From Hygrocybe punicea (taxonomy: Eukaryota > Basidiomycota > Agaricomycetes > Agaricales > Hygrophoraceae), in NCBI GenBank assembly GCA_963556145.1, contig OY744466.1, positions 4,650,001-4,714,000 on the forward strand: 64,000 nucleotides of DNA, in the 5' to 3' direction. Shown here one piece after another: positions 1 to 64,000 of the stretch (the stretch's first letter is position 1; each line of letters starts with the position of its first letter). The notes under the pieces are model-generated. The model was not told where the DNA came from and ran no database searches. It worked only from the letters and a program-made list of their open reading frames with translations. Made by a program: the position numbers and the translations under genes.

Positions 1-149
1 AGCTGAACAGTGCTTAGTGGTCAATAAGTTTCCCTGGTATATTCTGTGGAATTTCCCATGCAGTAGACACAGGATGAACCATATGTGACATTTTTGTCTG
101 CAGATACATATAGTGTGTTGTGTGCATTGGTATTATTTGTAGGCAGCTT

Positions 150-910
150 GAATCTGAGGCATTGCCTGTACAAAAGCAATTGTATGAACAATGTATTCAA
201 AGTATCTGTGATGTAGCTGCAAGTACAATGTGTATTAGAATTACTAACAATGTGAACAGTGGGTACTTGTCAAACAGGCTGGTTCGGCCTGTTTGACAAG
301 TGTTCAACAAGTGTTCCAGCTTTAATCTGGTGCATTGCCCTGGCACAAGCACTTGTACGAACAATGTATTCAATGTATCTCTAATGTAGTGACATTTAAT
401 ATGTACAATGAAATGATTGACAATGTGAACAGTGGGTACTTGTCAAACAGGCTGAACAGTGTTCAACAAGTGTTTGACAAGTGTTTGACAAGTGTTCCAG
501 CTTTAATCTGGTGCATTGCAAATAATAAAACAAGTGTATGTACATTATATGGGATGTAGCTATATTTACAATGCGCATTGTATTATTAATTATACACTTG
601 TCGAAAACTTGTCGAACAGGCCAAACACTGTTCGACAAGCTGGTCTACAAGTGTCCCATGTGTAATCTAAGGCATTGCAATTGCAGAAACAACTCTATTT
701 ACATTATATTGGTTATAGCTATATTTAGAATGTGTATTACATTATTACTGATACACCTGTCGAACACCAGTCAAACAGGCCAAACACTGTTTGACAAGCT
801 TGTCTACAAGTGTTCCAGTTTTTATCTAAGTCATTGCAAATAATAAAACAAGTGTATATACATTATATGGGATGTAGCTATATTACAATGCACATTGTAT
901 TATTAATGAT
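150..910. repeat. Degenerate ~170-bp tandem repeat array
   Basis: About five diverged units can be lined up by a recurring gcattgc block near 159, 333, 511, 672 and 830 (spacing 158-178 bp). Each unit also carries a cttgtcaaacaggc or cttgtcgaacaggc segment and most have the inverted partner. In the second unit the two partners form an inverted repeat with 14-bp arms and a 7-nt loop (about 268-302). I see no coding signal; the short ORFs here are chance. The stretch from 910 to 1200 holds a few short inverted copies of a gtggaatccacatg motif but no gene. Confidence 0.7.
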
Positions 911-1211
911 ACCATTGTCAAGCTCTTTACCCTTTACCACTGATTCCCAGTGGGACAATGTGGATTCCAGGTGGATTCCACATGAATTCCACCCCAGCCA
1001 AATGGACATTTTACCACTCAAAATTTCACTCCCACTCCAGGTAAATTCCATGTGGAATCCACATGAACTATGACCCATTTTTGTCCACCTGGAGTCCATG
1101 TGGAATCTACACGAAAATCATTATTAAATAATAACTATGAACTCATGATTTTTATAACTTATTTATCTTATTGTTAAGTACTAAAGGGGGAATGCCCCGA
1201 AGTAAATATGT

Positions 1212-3565
1212 CACATCAGGACTTTCAACATTTAGTCGGGATCTAAAGTTATTTCTAAAGTTAGCAGAAAAATATAATCTTTACATTTTAATTTAGGCCA
1301 AGTCTAAATATTGAATTTAAGTCATGAATAAATAAATGTCCAAATTAATTATTTTCTCTTGCCTTTAAATCACTCCTGCAATCAAAATAATTATCAGTGC
1401 TAAATTGTAGAGGGAAAGTATAATTTAGATTCGAGTTTACACAGGTTTGCTAGTCCAAATTTAGGCATCACCTCAAGACAAGCTGAAATTTATAATTTTG
1501 ACAGATCAGAATATTTAATTTAATGGATATCAAAATGTACCATTTTGGTAGTTGTCAAAATTTAAGATTCCGTCTGGACTAAAGTGATTGTACGCTCCTA
1601 TCGCCCACCCGTCGCCCACTCGCTGCCCACTCACTGCCCACGTGCACGTTATCGGGCATGCTCATCGCCCACCCATCCTCTCACTCACTTTGGCGGGTTT
1701 CCAGATCGAGGTGTTCAGTCACAAATCACAACAACAACAAACAACACGACGACGAAGGGACAACAACAACAACAACAACAACAACAGCGACAACAACGAC
1801 AACGACAGCGACAATAACGTCAATGACAGCAACGGCGACAACGACAATGGAAATGACGGTGACCATCAGCGAGGCCGGAGGAGTTGTGCACCAACTCTCC
1901 GGCCAAGGTACGTCTCTATCGCCTGACACTTCTTGTCGCCTGCTGACTACTTCGTCAGACACCATCGGCTGATCGTCCACCCATTGCCCATCACAACTTC
2001 CACCCACCATCCATCATCAATCCAACGGCGGCAACAATGAGGGCCAAATGGTCCCCACTATGGCCACGAGGGGATGATGACAGCGGCAGGCACTCACCAC
2101 CCGCTGCCAACCATCACCCCATTGCAACTGCTGAACAGCTGCAGGACGATGGCGACGACGACCTCCACTTCCAACTGGCAGTGGCAGGGCAACGGCGGTG
2201 ACAATGGCAGCGGAATGGGGATCACAGCGCACAATGATGTGCGCTATTGCCCCCCAAAGTGGCCGATCGGAGCGGACGACGATGAAGGGAGGACGGCAAC
2301 AAGACGACGGCCGTGGCCGCTACCATCGTCATCATCACAAATGACAGGAGGATGGTGACGGCCCCACGGAACGACGAGATCTCCACCACACGGCAATGTC
2401 CCTTGTCCTCGTCGCCATCTCTCCTCACATTCGCCATCTCCCACACCCATGCCACACCTCGTCGCCCACGCCACGCCCTCGTCGTCCACGCCACGCTCTC
2501 GTCGCCCACGCCACGCTCTCGTCGCCCGCTCTTGTCGCCCACACCATCTCCCCACCCTCACATCCCATCATCTCCCCCTGCCCACGCCATCTCCCTCGTC
2601 CACACCAACGCCGTCTCCCTCACCCATGCCCACACCATCTCCTCACCCTCCCACTCCCTCGTTGCCCACACCATCTCTCCAACATAATCCCTGCCCACAC
2701 CATCTCCCTCGCCACGCCATCTCCCTCACCACACTCCCTAGTTGCCCACCCTCCCATCCCATCGTGCCATGCCCACGCCATCTCCCACACCTCATCGCCC
2801 ACACCCTCGTTGCCCTCCCATCCTATCGTGCCCCTGCCATCTCCCTGCCCTCATCCTGTTGTGCCCCTGCCCTGCCATCTCCCCCGCCTGCCTCTCCCCC
2901 TACCTCTGTCATCACCTCACGAACCCCACCACCACGTCAATTGACGTCGGAGCTGGGCTCATGAGGTCATATGATTGGGAGGCAATGGGTGGATGGCAAG
3001 TGGGTGATGGGCGGGTGCATCAATTAACATTGGTGAGTAGTGGAGCACCCTCAAAGCCTGCGGGAAATGACAATGTCACCAACTGCACAGCAGTGTGATG
3101 GCTGGGTGGCGGGTGGGTGATGGGCGGGTTGTGGGCAGGCGATGGGCAGGCGACGGGCGGGTGACGAGTGGGCGATGGCGCGGGAAATAGCTTTAGATCT
3201 AACAACAACCTTTGGATTTAAATAGCTGCTGCAATCTTACATTTTGATAACTATTAAATTTATTATTTTAATGCTACCGAAAGTTTTAATTTTGGCCTGC
3301 CTCTAAGTGATGCCTAAATTTGGACTAGAAATTTGAGTAAACTTGAAACTAAATTATACTTTTCCCTTACAATTTAGATCTGACAATTATTTTGATTGCA
3401 AGAATAACCTAAAGATGAAAATAAATAAATAATTTAGATATACATTTATTTGTGACTTAAATTCAATATTTAGGCTAGGCCTAAATGTAAATCTAAAGAT
3501 TATATTTTGGTGCTAACTTTAGAAATCACTTTAGATCCCGACTAAATGTGGAAAGTCCTGATGTG
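1212..3565. mobile_element. Foldback / long-TIR non-autonomous DNA element
   Basis: The left arm (about 1212-1560) and the right arm (about 3205-3565) are imperfect inverted copies. Reading the right arm on the minus strand gives the same order of landmarks as the left: the catcaggactttc end, the ctaaatattgaatttaagtca block, gcaatcaaaataatt, and taggcatcac. The similarity continues inward into repeats of a cgcccac unit. The ~1.6-kb core is pyrimidine-rich on the plus strand (many gcccacaccatctccc-like repeats) and has no credible gene, so several overlapping open frames there are compositional. Outer ends may extend slightly beyond the limits given, and no target duplication was resolved. Confidence 0.75.
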
Positions 3566-3739
3566 TGTGAGGTTCCGGCACCTTATATATGGTTGTTTGG
3601 TGCACGGACCAATTTGGGAACGCGTGAACGTCACATGCCAATCAACAAGACGCGTCAACCAAAGCAACGCCAAATGGTCAACGCCCAACGCCCATTGTCC
3701 AACGCCCCGGATCGACGCCGGACGAGTCTAGCAATGACG

Positions 3740-4480
3740 AGAGCAGCGGGGGCTAGTATGCTTCCCGCTGCATTATGTTTTTTTTTTTGTGCTGTCACTG
3801 ACTACCCTACCCTGATACAGGAACGTCAGCACGCCGACAACGAACAAGGGCCACAGCCGCCACGGTGATGCGGGACACCAACGGCGAAGGAGACGGCCAG
3901 TCCAGCGACAACGGAAGTAGCGGGGGTGGGGCCCCGCTACATCGGTATAATTTTTTACATTTGTTCACATTTTTTGTTTACTGACTAACTACGGCAGTGC
4001 CTAGCACACGCCCGGGTCCATGCCCACATCCACACCCGCCCCCGCGCCCACACCCACCTCAACGTCCACAACCACAACGGCCAAAATGAAAACGATCCGC
4101 GGCCTCAACGGTGGCCGACGTGGACGACAGCGATGCGAGAGCAGACGGGAGATGCACCGGGCGTGGGTGGTTCACCCACGCCCTACAGTGAGTTTTCTTT
4201 ATTCATATAATATTATCTACTGACTACTGCGCTCGCCCTCTAAATAGCCTAGTACCAGAATGCAACCACAACAGACAGGGACCACGAAGACGACGGAAAC
4301 GACGAAGACGGTGAACGTGACGGGACAGGAACGGCGCGGGACGATGACAGCGAGGACGACACAGACGGAGATGAAGGAGATAGAAGAGACACAAGTGATG
4401 CCCCCACGGGAGGCGACCGGGCGTGGGTGGTTCACCTACGCCCTACTGTGAGTTTTCTTGTTAATTATGATATACTGACT
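3740..4480. repeat. Four diverged hairpin-plus-intron-like repeat units
   Basis: Four times (near 3750, 3917, 4157 and 4418) a GC-rich hairpin, for example gcgtgggtggttcacccacg, is followed by a T-rich stretch and a tgacta motif, then by a purine-rich stretch with a ctag or acag end. The T-rich parts look like small introns (gtgagttttctt ... tag), and the purine-rich parts resemble exon-like segments full of acaacgacg. I cannot assemble a convincing reading frame. The flanks (3566-3740 and 4480-4830) contain no recognisable gene; 4670-4740 is a pyrimidine tract. Confidence 0.45.
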
Positions 4481-4829
4481 ACCCCATTGCTGTTGCCCCC
4501 ACCCCCACATAGGCCAGTGCCGAGGACACAGACGACAAGATGGCAACGACAACAACGGGAACAGGTCCGAGGGCGACAACGAGGATGGAGACGACAATGA
4601 CAGGACGACAATGACGGCTGCGCACGGCAGCCGCCCTCCAATCACAGGGCCGACACCTCATGTTATATTGTCTCTCCCTCCCTCCTCCTTCTCCCTTCTC
4701 CCTTCTCCCTTCTCCCTTCCCCCTTCATCCCCCCTGTCTGTAATCATTAATGAGTTAATAATAAATAATAAATATTGTGGATTAATATTATAATGTACAT
4801 TTTATTGTGATTTCATAAATGATGACATT

Positions 4830-7130
4830 TTAAAAATAAATATTTTAAAGTCAAAGGACACAGGTAAAAAATAATAACTGGTGAAATACTGCACCAATTC
4901 ACATAGTTTCAGAGGGAAAGTTTGTCTACCTTCACACAGGAGACAGATGAGGATTTTTTACCAGCAAATATTACACAGATATCCAGTCAAAATTTGAAAC
5001 TATTTGTGTTGTTATCTTACTTGTGAAAATATTCCAGAAAATAATGTTATCCAAAAGCAGTATTTATACAGAAAATAGTGCATACAGAAAATAAAATAAT
5101 TCAGGCTTTTATTATTTTCATTATTGTGTACATGTATTCAGAAAATAGAAAATGACACAAATTTTTAGGATTTCTGCACAGATATCTGTGGCTCTTATTG
5201 TCAGGCAGATCTTTAAGATATTTGGTTTCAAGATAATTCAGGCACAAGCCAAGTTGTTACAGATCGCTTCTGCAGCGGGCTCCGGCAACAATCAACTTAA
5301 CTAGGGATCGGATTCCAGAGGAGAGGAGAGCAGTTTTCACTGTTGCTTACTACTAAGACAACACTGCTAAGAGGGGGGTTCATGGTACAATGTCATTGCA
5401 AACCATGGGGGTTACCCAAGATAAGGGGGTCTGCCCCAAGAACCAGACTAAACGTAAGGAAAGGAAAGAAGAAAAAGTCCGAACCAACAACAAGAACAGT
5501 ATATATAGTGACTGGTCTTGAGGGGAGGTAAATAGAAATACAACCATGAAGCCACAACATGTCCAACTCTACCATGTGTTCACCATGAGGCATACATGAG
5601 GCGTCCTCATGTCGATGTTCTCGCGATCCAACTGGAGGCCTGGGTGTCGTTGAGGATGGAAGAGGTCCGGATGACTCAGATGATTTGTCATCGGATCATG
5701 TGACATGCAGAATTGCGAATTCGGGGTCTACACTTGCTGTAATGGGCAAGTGTGCAGTTTGGCAAGTGCATTGCATGGTCGGGTCGAAGATGGGTATCGT
5801 CCAGTGTGGGGTTGGTGATGAGAGTGTCTTGAGGTAGCGTGGATATAGCGGCAAGGTTGGTATGAAAGAAAATGAAGGAATGTATAGAGGAAAAAACCAA
5901 CTAGGACAGTGGGCTAGTCGAGGTCAGACATGTGAACAGCATAAGCTGCACCGGATGACGATGTCTGTGTCAATGACGTATCGAGGGGCGGTGTCTTGTC
6001 CTGTGTGTGGAACAATGTGGTCCACCTGATGTCGGTATTTGTCCAAGAAAGGGTATTGTTGTAAGCAAGTGTGGGAGGTATCAAGGTTATGGATGAAAAA
6101 GGATAAATGAATGTGGGTCCAGGTTTCGAGTCATGGCATGAGTGACAAGCTGTGGGAACAAGTCGTCGGGTACTGCATTGAAGCGGTGTCGTGCGAACAA
6201 TATACGATAGGGGTTGGTTCACTGTTTGGGAAGTTGTATGGTCTGTGGTCGAAGTCCAAAAGAATGTGCTTCGGCGATGGTCGGATTAGAGAGAACAGTG
6301 AAATGTCTTGTGATTGGGGATTGTTCAGAGTTCGCATGCAGGTGAGGAATGTCGTCGGATCGTCAGGGAGGATAATGGTAGGCACAGGGTATGAATATGG
6401 AAACCAAATATCCGAGAATGGCAATTGTCAATTATGTGTCGATATATTGTCGAGGTGGAAGTCGGGTGTATCAATGGCAGAAGGGTTTCGGTGCCGATGC
6501 CAAAGATAGATCATAACGAAGTAGAAACTGATCAGGAAGGTGATGGCAATGCTGCCAATAACAATTACGGTAATGAGCTGTGTCGGGAGTACAGCCATTG
6601 TGAATCGGTTTGTCGTGGGATGAAGTCAACAATATGTCAGGGCAAGGGAAAAGACAATAGCGATGATGTCCATCGGCAAGGAGACTATTCGGGTACAGCA
6701 AGGTCACGTGGGAGATGTCCATGGTTGGTCTGGATTGTTCTAGAAGAAGGGACAAAAAGAGAACAAGAACAAGAAAATACAAGGATGTCCGAAAGAAGAA
6801 ACAATGACATTGAAATGAAGACAAAGGACAAAAGAAATGAAAAAGGAAGGTGTGCAGTGCAGAATCGTCATGGTGGGTATCGGAATGGGCATCAGGGTTG
6901 GAAGCAGAGTTGGAAACGTAACACAAGTCCCGATTATCCAGAGACCAAATAGTCTAAAATTCTGCCCTCACAGTAAAACACAAATAGTTTCAAAATTTGA
7001 CTGAATATCTGTGTATTATTTGCTCACAAACATCCTCATCCATCTCCTGTGTCAGAGGGCTATCTTTCTCTGTATTTAGATTTTCAAAATATTTTATCTG
7101 GAGAGTTATAGGTAAATTGTCCATTTCAGT
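4830..7130. mobile_element. Second inverted-repeat element of unknown class
   Basis: A core of about 75 bp at 4935-5010 (cacaggagacagatgagga ... aaactatttgtgtt) returns inverted at about 6977-7051 with high identity. Weaker similarity extends outward on both sides, so arms of 150-200 bp are likely. The interior (5011-6976) contains several open frames on both strands, the longest on the minus strand at 6471-6926 and 6131-6424 and on the plus strand at 6425-6952. None shows a domain I know and none has clear splice-linked continuity. It may be a dead transposon or a foldback with captured sequence. Confidence 0.5.
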
Positions 7131-8347
7131 AGTTCTATTTGGCACCCCAGCACTTATGAGTTAAAGGAATTGGCCATGGATGATGAAGATGAAGATGAAG
7201 ATGACTGTGGAATTCATATAATGAACAAGTAGTTGGTGACTAGGAGTCAATATTTTTCTGAATGTGCTGGTTGTCTATGTGAAGATCTTATTTGTGTAAT
7301 ATTTTGGAGAGCTGGCTACAAAGAATTTGAAGCACTATTCTAAATATTTTGAAGAAGGATTACAAACACTTTGAAGCACCATTATAAATATTTTGAAGCT
7401 CTACTATACTAGTTATTTTGTTGTTGTTGTTTTGTTGTTGTTGCTGTTGGGTATTAATGGGAGGAATGTGTTTAAAAATTGTCAGTGAATGAATATATCA
7501 GTGAATGTACTCAGACTCAGATAGGTGACTCCTGTTCCAGTTGCAAAACTCAGTCCATATATAGGGTGTAGCCGAGTTGATCGCTCCTGTGCCAATAACG
7601 GTGTTGTCTCCAACAGCATGTAGACACTTGATATCCATTAAGCGCACAAGATAAGATGCTGAAAGGAATCATTGCTCACCAAGATTGTCAGCTGCCATTC
7701 TTTTCTTGAACTTGAGACCCAAAACACTTGTAGCAGGCCGAAAAAATGTTGGGCGAAAGCATGTTCGGCCATGAAGGAGGATAGAATGGTCCACGTAGGC
7801 TAATCCCATTGAAATTAGACAACATTTTTGTGATGCATTATTGTTCGACTGATATACCTTGAAAGAACCATGGCCCTGGGCAAATGTCCCAGACATTCTG
7901 CCGAAACAATTGTCAAAAGGAAGAATGTGAACATGTTGCTACATCAGCTACATGCACGTTGACACGAAATTGCCAAGTTTGTTGCCAAGAGAACATGTAA
8001 AACATGTCAAGACACTGCCAGTGCACCGGGGGATATGAAAAGGTGATGACAAGGAAAAGGTTCACTGGTGCACAGCACTGGTGAAACAGACAGGGAGAGA
8101 AGGAGGCAAAATGTGGGCCAGACAACAAGATCAGGATAGCAAAAGAAGCGAGATGCAGAGACGACAGAGACGACAGAGACAAAACTTTGCTAGTGCTCAG
8201 CACCGGTAAAGTTGGTAGTGAAAGCGGTGAGACAAGATTTTGCTGGTGCTCAGCACCGGCAAAGTTGGTCGAAGTTGAAGAGATTGAAAAGGCTTTGCCC
8301 TTACCAGTAGTCGAGTCTCACGGTCACATAATTGGGTTAGTTTACGC
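7131..8347. other. Intergenic, AT-rich, no recognised gene
   Basis: The stretch holds simple repeats (gatgaagatgaagatgaaga near 7180 and a ttgttg run near 7415-7450). It also has two close direct copies of a tagtgctcagcaccggtaaa-like segment near 8190 and 8245, the latter differing at two or more positions. Short open frames at 7669-7896 and 7913-8203 (minus strand) have no supporting features. Confidence 0.5.
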
Positions 8348-8926
8348 TGTAGAGGCTCCGGGCCGTCTGGACCCGAATCCTCTTCATATCCCACATCATC
8401 CCCGTCCATTCCCATTCATGTATTGTTGATTCCGCCCGATTCCGGTCCTCTCCGTCGTTTCCGCTCCGGATCCCCCTCCGGAATCACTCATACTCAAGAT
8501 GCAATGTCTCTAACGACCCGGAATCACTACGTATATAGTTACATATGATATATCTTCGTTTCCCATTACTTAGTACATAGCACCATCTCCACTCCACTGC
8601 ACTCCTATCAGTTACAGCCTTCGCTTGTAGTACATAGTTACTACAGCACAGGATCACTCCCAGTAGTATAAAAGATGTACCCTTATACTACAACCATATC
8701 ATATTACACCCTATCATATTACATCTTATTATCCCGCTTCAGTTCTACACTTTTAGTCCTCGCTTCGTATTGTCTCCATTCCATCTTCATAGTTCCCCTA
8801 CACTTCCCCTCTGATCCGGAACCCCGGATTCGGGTTGGATTGACTAGACTACATAGAAACACTTTACTCCTCTGATCACTTTCTAGCTGATCACCCCTTA
8901 CAGTAGATTCCTATTCCGGGTCTACA
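8348..8926 (+). repeat. Ty3-A 5' LTR with TATA box
   Basis: It begins TGTAGA and ends TCTACA, a 6-bp inverted pair, and is 579 bp long. It is repeated, with substitutions, at 12629-12825 plus 20831-21031. A TATA box (tataaaag, 8667-8674) lies in the middle, as expected for the U3/R boundary of an LTR. Confidence 0.88.
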
Positions 8927-8946
8927 ACAGAACTCGCCGTCACAAC

Positions 8947-8963
8947 TGGAGCCCACCACGAGG
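8947..8963 (+). promoter_or_regulatory. Primer-binding-site-like sequence of Ty3-A
   Basis: The sequence tggagcccaccacgagg lies 20 nt after the LTR end. It starts with TGG, as a tRNA-primed site would, and differs at one position (CpG to CpA) from the equivalent site of Ty3-B (24680-24696). The primer tRNA cannot be named without the genome's tRNA set. Confidence 0.55.
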
Positions 8964-9138
8964 AATAAAGTTTTTCTGTCTTTTCATACCCTCCCCACGG
9001 TCGGCTTTGACTTTCATGACGTTTCCCTCTTCTACCCGACTCTAGTTATTTAGTTCCGCTTACGACTTCAACCTCGACCTCGAACCTCCTCGACCCGACC
9101 CGCTTTCCGACCCGCATCCCGATTTAGACATTCCCGAT

Positions 9139-10353
9139 ATGACGCATGGATTCATGCCTCTCCGAGGTGATCCCTCAGCCCCGACATTCGATGGAAACAA
9201 ACTCGACCTCCCCCACTTCTTTGATGAAATCGACATACTCGGTTCCAATTGTGGACTCACGGACGCTTTGAAGATTCGCTACACGCTACGGTACCTCAAC
9301 AACGACGATTACGAACTTTGGTCGACACTTCCCGCCGCTTCCGAGAAAGACTTCATTGCTTTCCGACGTGCCATCTTCGACTTCTACCCCGGTGCTACGG
9401 ATTCCATCTGGTATACAATCTCGGATCTCGATCAACTTACGCGACAACAATCGGCTTACGGTATAGAGAACAAAGCGGACTTAGGACAATATTTCCGGGA
9501 TTTCATACGCATTTCCGGTGTCTTGTTTGACAACGGCCGTCTATCGGATAAGCAACGGAACACATACTTCGCCAATGGATTCGACTCAGACCTTCGTCTA
9601 CGTATTGAAGAACGCCTCCATTACCTTCTTCCCGACCATTACCACGACGATCCGTACCCGCTCGACGTTTTCCACGATGCCGCCTTATTCCTACTTTCCA
9701 GTTATCGCTCCGTTCCGAAATCCCCTTCCCTTGCTGTTACTATCTCTAGTCCCAATTCCAGTCCCAGTCCCCCACCCGTCATAGCTTTGTCATCTCCGGT
9801 CCCAATTCCGACCTCAATCCCGCCCACCGTCGTTTGTTCCGTCACCCACGTTCATTCCGGTCCTACGTATACTCCGTCCCCTTTATCGCATATTCCGTCC
9901 CTGTCCATTCCAGTGCCTGTCGAGACCGTCATTTGTTTACAGGTATTGTCGTCCAGTCCCGTGTCATCCCCGTCCGATCCCACTCCCGATTTATTGATGC
10001 CGGTCACCGATTTATCCATTTCATTTCCTATTTCGTCCACATTGTCCCCGGATTCGACCCCTCCGCTTTCCGTCCACGAACTCGTACTGGACCCGCTCCC
10101 ATTGTCCTCGGACTCTCCAGAAATAGACATTCCATCCCTGATATTGCCGCCATATTGTCCTCCGTCACCGTCTATCGAGATTCCGTCAACTTTGGTTGAG
10201 TATTCTGTACCCGTTCCCATTCCGGACTCCTTTCCACCCCTCTTATTTGATTTCGATTCCGGTTCCGATTCCATTATGTCGACCCCTTCATTCCCGGTTC
10301 CCCTCATCGTTTCCGCTCCTGTATCGTTGTCGGTTCTGTCTTCGCCCACTTAG
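9139..10353 (+). CDS. Gag-like capsid protein of Ty3-A
   Basis: A 404-residue protein. Residues about 10-190 match the gag domain of Ty3-B: both have a LRYL motif, a W-x-S-L region, a YPG motif before a DLDQL or DMEKL segment, and an LPDH...DDPY motif near the end. The remainder (about 200-404) is rich in Pro, Ser, Val and Ile and looks disordered. No CCHC zinc knuckle is present, unlike Ty3-B gag. The frame is open for about 30 codons upstream of this ATG, with an acidic Pro/Asp sequence but no earlier ATG. The capsid is presumed to form the virus-like particle. No pol follows; 10354-10897 has only overlapping low-complexity frames. Confidence 0.8.
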   Translation: MTHGFMPLRGDPSAPTFDGNKLDLPHFFDEIDILGSNCGLTDALKIRYTLRYLNNDDYELWSTLPAASEKDFIAFRRAIFDFYPGATDSIWYTISDLDQLTRQQSAYGIENKADLGQYFRDFIRISGVLFDNGRLSDKQRNTYFANGFDSDLRLRIEERLHYLLPDHYHDDPYPLDVFHDAALFLLSSYRSVPKSPSLAVTISSPNSSPSPPPVIALSSPVPIPTSIPPTVVCSVTHVHSGPTYTPSPLSHIPSLSIPVPVETVICLQVLSSSPVSSPSDPTPDLLMPVTDLSISFPISSTLSPDSTPPLSVHELVLDPLPLSSDSPEIDIPSLILPPYCPPSPSIEIPSTLVEYSVPVPIPDSFPPLLFDFDSGSDSIMSTPSFPVPLIVSAPVSLSVLSSPT

Positions 10354-10897
10354 GGCACCCCGTTGTTTTTGGACCCGTCACGTGGCACACCCGTTATATG
10401 GGATCGTGTTGGTGTTGGCACTCCGGTTCTCAAATTTTTATTGTTCCTCGTTTCCGTCTTCATTCTACTTTGTCATCGCATTTTGGACCTCCACCCCCTC
10501 GACACCTCGCTCGAATATTTGCAAGAAGTTCTCCACCTCCTCTTGTCGTTCCGCCTCCGACCTTCTTTCAGAAACTCTTGTGGGGATGTAGACCCGTTTC
10601 CATCACCCATTTTTGCATTTTTGTCCTCCGTTCCACTTTCCGTTCACGTTCCTGGTTCTCACTTATTTATATTTTCGTTTCCATTTCTAGTTTCCATTGT
10701 TTCCCGCTCATTCTGGACCCATTTCGTTTCCGTTGTATTCCGGTCCCATCCTCCTCCTCAACCCCCAGATTCCGGTTATCTTATCTCATCATTCTGTTTC
10801 CCTCTTTTCCGTTTATAGTTTTATTATATACTCTATTTTTATTTTATATACATTGTTCAATGTTCCACTTTCCCTTCCCTTTCCGTCCATTTCCCTT

Positions 10898-12291
10898 CTA
10901 CTCCCTTCTCCTTTCGTCGAGTTTTGTATTGATCATGTCGAGTTGGCCAAAGATATGGGCCTGGTTCGCGTGTAGTCGATTTAGCTCCGTCATCCAACAG
11001 GTTAACTTCGTATGGACCTCTGCAACGTACTCCGAGAGGCCGTCCGCGATTGTCGATATCTCCCTCTGTGTTTCCGTCGCCATCCTGCGCACTGCCGATA
11101 CATGGTCGTTGATTCCGGCTCCAATCCGGGGGTGCTTGAACAGATTTCCTCGTCTCCCTTCATCCCGCTCCGATTCTGTATCCGGTTCGACGTCGGTCAA
11201 CGTCCGCTTACTCATCGATGCCTCTCCGGTCCGCAACCTAGGCTTCTTCACGGTCCTTGGTGCCTTCTTCGCGATGACCTTTCTCTTTGGACTACCTGCC
11301 TTCGCCTTCCCTTTCCTTTCCGCTTTTCCGGCTCCAGTGGCCAGTCCCTTCGTTGACAGTCCGCAATGTCGTTTAAGCCTTTTGCACTGATCGCACGCGT
11401 ATCCCTCAATTCCGTGACAAACCACATTGGCGGTCACACACGCATCGCATTGCCGGATCTGGTACGATTGCATATACTACGGAATTGTTAGACGAAAATG
11501 ATGAACGAGCCTGAGTATCACTTACCCCTGGAATCTTTCCCTTCGGTTCCGTGCCCTCGTTCCCGCTCACATTCGAGAAGTCATCACCGCTGTTGTAGTC
11601 CCCATGAACGGTTTCGTTGTCCTGGTTGACCCTTTTATCCCAGTTGACTTTTTTGTTTTTGATCGTGTTAAGCGCTTGAAGCCTCTCGTATTTTCGTAGT
11701 TGTTGGTCGGACCAGGTGCCCTCCTCGTCCCCGCTTCCATGATTGCTGGTTTGTGCAGTCTCCTCCCGGTCCCTTTCTGCGGCTGCTTCAGCCTCCCTTT
11801 TCACTGCCTCGGCCACCTTTGCCCTTTCCGCCTCTTCGACCCACTTCTCCGCCTCCACAGCCCGTTGTTTCCTCACTTCCTTCTCCTTTTCCTCCTGCAA
11901 CTGTAACGCTTCCCTATGCCTCACCTCTTTCTGTTCCTGTTCGTATTCCTCCCAGCTCCGCAACCACTCCTCGACCTCCACCACCATCTCTCCGCCCATC
12001 GAGAAATCCCTCGCTTCTGTCACGTCAATTCCGCTGTCCCGGATTTCCATCAATATTCCCCTGTAGTTCTGCTGCAGGGTATCGTTAGTCCGTGCCGTTT
12101 ATGGGAACGGGAACTCTTACCATGGCCCGTCGTCGTCTCACCACCCATTGCCGCGCCTCGTTCTCGAATCCATCGCGTACAATATCGATTCCGGCCGCAT
12201 CGACTTCTAGTAACTCGGCCACGGCGCTCTCGAAGTCTTGCCGCGTTTCCACATCGAGATTGTTGAGGAAATTGTCGTATTCCGTCGACAT
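10898..12291 (-). CDS. Antisense accessory gene of Ty3-A: coiled coil plus Zn2Cys6-like cluster
   Basis: Reading the minus strand as 12291-12121, 12071-11526 and 11476-10898 removes two GT-AG introns (49 bp each) in frame and gives 431 residues. The N-terminus (MSTEYDNFLNNLDVETRQDF) is followed by a long Glu/Arg/Lys/Ala-rich coiled coil (about residues 85-150). Next come an acidic linker and a cysteine cluster spaced C-x2-C-x6-C-x7-C-x2-C-x6-C, the spacing of fungal Zn2Cys6 DNA-binding clusters. A Lys/Arg-rich stretch follows (KRKVIAKKAPRTVKKPR, a likely nuclear signal), then a C-terminal helical region. The gene lies between gag and the 3' LTR, opposite to the element. Ty3-B has a gene of the same architecture in the same place. 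The function is unknown; a nuclear DNA- or RNA-binding regulator is an inference. Confidence 0.75.
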
Positions 12292-12628
12292 CTGGTGTTG
12301 GTATTGATGTTTGTTGGGTTTGTTGGGCTTGTTGAGGATGTTGTCGAGATTGTTGAAGTCGCGTTGAAAAGTTTTCTTGTTTGTATTTGTTGCCCCGTCA
12401 CGTGACCGTTGTTCCTTTATCCAGCTGTTTCGCCCCACCCTCTTTTAGTAGCTCCGGACCACTGCTTCCCAATGCTTCAATACCCGCCGGCTTCAATCTC
12501 GTTCATGTTGTACCATCGTTTCTGCCCGTTTTCGACATCACCTCTGCTCATTTATGCCCACGACCCCGGTATCTTCGTTATTTCGTATGGATCGACCAGG
12601 GATGGTCTCTATCTGAGTCCTGACCGGA

Positions 12629-12825
12629 TGTAGAGGCTCCGGGCCATCTGGACCTGAATCCTCTTCATATCCCACATCGTCCCCATCCATTCCCATTCAT
12701 GTATTGTTGATTCCGCCCAATTCCGGTCCTCTCCGTCGATTCCGGTCCGGATCCCCCTCCGGAATCACTCATACTCAAGATGCAATGTCTCTAACGACCC
12801 AGAATCACTACGTATATAGTTACAT
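12629..12825 (+). repeat. Ty3-A 3' LTR, left part
   Basis: The TGTAGAGGCTCCGG start and following sequence match 8348 onward with scattered transitions. The copy stops at the KDZ-1 insertion; its last 8 bp (agttacat, 12818-12825) are the target duplication. The usual purine tract just upstream is not apparent. Confidence 0.9.
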
Positions 12826-13162
12826 CACCTGTGAAGCCCACCAAACCCCTCTAATTAGAGGTTACATCCTATCTGGGTGACACCTCTAACTAGAGGGTAT
12901 TTATCGTGGCTAGGGCCTCCTTCAATAAATGTTCAATAGCTATAGGGTACTTAGAAAAATTTTAACATCTGGCCTTGGACTATAGTGTGTTTCCGGCCCC
13001 GCCTCCTGCTCACTGTTGTCCCAATCTGGACATCCCAATGTGGATGTTCTGATTTTGTGCGCGCTGACCAATGTCCTCAATTTGGACTTGTCCTTGGCAT
13101 GTCAGCGCCACGTCACAGACACATGCGCTCAACATCCCGCCACCCCCGCTCAACATTTCTCA
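12826..13162 (+). repeat. KDZ-1 left terminal inverted repeat
   Basis: 337 bp, inverted copy of 20494-20830 with few differences. Near the tip it holds two short palindromes, cctctaattagagg (12848-12861) and cctctaactagagg (12883-12896), 35 bp apart. Both recur in the right repeat and could be transposase binding sites (inference). Confidence 0.92.
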
Positions 13163-13280
13163 CGGGACTCCATCATTTTAGATGCCCCACCCATCACTGT
13201 TCCTGTACACTACATATTATACCTTACATACCACTGTCTGTTGTGTCAGCTGCCACAATCAATTAATAGTAGTACTGTAT

Positions 13281-16200
13281 CTAAAGATACAGAATCTCGT
13301 ATATGGCCTGACCAATCTCCTCGTCATCTGTGTCGCCATCACCACATTTCTCCCCATCCCACTCATCATCACTATCTTCAATGTGCTCATCTGATATAAT
13401 ACTGGCGCCTGTGCCCACCTCTGCAGTGGCCATCTGCCCAGAGCAAATTTCCTCCCCTGTCTCACCCATGACCTCGACACTCTCCCCTGGCATGAGGCTA
13501 CCAGTGAACCCTTTGAGGTGGGCAATCTTTTGGAGGCGGGTGTTATGGAGAGGTGTGAAGCGGCCACATTCCATTCTGAAGATGGCGATCTGGTGAGCGA
13601 GGCCAGGATCATGTACCTGCACCTCAGCCTCCCTCTTCCGCAAGAAGGCATCCTCATCGCGAAGGTACGTAACGAAACGCATGATCTCCATATTCAAGCG
13701 TGTGATCTCAGCTTGGGCACTTAGGATTTTGAAGTGAAGGTCAAGGGCGAGACGGCCTGTAGGTGTGGCCCAAGGACGCTGCTGCACATCCTGCCGAGTA
13801 TCACGGAGGAGATCGAAGTCGGCAAGGAACGCATATTCCACCACATCATTCCATTGGAGCAATCGCCACGGAGGAACCAGGGACTGCGCAGCTGTGTTAT
13901 ACCGCTCTAATGCCATTCGGATGGCTTGAGACCGAGATTGCAGCACCTTAGCGATGTGCTTGCGAAGCTTGTAACCTACAATAACGATAGCAGAGAATCA
14001 GTATGAATAACACATGTGAAAATGGCAAACTCACCTGTTTGCGACATATTCATCTTCGTGAGCTCAAACAGCCGAGCGACCACGAGCCCCTCCAGGGTAT
14101 CAAGGGCTCATTGATACTTGCGCATTGCAACTAACTTGGCTGTGGCCTCCCATTCCACACAGCCTGGTTCCCAGCGAATAGTGATCTCCAGCTGCCTCTC
14201 AAGGTCGTGTACTACCACCAGGTCCTTATCCCGTCCTTCAAGAGCGTGCCGTCGGGCAGTCTCTTTGGATTGCGTAGTGTCCCTTTTTGATGTTGCCATG
14301 ACATCAGGGGTTGCGATATTCCATGCTAACCGGGTAGCATCCAGAGTTGCTCTAGCACCAACATATCAGCATAGAAATCAGGAAGGGTTGCCTAAGACTC
14401 ACTCGCTTGCGCGGAGATTCACCAGCTTTTGGTAGTACTCCATCTGGAGTGTCTCCTCTGAAGGCTCTTTCGTCAACGCCTTGAGGTAAGCGCGTTCTTC
14501 CGCTAGCCAGTCATTGAAGACGGCAGTATCACTTACTCCAAGTTCCTCCATCGCTTGAGTCAGGGCTGTGGGCCCAGTAGTGAGAATGTCAAGGGCTTGT
14601 GAATAGTTGTTGAGGAGGAAGGTACCTAACAGCCGAATGAGAAGTTGTTAGAACCACAGAAAATGAACCTACTTAGGCTGTGATACGTGTCGAAGTTATC
14701 GGTATGCTTGAAGTAAGCAACGATGGCCTGCCAGCGGTGGAATGCGCTGGCATAACGAAGGGTGGGAGCTAGGTGGTTTGATTTGGAGAAGGCGCGTTCA
14801 CAGCCTTCCAAGTCGTTAAGGCCAGCATCCACATCATAGGACACTAGGTGCGAGAGTTGACAAATGCGATTGTGCGCATGGCCATGAAAGGCGCCGACAA
14901 GTGACTTGTACTCTGACTGACACACGAGAGGACCTAGGGGGCTCTGGTTCAGTGTGGTCCCAAACTTACAACCAATGTCGTAGCCACCACAGAGCTTGAT
15001 TTTCAATACAGTGATCAGCTCCTCGACAGTGGCTAACGCATACTTCGCGCTGTGACAACAAGTCATCAGGAGCTACTATGAATAAAAGGTTGATATCAGC
15101 CACCTACAGTTCACCGCTCCGAACCATATCCGCAATGAGCAACACGAAACCATGTCGGCAGAGAGAGAGGAAGATCCCGGTCTCATCAAAAATCCCCCAC
15201 ATTCGCGCTGTGAATTCCGTCGCCATGTTTCGCCAACGATCAGAGCAAGGGTTGATATCGGGGTCATCCGACTTGGCCAGTGTGAGTAGAAACAGTAGAC
15301 TATGGTTAGAACCTCACCTGGCCATCCTCAGCCAGCAACTCCTGCAGCACAGTTTTTTCCCATTTGTCGACCTTCGCTCGTGGCAGATAATAGTCGCTAT
15401 TGATGGTTCTTGTGTCAATCCGATCAATCGCCGGCCCAACGATGGGCTGACCATCAGGACCATCGGTCGTCGGACCGCGAAGCAGAATGCGCTTCGGTGA
15501 GTCATTACCATCCATCGTGAAAAGTATGTCGTATGTAAGCTGTGGCTCATCTTTGAGTTTGTAAGTACAGGGTGGGCAGCAATGCTTCAGCCGCCAATTG
15601 GAGGTGTCACGGCCCAGGGCATGTTGGACACACCTGTCAACAGTGGAACGGATGGCCAGATAGACATCATATGTGATAGAAAATTGTCTGGAGAGATAGG
15701 GCTTGAAAGGCACCTAAAGTACACGACATTGGTGCAAGCAAATACTATAATGACGATGCACTTACGCAGTGGAGATCACACAGAGTTTTCACAAATCATT
15801 GCACCGCGAGATGCGGACAACGCAAGTGTGCCGTCCGATACAGTTCAAGAGCGTGGATAGTGATGGCCACAGAAGGTTTGGCAGGGGAACAGGGGATGAG
15901 ACCGTGTCGAATGAAGGCAGTGGCGATGTAGGCATCCATTGGGAGTAAGTGGAACTTGACAGGGTAAGATTCTTCGGGTGGATAAGCGGTTTGAAGACAA
16001 GACACAAGGAACAAGGGCTTACGGAAAACGTCAATGACGTTGACTTGATACTCGCCCTCTGAGGTCGCATCACCTAGCTGCCTTCCCTGCAGCTCCCATC
16101 TCACATAGGCATCCGTCATCTTTTCCATCTGCTGAGCGAAGTGGGTGTGAATGTTTTCAGTGTGATCTCGTCGTGTACAATGGTCGGCACGTTTGCGACT

Positions 16201-16664
16201 TCTAGAAGGTCAGTGTCAATTGCAGAAAGGTTACTGCAAGCCTACCGTTTCTTGAAATTATCCACAAGCTCGTCTTCCATAGCCCGAGCCACCTCCGCAA
16301 ACTCTCCACCAGCATGGCTGATGTCTATGCAATCGGCACCAGTGAGCACATCCTCCATCATCATCCAGTCTTCATCCCTCTCATCCGGTTGGCCATTACG
16401 TTGTTCATCATAAGCACGACACTCTGCTGCAGTCATCTCTGCAAAGCTCGTCAGGTAGAAGTTAGGCTGATATGAATAAAAAATACCTAGTAGGCGCTGG
16501 CGGTGCCATTCGGCTGTAGAAGCCTGGCATACTCTAATCTGTCGTTGACCGAGGGATTCCTTGAAGGGTATGCACCGTCCTGTGGAATTTGTCTGGCTGC
16601 CCGAGTACAAGACTCTTCGAGACGAGGAGGTGGTGAGATTGCGAGTCTTTGGGTGCTTCCCCAT
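13281..16664 (-). pseudogene. KDZ transposase of KDZ-1, CxC1-like type, one nonsense codon
   Basis: A multi-exon gene read on the minus strand. Landmarks from N to C terminus are: a segment before an EWHRQRL motif (about 16500), a CPPC cysteine motif (near 15560), and the KDZ core with CSDRWRNM and WGIFDETG (near 15200). Then follow GYDIGCKF (about 14975), FHGHAHNRICQL (about 14880), the LEGCERAFSKSN segment, and a long helical C-terminal region ending at 13281. The CPPC motif and core order match fungal KDZ transposases, RNase-H-fold cut-and-paste enzymes. GT-AG introns of 45-60 bp interrupt it. An in-frame TGA at 15798-15796 sits inside the otherwise conserved AVQ-FVKTLCDLH block, where Arg (CGA) is likely ancestral. 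The start at 16664 is a choice; 16769 is also open. Confidence 0.85.
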
Positions 16665-17035
16665 GTGGGAAGAACAAACAAACAAGTGGCCGTATACATG
16701 TACATTTACAAGTGGCACATATACCACTACCGTGACCCAACGTCTTTCCACCACTCCAACCTTCCACATCTTCCCGTAGCACTACATCCTTGTCACCCTG
16801 TATACTTAGGTTAAAGTACATATATCTTGTATACTAATTATTAGGGAGAATTTACTAAACTTTTGATGGGTTTTCATATCTTTGTGTAAACCACACAATT
16901 CACCATGCAGAGCGGGCGCAACAGAGTGATATTGAGAGGGGGGTAGGCATTACATCATACAGAACAAGGAGCAAATGGCGACACTACATTACAGGCGGAA
17001 GGATGTGATACCTTGAGTAGCAAACAGGACACTTC

Positions 17036-17840
17036 CTATTCAACTTTCGGCTCAGGTACCACGTCGCCCGCCATGTACCCAAGAACGAACAGGTGGTCAG
17101 CTTCTGTGAGGTTGCGAGCACGCTCAACAATGGAAGTCGACAGACAACTGAGGGCAGCATTAGCCTTTAACCTGCAGGTATTGTTAGACATGCAGATACA
17201 AGGCTCCGGGGGCTTACCTGCCATGGTAGACGCCTAGCAATGCGCCTGGCAATACCACCCAGAAGGATTCTTCATCTGACTGTCCACCCACACAAGTACT
17301 TGGCGAGGAGGGGCTGCCGGCCTGAGGGAAAGTGTCCCGGGGCTGCTGGGGGCTGGAGGGAGTTGTTGTAAGTCCAGTTGTTCCGTTCGCAACTGCGGTC
17401 TCCCATGCTTCATGAGCCGCTGCAGCACTGTAGAACCCACGAAATCTGGCGTGCGGAAATCCGCTGGTCATCGATGAACAAGTATTCCTATAAACATAGT
17501 TAGCGAGGTCTGCAGCACGAGATGGCGGTTCTTACCAAGTATCAAACATGCCCATTTTCCTGCCATTGAACACAACGTAGGCAACGTATTTGCCTGTCTT
17601 AGTAGGACTATCAACAGTGGTCAGTGGAACAGGAATGTGCCGAAGAGATTTCTGTGTGGCGACTTCGAAGGGGTCTTCAGGAACAGGAAGGCTTACTCCT
17701 CGGGCCGTTTCACAAAGGGATGGCGAGGTAGAGGAAAATAGAATAGAGGACACAGAGGATGGAGATGAGGGAGACGGCAGCCCTGACGGTGCTGGATAGT
17801 GAAACTGGGACTTGCGGGTGTTGAGAGGTTCTGCAAAGAA
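17036..17840 (-). CDS. Ribonuclease-H1 N-terminal (viroplasmin-like) domain protein
   Basis: Exons can be placed at about 17840-17536, 17487-17218 and 17171-17036 on the minus strand, the introns being GT-AG. Across the first junction the protein reads YVVFNGRKMGMFDTW then a Cys-containing turn, then SGFPHARFRGFYSAAAAHEA. This is the pattern of the RNase H1 N-terminal / caulimovirus viroplasmin fold (YVVxxGRxxGxxxxW...GFxxARFKGF). No RNase H catalytic domain follows. The fold binds RNA-DNA hybrids or double-stranded RNA in known members. The 5' end is uncertain because the upstream exon cannot be fixed. It sits between the transposase and the plus-strand accessory gene, so it travels with KDZ-1. 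Confidence 0.7.
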
Positions 17841-18001
17841 GTCACACGGAATCTTGAAGCTTGAAATAACAAAACTCGCCTATTTTCATAGTTAGATGGC
17901 AACACACGGAAAGTAGTGGTCTGGAGGATGGGGAATAAATATTCATATATTAATACTTATCACAATACATGTTTTGTTGCATGTGTGCGTTGTTGAACTC
18001 C

Positions 18002-19647
18002 ATGTCAATTCGACAGGATTCCGGCACTTGGGCTGGGCGCAACCCCACCAAGGATGTCATCGTCGTTGGTGCGCGAACGAAATCTTCAACCACCTCGGCA
18101 ACGCGTAAGATCACACGAGAGCGGACCAGGGCAAAATACACGGCGATGCAGACCGATATCAACACTTTGGTGGAGGAAGTCGATGCTAAAATTGAAGCGC
18201 TTGCACATGCTCACAGTCGAAAAGCAACCTATATCAAGCAGCTCATCCTTGGCAACACGTTATACAAACAACGCAGGGCTCCTACCCTACACAACGCCAT
18301 CTCCCATTTCAAAAGTGTAGAGTTGAATGAAGGTAACGTATTGCTCCCTGTCTGCTCACTTATGCTTTGATGACACCTGCTTGTAGACTTGCCCCCTGGG
18401 GAGCGGCTATGCCTAGCAGATCTCCAGAAGCTGGCCAAGGAAGACCCGGATCTTAACGACATGCCCCAGGAGAAGCAGGCCGAACTAATCAGAGGTCTTG
18501 GAGAGTACCGCGCTACCAATAAATTGGGCGCTCGGAGATCAAACATCTCTGCTGCAAAGGATGTTAGGACTACAGTGGATCGAGTTAGCCTGGAGGTTTG
18601 TCATGCCATAGGTCATGTTGCCGGTGTTGTTGACCCGCTCGTCAGTTGGACAACCTTGCTTCACGCACCGGAATTCACGCCATTGCCTTCATTACCCGCG
18701 GTCATATCAACGATACGGTGGAGCCGGAATGGCTGGAGTCCGGAAACTCAATGGAGTTCCTCCGAGACACCTACGGTATGGACCCTTGGGACGTCTCAAG
18801 ATTGTTCGAGCAGTGGGCTTGCTCTCGTACAAAGAGTGAGTTGTTTGCCTGCCTGTACTACTGATCATCACCTGATTGTGCAACAGATGGTGAAGCCCGC
18901 GACACATTGCCCACAGTTCGTGCACAATGCACCAAGATAATACTCTCGGGTCTTAGTAAGTTCATCTATTAAGTTGTGATGCTACAGCGTACTCATACTC
19001 CGACAGAATTTGCCACAAAAGCCAAGGATATCGCTATGAACTACACCAACTATGAGAGCTCCATCGTTGCGCGCTACAAGGTCAAATTAGTTGGTTGGAC
19101 ATACCCCAAGTTTGTCAGCCCCTCCGAAATTGGTGCTATGGGTGACATCCGAAAACTTCGGGATGCATTAAAGTCAGGGTCATGCAAGTGGGTCCGGCTC
19201 TCTAAGCAACAGGTGAAGCAACATGTTGCGGATGTCGAGAGTCGGCGCTCTCAAGGTGAGGTCATAGGAAAGAAGCGCAAGGAGCAAAGTGACAAGGGCA
19301 AGAAACGCCCACGCAAAATGACCCACGCACCTGATTGCAAGTCCCCGGCATCCAATGGTGATGAAGATGGTGACGTTGAGGAGGATGACGAGCGCCCACG
19401 GAAGAAGAAAAAGGTGGCGGTGAGCACGAGACCCCGTGCCAACAGGAATGACGACAATGACGAAGAGGGTGACGAGCGCCCACAGAAGAAACAAATGAAG
19501 GTTGCCACGAGCACAAAGTCCCGTACCATTGGGAAGAAAACCCTCAAGGCTGCGCATCCCAGGAAAGCAAAGGAAGCCCCTGCGAGAAGCAAGTCCATCA
19601 TCTCGGACACCGATGAAAGTTGGGAAGAGAGTGTGGATGATGAGTAG
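18002..19647 (+). CDS. KDZ-1 accessory protein with basic, disordered C-terminus
   Basis: Five exons (18002-18332, 18387-18595, 18646-18835, 18887-18955, 19007-19647) join in frame across four GT-AG introns of 50-54 bp, giving about 480 residues. The N-terminal part is basic and helical. The middle has a GIHAIAFITRGHINDTVEPE motif followed by FLRDTYGMDPWDVSRLFEQW, a block I believe recurs in hypothetical proteins of Agaricomycetes. The C-terminal third alternates acidic runs with KKKKVAV and RPRKK-type clusters, and two near-identical ERP(R/Q)KK(K/Q) repeats are visible near 19390 and 19475. This suggests a nuclear DNA-associated protein. No enzyme domain is recognised. It is transcribed away from the RNase-H1-N gene. 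Its role in transposition is unknown. Confidence 0.7.
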
Positions 19648-20493
19648 GTCTGGCAACCACAGTATGGGCAAGCAAGCTGAGCTGTATCATCTGCGCTTGA
19701 CTAACACCCACCCACTAGTGACCTGCTCCCTGCTTGAAAGAAGTCACCCTTGTTTGCTCCCCGTCTTTTTAGTTTGAAACTGCCGTTTTTTTTGGAAATT
19801 ACACCACCCCTTACTACACATAGACACACAGCTCTTGGAATAAAAATTGATGCTATTGGTACAATATCTACTGTGGTCAGTCAGGTACTTGGTCACACCA
19901 GGTATCTGGTCAATGTCAAATTTTGTAACCAGCATGTTGTTGCTGTCTTCAACTGCAGTTGGGTATGATTAAACATATGTCTATCTATGATATGGCCACA
20001 ATAGTGATAGTTATAACTCATAAGAACATTATGCATAACTGTCATTCATTCCAACAATTGCCCACTTGCATAAAAACACAGGTAGTTGAACTTGAAAGGC
20101 ATAAAGTACCATAGTTTGGGTTAATAGAATCATAAATTTGGATTTCATACATAAGAAGAGGTATAGTAGAATAGATTTTACTGCATCATAAGGTTGAAAT
20201 GTTACTATATCTTATAGCATAGCAGGTATGACCCACTTCCTGGTCAGGGTCAAAAATGGACACTCCTGTACTATTCTCACTCCTGCAAGATTTTTAGCCT
20301 TGTAATGCTCATTCAATTTATATAGATATCTTCCTGAGACAAATGTCTATCACCTTGAAAAGATAATTTATGAATATCTTTGAAGTTGTAGGAGAATGAC
20401 ACCAAAACAGTTAATGTGACCGAGTAGTGAATCATGCACAGTACCTGGGTAAGCAACAAACTACAGGCTAAATGATAAATTCTGAGCTTGCTG
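19648..20493. other. Non-coding interior of KDZ-1
   Basis: AT-rich, with no credible gene. It lies between the accessory gene and the right inverted repeat. A loose pair ggtacttggtcacaccaggt / ggtatgacccacttcctggt (about 19886 and 20225) is the only structure noticed. Confidence 0.5.
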
Positions 20494-20830
20494 TGAGAAA
20501 TGTTGAGCGGGGGTGGCAGGATGTTGAGCGCATGTGTCTGTGACGTGGCGCTGACATGCCAAGGACAAGTCCAAATTGAGGACATTGGTCAGCGCGCACA
20601 AAATCAGAACATCCACATTGGGATGTCCAGATTGGGACAACAGTGAGTGGGAGGCGGGGCCGGAAACACACTATAGTCCGAGGCCAGATGTTAAAATTTT
20701 TCTAAGTACCCTATAGCTATTGAACATTTATTGAAGGAGGCCCTAGCCACGATAAATACCCTCTAGTTAGAGGTGTCACCCAGATAGGATGTAACCTCTA
20801 ATTAGAGGGGTTTGGTGGGTTTCACAGGTG
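20494..20830 (-). repeat. KDZ-1 right terminal inverted repeat
   Basis: Inverted copy of 12826-13162, ending CACAGGTG followed directly by the duplicated agttacat. Confidence 0.92.
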
Positions 20831-21031
20831 AGTTACATATGATATATCTTCGTTTCCCATTACTTAGTACATAGCACCATCTCCACTCCACTCCACTCCT
20901 ATCAGTTACAGCCTTCGCTTGTAGTACATAGTTACTACAGCACAGGATCACTCCCAGTAGTATAAAAGATGTACCCTTATACTACAACCATATCATATTA
21001 CACCCTATCATATTACATCTTATTATCCCGC
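20831..21031 (+). repeat. Ty3-A 3' LTR, right part (truncated)
   Basis: Continues the LTR from the agttacat duplication, including its TATA box near 20961, up to tattatcccgc. After 21031 the sequence no longer matches the 5' LTR (8740-8926). About 185 bp of LTR are missing and I did not find them elsewhere in the window. Confidence 0.88.
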
Positions 21032-21089
21032 CACACCTTACAGCATATCTTTTCCACAAGACATGGCTCAGCCGAGAGGGACAATTCCC

Positions 21090-21690
21090 ACTCCGAGTGG
21101 GCCAGCCAATCTCGGCCGACCAATATCTTTCTCCAGGGGAGATGGCTTGGCCGAGGGGTCTATGTTCTGAGGGACATGAGTTGGCCGAAGCAGGGGGATA
21201 TATTGGCGAACCGGTCTGGATATTCTGGCTGGCCATGGGAGATGGATTGGCCGACCGGTCTGGGTATCTTGGCAGGCCATGGAACATGGATTGGCTGATA
21301 GCCCAGGGTAATTTGGCTGGCCATGAAAGGTGGATTGGCCGACGTGTCTGGGTATTTCAGCTGGCCATGGAACATGGATTGGCCGATGGGTCTGGGTATG
21401 TCGGCTGGCCATGAAAGGTGGATTGGCCGACAGGTCTGGGTATTTTGGCTGGCCATGGATTGGCCAATCCTGGTTAGTATACCGTCAGCCATGGGACATG
21501 GGTTGGCCGACGGGTCTGGGTATTTTGGTTGGCCATGGAACATGGATTGGCCGATGGGTCTCGGTATGTCAGCTGGCCATGAAAGGTGGATTGGCCGACA
21601 GGTCTGGGTATTTTGGCTGGCCATGGATTGGCCAATCCTGGTTAGTATACCGTCAGCCATGGGACATGGGTTGGCAAATACCATATATTG
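21090..21690. repeat. 44-bp minisatellite with higher-order duplication
   Basis: Units of about 44 bp contain a gattggccga core, a ggtctgggtat segment and ggctggccatg, for example from about 21360 to 21450. A larger block ending in gtcagccatgggacatgg is repeated about 178 bp apart (about 21413-21505 and 21591-21680). Several frames on both strands stay open only because the unit lacks stops. I do not regard them as genes. Confidence 0.85.
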
Positions 21691-21784
21691 GCTTGCTGGT
21701 CATTCTTGGCAGATGGTTATGGTCCAGTTGGTTAAAAATATATTACTTTCTTCTGTTCAACTATATCTTCTCTAATAATATGTA

Positions 21785-23836
21785 TTACTCCATCTTGTTG
21801 GAAAAGGCAGTTTCTGCTTGTGCTATCATATTCCTCCACATTACCATTTGTTTTTCCGCATAACAGATGTGCCCCCTCAGTCCCAGACCAACTTTGTCAC
21901 GACGTGCTTCCCATTGCACCTTCTGGTGTTGCAGCCAACGAATCACGTTACCCATTTCTGACTTGACGCTTTGCAATTCTTCAGACCACCGATCATATCT
22001 GGCCTTGCCACGGAGCCAGTTTACACGATACACTGTATAGCAGTAAGATCTTCCATGAATTGCTGTAGCAGAACCATTCACCTTCTTGCATCCAATCGTT
22101 GTCACCAGTATTATTCCTTTCTTTCCTCCGCCAGATCCAGGGCAGCTTGTGACTCCTCTGGCCCACTCTATTCTCCTCAAGCATATCACCACTCATCTTG
22201 ATATCCTCCTGCCTCAGCACTTTGAAACGATCCAAAATGTCTGCATTCCCCCCTAGATTGACCAATGCTCGACAAGCCTGCCTGTAGCTGGTGGCATATT
22301 TACTAACTTTTTGCTGGATGGCATGTATGTCGTCCCATGCTCGAGTCTTCTTCTTCTGGCTGTTTGCTCCACGAACAGAGGTTCGAAAGATTACCATTTT
22401 CTCACCCAGTGTCATCCTCAAGTTTTCCAAACAATCGTTTACTTGGCCCACCCTGAGTTCCACCTCCTGAGCCACCAAATTTTCCAAACCCAGCCGAGCA
22501 CATTCCTCCACTCCTAAGGTCGATGGCATTGTGAGTCGGCAATTTTCTGGACATTCTGCAACATGGTCATCATCTTCTTCGTCTACCCCACCCTCCTCAT
22601 CCACATCCACAATCCAGTCATCAGCAGTGGGATCATAATTGACCAGATTACACTCATCCACATCTTCACCAAGTATTCCTTGTATTTTTCTGTGGAACGA
22701 GTCGATCCGAGACTGCAGTCTATTTCGCCAATCCTCCAGATTTGCCTTGTCTGTGAAACTGCCCGTTTTTTGAACAGCACGAGCCGTTGTTTTCAGAGTA
22801 TTCCTGTAGGGTAAACAAATGTCAAAGAGACGATCGATGAGAATGAGGATACATCCTACTGTGCTTGTTCTATGTTTATTCCTTCATTTAAGATGGTCAC
22901 CCGACCAGCCATTACATCTTTGGGATTCCCTGTCATCAGTCTCAACCTGATCTCAGCCTGCGATGGTGCTGGTGAAACATCATTACCGTGTCCAAAACAC
23001 CAACACTTTACAAGACAAACCTTTCTCCATTCTGACGTCGAATACCCTCAAGTAGTCACTACGGAAATCCATTGCCCTTCTTTCTTCTTCCTTCCACTCC
23101 GCCAGCACTTGCTCATCCACAGTTTCGGAAAGCTCCTCAAAGGCTGCCTTCATTTCCTGCATTCCATCTACTGCTTTATCATATCGTTTCAACAAAGACC
23201 AAACTGTGTGACAGCTATGGTGATGATATGTATTGATGACATGCCTATGAATCACCTACCCATTCCTACCAACTTCTTCCAATTCGAATCCCTCATAAGG
23301 TCATCCAAGATCTCACGTCGTTGGGATTTTGACATGAAACGAATAAAACTGGAAATCTTGTTGATGATAGCCCACAGTGTCTCCAAAATTTCACCATCCT
23401 GCTGACCAGCACCACGAACGAAGTTGAGACTGAATAGGGCAAAACACTTGGCAACATGTGCACCAAGATGAAACTTGCCCACAGCCCCAATGATCTCAAG
23501 CGCCTCAGGGAGAGTGAGGTGGTCGGAATCGGAAACCCTTTTAGCAAAATTGATCAGCCAACTGCAGGCAATATCATATCCCACCAGTGCTTGGGTGATA
23601 CCACTGTGGCACAGCCTATTGAGAGCGTTGCATATCGAATAATCAACGTTCATGTGTCTGGTGCAGACTCTTTAATAAATTTGTCACGATTCATAGCTCA
23701 AAATACATGACTAACCGTTCACCCTTCTGGAAGTCGACGACACTGTGGGGTACAAAGCAACCATGCTTGGCACATGCACATGCACCGATGCCAGTAGCGT
23801 ATAAGTTATGACGATTGGCGTTTGCTTGGTTGACGG
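21785..23836 (-). pseudogene. KDZ-2 transposase, C-terminal part
   Basis: The 3' portion of the gene whose 5' portion is at 34548-36059; Ty3-B separates them. From the break it reads into GIGACACAKHGCFVPHSVVD (about 23790-23730). After a GT-AG intron come NVDYSICNALNR, GYDIACSW (about 23575), FHLGAHVAKCFALFSLNFVR and GEILETLWAIINK, all marks of the KDZ catalytic core. It ends at 21785 in a helical RYDRWSEELQSVKSEM region, the usual C-terminal pattern. Removing Ty3-B and one ACGG copy rejoins the frame through CSNHKA-VNQANANR. Confidence 0.85.
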
Positions 23837-24674
23837 TGATACGCAGTCTCTCCCTTTGGGCACGGAATCTCTCATATGGTCAATTCTACTTTCCCTACGA
23901 CTCTTCCGCAGTCCTGCGTACATGCGAAACATCAGCGCGCCGCCCGCGACTTGCGCGACTTACGCCGATTGACGCGCGCGTGACCGTGACATCTTCGCTG
24001 TATCTTAACCACGCGACCCGGTCTTAATACGCTGACACACGACTGTTAAACACGTCCTACACGTTCAGACACCGAGTCCGATACCAGAAATGTAATTCAT
24101 CCGGTTTATCTTCGTCTTTTCGCTGACTTTCATGTGATATTCGCCGTTATTTCAAATCCTTCGCTATTCCTTTCCCGTTTCGTCGCTTTCATGCAATATT
24201 TCGCTGCATTTCTATTTCACTCATCCACCCTTTCCCCCTATCCCTTTAGAATATAAAAAGTGTCCTGTAGTAGAAAATATGCGAAGAAGAACCCAGTTCT
24301 CCCCTCTCCACTAGTTTGCGGCTTAAGTTTTAAAAGGATCTAGTCATTCTCACTCGAATCTGCGTCTCTCCTCATCGCGTACTCTCCGCTATCGTGACCT
24401 AAGTCATAGCGCAGAACCTCCATCTCGTCACGTCATCATCGTGTATCGCGCTGTCATCTAGGACAACCAGCTAAGCCTTCCGATCCGTGTTTATCACTGC
24501 ATTGTGACATCGCGTTGTCTTGCGACTCTTCGCGTTTGTTTATTTTATCGCGCATATTAGCGCGCACTATCGCGTTATTGTCGGGAGTGTCCCCAAGTCT
24601 CGTTCGCACCTTTGCGACGTTTTTCATCATTTATTATCTCTTTATCCGGGGTCATAGACATGGAAACCGTATCA
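23837..24674 (+). repeat. Ty3-B 5' LTR
   Basis: 838 bp, TGATACG...CGTATCA. A TATA-like box (tataaaaag) is at 24252-24260. Ends, length and sequence are matched by 32698-34543 after removal of the 1000-bp hAT element and its 8-bp duplication. Confidence 0.95.
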
Positions 24675-24679
24675 TTTTC

Positions 24680-24696
24680 TGGAGCCCACCGCGAGG
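24680..24696 (+). promoter_or_regulatory. Primer-binding-site-like sequence of Ty3-B
   Basis: The sequence tggagcccaccgcgagg starts 5 nt after the LTR and is shared with Ty3-A (8947-8963) except for one CpG-to-CpA change. This suggests the same tRNA primer. Confidence 0.6.
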
Positions 24697-25134
24697 GGAC
24701 TTAACATTTAAACCACTCCTTCGACTAACGCGTCTAGCACCATAGCTACCAACAGATATTTTACTCGTAGCTCAGTACAGCGTCAAGCGCAACAACGTGC
24801 GACAACCTCTCGGAATATCCCCGACTTCGACAGCGATCTCGACGAACTCACCGAAAGTTCCTCCGATTCCGAACACAATACCTCACATCGATTTTGTTCT
24901 CATTCACCTCGCACGCCTCTAGATTTTCACGATTCTCCGCGCGATTACAATCCACAATCTCCCACACCAGCTAGCGGTTCTTTATCTCGACACACTTCCG
25001 ACCCCTCTTCCGGTCCACTTTCTAACTTACCATCCACATCCACTCTCGATTCTTCTATTCCTGCTCTACCGAGCTCCACACCCTCGTTATCTACCTCATC
25101 GCGTCCACCCACACCACCACCCGCAGCTCAAACA

Positions 25135-26706
25135 ATGGCGACTCCACCGCAAATGCCCGCTCGCGGTCATAATACCGCTCCTAGCTTCTCGCCGGAGCAC
25201 CCACGCGAACTTCGCCGATACTTTGATGAGCTCGAGGCCCAATTCGATTCGTGCACAGTAGCCGACGCTGTCGACAAAAAGAGATATGCGTTGCGCTATC
25301 TTGACATAGACACCGCCGAACTTTGGGAATCGCTCGACGAGTATGAACCGGCATCGACTTACGAAGAGTTCACAAAGGCTGTGTATAAGCTTTATCCTGG
25401 TTCGGAAGACGAGGGGAAATGGTCCGTATCGGATATGGAGAAACTCGTCAAGAAACAACATCAGTCGGGAATCGCAAACATCATAGAGCTTGGCGCTTAT
25501 CATCGCGCATTCCTCACTATCACAAAATTTCTCTGTAAAAAGAATCACATCTCCGAAGCTGAGCAAAGTCGCGTGTACATTCGCGGGTTCCAAAAGTCTC
25601 TCTGGACGCGCATCACGCAGCGACTACAGCTAAAGCTACCTGATCACTTTCCCGATGACCCCTATCTGCTACATGAAATCCAAGCGGCAGCGCAGTTCGT
25701 TCTTCATGGTACCGGTCCCACGAACGTGCCTAAGGAAGGTAAACCAACGTCCGCGACCTCTTCCAAGTTTTCTTCGATCAAACGGGATGACGTCACACTC
25801 ATCGTCGATACTGTGGTCCAAGCGGTAAATAAAATTATGGATCCGCATGCGTCTAAAAGCTCTGCACCATGCTCCCATACCTCCCATACCGCTGCTCATG
25901 CGGCCCCTACGAGAACGACTCAGTCCGAGACAGCGGCGAATGGCAATTGCCACTTCTGCAACCTACCTGGTCACTTTAGGCTGAACTGCCCACATGTGAT
26001 TGAATATATCAATGCTGGACGCATCCGAGAAAATATCGACAAGAAAATCGTTCTACCCTCTGGCGCTTTCTGTCTGCGCCGATTACCTGGCAATTCTATG
26101 AAGGAGCGCATCGATGAATGGCATCGTCGCAATCCCAGTCAATTAGCTGCGACACAACAAACCAGTACCAACAATGTCGGTCAAATGATGTATAGCGTAT
26201 CTCCTGCAGTTCACGCTAGCGTCCTGGCATTGGCGATGAGCTCTAACGACTTGCGCATTGAAGAACTGGAGCGCGAACTATTCGCGCTTAAAAAGGTAAA
26301 ATTTGACGGTGTAGAGATTTCTCGTCAGCGCAAACCTGTCCCGTCTACCACCGGTTTACCTCATCCATGCGCTCAGCCCGTGCCTGATCAATCAACCGCG
26401 CAACAAGCCCCTTTGCCTGCGACACCCGCTCCTACCGCAGAACCGCCCATCCATCCCTTCGCATCCGCACCGGAAACCGTGTACCGCCCGCCACACGAAC
26501 GTAATTTTGCAGGTCCACCGTTAAAACAATCTAAGGATAAAGAACCCGTGTATCGCACTCAAGCCCCTATCCAGGACTCTAAGATTATTAGTGAGGTTTA
26601 CTCGCGCTCTATGGCGGCTCCCTGTGTCACGCTTACACCAATGGAATTGTTCTCAATTTCTCCGGACTGTCGTTCGAAACTTCGCGATGATATTATGCCC
26701 AAGTGA
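25135..26706 (+). CDS. Gag of Ty3-B with CCHC zinc knuckle
   Basis: 523 residues. Residues about 20-195 form a capsid domain resembling that of Ty3-A. A zinc knuckle CHFCNLPGHFRLNC (C-x2-C-x4-H-x4-C) begins near residue 270 (about 25950). Then come a basic region and a Pro-rich tail. The same frame is open from about 24710 with an acidic Ser-rich sequence (DFDSDLDELTESSSD) but contains no ATG before 25135, so either 25135 is the start or a non-AUG start adds up to ~140 residues. The frame ends in TGA at 26704-26706 and continues, in the same frame, into the protease. Confidence 0.85.
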   Translation: MATPPQMPARGHNTAPSFSPEHPRELRRYFDELEAQFDSCTVADAVDKKRYALRYLDIDTAELWESLDEYEPASTYEEFTKAVYKLYPGSEDEGKWSVSDMEKLVKKQHQSGIANIIELGAYHRAFLTITKFLCKKNHISEAEQSRVYIRGFQKSLWTRITQRLQLKLPDHFPDDPYLLHEIQAAAQFVLHGTGPTNVPKEGKPTSATSSKFSSIKRDDVTLIVDTVVQAVNKIMDPHASKSSAPCSHTSHTAAHAAPTRTTQSETAANGNCHFCNLPGHFRLNCPHVIEYINAGRIRENIDKKIVLPSGAFCLRRLPGNSMKERIDEWHRRNPSQLAATQQTSTNNVGQMMYSVSPAVHASVLALAMSSNDLRIEELERELFALKKVKFDGVEISRQRKPVPSTTGLPHPCAQPVPDQSTAQQAPLPATPAPTAEPPIHPFASAPETVYRPPHERNFAGPPLKQSKDKEPVYRTQAPIQDSKIISEVYSRSMAAPCVTLTPMELFSISPDCRSKLRDDIMPK

Positions 26707-27297
26707 GTCCAACCTCCTGGCACATCGCCGGTAAAAGTTAACATCTTCGCCGACGACCCACTTCCTTTTGCGTCATGCGAGAACACTTGCAAAAATGCCT
26801 CCGCTGAACCGCAACCCATTATTGTTCCCGACCCATATGAGACCTACCTCATGAGTCTCTCACCGGGCGAAATTCCTGAAATCCTTACCGTCGCAAAAGA
26901 ATCGCACGCTCTACGTGCCGTTAATTTACTCGTCGACGGACAAGAACAAGTTGGTAGCATCATTGACCCTGGTTCTCAGATTGTTGCAATGTCGGAAGAC
27001 GTCTGCCATCAGTTTAGCCTTCCCTACGACCCGGCGATTCGTCTCAATATGCAGTCGGCGAATGGTTCGATTGATCAGTCCCTGGGTCTCGCGCGGAATG
27101 TTCCTTGTAAAATTGGCGACATCACACTTTTCCTTCAGATGCATGTCATCCGTGACCCCGCGTACCATATTCTCCTGGGACGACCGTTCGACGTACTAAC
27201 GGAAAGCGTTGTCAAGAATTACCGCAACGAAGACCAGACGATTACGATACGCGATCCAAATTCGAACAGATCGGCGACAATTCCAACGTACCCTTGA
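26707..27297 (+). pseudogene. Aspartic protease of Ty3-B, separated from gag by one TGA
   Basis: In frame with gag after the TGA at 26704. The active-site region is IIDPGSQIVAM, a DPG in place of the usual DTG/DSG, followed by the ILLGRPF flap-side motif typical of retroelement proteases. The frame stops at 27297, and pol continues in another frame. The single stop could be read through, but a CGA-to-TGA mutation fits the decay seen downstream. The DPG motif suggests reduced activity (inference); Ty3-C keeps DTGS. Confidence 0.75.
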
Positions 27298-30200
27298 AGC
27301 GAAGCACGACGGCGCGGTGTACACCTACACTCGTCCTCGGCTTTTATCAACAAGGGGAACTGAGCGCACTAGATGACGGAGACATCGCGCTAGTAATAGT
27401 GCACGACGAACATACCAACGCTACGTACATTGAATCTTATACCCATTTAGCGGACTTGTCGTCTTCGTCTACAGTTCCCCGCATCTATCTTTCCGCCTGC
27501 GATTTTCCTAATGGTTCCCCGTCTACTCCAGTATGCTCAACCTCTGTTTCTCCTTTGTCAACAGATCCCTTGTCATCCTTTTCCTATTCAGCTTCATCCA
27601 CGTTTCCTTCTACACTATCAGATGATTTCGCTAGCATTTTCACCGCCCAAAAGAAAGTCTACAAGCCCGTCGCTCGCAAGGTCAAGCCTGTCATCGCTGA
27701 ACTCCCCGACAAATTCCGTATAAAACGCAAAATCATTGGCGATCCGCTTGCCGAACTTCCTGACCTCGATCCGAATCCTCCACCTTTCATCCCAACAGAC
27801 CGCTACACGCAGGAACGTCGCGATGCGTTCGACAAAGTTCACGAAGGCGACTTCCTCTGGCCGGCTGAGCGCGCACTAATGCACGACTTTATACGCAAAC
27901 AAGAGAAAGGTTTCGCGTGGACCGACAATGAGAGCGGAAGATTTCGCACTGATTTCTTTCCACCCGTCGAGTTTCCTGTATTACCACACACTCCCTGGGT
28001 CCAGCGCAACATTCCTATTCCTCCTGGTATTTACGAGGAAGTATGCAATATAATTCGCCGTAAAATCGAAGCCAAAGTCTATGAACCCTCGAACTCCTCC
28101 TATCGCTCGCGTTGGTTTACGGTTCTGAACAAAGGCGGTAAAACGCTTCGCATCATTCACAGTCTCGAGCCTCTTAATGCAGTGACCATCGCGCATTCTG
28201 GCGTACCTCCTATCCCCGAACACATGGCCGAACAGTTCGCTGGCCGATCCTGTGGCGCCTGCTTTGATTTATATGTCGGATACGACGAGCGACCTATCGC
28301 CAAGTCCTCGCGCGACTATACCACCTTCCAAACACCTTTCGGAGCATTGCGACTTGTTACTCTACCTATGGGATGGACAAATTCAGTCCCGATATTCCAT
28401 GACGACGTTACTTTCATCCTGCAACCCGAGATCCTGCAGTGGACGATACCTTACATCGACGATGTCCCAGTCAAAGGCCCTAAATCGTCCTATCTCCTAC
28501 ATGACGGCACTTACAAAACTATCGCCGCAAACCCGGGGATTCGCCGCTTTGTCTGGGAACATTTCACTACACTTAATCGCATTGTCCAACGCATGAAATA
28601 CTGTGGGGGAACCTTTTCCGCCTTCAAGTCTACCCTCTGCGCTCCTGAAATCACAGTAGTAGGCCATCGCTGCACAACAAACGGCTGTTTACCTGACGAA
28701 GAGAAGCTAGCTACGATTTGTAACTGGGGCCCTTGCCACAACCTGTCCGATGTCCGCTCGTTCCTTGGTACAGTAGGCGTTCTTCGAATCTTTATCCGCA
28801 ACTTCACGCAACGTGCGCATCATCTTGTTAAATTCACGTGCAAAGACGCACCCTTCGAATTTGGTCCCGACCAGATTGCCGCTCAGGCAGACCTGAAACA
28901 AGCCATTCTCAATTCACCTGTGCTTCATCCGATCGACTACACTTCAAATTCGCTGGTCATTCTTGCTGTCGACACATCCTACATCGCTGTTGGATACATC
29001 CTCTGTCAATGTGATCCTGACAACCCTTCTCGCCGTTTCTACAACCGCTTTGGTTCTATCACACTAAATGATCGCGAATCGCGCTTCTCTCAACCTAAAC
29101 TAGAAATCTTCGGTCTTTATCGCGCGCTCTGCGACCTGCGGCTGTACTTAATCGGCGTTCGTAATCTCGTCATCGAGGTAGACGCGCGCTACATCACAGG
29201 CATGCTACGCAACCCAGACATCGCGCCAAGTGCTAGCGTTAACCGCTGGATCGCCACGATTCTCACTTTCCACTGCACTATAGTCCACGTCCCGGGTATG
29301 CACCACGGCCCGGATGGTCTTTCAAGGCGTGTACAACAACCTCTGGATTCTCCGCCAGAAAAGGACAGCGTAGAAGAAACTGAAGACTGGATCGACCGCC
29401 TCTATGGTTTCGCGCATATGATCAATACTCCTCATCCGTCCCTGTGTTCGTTGCGATCTTGTTCCGCTTTCGCTGCGCTCGTGACTGGGGACAGTCACCA
29501 TTTCAGTGAGGAGGAAGGATCCAATCCTACGCTTACCTACGACGACGTACCGCGCACTGACGCTGCTCGCAGAGAAGACGATCGCATAACCCTAGTAAAG
29601 AAATGGCTCAGCGACTTAGATCGCCCGATCGGCCTCGCCGATTCCGACTACGCGACCTTCATCTGATACTGTACAGACTTTTTCCTCGATGGAACTAGAC
29701 TATGGCGCAAAGACCAGAATGGCGCGCACAAGTTAGTCATATCGCGCGATCACCGAACATCAATTATGCGACAAGCCCACGACGAAGTAGGACACAAAGG
29801 ATTTTATGCAACTCGCGCTATGATCGCAGAACGCTTCTGGTGGCCACACATGCAAGCCGATATTCACTGGTTCGTTCGCACATGCCATCTTTGCCAGCTT
29901 TGCCAATCCCGTTAGGTTCTCATTCCCCCTGTCATCGCAACGCCCGCCCCACTTTTCACCAAAATATTCATCGACATGATGCACTTACCGACATCTAGCG
30001 GATACAAATATATAATCCAAGGACGCTGTTTGCTTACTCAGTACCCCGAATTCAGAATGCTTCGCAACGAAAACGCTCGCGCAATCGGAGATTGGATATT
30101 CGAAGATATTCTCTGTTGATGGGGTTCTCTCCACGAAATTGTTACAGACAACGGACCCGCGCTCATCAAATCTCTCACTTATCTTTCGAAGCGATACCGC

Positions 30201-30950
30201 GTTAACCACATTCGCATCTCCAGCTACAATTCCCACACAAACGGTCTTGTGGAACGACCACACTACGACGTTCGACAATCTCTCTTCAAAGCTGCGGACG
30301 GCGACCAGTTTAGATGGGCCAATGTGACGTACTCGGTATTTTGGGCCGAACGTATCACTATCCGACGATGAATGGGCTGCTCACCTTACTTTGCAGCGAC
30401 TGGCGCTCATCCCCTATTACCACTCGACATCGTAGAAGCAACATACCTTCAACCCCCACTGGATTCAGTCCTATCCTCTACAGACCTGATTGCGCGACGC
30501 GCGATCGCACTCCAAAAACGTAGCGACGATATTAATCGCATATACTCGCAAGTTTACGACGCTCGCCGGAAAGCGGCACAACGTTTCGAAAAGCAACACG
30601 CGAAGACGATTCGCAACTTCGATTTCAAAAGCGGTGACTTAGTACTCATTCGCAACACACAGATAGAGAAAGCGCTAAACCGGAAAATGCGCCCGCGGTA
30701 TCTTGGTCCCCTCATTGTTATTTCGCGCAACTTTGGCGGCGCTTACATTCTCTGCGAACTTGATGGATCTGTCTTTCACCGACCAATCGCAGCGTTTCGA
30801 GTAGTCCCCTATTTTGCTCGCAGTTCAATCTCACTCCCGCCGCGCTTCCTCGATATTCCCGCGCAATGACTAAACGAACTCGAAAACACTTCCGACGACG
30901 ATCAACCTCCTGAAGCACAGGAACCCGGTTCTGATGTCGACGACGATTGA
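27294..30950 (+). pseudogene. Pol of Ty3-B: RT, RNase H and integrase, with five nonsense codons
   Basis: One continuous frame from 27294 to 30950. RT spans about 27960-28640 with FDLYVGYDER, LPMGWTNS and YIDD (28452-28463). RNase H is about 28900-29330 with AVDTSY and the LSRR end of the fold. The integrase has an H-x-x-x-H / C-x2-C region (29770-29900), a TDNGPALIKS active-site motif, and a C-terminal GDLVLIRN...YLGP domain. Stops interrupt it at 29664 (TGA), 29913 (TAG), 30117, 30369 and 30867 (TGA), each at a place where Arg (CGA) or Gln (CAG) would fit. The frame ends in an acidic tail at 30948. It is -1 relative to the protease. The element cannot make a full pol. Confidence 0.9.
29482..29521 (+). 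promoter_or_regulatory. Candidate central polypurine tract in Ty3-B pol
   Basis: A TGACT...AGTCA short inverted repeat followed by atttcagtgaggaggaa is nearly identical to the segment ending at the 3' polypurine tract (32660-32697); the 17-nt block atttcagtgaggaggaa is perfect. It lies between the RNase H and integrase regions. Central tracts used as second plus-strand primers are known in lentiviruses and Ty1. Use here is inferred from the duplication only. Confidence 0.5.
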
Positions 30951-31276
30951 CTGAATTTCTTTGCTTCTCTCATTTTTACACTTATCGCTTATACCTTGTT
31001 TTTTTCTTTTATTGTAGCACGAGATTCAAGTCGCGATAAAAGCGAGACTTTTGTCGCGCAAGACTTCGTCTTTGCGGGGTTTTACGGCGATGATGATCTA
31101 CTGAGCCTTTCCCCTAGATAAGTTTATATTTGTTTCTTCCACTTCTTCCGCTTCCTGTGGCTTTTTTTTTCGATTCGAGAGCAGACAAATTATTATAATA
31201 CATATATGAAAACAGCTAAAAAGGTTTTACATATATAACACAGATGGTGCGCGCGCGTTTTCGCACCTTCTCCCAT

Positions 31277-32556
31277 TTACTCCTCATATTCGCCGTACTC
31301 CTCCTCCTCGTCCTCCAGCTGCGCCAGCTCCTGCCTCATTTCGGTTTGCGCTCTCACCCACACCACGACCCGTTCTTCGATCACCACGATCTCTTCCCGT
31401 AACACGCGTTTCCGCGCTTCCACGTCCATGACCCGCACACTTCGTGGTGGACGGGTACCAATATAGGCTATGATTGTCAGTCAGCGCGTTCAATACCCTG
31501 TCGTTTTAGCGACTTACCTCGGGGGGGCGGCTGGTTTTTCTCCCTCTCTTTCCCCTTATCCACCTGTGCCTTTCCCTTGTCTGCGCAACCTTTGCTGGAA
31601 ACCGGCTTCCTCGGCGTACTCCGCCCGCGTTTCCTCTGCCCCATCCGGTTCACCCCGTTCCACAAGCATCCTTGCTTCGCGTCGCGGCACCTCCTGCACC
31701 GCGGGTCCTGCTCGTCGAACTCGCAAACGACGACGGCTGCCCTCGCTGCGTGGCAACGATCACACTACGAAGTTTTCATGAGTACAGACGAATGGTAAAG
31801 TTTGACTAGTTACTTACCTCGCCTTGGACATCGCGAAGGTCCTTCCTGGGACCGACCCTCCTGCGCTTTTTCGACGGCCCCCCCTGCCCTTCGTATTCCG
31901 TTTCGAATCCTATCTCCTCTTCCCCCTGCGAGCCCGCTTCCGTCTCGCTATCCCCGTCCCCCTTGTTCGACCCCATCATCAACCTCGCCATTTCGTCCCG
32001 TGTGATCTCTTTGCACAGGAACCGCGCATATAGGACCTTGGCGCGTTCCTTTTGCTCCGCAGCTCTGTCCGCAGCCTCCTTCACCAACCTGGTCCACTCG
32101 ATCTCGGCCTCACGAATCTTCTTCTGCTCGGCTTTGTGCGCCTCGCGCGCTTTTTGCTCCGCCTCGGCTTGCTCCTTTGCCTTCCTTGCATCTTCTCGAG
32201 CTTTCTTCGCCTTGGCATGCAACCTCGGGAGCAAAATCTCCCCGCCCCATTGCAACGCCTGCTCGTCCTCGATGAAATCCAACACCGCAACAGCGTCCCT
32301 CCGCATCTCCTCGACTTCCTCACTACTCTCTATCGGCCCGGTTGTTTGTTCGAACTCGAGATAATTGTACTGTTGATCAAAGGTAGTCAGCGAAAAGGTT
32401 GGCGCAGTTGCGATGACTTACCAGGAGTTCTTCGAAATCCTGTCCCCACGCGATCCACTGTTCCCCGGAAGCACCCTCCGCTGGTTTCGCATCCGTATGC
32501 GTCTTGAGGGCCTCAAAGGCAGCGGCGACGAATTCGGCCATCGGGTGTGTCATCAT
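31277..32556 (-). CDS. Antisense accessory gene of Ty3-B: coiled coil plus Zn2Cys6-like cluster
   Basis: Exons 32556-32422, 32369-31818, 31764-31518 and 31467-31277 join in frame across three GT-AG introns (49-53 bp) to give 374 residues. The N-terminus is a short helical domain. A long Lys/Glu/Ala coiled coil follows (AKKAREDARKAKEQAEAEQK region), then an acidic linker and KKRRRVGPRK (likely nuclear signal). Next is a six-cysteine cluster spaced C-x2-C-x8-C-x8-C-x2-C-x6-C, a basic stretch, and an acidic C-terminus. The order of parts, the position next to the 3' LTR and the antisense direction match the Ty3-A gene, though the sequences are well diverged. This frame has no stop codons despite five in the neighbouring pol frame. 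The function is unknown. Confidence 0.75.
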
Positions 32557-32685
32557 ATGGATTGGTGGTGAAGATCGAAGACGAAGGTTAGCAAACATCG
32601 ACGCGTCGCTTCTGTTTAGAAGTCAGACTCGCACGTGACTTTCCCACGGCCCACGCGATTGACTGAGGACAGTCAAGATTTCAGT

Positions 32686-32697
32686 GAGGAGGAAAAA
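32686..32697 (+). promoter_or_regulatory. Polypurine tract of Ty3-B
   Basis: gaggaggaaaaa immediately precedes the 3' LTR start at 32698, the expected position of the plus-strand primer. Confidence 0.85.
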
Positions 32698-34543
32698 TGA
32701 TACGCAGTCTCTCCCTTTGGGCACGGAATCTCTCATATGGTCAATTCTACTTTTCCTACGACTCTTCCGCAGTCCCGCGTACATGCGAAACATCAGCGCG
32801 CCGCCTGCGACTTGCGCGACTTACGCCGATTGACGCGCGCGTGACCGTGACATCTTCGCTGTATCTTAACCGCGCGACCCGTTCTTAATACGCTGACACA
32901 CGACTGTTAAACACGTCCTACACGTTCAGACACCGAGTCCGATACCAGAAATGTAATTCATCCGGTTTATCTTCGTCTTTTCGCCGACTTTCATGTGATA
33001 TTCGCCGTTATTTCAAATCCTTCGCTATTCCTTTCCCGTTTCGTCGCTTTCATGCAATATTTCGCTGCATTTCTATTTCACTCATCCACCCTTTCCCCCT
33101 ATCCCTTTAGAATATAAAAAGTGTCCTGTAGTAGAAAATATGCGAAGAAGAACCCAGTTCTCCCCTCTCCACTAGTTTGCGGCTTAAGTTTTAAAAGGAT
33201 AGTGTTGCCGAAGTTCAGTTCGGTCCGGTTCCGAGCCTTTTTGGCGGAACCGCGAACTGAACTTCGGGTCCGGTTTGGCGCATGGCCAAACCTGGACCCG
33301 GACGGCATTGAACCGTCTCGCCGCGTTCGGTCTGGGTTCAGACCGCGTCTGAACCCAGACCGAGGTTGGCTCACCCCGTGAGCTCCGTTCTCCTCGCGAA
33401 TGGCAGGCACGTATCAATTGATACGGCGCTACACTTCGCGAGGTAGTTGGGCTGCTGGCCGTCGTGGTTGTCGTTGCCGTTGTTGTTGCCGCCGCTGGTG
33501 GTAGTGGTGGTGGTGGTGGTGGTGGTGTTGCAGCTGTCGTGCATCCATTGCTGCCGGCGCTGCTGCTTCTGTTGCTGCTGCCGTTGCTGCCAGTGCTGCT
33601 GCTTCTATTGCTGCTGCTGCTGCTTCTGCTGTTGCTGCTGCTGCTGGCCGTTGCCATCGTCGTTGCCTGGTTGCCATAGCCGTTCCCATTTCTGTTGCCG
33701 CCGCTGGTGGTGGTGGTGGTGGTGGTGGTGGTGTTGCAGCTGTCGCGCGTCCGTTGGCATTGGGTTGGCGTTGGCATCCATCTTGTGCCAAGATGGGTGT
33801 GGCCGCGACGTGGTCGCGGTCGAGTTCCCTGTCGCAAATGACATTAGTAAAGTTAAGAAAAGCTTGAAACTGACCTTCGCGTTGAGTGTTGATGTTGTGT
33901 TGCGTGTTGATGTTGTGTTGCGTGAAAGCTACACGGTCACGGCCGGTCACATGATACCATTTAACACGAAATAGTAAGTCAAGAAATACGAAAAACAAAT
34001 GAAATAAATACCGTAAAAATAGCTGCGTTCGCGGTTTGGACGCGGTTTGGAGCCGTTCAGGAAATCCGGCGGGCCTTGAAACCCGGAACTGAACCCGCGG
34101 TCCGGTTCAGCACTTGGCTGAACTTAGACTGAACCTCGGGTTCGGTTCGGGGTTTGAACCGGGTTCGGCTAGGTTCGGAACCGAACTACGGCAACACTAT
34201 AAAAGGATCTAGTCATTCTCACTCAAATCTGCATCTCTCCTCATCGCGTACTCTCCGCTATCGTGACCTAAGTCGTAGCGCAGAACCTCCGTCTCGTCGC
34301 GTCATCACCGCGTATCGCGCTGTCATCTAGGACACCCAGCTAAGCCTTCCGATCCTTGTTTATCACTGCATTGTGACATCGCGTTGTCTTGCGACTCTTC
34401 GCGTTTGTTTATTTTATCGCGCATATTAGCGCGCACTATCGCGTTATTGTCGGGAGTGTCCCCAAGTCTCGTTCGCACCTTTGCGACGTTTTTCATCATT
34501 TATTATCTCTTTATCCGGGGTCATAGACGTGGAAACCATATCA
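32698..34543 (+). repeat. Ty3-B 3' LTR, interrupted by a hAT element
   Basis: Matches the 5' LTR; 1846 bp minus the 1000-bp insertion and one 8-bp duplication leaves 838 bp. The last base of the 5' copy's CGTATCA end reads CATATCA here, a CpG transition. Confidence 0.95.
33200..34199. mobile_element. Non-autonomous hAT-like element, 1000 bp
   Basis: The ends TAGTGTTGCCG...CGGCAACACTA are perfect inverted repeats, and subterminal gttcggttc-type repeats extend inward. Flanks are the 8-bp duplication taaaagga (33192-33199 and 34200-34207). An 8-bp duplication and a TAGTGTTGCC-like end fit the hAT superfamily. There is no transposase gene. The interior is rich in CTG/GTG trinucleotide runs and holds a hairpin with 17-bp arms (33327-33363) around a cgc loop. 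It is younger than Ty3-B because it lies within its LTR. Confidence 0.9.
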
Positions 34544-34547
34544 ACGG

Positions 34548-36059
34548 CCTTGTGATTGGAGCACTGTGACCTCTGATACATGATCATTGATTTAGCATTC
34601 ACGAAATTCACAATTCGATCAATACCTCTTTGGACTCCAGGGAAGCTGCCAGATGAGCATGATAAGGTGCATCCTCAACCATATAGCCTTGTCCATCGAT
34701 AAGCCCAACGTCGTCATCAGGCTTCCGCATGTTAATCTGCTCAGCTTTGAAATTGCCATCGACGACGATGCTGGGCCTGTAAAGCCACCTGTTTCCCTGT
34801 TTGGTGTGGAACTACATGAAAGCTGATCAGAATGACCCACTGATGCGGTCTATCCATCCAGTTCTGTGGAAGATTTATCCCTGGCTGGGGACATGCAGGG
34901 CAAAACAATGCCAGATCGCCATTACCAGGCTCCCTCTCAGTGTCATGCCCAAAGACGAATTGTTTCTTGAGGTGCAAGTATCGCCACTGTCTTGACACCC
35001 TCATTAGCTCACGATAACGATCCTGAACACCATAAGTCAGTACTCCGTTCTGTATGCACAATGTAACAAAACAACTAGTATATCACGAACTGGCAATGTA
35101 TCTGGAAATGCATTGGAAGACAGTCTCCTTAACTTGTTATAAAAGTTGTTTGCAGACGTTTTGCACTCCATCGAATCAATGTAGAAATGATCCAGGAGCT
35201 GGAAAGTGAATGCTGACGACGGCTGTTTTGCTGTTGCAGGATACAAATGCATTCGAAGTAGTTGAATATCTCGAGTGGGGGCATCTGGGCAGGAGCACCA
35301 TCGGATTTGACGTCGGCAAATTCCATTCGTATGAGTGACAGTTATGATATCTTCCTCGGCGTGAACTGCCAAAGCCGGATCCAAATCGTCCTCCTCACCA
35401 CCACCTGACATAAGAACATCATGCAGATATGTATCTTTGACAGATGGCTGGGGGCCATCTTTTCTGTATGACGGACAATCGCCTCCACCATGGCCAAGAC
35501 GCATGACCAGGCCAATCGTATTAAGGTCATGTTTTAGGAAACATCTGCCGTTCCATATCTCAATTCTGTGGAATGGATTATGAATGTGTGTCTGCAAACA
35601 ACAACGCTGGCAGAACGAAGGGCAACCATAGCAATCGGGGCAACGAATGGTGATATCGGCCATCAGACATGACTGGCATGTAACATCGGAAGGGGGGGCC
35701 TCAGATGATAAGAGTTCGGAGAGGTATTGCTTGTGAATCGCTTTCCAGGCTTCCATTTCATCATTCTGTGTCTAATTGACATGCAATCAAAATCAAGTCG
35801 TACAGATAATAGTTGTGTCAACCTTTCCACGCTTATTGCAATGTCTCCTTGTCTGAGGGTCCTCCTCTTCCACAAACGACGTTGAGGGCAAGGGAAGATC
35901 TTCACTCCTATGTGATTGTTTTACAGGACTTGGCGGACGAATAACTGGACGAGCCTTGACTGTCTTTCCACCTTGTTTCTTTTCCACCACCATAAATTCA
36001 ACCTCTCTGGCAAATTCCTTTTTTTTTCCCGACCGGGAAATGACTTTTGATTTCGGCAT
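34548..36059 (-). pseudogene. KDZ-2 transposase, N-terminal part with CxC2 cysteine cluster
   Basis: Begins at 36059 with a basic stretch (MPKSKVISRSGKKKEF). After a GT-AG intron comes the CxC2 cluster (C-x2-C...C-x2-C...C-x2-C near 35690-35590, then PFHRIEIWNGRCF and LGHGGGDCP). The domain continues through WRYLHLKKQFVFGHD and CPACPQPG to SIVVDGNFKAEQ (about 34750), which contains the first catalytic Asp of KDZ enzymes. The frame then passes an intron and is broken at the Ty3-B insertion within CSNHKA. The remainder is at 21785-23836. It is a pseudogene only because of the insertion, as far as I can see; I did not check every exon. Confidence 0.85.
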
Positions 36060-36202
36060 GGATGAACAATAGTTAGATGAGTGTGGGAAAAGTGAGAAAA
36101 TGACACGCCTTATAAAGACCAATACACGAGGCAAAACACATGGATAATAATAAAGATTATTACGTCGCTTGATATACAAATACATTTGAGGACAGGAAAA
36201 TG

Positions 36203-38026
36203 TTACAAATCCGATGAACTGTCAGAATCTGATACCATAGTTGGGGCCTCAAACCAACCGGGGACCAATTTAACATCACCGGATGAACCCTCCTTTCCTT
36301 CCAATACAACCCTTTCCAGTGCATCACCCTGAATGCAATTACGAACAGCTTGCCTGCGCAACACCCCCTGGAGTTCCTGATGGAGCGTGGGTATCCGCCC
36401 GTCTTGCCATGGATCTTTGGCAGCTCTGATAGCAATCTCGTCACCCAGCATGATGTTCATCATTTCTATTGGGTTTTCTAAGAAGATTCGGAGGAAGTGC
36501 AGCATGTAGATGCTGCAATCATCAAAATTCGGCTGGACAGGTACCTGAAAACAAACGTTCAATTCATTCGCAACACGGAGGTTAGACGTGGTTCACCTTG
36601 GGGGTGATTCTCTTGATAGGTGCCAGCTTTTTCACCTGTCTGGTGTTCTTCGCAATGCAGGCTAGCCACGCATGAACCAGGGATATATCTTTTTGATGGT
36701 GTGCTGGGGGCAGTGAATCGAGAACAAATGTTACGCTAACCGACGATGAGTAAGTTCAATGCAAAGCTGAAATGGATAACTACGTGTGTAGTCCATCAGG
36801 AGGATTTTCTAACAAACATGCAGCAGGATTTGCCACGATAATCAAATACCAGTGGTCACTGATGGTGAAGTGAGATGTTGCCTTCACAAAAACTGACTAC
36901 ACTCACCCAGTGGGCACAGGAAAGACCAAGTATGGGAGCGAAAATATGTCGATTGCCTTCGTCCACCTCTTCAAACTCTTCACCCCGTTCTTCCTATGAC
37001 CAGATTTAGAGGAAATGAAGTTATATGAACAACCAAGCAACGTGCACCTCAGTTTCTCCATGAAAAAAGTAATGAATATGTGTATGTTTGCCGGCAACTC
37101 CGGCTGATGGATTGCTGCTTGCTGCAGAGCGTAACTGAAACGGGGAATAAGCTACTGCACTGGAGGGTTGAAATGTACCTACTGGGTACCGAAATTAATC
37201 AGTTCGTCATCTAGCCAATCCTTTTCCAAACGTTGATATGACGTCCACAGAACAGCACCCCGCTCTGAGTATTTTGCAACAGTACACGTGTTTTCAAACC
37301 TAGAACACCTGAGGTGAGTGACGGGCCTGGCCATGGCAATGTGATGTACATGACCGCATCTGGCCTTTCATTCAACTGCAAAAATCGGCCATTGGTTTCG
37401 ATGTCATTTCTGTTGAAGTAGAGATTAGTTGTGGTATGATGAATGTGTGATACTCACTGTAAATACTTGATGCTACTTTCGCCCAGTGTACTGGTGAGCA
37501 AACTGAGCAAATCCGCATACATATCTGATGTCCAGGATGCATGCTCGTTGTCGAAATAAATGCCAATTTGATGTTTTGAAACAATCTCTGAGTATCAATT
37601 GCAGTCACATGTAAGCTTATTGAAATGGTGGCGTACCATTGTTCTCTCTGCCTAAAAACATGTATGTGGCTTTATCCACATGCCGAGAAACAAGCACATG
37701 CAATACCAAGCCGCGTATCTGCTCTTCATTTGGTTTGGTGGCCTACAAAATTACTTGAATATCAAGGGTGGGCTGTTGAAGACTGACAATCACCTGGCAA
37801 CTGACAACATCGCATTCCACCAATAGTTGCATGGTCACAGAGCTGTCCTCTGTCAAAATACAACAAACACTTGTATACGACAGTGAGTGATGATTAGGAT
37901 GCTGAACATGATGACTTACCATGATCCTTTGCATTCAAACTCAACAGATGTGGTCCCTTCTGGAGATTTGTGGTAGGTGTTTCCACCAGAGACCGTGAAA
38001 AGGACGGGGAGTAGGAGAGATGGCAT
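36203..38026 (-). CDS. Ulp1-type (C48) cysteine protease
   Basis: A multi-exon gene upstream of and co-oriented with the KDZ-2 transposase. The catalytic region reads NIHIFITFFMEKL (about 37080), LKRWTKAIDIFSLPYLVFPV, then DHWYLIIVANP with the catalytic His at 36854-36852. LDSLPP follows with the Asp at 36719-36717, and NFDDCSIYMLHF with the Cys at 36518-36516. This is the His-Asp-Cys order of SUMO/Ulp proteases. The N-terminal exons (from 38026) show no known domain. The stop follows a Ser/Asp tail (SDSDSSSDL). It is presumed to cleave SUMO or a ubiquitin-like modifier. Such protease genes are known to accompany KDZ elements in fungi. All three catalytic residues are present. Confidence 0.8.
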
Positions 38027-38145
38027 ATTCGATTGATGTGAGGTTATGCACGTGATGGTTGAGAACAAAGAGAGCTGTTCAATCATGTGATGCCAGGTCA
38101 CATGTAATGTGGACCCGTGACATCACATGTGTGATGTCACGCCGC
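38027..38145. promoter_or_regulatory. Short bidirectional promoter with inverted TGTGATGTCACG sites
   Basis: Between divergent starts at 38026 (protease) and 38127. It holds cacgtgat (38049-38056) and the inverted pair cgtgacatcaca-tg-tgtgatgtcacg (38116-38141). The same 12-mer pair recurs around 39105-39141. The core TGATGTCA is one transition away from the bZIP site TGACGTCA (inference). Confidence 0.5.
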
Positions 38146-38870
38146 TGTTGGACACATTTAACGCAGTAGGGAAATTGGATAGCAAAGAAGAGGTAATAGC
38201 AGCGCTGCACAAATTGCACATCCTCTATGAGATTGCTCATTCCCCACGTAGCCATTATTCTATGTTTTCTAGTAGATATGATACCCTAAAATGGGCATTT
38301 GTTTTTATTTGGTCAGAAATCACCTTATTCCATCACATCCTGAGTCGCACCATCAACGTTGGCCAAGGTAATTTCTCTTGATTCCAACACACTACCATCT
38401 TGCTGCATGGCAATAATCACTGGTACAGCAGCAAATGACAGCACCGTTGTATCCTTGGTAGGGCGCTGTACCAGGGAAATGTGGAACGCTGCATTTACGG
38501 CGGTTCTTGTTGACGTGCGGCCTGGTAAAGCTGCTGCTTTTCACGACATTGAATGCTTCCCCCGGTGTGTTTACAACATTACACCGACCCCACTTTTGAT
38601 TGTTTAGGATGTGCCTGAAATCTATTCGTGTCTTTTCATGCGGCCGTCACCGAACAAGAACAATATTCTGTCCGATGGCTCGGCATGATGCGATCGGAAG
38701 ACACAGGCCATGCACAAACACCGTTCCTGAAAGGAGGCTGGCCACACATGTTTGGTGTGGACGAAAATGTTTGTATGCGTATGGGATATTTCGTTCACCT
38801 AGCCACTAGGTTTGTTGCAGGTGTGCTACATCCCTTGATTGTCGGTGAAACCTGTGAACATTAATTTTCA
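38127..38870 (+). CDS. Hypothetical protein, unknown family
   Basis: The first exon starts at 38127 with MCDVTPLLDTFNAVGKLDSK. A GT-AG intron (about 38366-38430) leads to AANDSTVVSLVGRCTREM and DVRPGKAAAFHDIECFPR. Beyond about 38570 the path is unclear: a second small intron and two possible frames exist, one of which contains WPHMFGVDENVCMRMGYF. I recognise no domain. Exon-like composition and good splice sites argue for a real gene, but the 3' end is uncertain. Confidence 0.4.
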
Positions 38871-39345
38871 CCAACCGCCCACATATACAGTTGAAATCAA
38901 GGCAAAGGTGTTCATTATTCGGCAGCAACGCTGTAATTAAACGTCTGTGCAACAAAGTGCCATTCACAAGCTTCCTGCCCAGAGCATGAATTTCAAATGT
39001 AACAATATACAGTACTGACGTTTCCGTAACTACGGGCCTTTGCAACACTGCCATTTACGACTTTCCTAGCCAGTATATGAATGCACACAACAACGAGTCA
39101 CACCTGTGATGTCACGTTTGGACGTCCAAACGTGACATCACGGACGTGACTTGTCACCATCCAAACTTGGCCACATCATGTGAGTCAAGTCATTTCACGT
39201 GATGAAAACCAACCACGTTTGTCACGTGAACAAATACAACCAATCACAAGCGCTGATTGAATTCTTTTTCCCATCCTTCGTTGTTTTCCCCCTCATCATT
39301 GTACATCCCACACTGCAAGATTGTTGTACCGGGCAACAATCTCGC
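38871..39345. promoter_or_regulatory. Intergenic region with a 36-bp perfect palindrome and two TCACGTGA boxes
   Basis: 39106-39141 is a perfect palindrome built from gtgatgtcacgtttggac and its complement. TCACGTGA boxes lie at 39195-39202 and 39222-39229, upstream of an ATG near 39350. Two imperfect direct copies of a tgcaaca...gccatt...cctgcccag segment (about 38948 and 39038) precede them. It probably drives the exon-repeat unit and perhaps the TET/JBP gene. Confidence 0.5.
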
Positions 39346-39518
39346 ATTATGGGATGCCACGCACTTTAGGTTACATATCATTCTTCTACCCGAATGGTGA
39401 GTGGTTTGTTATGTCTCTGCTGAATGCAATTCACTTAGAATATTCATAAGTGACTGATTGTTTGTCACTGCGATTGATCTTCTACAGCTTCCTGCCAAGG
39501 TTTCCACATGCATTAATT

Positions 39519-40302
39519 GTGGAATCAGTACGTGCCAAACCGATGGTGGCCGGTCCTCGGACATGGGTGCTTGCTGCTGCCAGTCAACCTGGAATGAAAA
39601 GGTGGGTGAATCTCACCGATTTGCTTGCCAGGCAACCTCCTTGCAACAGGCCTGGCAGTATACCCATTTGCATCCAAGGTGTGTGTCTTCTCATTTTAAT
39701 ATTGCGCTTTTAGTAGTGATTCACTTTCATTACAGCTTCTCTTTCCATCATGTTTTGTGGCGGTGAATAGGCTTACTGACAATTTTACTGCGTTCAGATA
39801 AGTTATCCATGAGCGCGAGTTGTGGCATCAGTGCGTGCCAAACCGGTGGTGGCAGGTCCTCAGACATGGGTGCTTGCTGCCGCCGGTCAACCTGGAATGA
39901 AAGGGCGGGTGAATCCCCCTGATTTCCTTGCCGGGCAACCTCCTTGCAGCGGGCCTGGCGGTATTCCTGGCTACAACTGAGGTGTGTGTCTGCTCATTTT
40001 AATATTACCCATGTTGACAGGTTGACTCACAGGTAATATACGTCGTCTTATAGTAGTGATTCCCTTTCATTACAGCTGCTCTGTCCATCATGTTTTGTCA
40101 CGGCGAATAGGCTTGCTGACAATTTTATTTATTTCAGACCACTCCTTCATAGCACAAGTTGTGGCATCAGTGCGTGCCAAACCGGTGGTGGCCCATCCTC
40201 AGAAATGGGCGCTTGCCGCTGCCGGTCAACCTGGAATGAAAGGGCGGGTGAATCCCCCTGATTTCCTTGCCAGGCAACCTCCCTGTAGTGGGCCTGGTGG
40301 CC
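39519..40302 (+). repeat. Three tandem exon-plus-intron repeats encoding a similar peptide
   Basis: Copies at about 39519-39660, 39822-39963 and 40161-40302 encode, in one frame, variants of SVRAKPVVAGPQTWVLAAAG followed by QPGMKGRVNPPDFLARQPP. The intervening intron-like segments (for example 39713-39797 and 40050-40136, ending in ttcag) are also conserved, so whole exon-intron units were duplicated. Copy 2 has a TGA just before the shared block. It could be the 5' part of the TET/JBP gene or a separate gene. From 40320 to 40633 I see nothing further. Confidence 0.6.
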
Positions 40303-40633
40303 TTGTTGACGTCAAGAAAAGTAAGTCTTGCTGTACTTTTGACTATTCTATCATTCACCAAACGGCACAGGTATCAATCAGCTTATAAATGTGCATGGTC
40401 TGTATATGTATATACACTGAATCTGCTCGGCATTGAAATTTTTTGTGCTATATTGTGTGTTATATCATAGTTGGTCGTTCTTGTGACATGGCGAAATTGC
40501 TGTATGCAGCAAATTATTAAATGCTAAAAGTTCTAACCATAATAACATCTTATTAAATTATACCGCCTCGAGGCCACCATGTGTACTAAAACTGACCTTC
40601 CCAATTCTCAACCAATCTCACTTCTCAACCATT

Positions 40634-42128
40634 ATGTACGCCGACAGAATCCCCTCAAAGAATGCACAATCCAAGGCAATGGAAGCCTCGCTTTCCGTCA
40701 ACATGAAAACAAAGGATTGTGGTCTGGCTCCAAATCTAAAGAAACATATGTGGACGAGGCTGAGAAGAATCCTCTCAAACACTACATCGTATTATAGGAA
40801 GTCGGGCATGCACCCTCCGAAGTCTCCTGTAGAGGAATGCAAACGGCTGAGGTCAGATCCATGCTGCTTCAATGTCATATCTTACATGTTTTGTAGATCA
40901 CGTTTGATGAAGCTGAGGGATCAGCTTCCAGTTAGCAAGGTCTTGGGAGATTCGGCCCCAGATTGCGAAACATTCTCCAAGTCGGACATGGTCTCAGAAT
41001 CCGAACTGGAGAGGGTTCTCCTCACTGTGGCAGCCGCGATTTTGAACCCTAGTACGTTGCTGCCATGAAAGTCGGCATATTTAGACTGACATCTTGCCTC
41101 AAAGTAATTTTGCCCTTGGATGCGAATAGACTGGCAAATCGAGTGAAGAATATCAAGGACACTTCGGATGCTGACAATGAAAACCTACTCAGGTTTTTTC
41201 AGGAGATTCACATCGGACATGTGAATGAACCAGCTACAATAATCGACATGTGTGGTTCAATTTTGGTCTGGTATCTACCTGATGTTGTAACTCCAAGACG
41301 TATTGTGAGTCACTTGCCCCCCGGAAATATGGTTTTTGACAGTACCCACTGCGACACAGGAGGAATTGAATGTCAGTGCTGAAATGATAACCGAAATTCT
41401 GGAAGAATCCTATTCAGAGTCCCTCAAAAAACTTGAGAAAGGGAAAGATCCACAATGGAGGAAAGATCCAAACATTTTCTTTCCACCTCCAAACCCACGA
41501 TTTCACCCAGGATCAGTGGATTTCGCCGCAGCATGGTTTGCTCAGGGTAGAGAGGTAACACCTTTAGTTAGTCGTCTGTTTTACATGAGCTGACCGCCTG
41601 TTTTTTCAGCGACTTACCGATAGGTTGATCACGTCGACAACTCTTCGAACAACTGAAGCCACCATGTGGATGGCTGCAATCGAACCCAGCGAGCTGATCT
41701 TCAATGCAATTACTGTGTTAACCCATCAGTCATTGTACACAGCTGGCCTTCTGGCTGTGACGAAAATCCGGGACGGCGAAACGATCGAGAACGTGGAAAC
41801 ACACGAAAATGCTAAGGAGTGGACATCTGTTTACACTGGAATCGCCGTTATTGTTAACAGGATTACAACTCGACACAGAGATGCTGGAGGGTGTCCAGAA
41901 TGGTATGATTTGCTGGCGAGTTGTGGGACACATACGAACGCGGAACTAGCCATCCCTGAGTTGGATGCTATGTTCTATTATTCGCCAGGAACTGTCGTTG
42001 AAATTTGTGGCAAGGTTCTCAGTCACAGTGTAGGCAGATGGGAGGGCAGTGAAAGAATATGCATGGCGCATTATATGCGAAACATGGTACATGACCGTCT
42101 CAACATTGACAAGCCCACCTGGAGCTGA
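40634..42128 (+). CDS. TET/JBP-family 2-oxoglutarate/Fe(II) dioxygenase
   Basis: Exons 40634-41051, 41105-41304, 41360-41554 and 41610-42128 join in frame across introns of 53-55 bp (about 443 residues). The last exon carries the oxygenase core: RHRD (Fe-binding His 41874-41876, Asp 41880-41882), WYDLLASCG, YYSPGTVVEICGKVL, then SHS with the distal His (42024-42026), 50 residues after the first. An Arg (42054-42056) ten residues later is positioned to bind 2-oxoglutarate. The HxD...H...R order and spacing match the TET/JBP family, which oxidises 5-methylcytosine or thymine in DNA. Family expansions linked to KDZ transposons are known in Agaricomycetes. The N-terminal region is basic with no known DNA-binding domain. 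Ends MRNMVHDRLNIDKPTWS. All key residues are present, so it may be active. Upstream exons may be missing. Confidence 0.82.
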
Positions 42129-42587
42129 CACAATGTGTTTGCAAGGGAGATGAATGCCGAGTTTCGGGCATCACAGGAATGGAGATGGAATTAGCTATTG
42201 TGCCAAGGGAGATATCATCCTAACGTAAAAGTACGACGGCTACCGTTGCATGCTTTGTACGACTGTAGTCAGAAACCTCTGTGGAACTAAATCTCATTAT
42301 CCTCATTCACGGACGACGAAGGCCTATGAGTTTCAACTAACAGATAGCTAGACAGTGTTAGACAGTGTTCGGAGAATTTCCATGGCTTTACATTGATAAC
42401 TCTGTCACATTGACAACTCAGTCAATTCGAAATGTGTACTTAAATGTGGCAATTCACGTGATGTGGTCACACGTGATCACAGTAAACCGTGACGCATCAT
42501 TTTTTTTGTTACCTTCTGCACCCTTATCATCTAGCCTCAGCCTCTCTTGAATTGCTCTCAGATACACTCGAATTGAACATTTTGGCA
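42129..42587 (+). promoter_or_regulatory. Promoter region of the JmjC gene with CACGTGA boxes
   Basis: tcacgtga (42454-42461) and acacgtgatcac (about 42469-42480) lie 105-135 bp upstream of the ATG at 42588. The rest of the interval has no gene. Confidence 0.45.
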
Positions 42588-45500
42588 ATGTCGTCATCAG
42601 CAAGCACCTTGGCGCTGTCAATCGCTTCTCTACATGCGTCTGTCATGTCTGGCAGTTATTTCCGAAGCATGAATGTGTTCCAGGACTTCCTGTGGGTCAA
42701 TGGCACGCCTCTTGCTGAAGATTCACTTGAGAAGGCTATCGTAACCTTAATTGGCAATCAGTCTGCTCTAGGAAACACACAGTCCACCTTGGCTGTGATG
42801 GTGCGTCAAATCTCGCACCTTGTAACATTGACGGTCAACTTGTCTGCTAGGCCCTGGCAAAGCAATTGGATTATGTGAATCCCACAGGTGAAATCTCACG
42901 TAAAGCCCAAACCATCCAAGAATACCTCTCTGCTGATGGCTCTGCTATGCGTGATGTGGCAAGGTGGACTACTGTGTACCGGAATGACCTCCTGGTAGCG
43001 GCTCACTCAATCCTTCGCTATACCCTGCTCAATAAGCTCATGGACGCTGTTGGGTTGCCTCGTCATCCAAGTTTCAAAGTAATTCGGAGATCAGCGAAAC
43101 CAGAGATGAGCGAGAAGTTGACCAAGGTGAGTTCACCATTCACATTTGGGCAGACGTTTTAGGTTGACGTTTGCACACCGTCTTGAAGCTCTACAAATTT
43201 CTGAGAGACTGGAGTAAGCCGATCACGAAGCTTCGTATGACATGCAAAAGTCTATTAATCACGCAACAAGATCAAGAAGTGGTGGGTGTTTCAGCCGTGG
43301 CAGTGCCACAGAAAGTGGTGTCCAGTATGGACACCATCCCTATCTTTGCAGTCGCTCTCCCAGCACACTTGACACCAGCCCAAAAAGAAGTAGAAATGAA
43401 CATCTGGATCCTTTACCATGCATCTGTCAACCTCGAATCCTCCGACGTCAACCATATCCTCCTCAATCTAGAGCTTCTTGCATTCTCATTCACGTGGTTT
43501 GGCCAGGTATGTGACGTATGTCCTATATGAAACGTGTGTCAGATTTTGTACAAAAACAGGGCAACTCATATGTAGACTGCGACTTCACAACATGGGTGGA
43601 GAAGCTACAGAGGTTGGGATTGCGTTACAATCACATTACGCCTGCCGCAAATAAATAATTCACATGGTTTCAGGATGGCCAAGAGTGTTGATCTACCGTT
43701 GCAAGACTCATTTGTCAATGCCCTCACCACCAAGTCTTTCGGAGGTTTAATGTATGATCGGATGAGAAATCTATTCCACCTAAGCCTCACACTGTCACCC
43801 ATAATTACTCTTCTCCCACGACGTTTCAATCATGAATCTCATGCACGGCCATCTCTCATGGCAGTGAGTCCATTATTTGTGCCAACTTGGACGTAGTTGA
43901 CATAAGGAAAAGATCACGTTTGCCTTGGGCAATGAAAGGCCTCCATTCCTTGCCAAAACGGAGAGGGCGCTTTGGAGGGCCATTACAAGAGTATGTTTAG
44001 GATCTTCGGCGATGCAGGAGCTGAATGTATTCCTCCAAGAATACGATTTGTTGGAGGACAGCGTCCAGGGAACGGAACAGGACTTCAGTTGGTTTTGTTT
44101 TGACAGTACGCCGCCTGTCTCTACATTTATCGCTGGGACTGACAACAGATGTTGCAAGATAAGGAAGTGGATGACCTGACCAACTCTGCTAGTCAGCTTA
44201 CGGTGGCAACGAAACAAAATGTTCCAACAGACCCCAAGGCAAAGAATGACAAGCCTGCGTCAGGCAACCCTCTGTCCAGCGATGATGAACCGCTTCAATT
44301 GAAATTAACAAGGAAGAAGAGGGGTGGACCATCGAAGGAGCTTGCTTCAGGTGGACAGAGCTCCATGTTGACCCGAAGCCAGGCCAAAATGTTGGACAAG
44401 GTTGGGGACTCTTTGAAAGGCAAGGAGAAGCAGAAGGCAGAGAAAGTCCAGAAGGAAGAGAAAGTCGTGGTTGCGCCGGGGAGGTCCTATCGGAGGAAGA
44501 AAAGATCCACTCGCTGGTCGACAAGAAGTTATCCCAAGTCCAAGAAACGTGATGATCTTGAGGATGAAGATGACGATGATGACGAGGATGACTATAAGAA
44601 AGCGCCAGAGAAAGTGAACGTGATCATCGACCTTACCGGAGATGTAAGTGATTCAAGAACGTGTCATTTGTCATGAATGAATATTTTGATAGGATTATGG
44701 GGAACCTGATTTGCTCAGCCATCCAGCACCCATGGTGTGTCTTTTGTTGTTCGATAACGTGCCACTGATGATTCATAAAGCGAGCATCAGAGGGTGTTCA
44801 TCTCACGATGTATGATGGTGACGCTGTACACGAACCCGTTGAACATGTGCACTATTCACCATCCGTCGTTGTACATTGATGTCTGATTTTTGTACCGTTT
44901 GATTGTTAACTGGTAAGCACGATACAGGCAAAAGTGGAACATGCATTGTTGCGGGAAACATATGAAATGATCCGATCCAGTTACATTGATGGGGTTCCTC
45001 CACATCGGCTGCCCAGTGCAAGAGAACAAATGTATGATCCTCATGCATCATGTGTGTTTGTGGTGGAATGGAACATCTTCAAGTTGATGGATGCTGCAAC
45101 AATTCAAGGAATCTTTCGTCATCGTCACATCCTCGTGCTCAATGCCCCTGTAGAAACAGTGGAGTTTGATAGGGAAGGTTTGGAGACATTGGGGTCTTTG
45201 TCGTCCATTCGTTCAGTGCAAGGTCCGTTTCCAGAGTGATGTCTGGGCATAGCGACTAAAGTGCCTTTGTTAGTTGCTGAATTGCGATTGGTGCCTAATA
45301 TCGAGAATATGAACAAACCTGGCACATTGGAGACATTATATCAGCTTGCGCTTGACCCTGACAATGAAAGGGTTTTCAATTTCCTTGACCTTCCCATGGG
45401 TCATATGACGTTGGACCCACCTCCAAAATTTCAGTGAGCAACCTTGTTTCGAAGATTGAACACGAGATTTACCTGTCTATTCGTGAAAAGGTCCTTTTCA

Positions 45501-47737
45501 TCATCTGAGGTTGCTTGGCACGAAACCCACGGCTGACCAGGGTTTGTCCGCGAGCAGCCTTTAAACGACGATTTGGCTTGGGGAACGGCAGCGACAGCTC
45601 GAGCCATTTCTTGGACACACGTAGATGATGATGGCTTTGGCACGGTGGTTATTGTCAGGACTGGCGCAAAGTACTGGGTCCTCATGAGGCCTCGAAGGGA
45701 TGCTGAATGGGATCGCAAGGCGGGCAATCTTGCGACTAACAAGGCCTATCCTCAGGAGTGGGAGCCGAGAAAACATAGTGGGAAAGGCTTGTGGGAAGCA
45801 GAAGGATTACTGCTCACAAAGGGTTCAGTGCTGTAAGTGGGAATATATTTCGTGACAACTCGGATGTGTGCTGAAACACACAGTTACATGAGGCCGTGCA
45901 CCCCACATTATGTCCTCGGTGTGGAGCACTCCATTGTGAATGGGCGTCATCTCTATGTGACATCAACTATATGGGATACCTGTTATGGGATTATCCATAC
46001 TTTCGTGATGAGTCATACCATCACAAACGCGGAGCATAATGTGACACGTACATTTCTGCGCCGACTTCTCACCATGTGGATGGAGTACTTCATGGGGAAC
46101 CACGAATCATCATGTGAGCTACTTTGGGCGAGGTTTACAAATTCCTGAAGATTAAAATGCTCACTGCACAGCTACTGTCTTCACCAAGTCTCATATGCCC
46201 AAGATCGAAACCGAAGACGGCTTCCTCGACCTTGTGATTGTGGGAAACCTGATTGAGCTTGCGGATATCATCAACAGGAAGTTCTACACCCATACCATAT
46301 CGGCTGACATTCATGAGGAACAGAATATTGCAAGATGCAGATATAGACGTTTCCAAATCTGGTTTGCGGAACATTTTGTTGTCTTCATGGAAGACCACTG
46401 GATCAGCCCCTCTTACATTTTCCAACGAAGTCTTTTGGAACTATCTGCTGCAATTGTTGGGTATAAATGGGACAAGGATGGGGTTGTGAAGGCACCAGCA
46501 CATTGCACAGCCAAAGCTGTTGAGTCAGTGGTCCACCGACATTTTCAAAACGATTGGCCAGATTTGGTGCCAAAGCTGAATGAGCTGCTTCAGATCCCAC
46601 CATCGGAATTCTTCTGGACCGGCCCCAAAATACACATTCAGACCCGTCCAGTGGAACCCATCAGTCCCATTCTTGTTGAATGCTTAGATTTTCCACCTCA
46701 TCCAATCCTGCTCGTCAACGCAACTACTGGTGAAGGCGAGGTACAGGATGACACAGATACACGGGAAAAGGTGAAAGACAATGAGCGTGACAAAGGGGAG
46801 GGCACTGATGGTGAGGAAGAGGCGGATGATCCATCTAGGAAGGTGGGAGATTTAGTGGATGCAGCTGGCGAAGAGGTAGCCACAGAGGAAAACCAGGATC
46901 CACCTGCAACGGTTGGATGTGCAAACGACATGGCTGTGGACACTGAGAGGGAAGAGGATCCACCTGTAATGGTGGGAAATTCAGCCGACGTGGCTGGGGA
47001 AGATGCGGGAGAAGAAATGGACGTCGCTGGCCCGAATGAGGAGGATCCACCTGAGCAGGTGGGAAATTCAAATGACGCAGCTTCGTGGAATGAGGACGGT
47101 CTAATCATGCCCCTGGGTATGTCAAATGAGGAAGATGTAGACCGTGACGAGGGGAAGCAGCAGGAAAAGAAGGGGGGGGAGGAGGGCGCGGTGCAGGGCA
47201 AGGGGGTGGAGGCGGGGGAGGTGCAGGAGGAGGGGGAGGAGGACGAGGAGGGGGAGGAGGAGGAGGAGGGGGAGGAGGAGGAGGAGGGGGAGGAGGAGGA
47301 GGACAGGGAGCTGCAGGACGAGGAGGGGGAGCTGCAGGAGGAGGGGGAGGAGGAGGAGGGGGAGGAGGAGGGGGAGCTGCAGGAAGAGGAGGAGGAGGGG
47401 GAGCTGCAGGAAGAGGAGGAGGAGACGGATGGGGATGGGGCAGAGGAGGAGGACGAAGAGGAGGAGGATCGAAATGAGATGGTGGGGAAGTTAAATGCCC
47501 AGAGTGTGGACAGTGACGAGGGAGAGGATGACGATCAAATGGACATCTCATCTGGCAGTGATGCAGTGTATAATGATTTCGATGGATCACCCCAACCCCC
47601 GACACCCCCTGTGAAACGTCCTTGGAGGGAAGACTCAGGTACGATAAATTGCCTCAACAGCTTGTATATACACTGATATGATCATTCACACAGATTCACC
47701 AATACGTTCCACAGACCTGAAACGCCGTCGTAAGTAG
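42588..47737 (+). CDS. JmjC-type dioxygenase with SIM-like motif and acidic tail
   Basis: A long gene with about a dozen small GT-AG introns. The N-terminal helical region (MSSSASTLALSIASLHASVM) leads through ALPAHLTPAQKEV and a basic disordered stretch (44150-44610) to VNVIIDLTGD (44614-44643), a classic SUMO-interacting pattern. The JmjC core has ISWTHVDDDGFGTVV with Fe-binding His (45618) and Asp (45624), GAKYWVLMRP, and LYMRPCTPHYVLG with the distal His (45906). A Glu/Asp-Gly low-complexity tail (about 46740-47570) ends in KRRRK. JmjC proteins oxidise histone or other protein/nucleic substrates; the target is unknown. An in-frame TGA at 45534-45536 lies between exon-like blocks and may be a real nonsense change, so this could be a recent pseudogene. 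Exon borders around 45230-45570 are uncertain. Confidence 0.7.
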
Positions 47738-48167
47738 CCGGGAGGATCATATCATTAATACTGCTTCCTACTCATGTATATTCCTGACATCGCAATGCAT
47801 CATCTGCCTCCTCTGCTGTTAAATGTATTCCTTGTAATAAACACCGAACCATTGAGAGGCATGGGTAGAGGAAAATGTTATGTCACGTTGGGCCTTGCAC
47901 AAGTGACATGTCACAAGTATTATATATTTATGATTTATTCCACATATCACCTTTTTAGGCACATTCAACAAAGCCTATTTCCGCCGTGTAGAACATCGCA
48001 AGGGTTGACTGCTTGTGGTAATGCAAATTGTGAGCTGCATCCCCACAAACAGGATAGCTTTACCCCGCATTTTTACCAGCATTTCTTGAGCTGTCCACCT
48101 TCCCTGGGCGTCTTTGTTGTGCAACATCACTCTCCCATGCCTCGTTTGTCTCCCTCTCCTGCGCCTC
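47738..48167. other. Intergenic, convergent gene ends
   Basis: Between the 3' ends of the JmjC gene (plus) and the coiled-coil gene (minus). A tgtcac-rich stretch (47880-47920) is present. No gene is supported. Confidence 0.4.
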
Positions 48168-50246
48168 TCATGCCACCCTCTCCTGGGCGTCTCGTGCCTC
48201 TTTCTTCCTGGCCTCCTCCCGGCCCTTTCGTGCGTCCCTCTCCTGTGCCTCTCGTGCCTCCCATTCCGCCCTCTCCCGCGCCTCTCGTGCCTCCCTGTCC
48301 TGTGCGTCTCGTGCCTCGTGTGCCTCCCCTTCAGCCCTCTCCTGGGCCTCTCGTGCCTCCCTCTCCTGGGCCTCTCGCGTCTCCCGCTCTTGTACTTCTT
48401 GTAACTGTCTTGCCATCTCTCGGTTCTGTGCTGCTACCCGTTCTGCTTGCTCCTTTTGCTTTGCTTGTCTCTCCATCTTCTTTTTCGTCCACAGAAGCTT
48501 CAACGTCGATGTATCGTCATCCATCTCGCTGTCGCCACCACGTCCATCAAAGCTACCACTACTTGCACTCTCGTCACTCCAACTATCGTCGCCCTCTTCG
48601 CTACTGACTGCTTTCTGTTTTCCCTTGCTGGAATTGGCGGCATTTTCTGTTTTCTTCTTGGGGTGGACTGTCTTTAATGCTGGAACATTCGATTTGGATC
48701 TGCGAGGTCCGATAGCATTCAATTGTGCAGCTCCCATAGCACTCGATTGTGCAGCTCCGGCAGGAATAGATGTCGTTTCCCTACTGGAGTTTGATGGCGC
48801 CGAACGATCGGTCCTGGCCAAAGCAGCAGCAGCATGGAACTTCTTCTTTTTTTGCACGAATGCATTTGGTGCTCGCTGGTCGGTCTTCAGGACGGTTTTA
48901 AATCGGAATGGTTTTTCACCGAGTTTCTGCCGTTGCAACCAAAATTGGTGGACGGTCCGAAGTTCATCGAGTTTCATTTTCCACGGTTCCCATAGTTCTA
49001 CGTGAGAGGGAAAGTAGATGTCCTCGATGTATTGGTTTCGATTTTGTCCAATTTTTCCCCATGGAACAGCGACGACGCTGTTGTTGCACATCTGACCTTC
49101 AAATGAATATGAGTACAGTAAGCTTGGCCAATGTCGAGGTACGTACGATATGACATGGTCATCAGTGATCTAAACATGTTTCTTACATCGACCAATGACA
49201 TAGTTGACACATTCGGTACCATAGGAAAACCGTCCTCATCGATCTCAAGCTTGAACGGCAGGCTTTTGTCATATCTGGTCATTGGACCACCATCATCATC
49301 TTCACTGTCGGTCTTTGCTCCATCGGATTCATCTGGAACACATTACATGGGAAAGATGGAACAATGGCTGATCGTACCGTCATGATTAAAAAGGGACCCC
49401 AAATGTTCATCCCATTTGGTCCAAATGTCATCCCCGTTATTTTTGAAGACGCCGATGAACTTCTTGTGTACCGGGGCCGGTGTCTCGAACCTCACAGGAA
49501 GGGAAGATAAGTACGTGATTGACACAAAGCAGGAATCGACCCACTTTCCTTTGGTTACAGTCCCATCTTCGTCTTCATATCCCACCAACATGAATATTTT
49601 TACTCCCATCTGCTCATCTATGTCCTTCATAAACTTCATCGCCGTCTTACCGAAATCTTTTGCTGCTCGGCTGGATAAGGTAGAAGATTAGCATCATGCA
49701 GACGAAAGAAGATTATTAGTACCGTCGTTTGACTTCCAAGGGTGGACCTTGCTGGTTCCAGGCGTCGGCAAGAGCTTCAAATTCTTGTTTTTTCTCTTCG
49801 GTCAAGGAACCGTAAATATCACTCCACGCTTTGCCATAGTGCTTGATGTAGCCGGGCTTTCCTCCGGTTTCTCCAGACAGCTCCACCGTCCTAGCGTCGA
49901 TTTCCTTGTTCATCTTTTCTCTTGTAACCAACCTTGCATTCCACTTCTTTGTATATTTCGGAGCATCCTCAGTGTCGCTCTCCAATTTTGACCGATGATT
50001 GTGGTACCAAGTTTGAATTTTCTGTATTCATGGTATAATGCTGTTAGGCTTATCTGAAGGGTAGTATTAGAATATACAGACCTGTTGCATATTTGGGGGC
50101 CATTGTGTGTTGGTTTGTTGTGCCGATTTTTTTAAAAGTTTCCTGATCCCTTTCAGGACACGAATACGATCTTCACCAGTGGATCTCCTAAAATCAGGAT
50201 AACCGTCCTCGAGGATCTTAGTAAATTCTGGGGTGATCCACTTCAT
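48168..50246 (-). CDS. Coiled-coil accessory protein of the KDZ-2 cluster
   Basis: Starts at 50246 (MKWITPEFTKILEDGYPDFR). After GT-AG introns it reads KIQTWYHNHRSKLES, then ARLVTREKMNKEIDARTVEL and SDIYGSLTEEKKQEFEALAD, a block I believe recurs in many Agaricomycete hypothetical proteins. A middle domain has VGYEDEDGTVTKGKWVDSCF. The C-terminal half is Ser/Lys-rich, then a long Arg/Glu/Ala coiled coil with repeated REAQE and REARE units (48170-48480). About 690 residues. The KIQTWYHNHR stretch suggests a small DNA-binding fold but I cannot name it. It is transcribed toward the JmjC gene. Internal exon borders are approximate. Confidence 0.6.
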
Positions 50247-50360
50247 TTAGGCAAAAACTGAGGAGAATGAAGGCAAATGTCGTTGTCTGGAACAAAGGCA
50301 GAACGTCGTTGTCTGGAACAATGGAAGAATGCCTCGTGGTGAACATGAGGTGATGACAAA

Positions 50361-50368
50361 TCACGTGA
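50361..50368 (-). promoter_or_regulatory. TCACGTGA box upstream of the coiled-coil gene
   Basis: tcacgtga 115 bp upstream of the ATG at 50246, the same octamer found near 39195, 39222 and 42454. Confidence 0.45.
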
Positions 50369-50406
50369 TTGATGGCAACAAATAGCCACCTAACCTTCCC
50401 ACACTA

Positions 50407-50459
50407 CAAGTCAAATGATACTAGGCGACGGCTGTTGCCGTCTAGTATAGTTTGACTTG
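50407..50459. repeat. 53-nt near-perfect hairpin
   Basis: caagtcaaa...gcgacggc, a tgtt loop, then the inverted copy ending gtttgacttg, with one small length difference between the arms. It marks the right limit of the KDZ-2 gene cluster. No related sequence was seen at the left limit near 21 kb. From 50460 to 50860 there is no gene. Confidence 0.7.
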
Positions 50460-50861
50460 ATTGCCTTATTTCTCTACTCCAGCAATATCCCCAGCAATAC
50501 CGGGAACATTGTTACTACTAGTTGTAGATTAGATAATGATATCTGTCCAAAATGGGGATCAGGTTCGCTTTCCGCCGCTGCCCCGGATCTTTCCACCGCT
50601 GTCAGGCGACCCTCAAGCTCACTGTCAGCAACAGCGAGCTCGACTTACTCACTCTCCCCCCGTCTTTTCAAGCTGATTTTTTTGTATATAGTATATTTAT
50701 TCTTGTACTTACTATAGATAGACTAATATACATGATAATACAGCAAATAAAAGAGAAATAAAAGAAACAAAAAATAAGGATACATGAGATGCTACCATTG
50801 AACCGGTGGGTACTCACCTTCACAGAGGTGTCGCATCGGGTCCACTGGTGATGGGTAAGGG

Positions 50862-52200
50862 CGCCGGAGGGGCAGGAAGGATGCAGGGAGCGGGGGAGGA
50901 TGGCCAGCCTGAGGTGGTGGAAGTGGGTGGTGGGGAAGCAGCCGGTAAACGAGATGGGTGGTGACCGGAGTAAGGAGAGGGGTGGGGGAGGGTTCCCGGC
51001 CCCAAACGAGGAGCAGGGAGGGGTCAGTAAATGGGGGAAAGAGCAGGAATGGGCGGGTACTCACCTGCGCCATTGGGCCCCCCATGGCCCTCCCTGTATT
51101 CCACCGTTAATAAAAACATGGGGGACATCATCTTTGATGTCCCCAGCGGCCCCATCATTGGTTTCGCCGTCCAAATCGGTCCCGTCATCGAGTTGCGCGA
51201 GGGTGGTGATGGCGGCAGTTCCAGCGATGATACCTCGACGACGACGACGCCGTTGACGACGCCACTGCCGTGGGCAACCCACCACGTTGCCTCCATCGCA
51301 TTCGTTGCTGCGCGCCCGATCCGTCGCGGCTAGTTTTAAAGTTCGAGGCCGTTGGTTGAAAACGGCGGGGGCGCTCCTACTTGGTTTTGAGGGCATACAG
51401 GGGGGTGGCCTTGGTGCCAATCGTCACTGTCGTCCTCGTCGTCCTCGTTTCTGTTGTTGTTGAGGCGGTGGGGAGTGGGAGCGCAGCGGAATGGGGGATG
51501 GTGGTGGTAAAAGCCTAAAAGGCATGTGACTGTTCACTTACCTTTTACTACCACATGCCCGCCTCCAAACTCGCCTCCTGCCACGCTCCCACTACCCACC
51601 CCCTCAACGACGACGGAAACGAGGAGGAGGACAACGACGGCGACGATTGGCGCAGAGACCACCACCCCGGACGTCCTCAAAGCCGCGCAGGAGTGCGCCC
51701 GACTTTTTCAACCAACGGTCTCGAACGTCGAAACCAGCGGCGGCGGGCTTGGCGCACAGCAACGAACACGACGAAGGCAACATGGAGGGTTGCCACCGGC
51801 GATGGTGTGGTTAACGGCGGCGGTGTCATTGAGATATCGCCATCGCAACCGCCCTAGTTGCCACCCTCGCGCAACTTGATGACGGGACCGATTGGGACGG
51901 CGAAAACCATGGAATGGACGATGGGGCCGTCTGAGATGACGTCCCCACTTGCTTCATTGAAGGTGGGATATTGGGAGGGCCGCGGGGGGCCCCTAATGGT
52001 ACAGGTGAGTACCCATCCCCCTCCTGCTTTTTCCCCACGTACTTACCCCTTCCCACCGCTTTTTCGGGGCCGGGAGCCCTCCCCCATCCATCCCCTTTCC
52101 ATTTCACTCATCCGCCTCACTTCCAGGCCCTTTCCCCGCCATGCGTTGCCACCCCCCACTCCATAAAATCTTCCCCACCCCCCATCATCCGTCCCAGCCC
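50862..52200. mobile_element. GC-rich foldback element with ~660-bp inverted arms
   Basis: The left arm (about 50862-51527) returns inverted in the right arm (about 51535-52200) around an axis near 51530. Shared landmarks include gggtactcacc, gtcgtcatcgagttgcgcga-like and gttgaaaa segments and the gtaaaa/ttttac centre. Identity is moderate to high throughout, so a transcript could fold into a very long hairpin. No transposase is present; open frames in the arms are mirror images of each other. Confidence 0.8.
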
Positions 52201-52389
52201 TCTAGCGCCCTTTGCCACCAATTTCAGACCCCATCCGGCGCCCCCGCTGTTGTTCGTGGGGAGTGTTTCTTAGAAAAACAGTTCCTCACCAAGGGTTTCC
52301 GGAGTGCGACTTTGATCGGGAAATTACCTTGTTGTTCGGCAAGGGTGGATTTGTCCTTGTTTCAACTCAATGTACTTACTCACTTGCTA

Positions 52390-54480
52390 GTGGGGTTATA
52401 GGTTGAACCTAGTGATGATAGTTATATGAGATAACAATACAGTTATCTTATGTCAGTTGTTATTAGATAACAAGGCAGTTATCTAATAGTAGTGGTTAAG
52501 GATATAAGATAGCAGTATACAGTTACCTATCAAGAGTAGTTGATACTTGATAACAATATACAATACCTGTCAAGATTAGTTGATGTTAGATAACAATGAA
52601 CAGTTACCTTATAATAGATGTAAGTCAGAGTATATGACTTGAAGGATGAAAGTATAGTGAGGTCTTCCAATCAAGGTAAGACTTTGAGATGATAGACACT
52701 CAAGCAAGGGTAGGTGATGAGTGTAAGTGGCAATGATGAACAATGAGCAAGAGGATAGTGAAAGTCAATGAGGGATATGACAATGGACTATCAACAAAGG
52801 ATGCGATGATAATGGATACGTGGATAAAATAAAAGTAACAAGAGCAGTTGATGTTCAAGATATCGGACAATATTCCGAAGCTTCAAACGCACATTGGCTA
52901 CTAGTGCAGAATAAAGTACTGGGATATCTTTATGAAGATCAATAGTTTCTTGCCAGAAGAAGTTGACAATAGTGACGGTACTATGTCAAGAATATTCTCA
53001 AACAAGTAATAAAAGACTATCAATATATATCTGATATTGATAACTCAATTAAACTTAATGTCTGAGACTAATAAGCTGACTGAGAATGGAACTGTGACTG
53101 TGACTGTGACTGTGACTGTGACTGTGACTGAATTGATGTACTGACTACTACCAAAAGTAGGTATGTACAAAGAAGAAGGGGGGTTGAATCAAAGGAATGA
53201 CTGACTGTCTCCTGCAGAAACTGGGCCCTATTTATACCTTTGGCTGCTGCAGGAGTCACTGTGAGTCATAGAAAGAATTTGAAATAAGTGGGTAGGGTGT
53301 GAATCATAAGGGAGTAATTATGAAATGGGGAAGGGGGTTTGTAAGCATAATATGAAATAAAAGTGCTAACTACTGAGTCATTAAAGAGTAATATGAAATG
53401 AAAAGTAGGGTGATGAGTAAAGAGGCATAGGTCTGTAAACATAAAAGGAAAATGGGGCATAGGTGATGAATCATAGACAGGAATTGGGGCATAATGCTGT
53501 GCAGGTATTGGAAATAGTGCACAGGTTGGTGAGTCATATAAAAGAATGGGGCATAATGCTGTGCAAGTATTGGAAATAGTGCACAGGTTGGTGAGTCATA
53601 TAGAAGAATGGGGCATAATGCTGTGCAGGTATTGGAAATAGTACACAGGTTGGTGACTCATGTGGAGTCAATTACTGAGATTCCTAGGGTAGATGTGATA
53701 GGAATGCTGGCATAATTGGTCATAAAGGTCATAATTTGGTCATGATGAGCCATAGATGGTCATAGTGGTCCATATATGGTCATAGTAGTCATAAGATGTT
53801 GAGGGTGGATCAACTGAATCATCACAAGAGGGGATGATTCAAGGGCTGATCTAATCTGTGATCTGTGGGAGTATTCTATGATTCTCCAGGAATCATGGAT
53901 CAAGGCTGAGTCATGCTATTTCAAATTGTGCTTGATAGATCAATTCTTCAGACAATGCTTCTTCTGATCAATAGATCTTGATGGATGATGTAAGATGGTA
54001 CTTCTTATCTTGTTTTGGTCCAACTGAGATAAGATTGTGGCTGTGCAGCTTCCTTGATCTTTTTGATCTTGATGCCTGATATGGTCCTGCCTTTAGCTAA
54101 TGTCTTATCCTTAGCAGTTAAGTTAAGGATAATTCATCTAATAACTAATCCTTTAACTGATAAGTGTCTCTCAACTTGGGACAGTGTCCTGGGGTAGTGT
54201 CCTTGTCTTTTCTTATCAGTGGAGGTAAGATAGCTTAACTTGAACTTTATTCTTGTTATTGGCTACTGTTCCTTCAGGCTGATAAACTCAGGTGTCCTTG
54301 CTGTCAGCTTGATGTTTGATCCAAAACCACTTTGGATCATGACATTCGTGCACAACGAGAAAAGTCAACTGTCCCCAGTTGCTTCTTCCACTAAAAAAAA
54401 AACTACTCTCTATTCTTGTGAGACGGTCTTGCCCTGGTCCTAGTTCTCTGTTATATCAACAGAACTGTGCTGAATAAACA
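52390..54480 (-). repeat. Probable 3' LTR region of Ty3-C
   Basis: AT-rich and without genes. The minus strand has a TATA box (tataaata, complement of 53229-53236) followed by gggccc and a stretch without introns, as in an LTR promoter. The low-coordinate end is rich in gataac/gttatc repeats. It includes a 6-bp (ctgtga) microsatellite at 53091-53130 and three ~61-bp tandem copies at about 53487-53670. Boundaries are guesses because the partner LTR is outside the window. Confidence 0.45.
53487..53670. repeat. ~61-bp tandem repeat, three copies
   Basis: Three copies contain cataatgctgtgcaggtatt and ttggtgagtcatat with few differences. Confidence 0.85.
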
Positions 54481-54486
54481 GTACTA

Positions 54487-55381
54487 TTACCGTAGACGTT
54501 CTCTGTTAAGGTCACTCTTCAGGTTCTCTTCCAACAGGGCCAGTGTGAGCATGTCTTCCACTGCAGATGGAAATAGCATAGCAAAACTGAACTGTTGAGA
54601 AGGGAGAATGCGATCATGGAAGTGCGAATAACGATGCTGAGGTAGTATGCCTTGTATGCATGAAGGGCGTTGAGGCTGAGGATTCACTGGTGGAATGAAC
54701 ATGATGTGAGCCTTAGTTATGAAATTGAAACTGAGTCGAATGAGCGTGCTGATGTTCCTGGATAATTTGAAACAAAACAAAAAAAATTGATGGCGATGAT
54801 GCTAAAAAATATTACAGGCAGCAGAGATAATGTCGAATGGTACTCCAGACATCTGCCTGCCTTTCATCCTTCTGTTCTTTCTTCACCATACGCTCCGACA
54901 TGGCCAGTATAAATCGTCCACCGGAGTTGGTCCTGCAAAGATAAATGGCGTAACCATTCCTAACCATCCACAACCTTTCTACCTCTCCTGCACCCATCCT
55001 TCCTGTAACGTGCAGTCCGGCACAGACTGGCTTTGCTGAGGGACTGCGAAGGAGCCATACATTGACTCCAGGGAGGAGCGGCTTTTGGATCTTGTTGAGG
55101 AGCGCGACGTCAAGGAATGTAGTCTCTCGGTTTGGGGTGAGATGACGTAGATAGACTTCAGTGGAATAGACCGGGGAGTGAATTGTGGGCGCATAAATGC
55201 GGTCCGGAATTGTTATGGGCGTTAATGGAGGGCAGCGGTATGAAGTAATCGGGACAAAAGCAGGGTTGGTGACATAAAGTGTAGGAGTAGTCCTGCCTTC
55301 CAAGGAAAGATGTGATAGCATAGTTAGCGTACTTGAAAATTCGAATGAAGAACGCATTCTGAATGAGTGTGGATAGAGCAC
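54487..55381 (-). CDS. Spliced gene of unknown function downstream of Ty3-C pol
   Basis: Exon 1 from 55381 (MLYPHSFRMRSSFEFSS; an internal Met nine residues in is also possible) ends near 54815 at GTAATA. A ~57-nt intron ending in ccag leads to NISTLIRLSFNFITKAHIMF, with the stop at 54487, giving about 280 residues. The protein has PFVPITSY-like and CRTNSGGRFILAMSER segments but no domain I know. It occupies the same place (between integrase and 3' LTR) as the antisense genes of Ty3-A and Ty3-B, but on the sense strand and without a cysteine cluster. From 55382 to 56244 no gene is supported. Confidence 0.5.
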
Positions 55382-56244
55382 TACTTATAGTGTCTAAAAA
55401 AATCGAAGGTGCATATAACGGGTATATCCGAAATAAAGGTCCAAGGGTGCCTGATTTAGCTATAGCGTTCCTATAGATCTGTGGTCTAGAACTATGACAT
55501 ATTTGATTGTACAAATATGGTTACCTGCATAATCCTTCCCAACTTGGGTCCTAGGGTCTGATGCTTGAACCGAAGAATATAGCTTGATCTGGAATGGGAA
55601 TAATAATCATAAAAAGGGTACACATTGGTAAGTCATGTGTTTCGGCTAATTTTGGTCCAATAACGAAGCGTCTTCTTAAGAAAATGGGGTGCACAGCGGG
55701 ATGTCACATGAGGGAACGTGACTGCCACGTGTTCTGAGGGTATAAACAAATGATGGTTTGCCGTTTGACTTTTTCCCCCAGCTTAGTCACTGCGCCTTCG
55801 TGTGCCAGCTCCTTTTCCTTCTTGAACATCCAGGGGAATCGTAACTATCCACGGCTATGAATTATTTCTTCTTCCATCCATCCTTTACCTAGTACTATTG
55901 GGTCTCAACTGCAGGTGTGCTGGCTTGCTATTCTACATGATCATGAGCGCTAATCTGAGCGTTTGACTTGATAGGCTTCCTGATCATACGATCCTGGGTT
56001 ACCTTTACGTTCTGTCCAATAGGACTCCTACTAGCGAGGGAGCGATGGATGTTCTACCGTCTTGGTTTTCAGTATGGAGTTTTCGTTTCCTGAGCAGGTT
56101 CTTGGGCGCGGTCCAGCTGGGTCTTTTCCTTCTCACGTCTCGCTATTCATCTACTCTTCCCTCTTCCTTTTCTTACTGGACTTTTATGATCTTGGACTTC
56201 TATACATGGCGCAATAATAGTACGACTTCTTTCTTATCATCTCC

Positions 56245-59200
56245 TTAATTCTGGTGGTGTGCCGCATTTGTATCAACTAGTATAGAATCATTTTCTGATG
56301 GGGAATTGTTTGGGTCTGACTCTGAGACTTCTGAATTACTTGAGACATTCTGGCTTGAATTATTCTGAAGAAATGGATGGGACCGGCGAATGTAAGGCAA
56401 TATCCTAAATGCAGCGTAACGCTCTGCATGTTCAGTTCCATCTAACTCTTTCAAAACATAATTCCCTTTTTCAGTTCTTTTCACGACTTCAAAGGGTCCA
56501 AGGTAACATGGCTCTGTCTTGAATTTTCCCACAGTTGATTCTAATCTGCTGTTTCGAATGAGGAATAACTCTCCAATATCATAATTACGTTTTTGCAGAC
56601 ATCTTCGAAATCTGCGCTCAAACTGTAACTTTGACTTGAAGCGTGCTTGTTCTAATGTACTTGCAGCCTTATCAATGTCTTCCTGATGTCTTTCTAATTG
56701 TCTGATACGGAGTGCCAATAAGTCAGATGTGGAGAGGCCTGATTGAAAACCTTCCACCATGAACGTGGCTTCTGAAAGATCAAATGGTAACAAGGGATGC
56801 GTTCCATGGAGGAGATAGTATGGTGAGTATCCTGTAACACTACTGACTGTGATTCGATCTGCAAACATGGCAGCTTCTACATGTTTGTGCCAATTTCGAA
56901 TTCCTCCAGTCTTATCTTTGTCACAGGATTTGACAATAGCTTCTCTCAACGTAAAGTGTCCACGCTCCACTACTCCATTTGCATGCTTATTGTATGGGGT
57001 GATTCGAACCTGGGGGATCCCCATGTGGCGAAGTAGAATTTCAAATGCTCCTTTGACTTCACTTCCATTATCAGTGACAACATGACCAATGGCTCCATAG
57101 CGACAATAGATTTGTTCCCAAAAGAATTTGGCTAAGCTTTGGGAATTGTTGGAGCGAATTGAACGAACTTCAGTTGTTCCTGAAAGATCATCACGAGCAG
57201 CCACAATAAAGTTGAATCCTCCAGAAGGTGACATAGACATCACATCGATATACACCTTCTGAAATAAAGCGGTGGGAGTGGATATAGTTGGGGAGACTTC
57301 CATCTTCTTAAGGGTCCTAATTTGACATTCATGGCAAGATGAAACGTGATGGTGCACATCGGTCCTAAGATGTGGCCAATAAAATCGAATTCTGACCAAT
57401 TCAAATACTGCTTGCTCTCCTTTATGGCCAAGGTTCTCATGAGCCTGAGTCAGAATAGCAATCCTTTTCTTAGGGTTCATGATTACTAGGAGAGGAGGTC
57501 GTTCTCCATTTCTCTTGAACATTTTTCCTGCTTTAAGGAAAAATTCTGATACCTTCTTCATAAATCTTCTCCTTGCCTGCAAGGATTCTGTCCTAGGTAG
57601 TTCAAGGGTAGATAGGAAATGATGAACATCTTGAAGAATTCTTTCTTGCTTTGAACTATGAGCGTTGAATGATGGTAATGATGGTGCTTCATAAGGAAGC
57701 TTGGTAGGGGTTGTGAAACAGAATTTCAGGACTTGAAGGGGGTCTGGGACATGAATATGTAATGCCAGATCATCCAGCCAAGAGTCATCATGGTCAATGA
57801 TCTTTTCACCTTCACCCAACTCTCTCCTGGAGAGGGCATCAGGTCCTTTGAATTCTTTGGCTGGGACATGAATTAACTTGAAATCAAATAGAAGAATTCC
57901 CTGAATCCATCTATTGATTGCTGCATTAGGCTGGAGGTCAGGTTCATTAAGCATGCCTTTGATGTACTTTGCATCAACCTCAACATGCAAGTTCTTAACT
58001 CCAATCAAATGAATTCTCCAATGACGTAATGCGCGATAAAGTCCATATAACTCCAGCTTTGGCTGAGAGTATCTAGATTCTCTCTCATTCATTGGTAATG
58101 ATCCATAGCGGGCTGGGCAACGTCTTCCATTGTCATCGACTTGAGACAGAATAAATCCAGTGGCAATATTACTACTGTCCACAGATAGGATCACTGGATT
58201 ATCTGAATGGTAATCAATAGGATTTAAGGCTGGGGCTGAAGTGACTTTCTGCTTTAATGTGTCAAAAGCTTTCTGTCTTCTTTCATCCCAAATAAATTCC
58301 GCTCCTTTATGGACTAATTCTGTGAGTGGTCTGGCTAACTGGGAGTAATTTGGAATCCAAACCCGAACTGTGCCACAGAGTCCCAAAAATCCTCTGACAT
58401 CTCTGGGAGTCTTGAGTGGTGGCCAGTTAAGAACTTTTGATACCTTGTCATCTTCTGGGGAGCGTCCTTCCGGGTTGCATTTCTGTCCAACAATAATGGC
58501 TTCTTGTCTACAAATCTGGGTCTTCTTAGCTGAGAATGTAGCTCCGGCACGTTTTACTCTGTGCATTATACGATGTACATCACAAGCATGTTCCCAAATG
58601 AATCTCCTGATCCCTGGGTTGTCTGTGAGTACTTCTGGGTTTCCTTTGCTATCAGGATAATTTGATGCAGGTCCCTTGATAGAACAATCATCAATAAAGA
58701 TATTGGCTTTCTCAGGCATTTCATCCTGAAGGATGAAGGTCATGCATCTCTGGAATTCAGCAGGGGAATTGGTAAATCCGGTGGGTAAGGAAGTGAGGCG
58801 AAGTAGGCCTAAGGGTGACCAAAATGCTGTCATATCGTGTGATTCTGGATGAACCTTTCTAGCATCAAATCCCCACATTAAATCAAATACTGTGTAGCAT
58901 TGTCTTCCAGCAAATGGCTCCACAAAATCATCAATAATAGGGAGTAGGCCGGCATCTCTAATAGTTACTTTATTCAGAGGTTGTAGGTCATGAACAATTC
59001 GAAGTTTTCTATCCTTCTTCAGCACACAGAACCATCTGGATCTGTATGATGATTGGCTTGGTTCATACACATTGGCTTCCATCTTCAGCTTCAGGACTTC
59101 AATAACTTGTTCTCTAATTCCAGGGGGAATTGGAATGTTCCTATATACCCATGGGGTATAGGGAATTACTGGCATGATATATGGGGAAAAATAAGAGTCC

Positions 59201-59850
59201 TTAAGAGTTCCTCTCTCCTTGTCTTCAAAGGCAATGGCATCTTACATGAGAAAACAATTTCTCTTCTTCAGGCCATAAAAATCCAGTATGATTAATATCA
59301 AGAAACTTTAAACGCTCCTTAGTGAGTTTCTGAGTTGCCATGAATTCTGGTGGGTGTGTGGGTAATTCTGGAAGATTGGCAAGAGGATCATGAGGAAATT
59401 GCCTGGTGACTCTAGCAGTCTCTGGGAATGTGCCTTGGATTGGATGGACTTTCTGGTTAACTCTTTTATAAGCGGTCAGCACAATGGGGCTTCCTTGAGA
59501 GGTGCATTGAGACATAGGAAGTATGATAATGTCATCCTCACTATAAGGCAATGTCTCCTTCTTTCCTCCAAGAGTATAATAATATTCTGCTTCTTCTTCA
59601 TTATCCACAGAATCTGAAGTATCTAACAGAACTGGCATAATTTCTGTCTCAGTCTCTTCTGAATCTGAGACTTCTTCAAGAGATGGTATGTTGTCATATT
59701 CTGAACTAATAATATGTGAATTATCAAGTTCATCTTGCTGTTGTGTGGCTGAACCATACAAGACAAAGAGCTTGTCTTCATTGTCAGAATCAGTCTGTAC
59801 AAGACTAGTGTCTCCTGAACAAATATGGCTACTCTTCAAAGAGGGGTCCT
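56245..59850 (-). pseudogene. Pol of Ty3-C: RT, RNase H and integrase, one frameshift
   Basis: The main frame (59175-56245, 976 residues) has RT with FDLMWGFDAR, LPTGFTNSPAEF and FIDD in place of YIDD, then RNase H (SVDSSNIATGF through KGPDALSRRE). The integrase follows with H-x3-H...C-x2-C (HENLGHKG...CHECQ), DVMSMS, TDNGSEVKG and the catalytic-Glu region ANGVVERGH, ending in a YLGPFEV domain. No chromodomain is seen. The N-terminal part continues in another frame (about 59850-59225, ending FLWPEEEKLFSHV); the two are joined by a 1-nt shift near 59240. Apart from that shift the pol is open for 976 codons, in contrast to Ty3-B. Confidence 0.88.
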
Positions 59851-60074
59851 GTAAAAAGGAAACAATGTAACTGAAAAGGGAAGAAAAATACAACACTAAA
59901 AGTGTGAGGGGGTTCAACATTAGGTGAAGATGTCCTGCTATAATAAGGGAAAGGCATAGTAAGAGAATTCTAAAAAGGAAAGTAGCATCATAAGTAGAAG
60001 CAATGTACAATAGACAAAAAAGAAATAGTAGTACAAATATTCTGAAGATAAAGTCATTTTTTAACATGAATTGT

Positions 60075-61805
60075 TCAATGAAAGACTCTCCTGGGAGGCC
60101 TGAGGCAATTAGGAGCATCAAAATAGCCTTCTTCAAAAAGTGCAGATATGACGTTAGAGCGGCGAAATTGCATGTTAAGAACTGCATTAATGGCATCTGC
60201 AAGAAGAAATCTGCAGTTGGAGCGAAAGATGATAGATGAGTTGCGTAAAAATTCAGCTTCCTCTGGAGCCAAGAGAGGGTTGGACTCCAGAAATTGAATT
60301 GTCTTGATGCGGGCTGAAGGACTGCTGGGAGGGGGTAGTTTGTTATCCTTATCCAAGTAATGAAACAGATGGCAATGCCGATAAAAGTATAATCGTACTG
60401 GATCATCAGGAGGTCTCTGGTCAATGCGGGTCTTCCAGGCTTGAGTTGTAAGCCTAAATCCAATGCGACGAATTCCTTCAACCAAGGCACTGCGTATTGC
60501 ACTAAGGATACCAATGTGGACATCCTGTGTAGTGCTAAGGACAGGCTCAGCTGCAAGGATCTGGGCTGCAGCTAAGTCACGAGGCTGAGGTTGGGATAAT
60601 GACTGGTCCTCTGATAAGGGTTGCGGCTGATCTGAAGTTACAATGGCAAATACTTGAACAGGAGTTGGGGGTGATTCCTGTGGGAGTTCTGCTTCCAGTT
60701 GGCATAAGAGATTGGTTTCTGGGTACACAGGCCCATCCCTTATGGGATAATTCCTGAATATTTGTGATGTTGCCTTTAAGGAACCTAGGGAGTTGGCTCT
60801 GTCAAAGGGCATCCTAGCTTCTTCATCTGAAAGGGAATTAATCCCTTCTCCTGGTGGGAGTGACCAAGTGTCATCTGAAACAGGAGTGGGCAGTGGGGGA
60901 ACAGGGTTGTCTGAGCTTGAACTAGGAGTAGGAATTCTGGGAAGTTCAGGTCCATGATTGGGGTCTGGTCTTGTCAATGCTTCCTCCTCCAGTTCTTCAT
61001 CATCCCAAGCAAGCATATCCAGTTCCTCTTCAGAATCTGTTTCCAGCTCCATGGAAAATGCTGAAGAATCACTGTCTTCATCCTCTGAGGATCCAAAGAT
61101 TGAATCTGGGGAAATCCATTTCCTAATGGAAGGAAGTTTAGGAGGCCTAGAATCTTCTTCTCCACTCTCCTCTGGATTGGGGCATGGGCTTGGCTTTACT
61201 GGCTCCAAGGTTTTATCCAAGCACGGTGGGTCATCTGCAAGTCTGCTTTCCTCAGAATCCATGTACAATGAATTCCAGCATTCATTGTCTGACTCTGAAG
61301 AGTATACAGGAAACTCCATGTAGTTTACAGTTGAAGGCTCAGAAGACTCAGGCTGTGAATCAAATGAAGGATAGACAGTAAAGGCTGATGGGGATTCAAC
61401 AAATGGGTCTGGAATTGGAGAGGATTCAACATAAAAATCAGGAGTAGGGTCAGAAGAGGGATGTACTGGTGAATACAGTGGTGACACTATAGGGGAAGGG
61501 GAAGCAAAAGGGTGACGAAAACTGGATGGGGTTGGTGGTGTAGGACTCTGGAATGGTCCATAAAGGTCCGGGGGGAACCAGTGTCCATTTATGCGGGGAC
61601 TCGGGTCGTCTTCGAGAGGGGGGTAAAGTAAATCCGGGGGTGATGGCAAAGGGTCCATGAAGGGGTCTGAGCTCAAGGTCTGGACAGTCATGGCATGGTC
61701 GTAGGATGTTTCGGGGTGGCGAGAGGGTGTGTACTCTCTGCACATTGATTGGGAGTTCAGTGAGTGGTTCGCGGTCGTTACGGTTACTACGTACCAAGTT
61801 TTCAT
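60075..61805 (-). CDS. Pro/Ser/acidic ORF between protease and pol of Ty3-C
   Basis: 576 codons, overlapping the end of the gag-protease frame by about 350 nt and the pol-side frame at its own end. The first two thirds are Pro/Ser then Asp/Glu-rich (DEEARMPFDRANSLGSL); the last ~150 residues look folded and helical (DPVRLYFYRHCHLFHYLDKD, NSSIIFRSNCRFLLADAIN). It could be a linker made by frameshifting from gag-protease or a separate protein. I do not know the family. Confidence 0.5.
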   Translation of the reverse strand: MKTWYVVTVTTANHSLNSQSMCREYTPSRHPETSYDHAMTVQTLSSDPFMDPLPSPPDLLYPPLEDDPSPRINGHWFPPDLYGPFQSPTPPTPSSFRHPFASPSPIVSPLYSPVHPSSDPTPDFYVESSPIPDPFVESPSAFTVYPSFDSQPESSEPSTVNYMEFPVYSSESDNECWNSLYMDSEESRLADDPPCLDKTLEPVKPSPCPNPEESGEEDSRPPKLPSIRKWISPDSIFGSSEDEDSDSSAFSMELETDSEEELDMLAWDDEELEEEALTRPDPNHGPELPRIPTPSSSSDNPVPPLPTPVSDDTWSLPPGEGINSLSDEEARMPFDRANSLGSLKATSQIFRNYPIRDGPVYPETNLLCQLEAELPQESPPTPVQVFAIVTSDQPQPLSEDQSLSQPQPRDLAAAQILAAEPVLSTTQDVHIGILSAIRSALVEGIRRIGFRLTTQAWKTRIDQRPPDDPVRLYFYRHCHLFHYLDKDNKLPPPSSPSARIKTIQFLESNPLLAPEEAEFLRNSSIIFRSNCRFLLADAINAVLNMQFRRSNVISALFEEGYFDAPNCLRPPRRVFH

Positions 61806-63999
61806 TGTTGCGTGTACCTACGTTTTCAATGTTGAGTTCATCATTATTGCTGGCTGGGGGATGTGCGGATACACGGGGAACGAGTCGTGAGACGGCATGT
61901 GAGATGAGGGCAGGCGATGGGTATGGTCGAAAGCGATTACGAGTGGGGGTACTGCGTGATTCGCGAGGCGAATTATTGCGCCTAGAAAACGTACTAGCGG
62001 TTCTGTGAACGGTAATGAAAGCTGAAAACGGGGCTTCGTCCTTGTAAATGCTCGCCTCCGGGGCAGCATAGTCATTCGTGAGCATACGAGGGTCCAACTT
62101 CGGCTTTGGTAAGTTGTGTTTCGTGGATGTGGGCATAGAGTGACTTACACAGTCGTCTGTCCATTCCCAACCTTCAATCGTGTCATCTGGACACAATCCT
62201 CCTCCTTTATCCACATCGGGGGGGTCTTTACCGTCTTCACTGGTGGTCGAGACGGGAGATGAGTGTCGGGTGGAAAGGGTGCACGAAGATGCGTTAGATG
62301 GGTCAAGGGCGGCGGGGTCAGGACTAGTCGGGACGGGAAAGAGTGGTGGAAGTGGTGGGCTTGGATCAAGGGTAGAATGTACAATAGATAGCTCGGTCTC
62401 CAAAGGCGATGATGAGACAGGATTAGAAGTGAATGTGAATGGGGGTGGAGTTACAGGGTAAAACTTGAAAACGAGATGCCCCATCCGTAACGACGGAGTG
62501 GGTCGAGAAGGAGTGACAGCGGCCAGCGTCGTGTTGAGGAGTACCCCATGTTCGAAGAGGGTCCCATAACTATCCCTCTGGGGGGGGAATCGATATCCGA
62601 GAGGAGAAACAAACAAATAACGAGCAGCAAGGGACCGGTCTTCGGTTTGATTGCCGAGAGCCGAAATGATCATCCGTGCCGCATTTGGGTTTAAGTCCTT
62701 GATTGCCCAGTCAACTGATGCTGGAAGGGGAATATCATTGATCATAAATTGCGGGGGTGGGCTATCCATCCTGGGGGGCTCATTCTTCATCTCCTCTGGC
62801 TCAGCTGTTTTATCTGTATCCTTTCCATTGTTCTCCAAATTTGTCTGTACTATATCCTTTCCTGGATAACTCCTTCTGGAATAAATTTCATTATTCACTG
62901 AGGACAATGTTGCTTCTAAAGAAGCCTGAGAATAATTTATCCTATTGGAGATATTATTCTCCAGATCACAACTGTGAGAATGATCCAAAATTGGATTATC
63001 TGGAGGAAATAATTTCATTTCATAATTATTTCCTTGAGAAAAATTTAATCCATTATTATTTTCAGATAGGTCCAGAGATTCACTGGAATTGTCAGAATTG
63101 GATTCATCAAAATCTTGAGGCTGTAGAATGTCACATGTATTGTGCCTGGGTGAAGCTAGACTAGCTCTTTCCATAAGAGTAGTGCAGTCGCTTGTAGGGT
63201 GGTCTTCAGGGGCAGTAATTGCAAGGACTTGATCTTGTCTTCTGTAGGGGGGGATGCGGTCTGCTGATACCATGATCTCAAACTTAGCTCCATGGTCTGA
63301 GGGATCTTTAAATACTAGATATGTGCCTTCAGGCCTTTCATCAATTGTGACAAAATTGCCTCTTTGCCAGGGTCTTCCAAGAAGTAGATCAAAAGGGACT
63401 GACTCTCCTATGAATAAATCTGCATAGGTCAAGACACCTCCACAGGTTAGAGGAACATTAGGTACCAGACCATTAAGGGTTCCTACACCTCCATTGGCAT
63501 CATTCATGGTCAGACTTCTGGCGAGGTCAACAGGTCTGCGGATACTGGCTTTCCATATTTCTTTGTTGACTACATTCAATTGGGATCCAGTGTCAATGAT
63601 AGCAGTGATGGGACATTCATCACATTCCATGCGAAGCTTGATTAATAATCCACGTTCTCTGGATCTGAATGCATTAGCAACTACCGGGTTCTTAGGGTTC
63701 TTCCTCTTGATCATGTCTGTGAGTTGCTCTGTTAACTCTTTGGAAGAAGCTAAAACTTCTCTAAAACGAAGAGTGACTGGTGTGTCAAGAATCTGATTGA
63801 CAACCTGAGTGTTTCCAATGCTGGAAGAAATTTCTGATTGCCTCACAGGCATCTTAGGACGAGGATTAGACTTGTCAGGATTGGCCTTGGGAACCTTAGG
63901 CTTAAAGGGTGAGGCATCTTGCATTTCAACATCTTCTTCATTAACAGCGGGTGCAGGTGTTGCTCTGGGTACTCTGGCATCAAAAGGGATTGGCTGCAT
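61450..63999 (-). CDS. Gag-protease of Ty3-C, N-terminus outside the window
   Basis: 849 codons are visible and the frame is open at the window edge, so gag proper lies beyond 64000. The protease motif is ITAIIDTGSQLNVV (Asp near 63594) with a later DLLLGRPWQRGNF segment, so the canonical DTGS is intact. After the protease comes a ~550-residue low-complexity region rich in Pro, Ser, Asn and Thr. It ends at 61450, and the next ORF overlaps it in a different frame. Confidence 0.8.
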   Translation of the reverse strand: MQPIPFDARVPRATPAPAVNEEDVEMQDASPFKPKVPKANPDKSNPRPKMPVRQSEISSSIGNTQVVNQILDTPVTLRFREVLASSKELTEQLTDMIKRKNPKNPVVANAFRSRERGLLIKLRMECDECPITAIIDTGSQLNVVNKEIWKASIRRPVDLARSLTMNDANGGVGTLNGLVPNVPLTCGGVLTYADLFIGESVPFDLLLGRPWQRGNFVTIDERPEGTYLVFKDPSDHGAKFEIMVSADRIPPYRRQDQVLAITAPEDHPTSDCTTLMERASLASPRHNTCDILQPQDFDESNSDNSSESLDLSENNNGLNFSQGNNYEMKLFPPDNPILDHSHSCDLENNISNRINYSQASLEATLSSVNNEIYSRRSYPGKDIVQTNLENNGKDTDKTAEPEEMKNEPPRMDSPPPQFMINDIPLPASVDWAIKDLNPNAARMIISALGNQTEDRSLAARYLFVSPLGYRFPPQRDSYGTLFEHGVLLNTTLAAVTPSRPTPSLRMGHLVFKFYPVTPPPFTFTSNPVSSSPLETELSIVHSTLDPSPPLPPLFPVPTSPDPAALDPSNASSCTLSTRHSSPVSTTSEDGKDPPDVDKGGGLCPDDTIEGWEWTDDCVSHSMPTSTKHNLPKPKLDPRMLTNDYAAPEASIYKDEAPFSAFITVHRTASTFSRRNNSPRESRSTPTRNRFRPYPSPALISHAVSRLVPRVSAHPPASNNDELNIENVGTRNNENLVRSNRNDREPLTELPINVQRVHTLSPPRNILRPCHDCPDLELRPLHGPFAITPGFTLPPSRRRPESPHKWTLVPPGPLWTIPESYTTNPIQFSSPFCFPFPYSVTTVFTSTSLF

Positions 64000-64000
64000 T

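Follow-up and report, generated by a model that had tools for sequence, protein, structure and literature searches.

The genes described here are parts of one ~20-kb KDZ-family DNA transposon of the mushroom Hygrocybe punicea, in which a KDZ transposase gene is joined to genes for a Ulp-type protease, a TET/JBP oxygenase, a JmjC-type oxygenase and a coiled-coil protein. The last four products would probably cooperate to lift CpG-methylation silencing so that the transposase can move the element. The copy in the window (the whole 64,000-nucleotide stretch of contig OY744466.1 that was analysed) is dead, with a Gypsy-type retrotransposon in its transposase gene, two stops in its JmjC gene and its right end missing; dozens of near-identical copies are present in the same genome.

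The element was delimited on 16 end-to-end copies elsewhere in the genome, which were selected for a TET copy between the ends and have the common termini 5′-CACACCTTACAG...CTGAAAGGGCTC-3′. A 7-bp target-site duplication (TSD) flanked 15 of them (13 at 7/7 and 2 at 6/7), whereas none of 240 mispaired flanks, 15 of which used the mis-cut flank of copy C6b, reached ≥6/7. The genes were thus inserted as one unit, with the defined ends and target duplication of a mobile member of the KDZ superfamily. In other copies the right end is the inverted counterpart of the left (82% identity over 691 bp in copy C34b), and the sub-terminal array at the left end consists of 44-bp TTGGCC-bearing repeats (21202–21627). 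The right terminus was not found within the window; in sister copy L034 it lies ~0.9 kb past the point equivalent to 50386. The element is more extensive than the cluster of the preliminary description, whose gene set stands but whose boundary at 36203 does not: the left end is at 21032, and the catalytic half of the transposase lies at ~22080–23836.

Table 1 Features of the KDZ element, in window coordinates.
Feature	Position	Strand	Remarks
Left terminus (5′-CACACCTTACAG) and sub-terminal array	21032–21675	.	
KDZ transposase gene, 3′ part	22080–23836	-	L033 transposase match 23261–23665; lower boundary approximate
LTR retrotransposon, foreign to the element	23837–34543	.	Gypsy-type ORFs; LTRs TG..CA; ACGG at both edges
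KDZ transposase gene, 5′ part with CxC2 cysteine cluster	34544–36059	-	Start placed from L033 model
Ulp1/Ulp2-type (C48) protease gene	36203–38086	-	12-exon model; Cys exon 36203–36544
Spacer between divergent Ulp and TET genes	39093–40345	.	
TET/JBP 2-oxoglutarate DNA oxygenase gene	40634–42128	+	5-exon model; oxygenase domain 41787–42083
JmjC-type oxygenase gene	42669–47737	+	Two premature stops in window copy
JmjC gene parts			Conserved N-terminal region 42669–44643; JmjC-like core ~45486–46113; C-terminal region, acidic tail
Coiled-coil protein gene	48168–50246	-	5-exon model; N-terminal W-Y-x-N-x-R motif
Final stretch common to the window and four sister copies examined	50247–50386	.	

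All genes named in the preliminary description are present, and its linkage of them to one element, earlier only inferred, now follows from the common termini, the TSDs and the gene content. KDZ, TET, JmjC and coiled-coil genes gave one listed match each in 16/16 end-to-end copies, only TET having been pre-selected; Ulp was matched in 14 and had no match in the other two. Genome-wide, at least 54 JmjC loci were found, and within 15 kb of them lay the coiled-coil gene at 47 (random mean 1.4), TET at 41 (2.8), element-type KDZ at 28 (1.2) and Ulp at 25 (1.4). Orientation relative to JmjC within 30 kb was constant for KDZ (40/40), Ulp (29/29) and the coiled-coil gene (48/48) and nearly so for TET (42/44), so that gene order and orientation are nearly invariant across linked loci. 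The shared ends and gene content are the opposite of a KDZ transposase that moves without TET and JmjC. TET also occurs without JmjC: for 66 of 122 TET matches, none of the element-type JmjC matches listed lay within 15 kb.

The CxC2-type KDZ transposase was recognized by its CxC2 cluster within 35037–35771 on the minus strand (E 1.3e-27), and the gene model of sister copy L033 combines the KDZ transposase domain with the CxC cluster characteristic of the superfamily (PF18758, E 3.8e-41; PF18803, E 1e-26). In the window copy, a 10.7-kb LTR retrotransposon separates the catalytic half from the rest; it was missing from all three sister copies examined across the insertion point (L029, L033 and L035). 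The window also houses another KDZ element (12825–20831) and Gypsy-type elements.

Two of the accessory genes were assigned by Pfam profiles and catalytic residues, as the preliminary description had proposed from the residues. The TET/JBP product matched PF12851 (48.9 bits against a cut-off of 34.9) and has the full HxD...H...R set, its HRD, SH and R being conserved and its Fe/2OG residues aligned with the solved CcTet (E ~2e-18). CcTet of Coprinopsis cinerea (PDB 7vpn, 8jkk) was the only solved relative found, and the element's TET would be AG-like only by similarity to it; unlike CcTet, the predicted oxygenase sits in a five-gene element. When 40 of 69 candidates were scored, window included, the TET segment had 39 further matches at 91–99% identity, and the whole genome holds 122 matches. 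The window TET ends where the majority of 20 copies continues, that is, at the last shared codon, leaving an open frame of 179 aa against 201 aa in most listed family copies; 9 of the 20 frames stop earlier. The Ulp gene likewise belongs to the C48 (Ulp/SENP) family, with PF02902 above its cut-off of 20.7 bits in the window exon (25.2 bits) and in the spliced L033 model (35.9 bits, E 9.3e-9) and with the whole triad present: His (SCAHW), Asp (LLMDY) and Cys (DDC). Its catalytic region resembles those of the deSUMOylases Ulp2 (5lnb, E 3.6e-6) and SENP7 (~1e-4); the Ulp2 alignment spans Asp and Cys, with the Asp aligned to FDS of Ulp2. The predicted protease differs from both in being transposon-borne, with a 12-exon model. 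The residue adjoining the Cys is Ser in the window copy and Gly in L033 and L029, and the window copy itself is missing from the genome-wide list of 68 PF02902 matches.

The assignment of the JmjC-type gene draws on remote profile similarity. The HxD...H residues noted earlier are in place (H-V-D at 45618–45626, distal His at 45906–45908), and remote profile comparison (HH) to JmjC gave a probability of 77% and a score of 34.7, against ≤20.0 in 60 shuffles. With single templates, RoxA scored 26.4, AlkB 16.2 and ManA 15.5. HxD, G-x-K/R-x-W and the distal His align by profile with RoxA, 4csw and NO66, that is, with the RoxA/NO66/MINA group (JmjC_2), but at 19% identity over 91 columns, below all Pfam cut-offs and with templates from this subfamily only. 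Pfam JmjC models gave no match to the element's JmjC at E 10, and of the genome's 14 PF02373 matches none coincides in position with an element copy. For this region AlphaFold yielded an unusable model (mean pLDDT 29.7).

The JmjC gene is under purifying selection: dN/dS between the window and four divergent loci, a comparison between subfamilies, was 0.14–0.18, which argues that it is not a passenger, and within the family its N-terminal part was weakly selected (all-site pN/pS 0.83). JmjC beside TET also recurs, in a differing arrangement, in a second, distant KDZ family of the same genome, where a JmjC gene ~35–47% identical to that of the element (E 2e-86) lies beside TET and KDZ. At least 12 of the 22 JmjC loci of this second family had TET within 15 kb (0.9 expected); among the matches listed, 10 of 22 had none, and at least 3 of 22 had a coiled-coil homologue nearby.

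Methylated DNA decays by C-to-T change at CpG, and the decay of the element's copies is almost solely of this kind, a footprint of CpG methylation. C>T at CpG reached 0.0625 per site per copy against 0.0013–0.0023 elsewhere, and 0.047–0.059 against ~0.001 in the KDZ/Ulp, JmjC and coiled-coil regions; the nested retrotransposon is likewise CpG-decayed. Within single TET copies this decay is about neutral (missense 0.059, synonymous 0.065), and therefore the accessory genes do not keep most copies unmethylated. Outside CpG, the missense versus synonymous odds in TET were 0.47 (p 0.004 when each copy is taken as independent). JmjC selection and the methylation-decay footprint fall on the same DNA.

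Together, the purifying selection on JmjC, its presence in a second KDZ family and the CpG footprint support an anti-silencing role, and we continue to infer the functional half of the preliminary description, joint editing of DNA methylation, protein methylation and SUMO to escape silencing. The transposase would recognize the terminal 44-bp arrays, TET would oxidize 5-methylcytosine in the promoter and at the ends of the element, and the JmjC protein would act, by removal or hydroxylation, on a silencing protein or a repressive mark of chromatin. The Ulp protease would strip SUMO, a common requirement of silencing complexes, and recruitment of the enzymes to the repeats may fall to the coiled-coil protein or to the CxC2 cluster. 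With age, copies would be methylated, CpG-mutated and invaded by other elements, as in the window. More tentatively, and with the odds somewhat against it, the element's own DNA-binding protein might recruit three enzymes to the 44-bp end arrays, namely a DNA-demethylating oxygenase, a JmjC oxygenase and a deSUMOylase, so that DNA methylation, a repressive protein mark and SUMO are erased together. This complete, self-targeted eraser kit would be an old co-selected module that two or more deeply diverged KDZ families have in common, and a multi-enzyme, non-plant counterpart of VANC.

An unlikely alternative is that the accessory enzymes serve transposition itself or target choice, for example if Ulp matures or deSUMOylates the transposase and TET and JmjC condition donor or target DNA. 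In the window, Ulp and the transposase do share a strand, with Ulp immediately upstream, and in every linked locus both are upstream of and opposite to JmjC (Ulp 29/29, KDZ 40/40). However, full copy C34c, in which part of the Ulp region is absent, still has a 6/7 TSD, although supply in trans would explain this. Cryptococcus KDZ elements, moreover, insert with a KDZ + CxC1 transposase, and JmjC and Ulp1 have no occurrences in the portion of that paper's text covered here (PMC12810828).

We give considerably less credence to the idea that host chromatin is the main thing the oxygenases reprogramme and that hosts retain them through domestication or benefit, with the transposon as vehicle. The numbers in one genome (122 TET matches, at least 54 JmjC loci) would suit it, as would the oxidized methylcytosine described, in the part of the paper covered here, at transposons and retrotransposons of Coprinopsis and Laccaria (PMC12730594); yet the 16 delimited copies are bounded by transposon ends, 15 with TSDs, and near-neutral decay of individual copies is unexpected for host-maintained genes. 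It is very improbable that TET, JmjC, Ulp and the coiled-coil gene are hitch-hikers captured by chance. Transposons do capture host genes, and decayed copies are frequent (the 9/20 early-stopping TET frames), but for JmjC this is contradicted by the dN/dS between subfamilies, and it sits poorly with a fixed order in dozens of loci and with JmjC and TET together again in the second family. A chance neighbourhood of separate repeats, suggested by the elements that adjoin in the window (KDZ 12825–20831, Gypsy-type), is refuted by 16 end-to-end copies with one common gene set and TSDs in 15.

In the literature texts searched, Iyer 2014 not among them, a JmjC, Ulp and DNA-binding set in a KDZ transposon was not found. 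Kyakuja elements with TET are already published for Agaricomycetes (Kojima 2025, PMC12730594; reportedly also Iyer 2014), in agreement with the earlier statement that KDZ-linked TET/JBP genes are known there. As far as the covered parts of that paper describe them, they share with our element a KDZ transposase and TET/JBP gene in one unit, a 7-bp TSD and a 5′-CA start. Two Laccaria families have 7-bp TSDs, CA..TG ends and no TIRs, whereas our element ends in TC (...GGGCTC), has the long imperfect TIRs noted above and adds JmjC, Ulp and coiled-coil genes; JmjC, Ulp1 and protease have no occurrences in the paper's main text. In Arabidopsis VANDAL, according to the portion of PMC10398659 covered here, VANC is one sequence-specific protein with demonstrated anti-silencing activity. 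VANDAL too is a DNA transposon with an accessory gene and non-coding tandem-repeat arrays, facing DNA methylation, but our element has an unrelated transposase and, by homology, would carry several enzymes. One delimited element thus brings TET together with a JmjC-type oxygenase, a Ulp protease and a candidate DNA-binding protein. With its ends and genes defined, and with naturally incomplete copies to serve as controls, transposon counter-defence in mushrooms becomes directly testable.

The coiled-coil protein that closes the gene set, as described earlier, is predicted to bind DNA. The spacer between Ulp and TET contains a 62-bp imperfect palindrome (39093–39154) and tandem units ~300–340 bp apart (39480–40345), which number 2–5 in the corresponding stretches of 20 copies and three in 14 of them.

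The CxC2/KDZ transposase, Ulp (C48) protease, TET/JBP oxygenase, JmjC-like and coiled-coil genes named in the preliminary description are all present in the window (C8:4650001-4714000), and they belong to a transposon of about 20 kb for which the interval proposed there (36203..50246) was too narrow. Searching the genome (92.2 Mb, 42 contigs) with the TET segment gave at least 39 further matches at 91–99% identity (the best 40 of 69 candidates were scored, the window included). The introns, the repeats and the type of TET point to a probable mushroom-forming fungus as the host. In the stretches around four sister copies (L029–L036), homology reached window position 50386 in all four; leftwards it extended to the left end region in L029, L033 and L035, jumping from 34544 to 23836, and stopped at 37139 in L031. 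Because these three stretches pass straight from 34544 to 23836, the intervening LTR retrotransposon is an insertion in the window copy, where it divides the transposase gene. The left end of the element lies at 21032 and reads 5′-CACACCTTACAG; the right end, taken from L032, L034 and L036, reads ...CTGAAAGGGCTC. In one copy (C34b) the two ends form an imperfect inverted repeat that matches at 82% across 691 bp and consists mostly of a 44-bp repeat array.

Left and right ends flanking a TET copy were joined into pairs by eye, with one copy (C34c) located by alignment; a right flank lacking a left partner (L082) was left out, and the end searches scored the best 40 of 315 and the best 40 of 318 candidates. 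This yielded 16 end-to-end copies, of which 13 carried a perfect 7-bp target-site duplication (TSD), two a 6/7 match and one none. Mispaired flanks matched at 6/7 or better in 0 of 240 combinations (15 of the 240 used a wrongly cut left flank of copy C6b). Each of the 16 contained one listed match to KDZ, TET, JmjC and coiled-coil, and 14 also a Ulp match, so that the linkage of these genes to one element, previously only inferred, is now carried by copies between common ends, 15 of them with a TSD. Thirteen copies measured 17.9–22.0 kb; the three longer ones (27.6, 32.0 and 53.9 kb) presumably hold further insertions. Two end pairs of the same family lie only about 7–8 kb apart (C34:6319464-6326619 and C41:3470789-3478615), enclose none of the listed TET, JmjC or same-family KDZ matches, and are probably internally deleted derivatives.

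Features of the window in and around the element
Feature	Position	Strand	Remarks
Empty site of the separate KDZ element	8525-8560		persists in paralogous repeat
Separate KDZ element	12825-20831		8 kb
KDZ domain of the separate element	14698-15051	-	
LTR retrotransposon inserted in window copy	23837-34543		LTRs, TG..CA ends, ACGG at both edges, Gypsy-type ORFs
Gypsy-type LTR retrotransposon ORF set 1	24712-30869	+	inside insertion splitting transposase gene; right LTR broken by ~1 kb
Repeat units between divergent Ulp and TET genes	39480-40345		tandem units every ~300-340 bp; 2-5 per copy (fetched stretches of 20 copies)
TET segment used in search	40400-42400		
N-terminal region of JmjC gene	42669-44643		fused to JmjC core by gene prediction
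Imperfect palindrome	50972-52097		~1.1 kb, 74%
Gypsy-type LTR retrotransposon ORF set 2	56245-61817	-	ORFs

The search for further copies of the gene order, suggested in the preliminary description, revealed near-constant order and orientation among 54 JmjC loci: KDZ(-), Ulp(-), spacer, TET(+), JmjC(+) and coiled-coil(-). Among nearest matches within 30 kb, KDZ lay upstream of and opposite to JmjC in 40/40 cases, Ulp likewise in 29/29, coiled-coil downstream and opposite in 48/48, and TET upstream on the same strand in 42/44. Within 15 kb of JmjC we found KDZ at 28, Ulp at 25, coiled-coil at 47 and TET at 41 of the 54 loci, against random means of 1.2, 1.4, 1.4 and 2.8, respectively (the random controls assumed sizes for contigs C35 and C41, and in this 15-kb test also for C3). 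TET, KDZ and coiled-coil all occurred within 30 kb at 37 of the 54 loci, the remaining loci being incomplete; of the 122 TET matches, 56 lay within 15 kb of an element JmjC among those listed and 66 did not. The 15-kb counts at the 54 loci used all 122 TET matches and 66 of 68 Ulp matches (two second-exon rows were merged), together with loci hand-picked among the matches listed: 54 of 209 for JmjC, 62 of 203 for coiled-coil and 58 of 231 for KDZ.

Three other readings of this neighbourhood were considered. Separate repeats that happen to lie side by side are rejected on the TSD pairs, and host genes on the position of the copies between transposon ends. For JmjC alone, a mere passenger gene is rejected on its dN/dS and on its presence in a second KDZ family of the same genome. 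Comparison of the window JmjC with four divergent loci gave dN/dS values of 0.18, 0.14, 0.16 and 0.16 (for two loci, one stop codon each was omitted); these four loci compared with each other gave 0.26–0.47 at low dS. The transposase of the second family is mostly 54–59% identical to that of the element, with TET about 2.4–2.8 kb away on the same strand. Its JmjC shows 35% identity in the blast alignment (E 2e-86) and 47% in a spliced alignment, the N-terminal region is also kept (E 4e-19), and three loci have a coiled-coil homologue (35% identity) next to them among the matches listed. The order differs from that of the element, JmjC being divergent from TET. Within 15 kb, TET occurred at 12 and second-family KDZ at 10 of 22 second-family JmjC loci, where 0.9 and 0.2 were expected at random; these 22 loci, another five with JmjC and 23 KDZ loci of the second family were hand-picked among the matches listed, one underlying search covering the best 150 of 429.

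Searches of Pfam, NCBIfam, PADLOC and PDB sequences did not recognize the JmjC region, and three database searches for relatives of the JmjC and coiled-coil proteins returned only 2, 1 and 2 fragmentary hypothetical proteins. The motifs W-x-H-x-D, G-x-K-Y-W and a distal H-Y-V are kept between the JmjC genes of the two KDZ families. Profile–profile comparison with RoxA, 4csw and NO66 aligned HxD and the distal His (probability 77%, score 34.7, E 2e-5, hhalign E-values being those of single comparisons); controls scored 12.6 (reversed profile), 11.4 (TET), 11.3 (KDZ), 11.7 (coiled-coil) and at most 20.0 (60 column shuffles). RoxA alone scored 26.4, AlkB 16.2 and ManA 15.5. The AlphaFold model was unusable (pLDDT 29.7). 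We therefore call the product a predicted JmjC-type oxygenase, since a remote profile match stands above its controls and neither a Pfam or PDB match nor a usable model accompanies it.

Within the family, TET showed an all-site pN/pS of 0.43 and non-CpG missense/synonymous odds of 0.47 (p 0.004, copies treated as independent); the N-terminal part of JmjC had an all-site pN/pS of 0.83. Departures from the majority were dominated by C>T at CpG, with 365 changes in 20 copies at 0.0625 per site per copy versus 0.0013–0.0023 at other C (odds ratio 36.6). CpG C>T rates were 0.059 in JmjC, 0.059 in coiled-coil and 0.047 in KDZ/Ulp (5, 5 and 4 copies), versus about 0.001. Missense and synonymous CpG rates were similar in TET (0.059 and 0.065) and stood at 0.072 and 0.046 in the N-terminal part of JmjC, indicating that single copies decay about neutrally. 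In the nested LTRs 12 of 17 differences were at CpG; the methylation footprint is therefore not peculiar to this element.

The window copy itself is decayed. The terminal repeats that had escaped the preliminary description could be defined from paired copies, but no right end was found for the window copy after 50386; the palindrome directly right of this truncation point may have removed it. Both stops in the window JmjC exons are open in L030, L032 and L036, and L034 has one of them. Beside the catalytic Cys, the window Ulp has Ser in place of the Gly of L033 and L029. Both of these copies have an open KDZ frame (882 codons); their Ulp frames differ, that of L033 being open and that of L029 having one stop. 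Ten of 20 TET frames run past the shared end; that of the window copy terminates at the last shared codon, where the majority continues, and nine stop earlier, two of them frameshifted (L022 and L023). In the TET/JmjC and KDZ/Ulp alignments, frames followed the columns of either the window or L033.

When its host methylates CpG, a DNA transposon must keep its promoter and ends accessible, and this element most likely does so as follows. The JmjC protein would target a chromatin or protein mark, Ulp would act on SUMO, and the coiled-coil protein could bring targeting to the arrays. The W-Y-x-N-x-R motif of the latter resembles a homeodomain recognition helix; this region had no database match, and a PDB search of the N-terminus gave no significant match. 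TET would oxidize 5mC, as reported for its structurally solved relative, CcTet of Coprinopsis cinerea (PMC12730594). We infer these activities and the array targeting. VANDAL elements likewise carry repeat arrays, which are reported to be bound by their VANC proteins (PMC10398659). TET-bearing Kyakuja are already known (Kojima 2025, PMC12730594), and two Laccaria families are described there with 7-bp TSDs and CA..TG ends without terminal inverted repeats; the main text of that paper contains no occurrence of JmjC, Ulp1 or protease. Within the literature searched, that on KDZ-type (Kyakuja, Zisupton) or Agaricomycetes DNA transposons yielded no element with JmjC or Ulp1, and neither did the 20 of 38 papers listed from the wider fungal transposon and histone-demethylase literature, judged by title and start of abstract; Iyer 2014, cited for KDZ groups, could mention these additions.

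Further groups were seen in the genome. A third JmjC group, 42–49% to the second family, was picked at five loci (C39:5498787, C39:5647770, C39:5733209, C35:3735723 and C8:2561729), two of them with a Ulp match about 3 kb away. A similar TET locus at C36:791626 (no Ulp among the matches listed) resembles a further TET group at C8:6297963, C20:54188 and C39:5904369, where a Ulp match lies about 4.5 kb off on the opposite strand. Last, the separate KDZ element in the window has inverted ends of CACCTGTGAAG..CACAGGTG type and, by eye, an 8-bp TSD, AGTTACAT.
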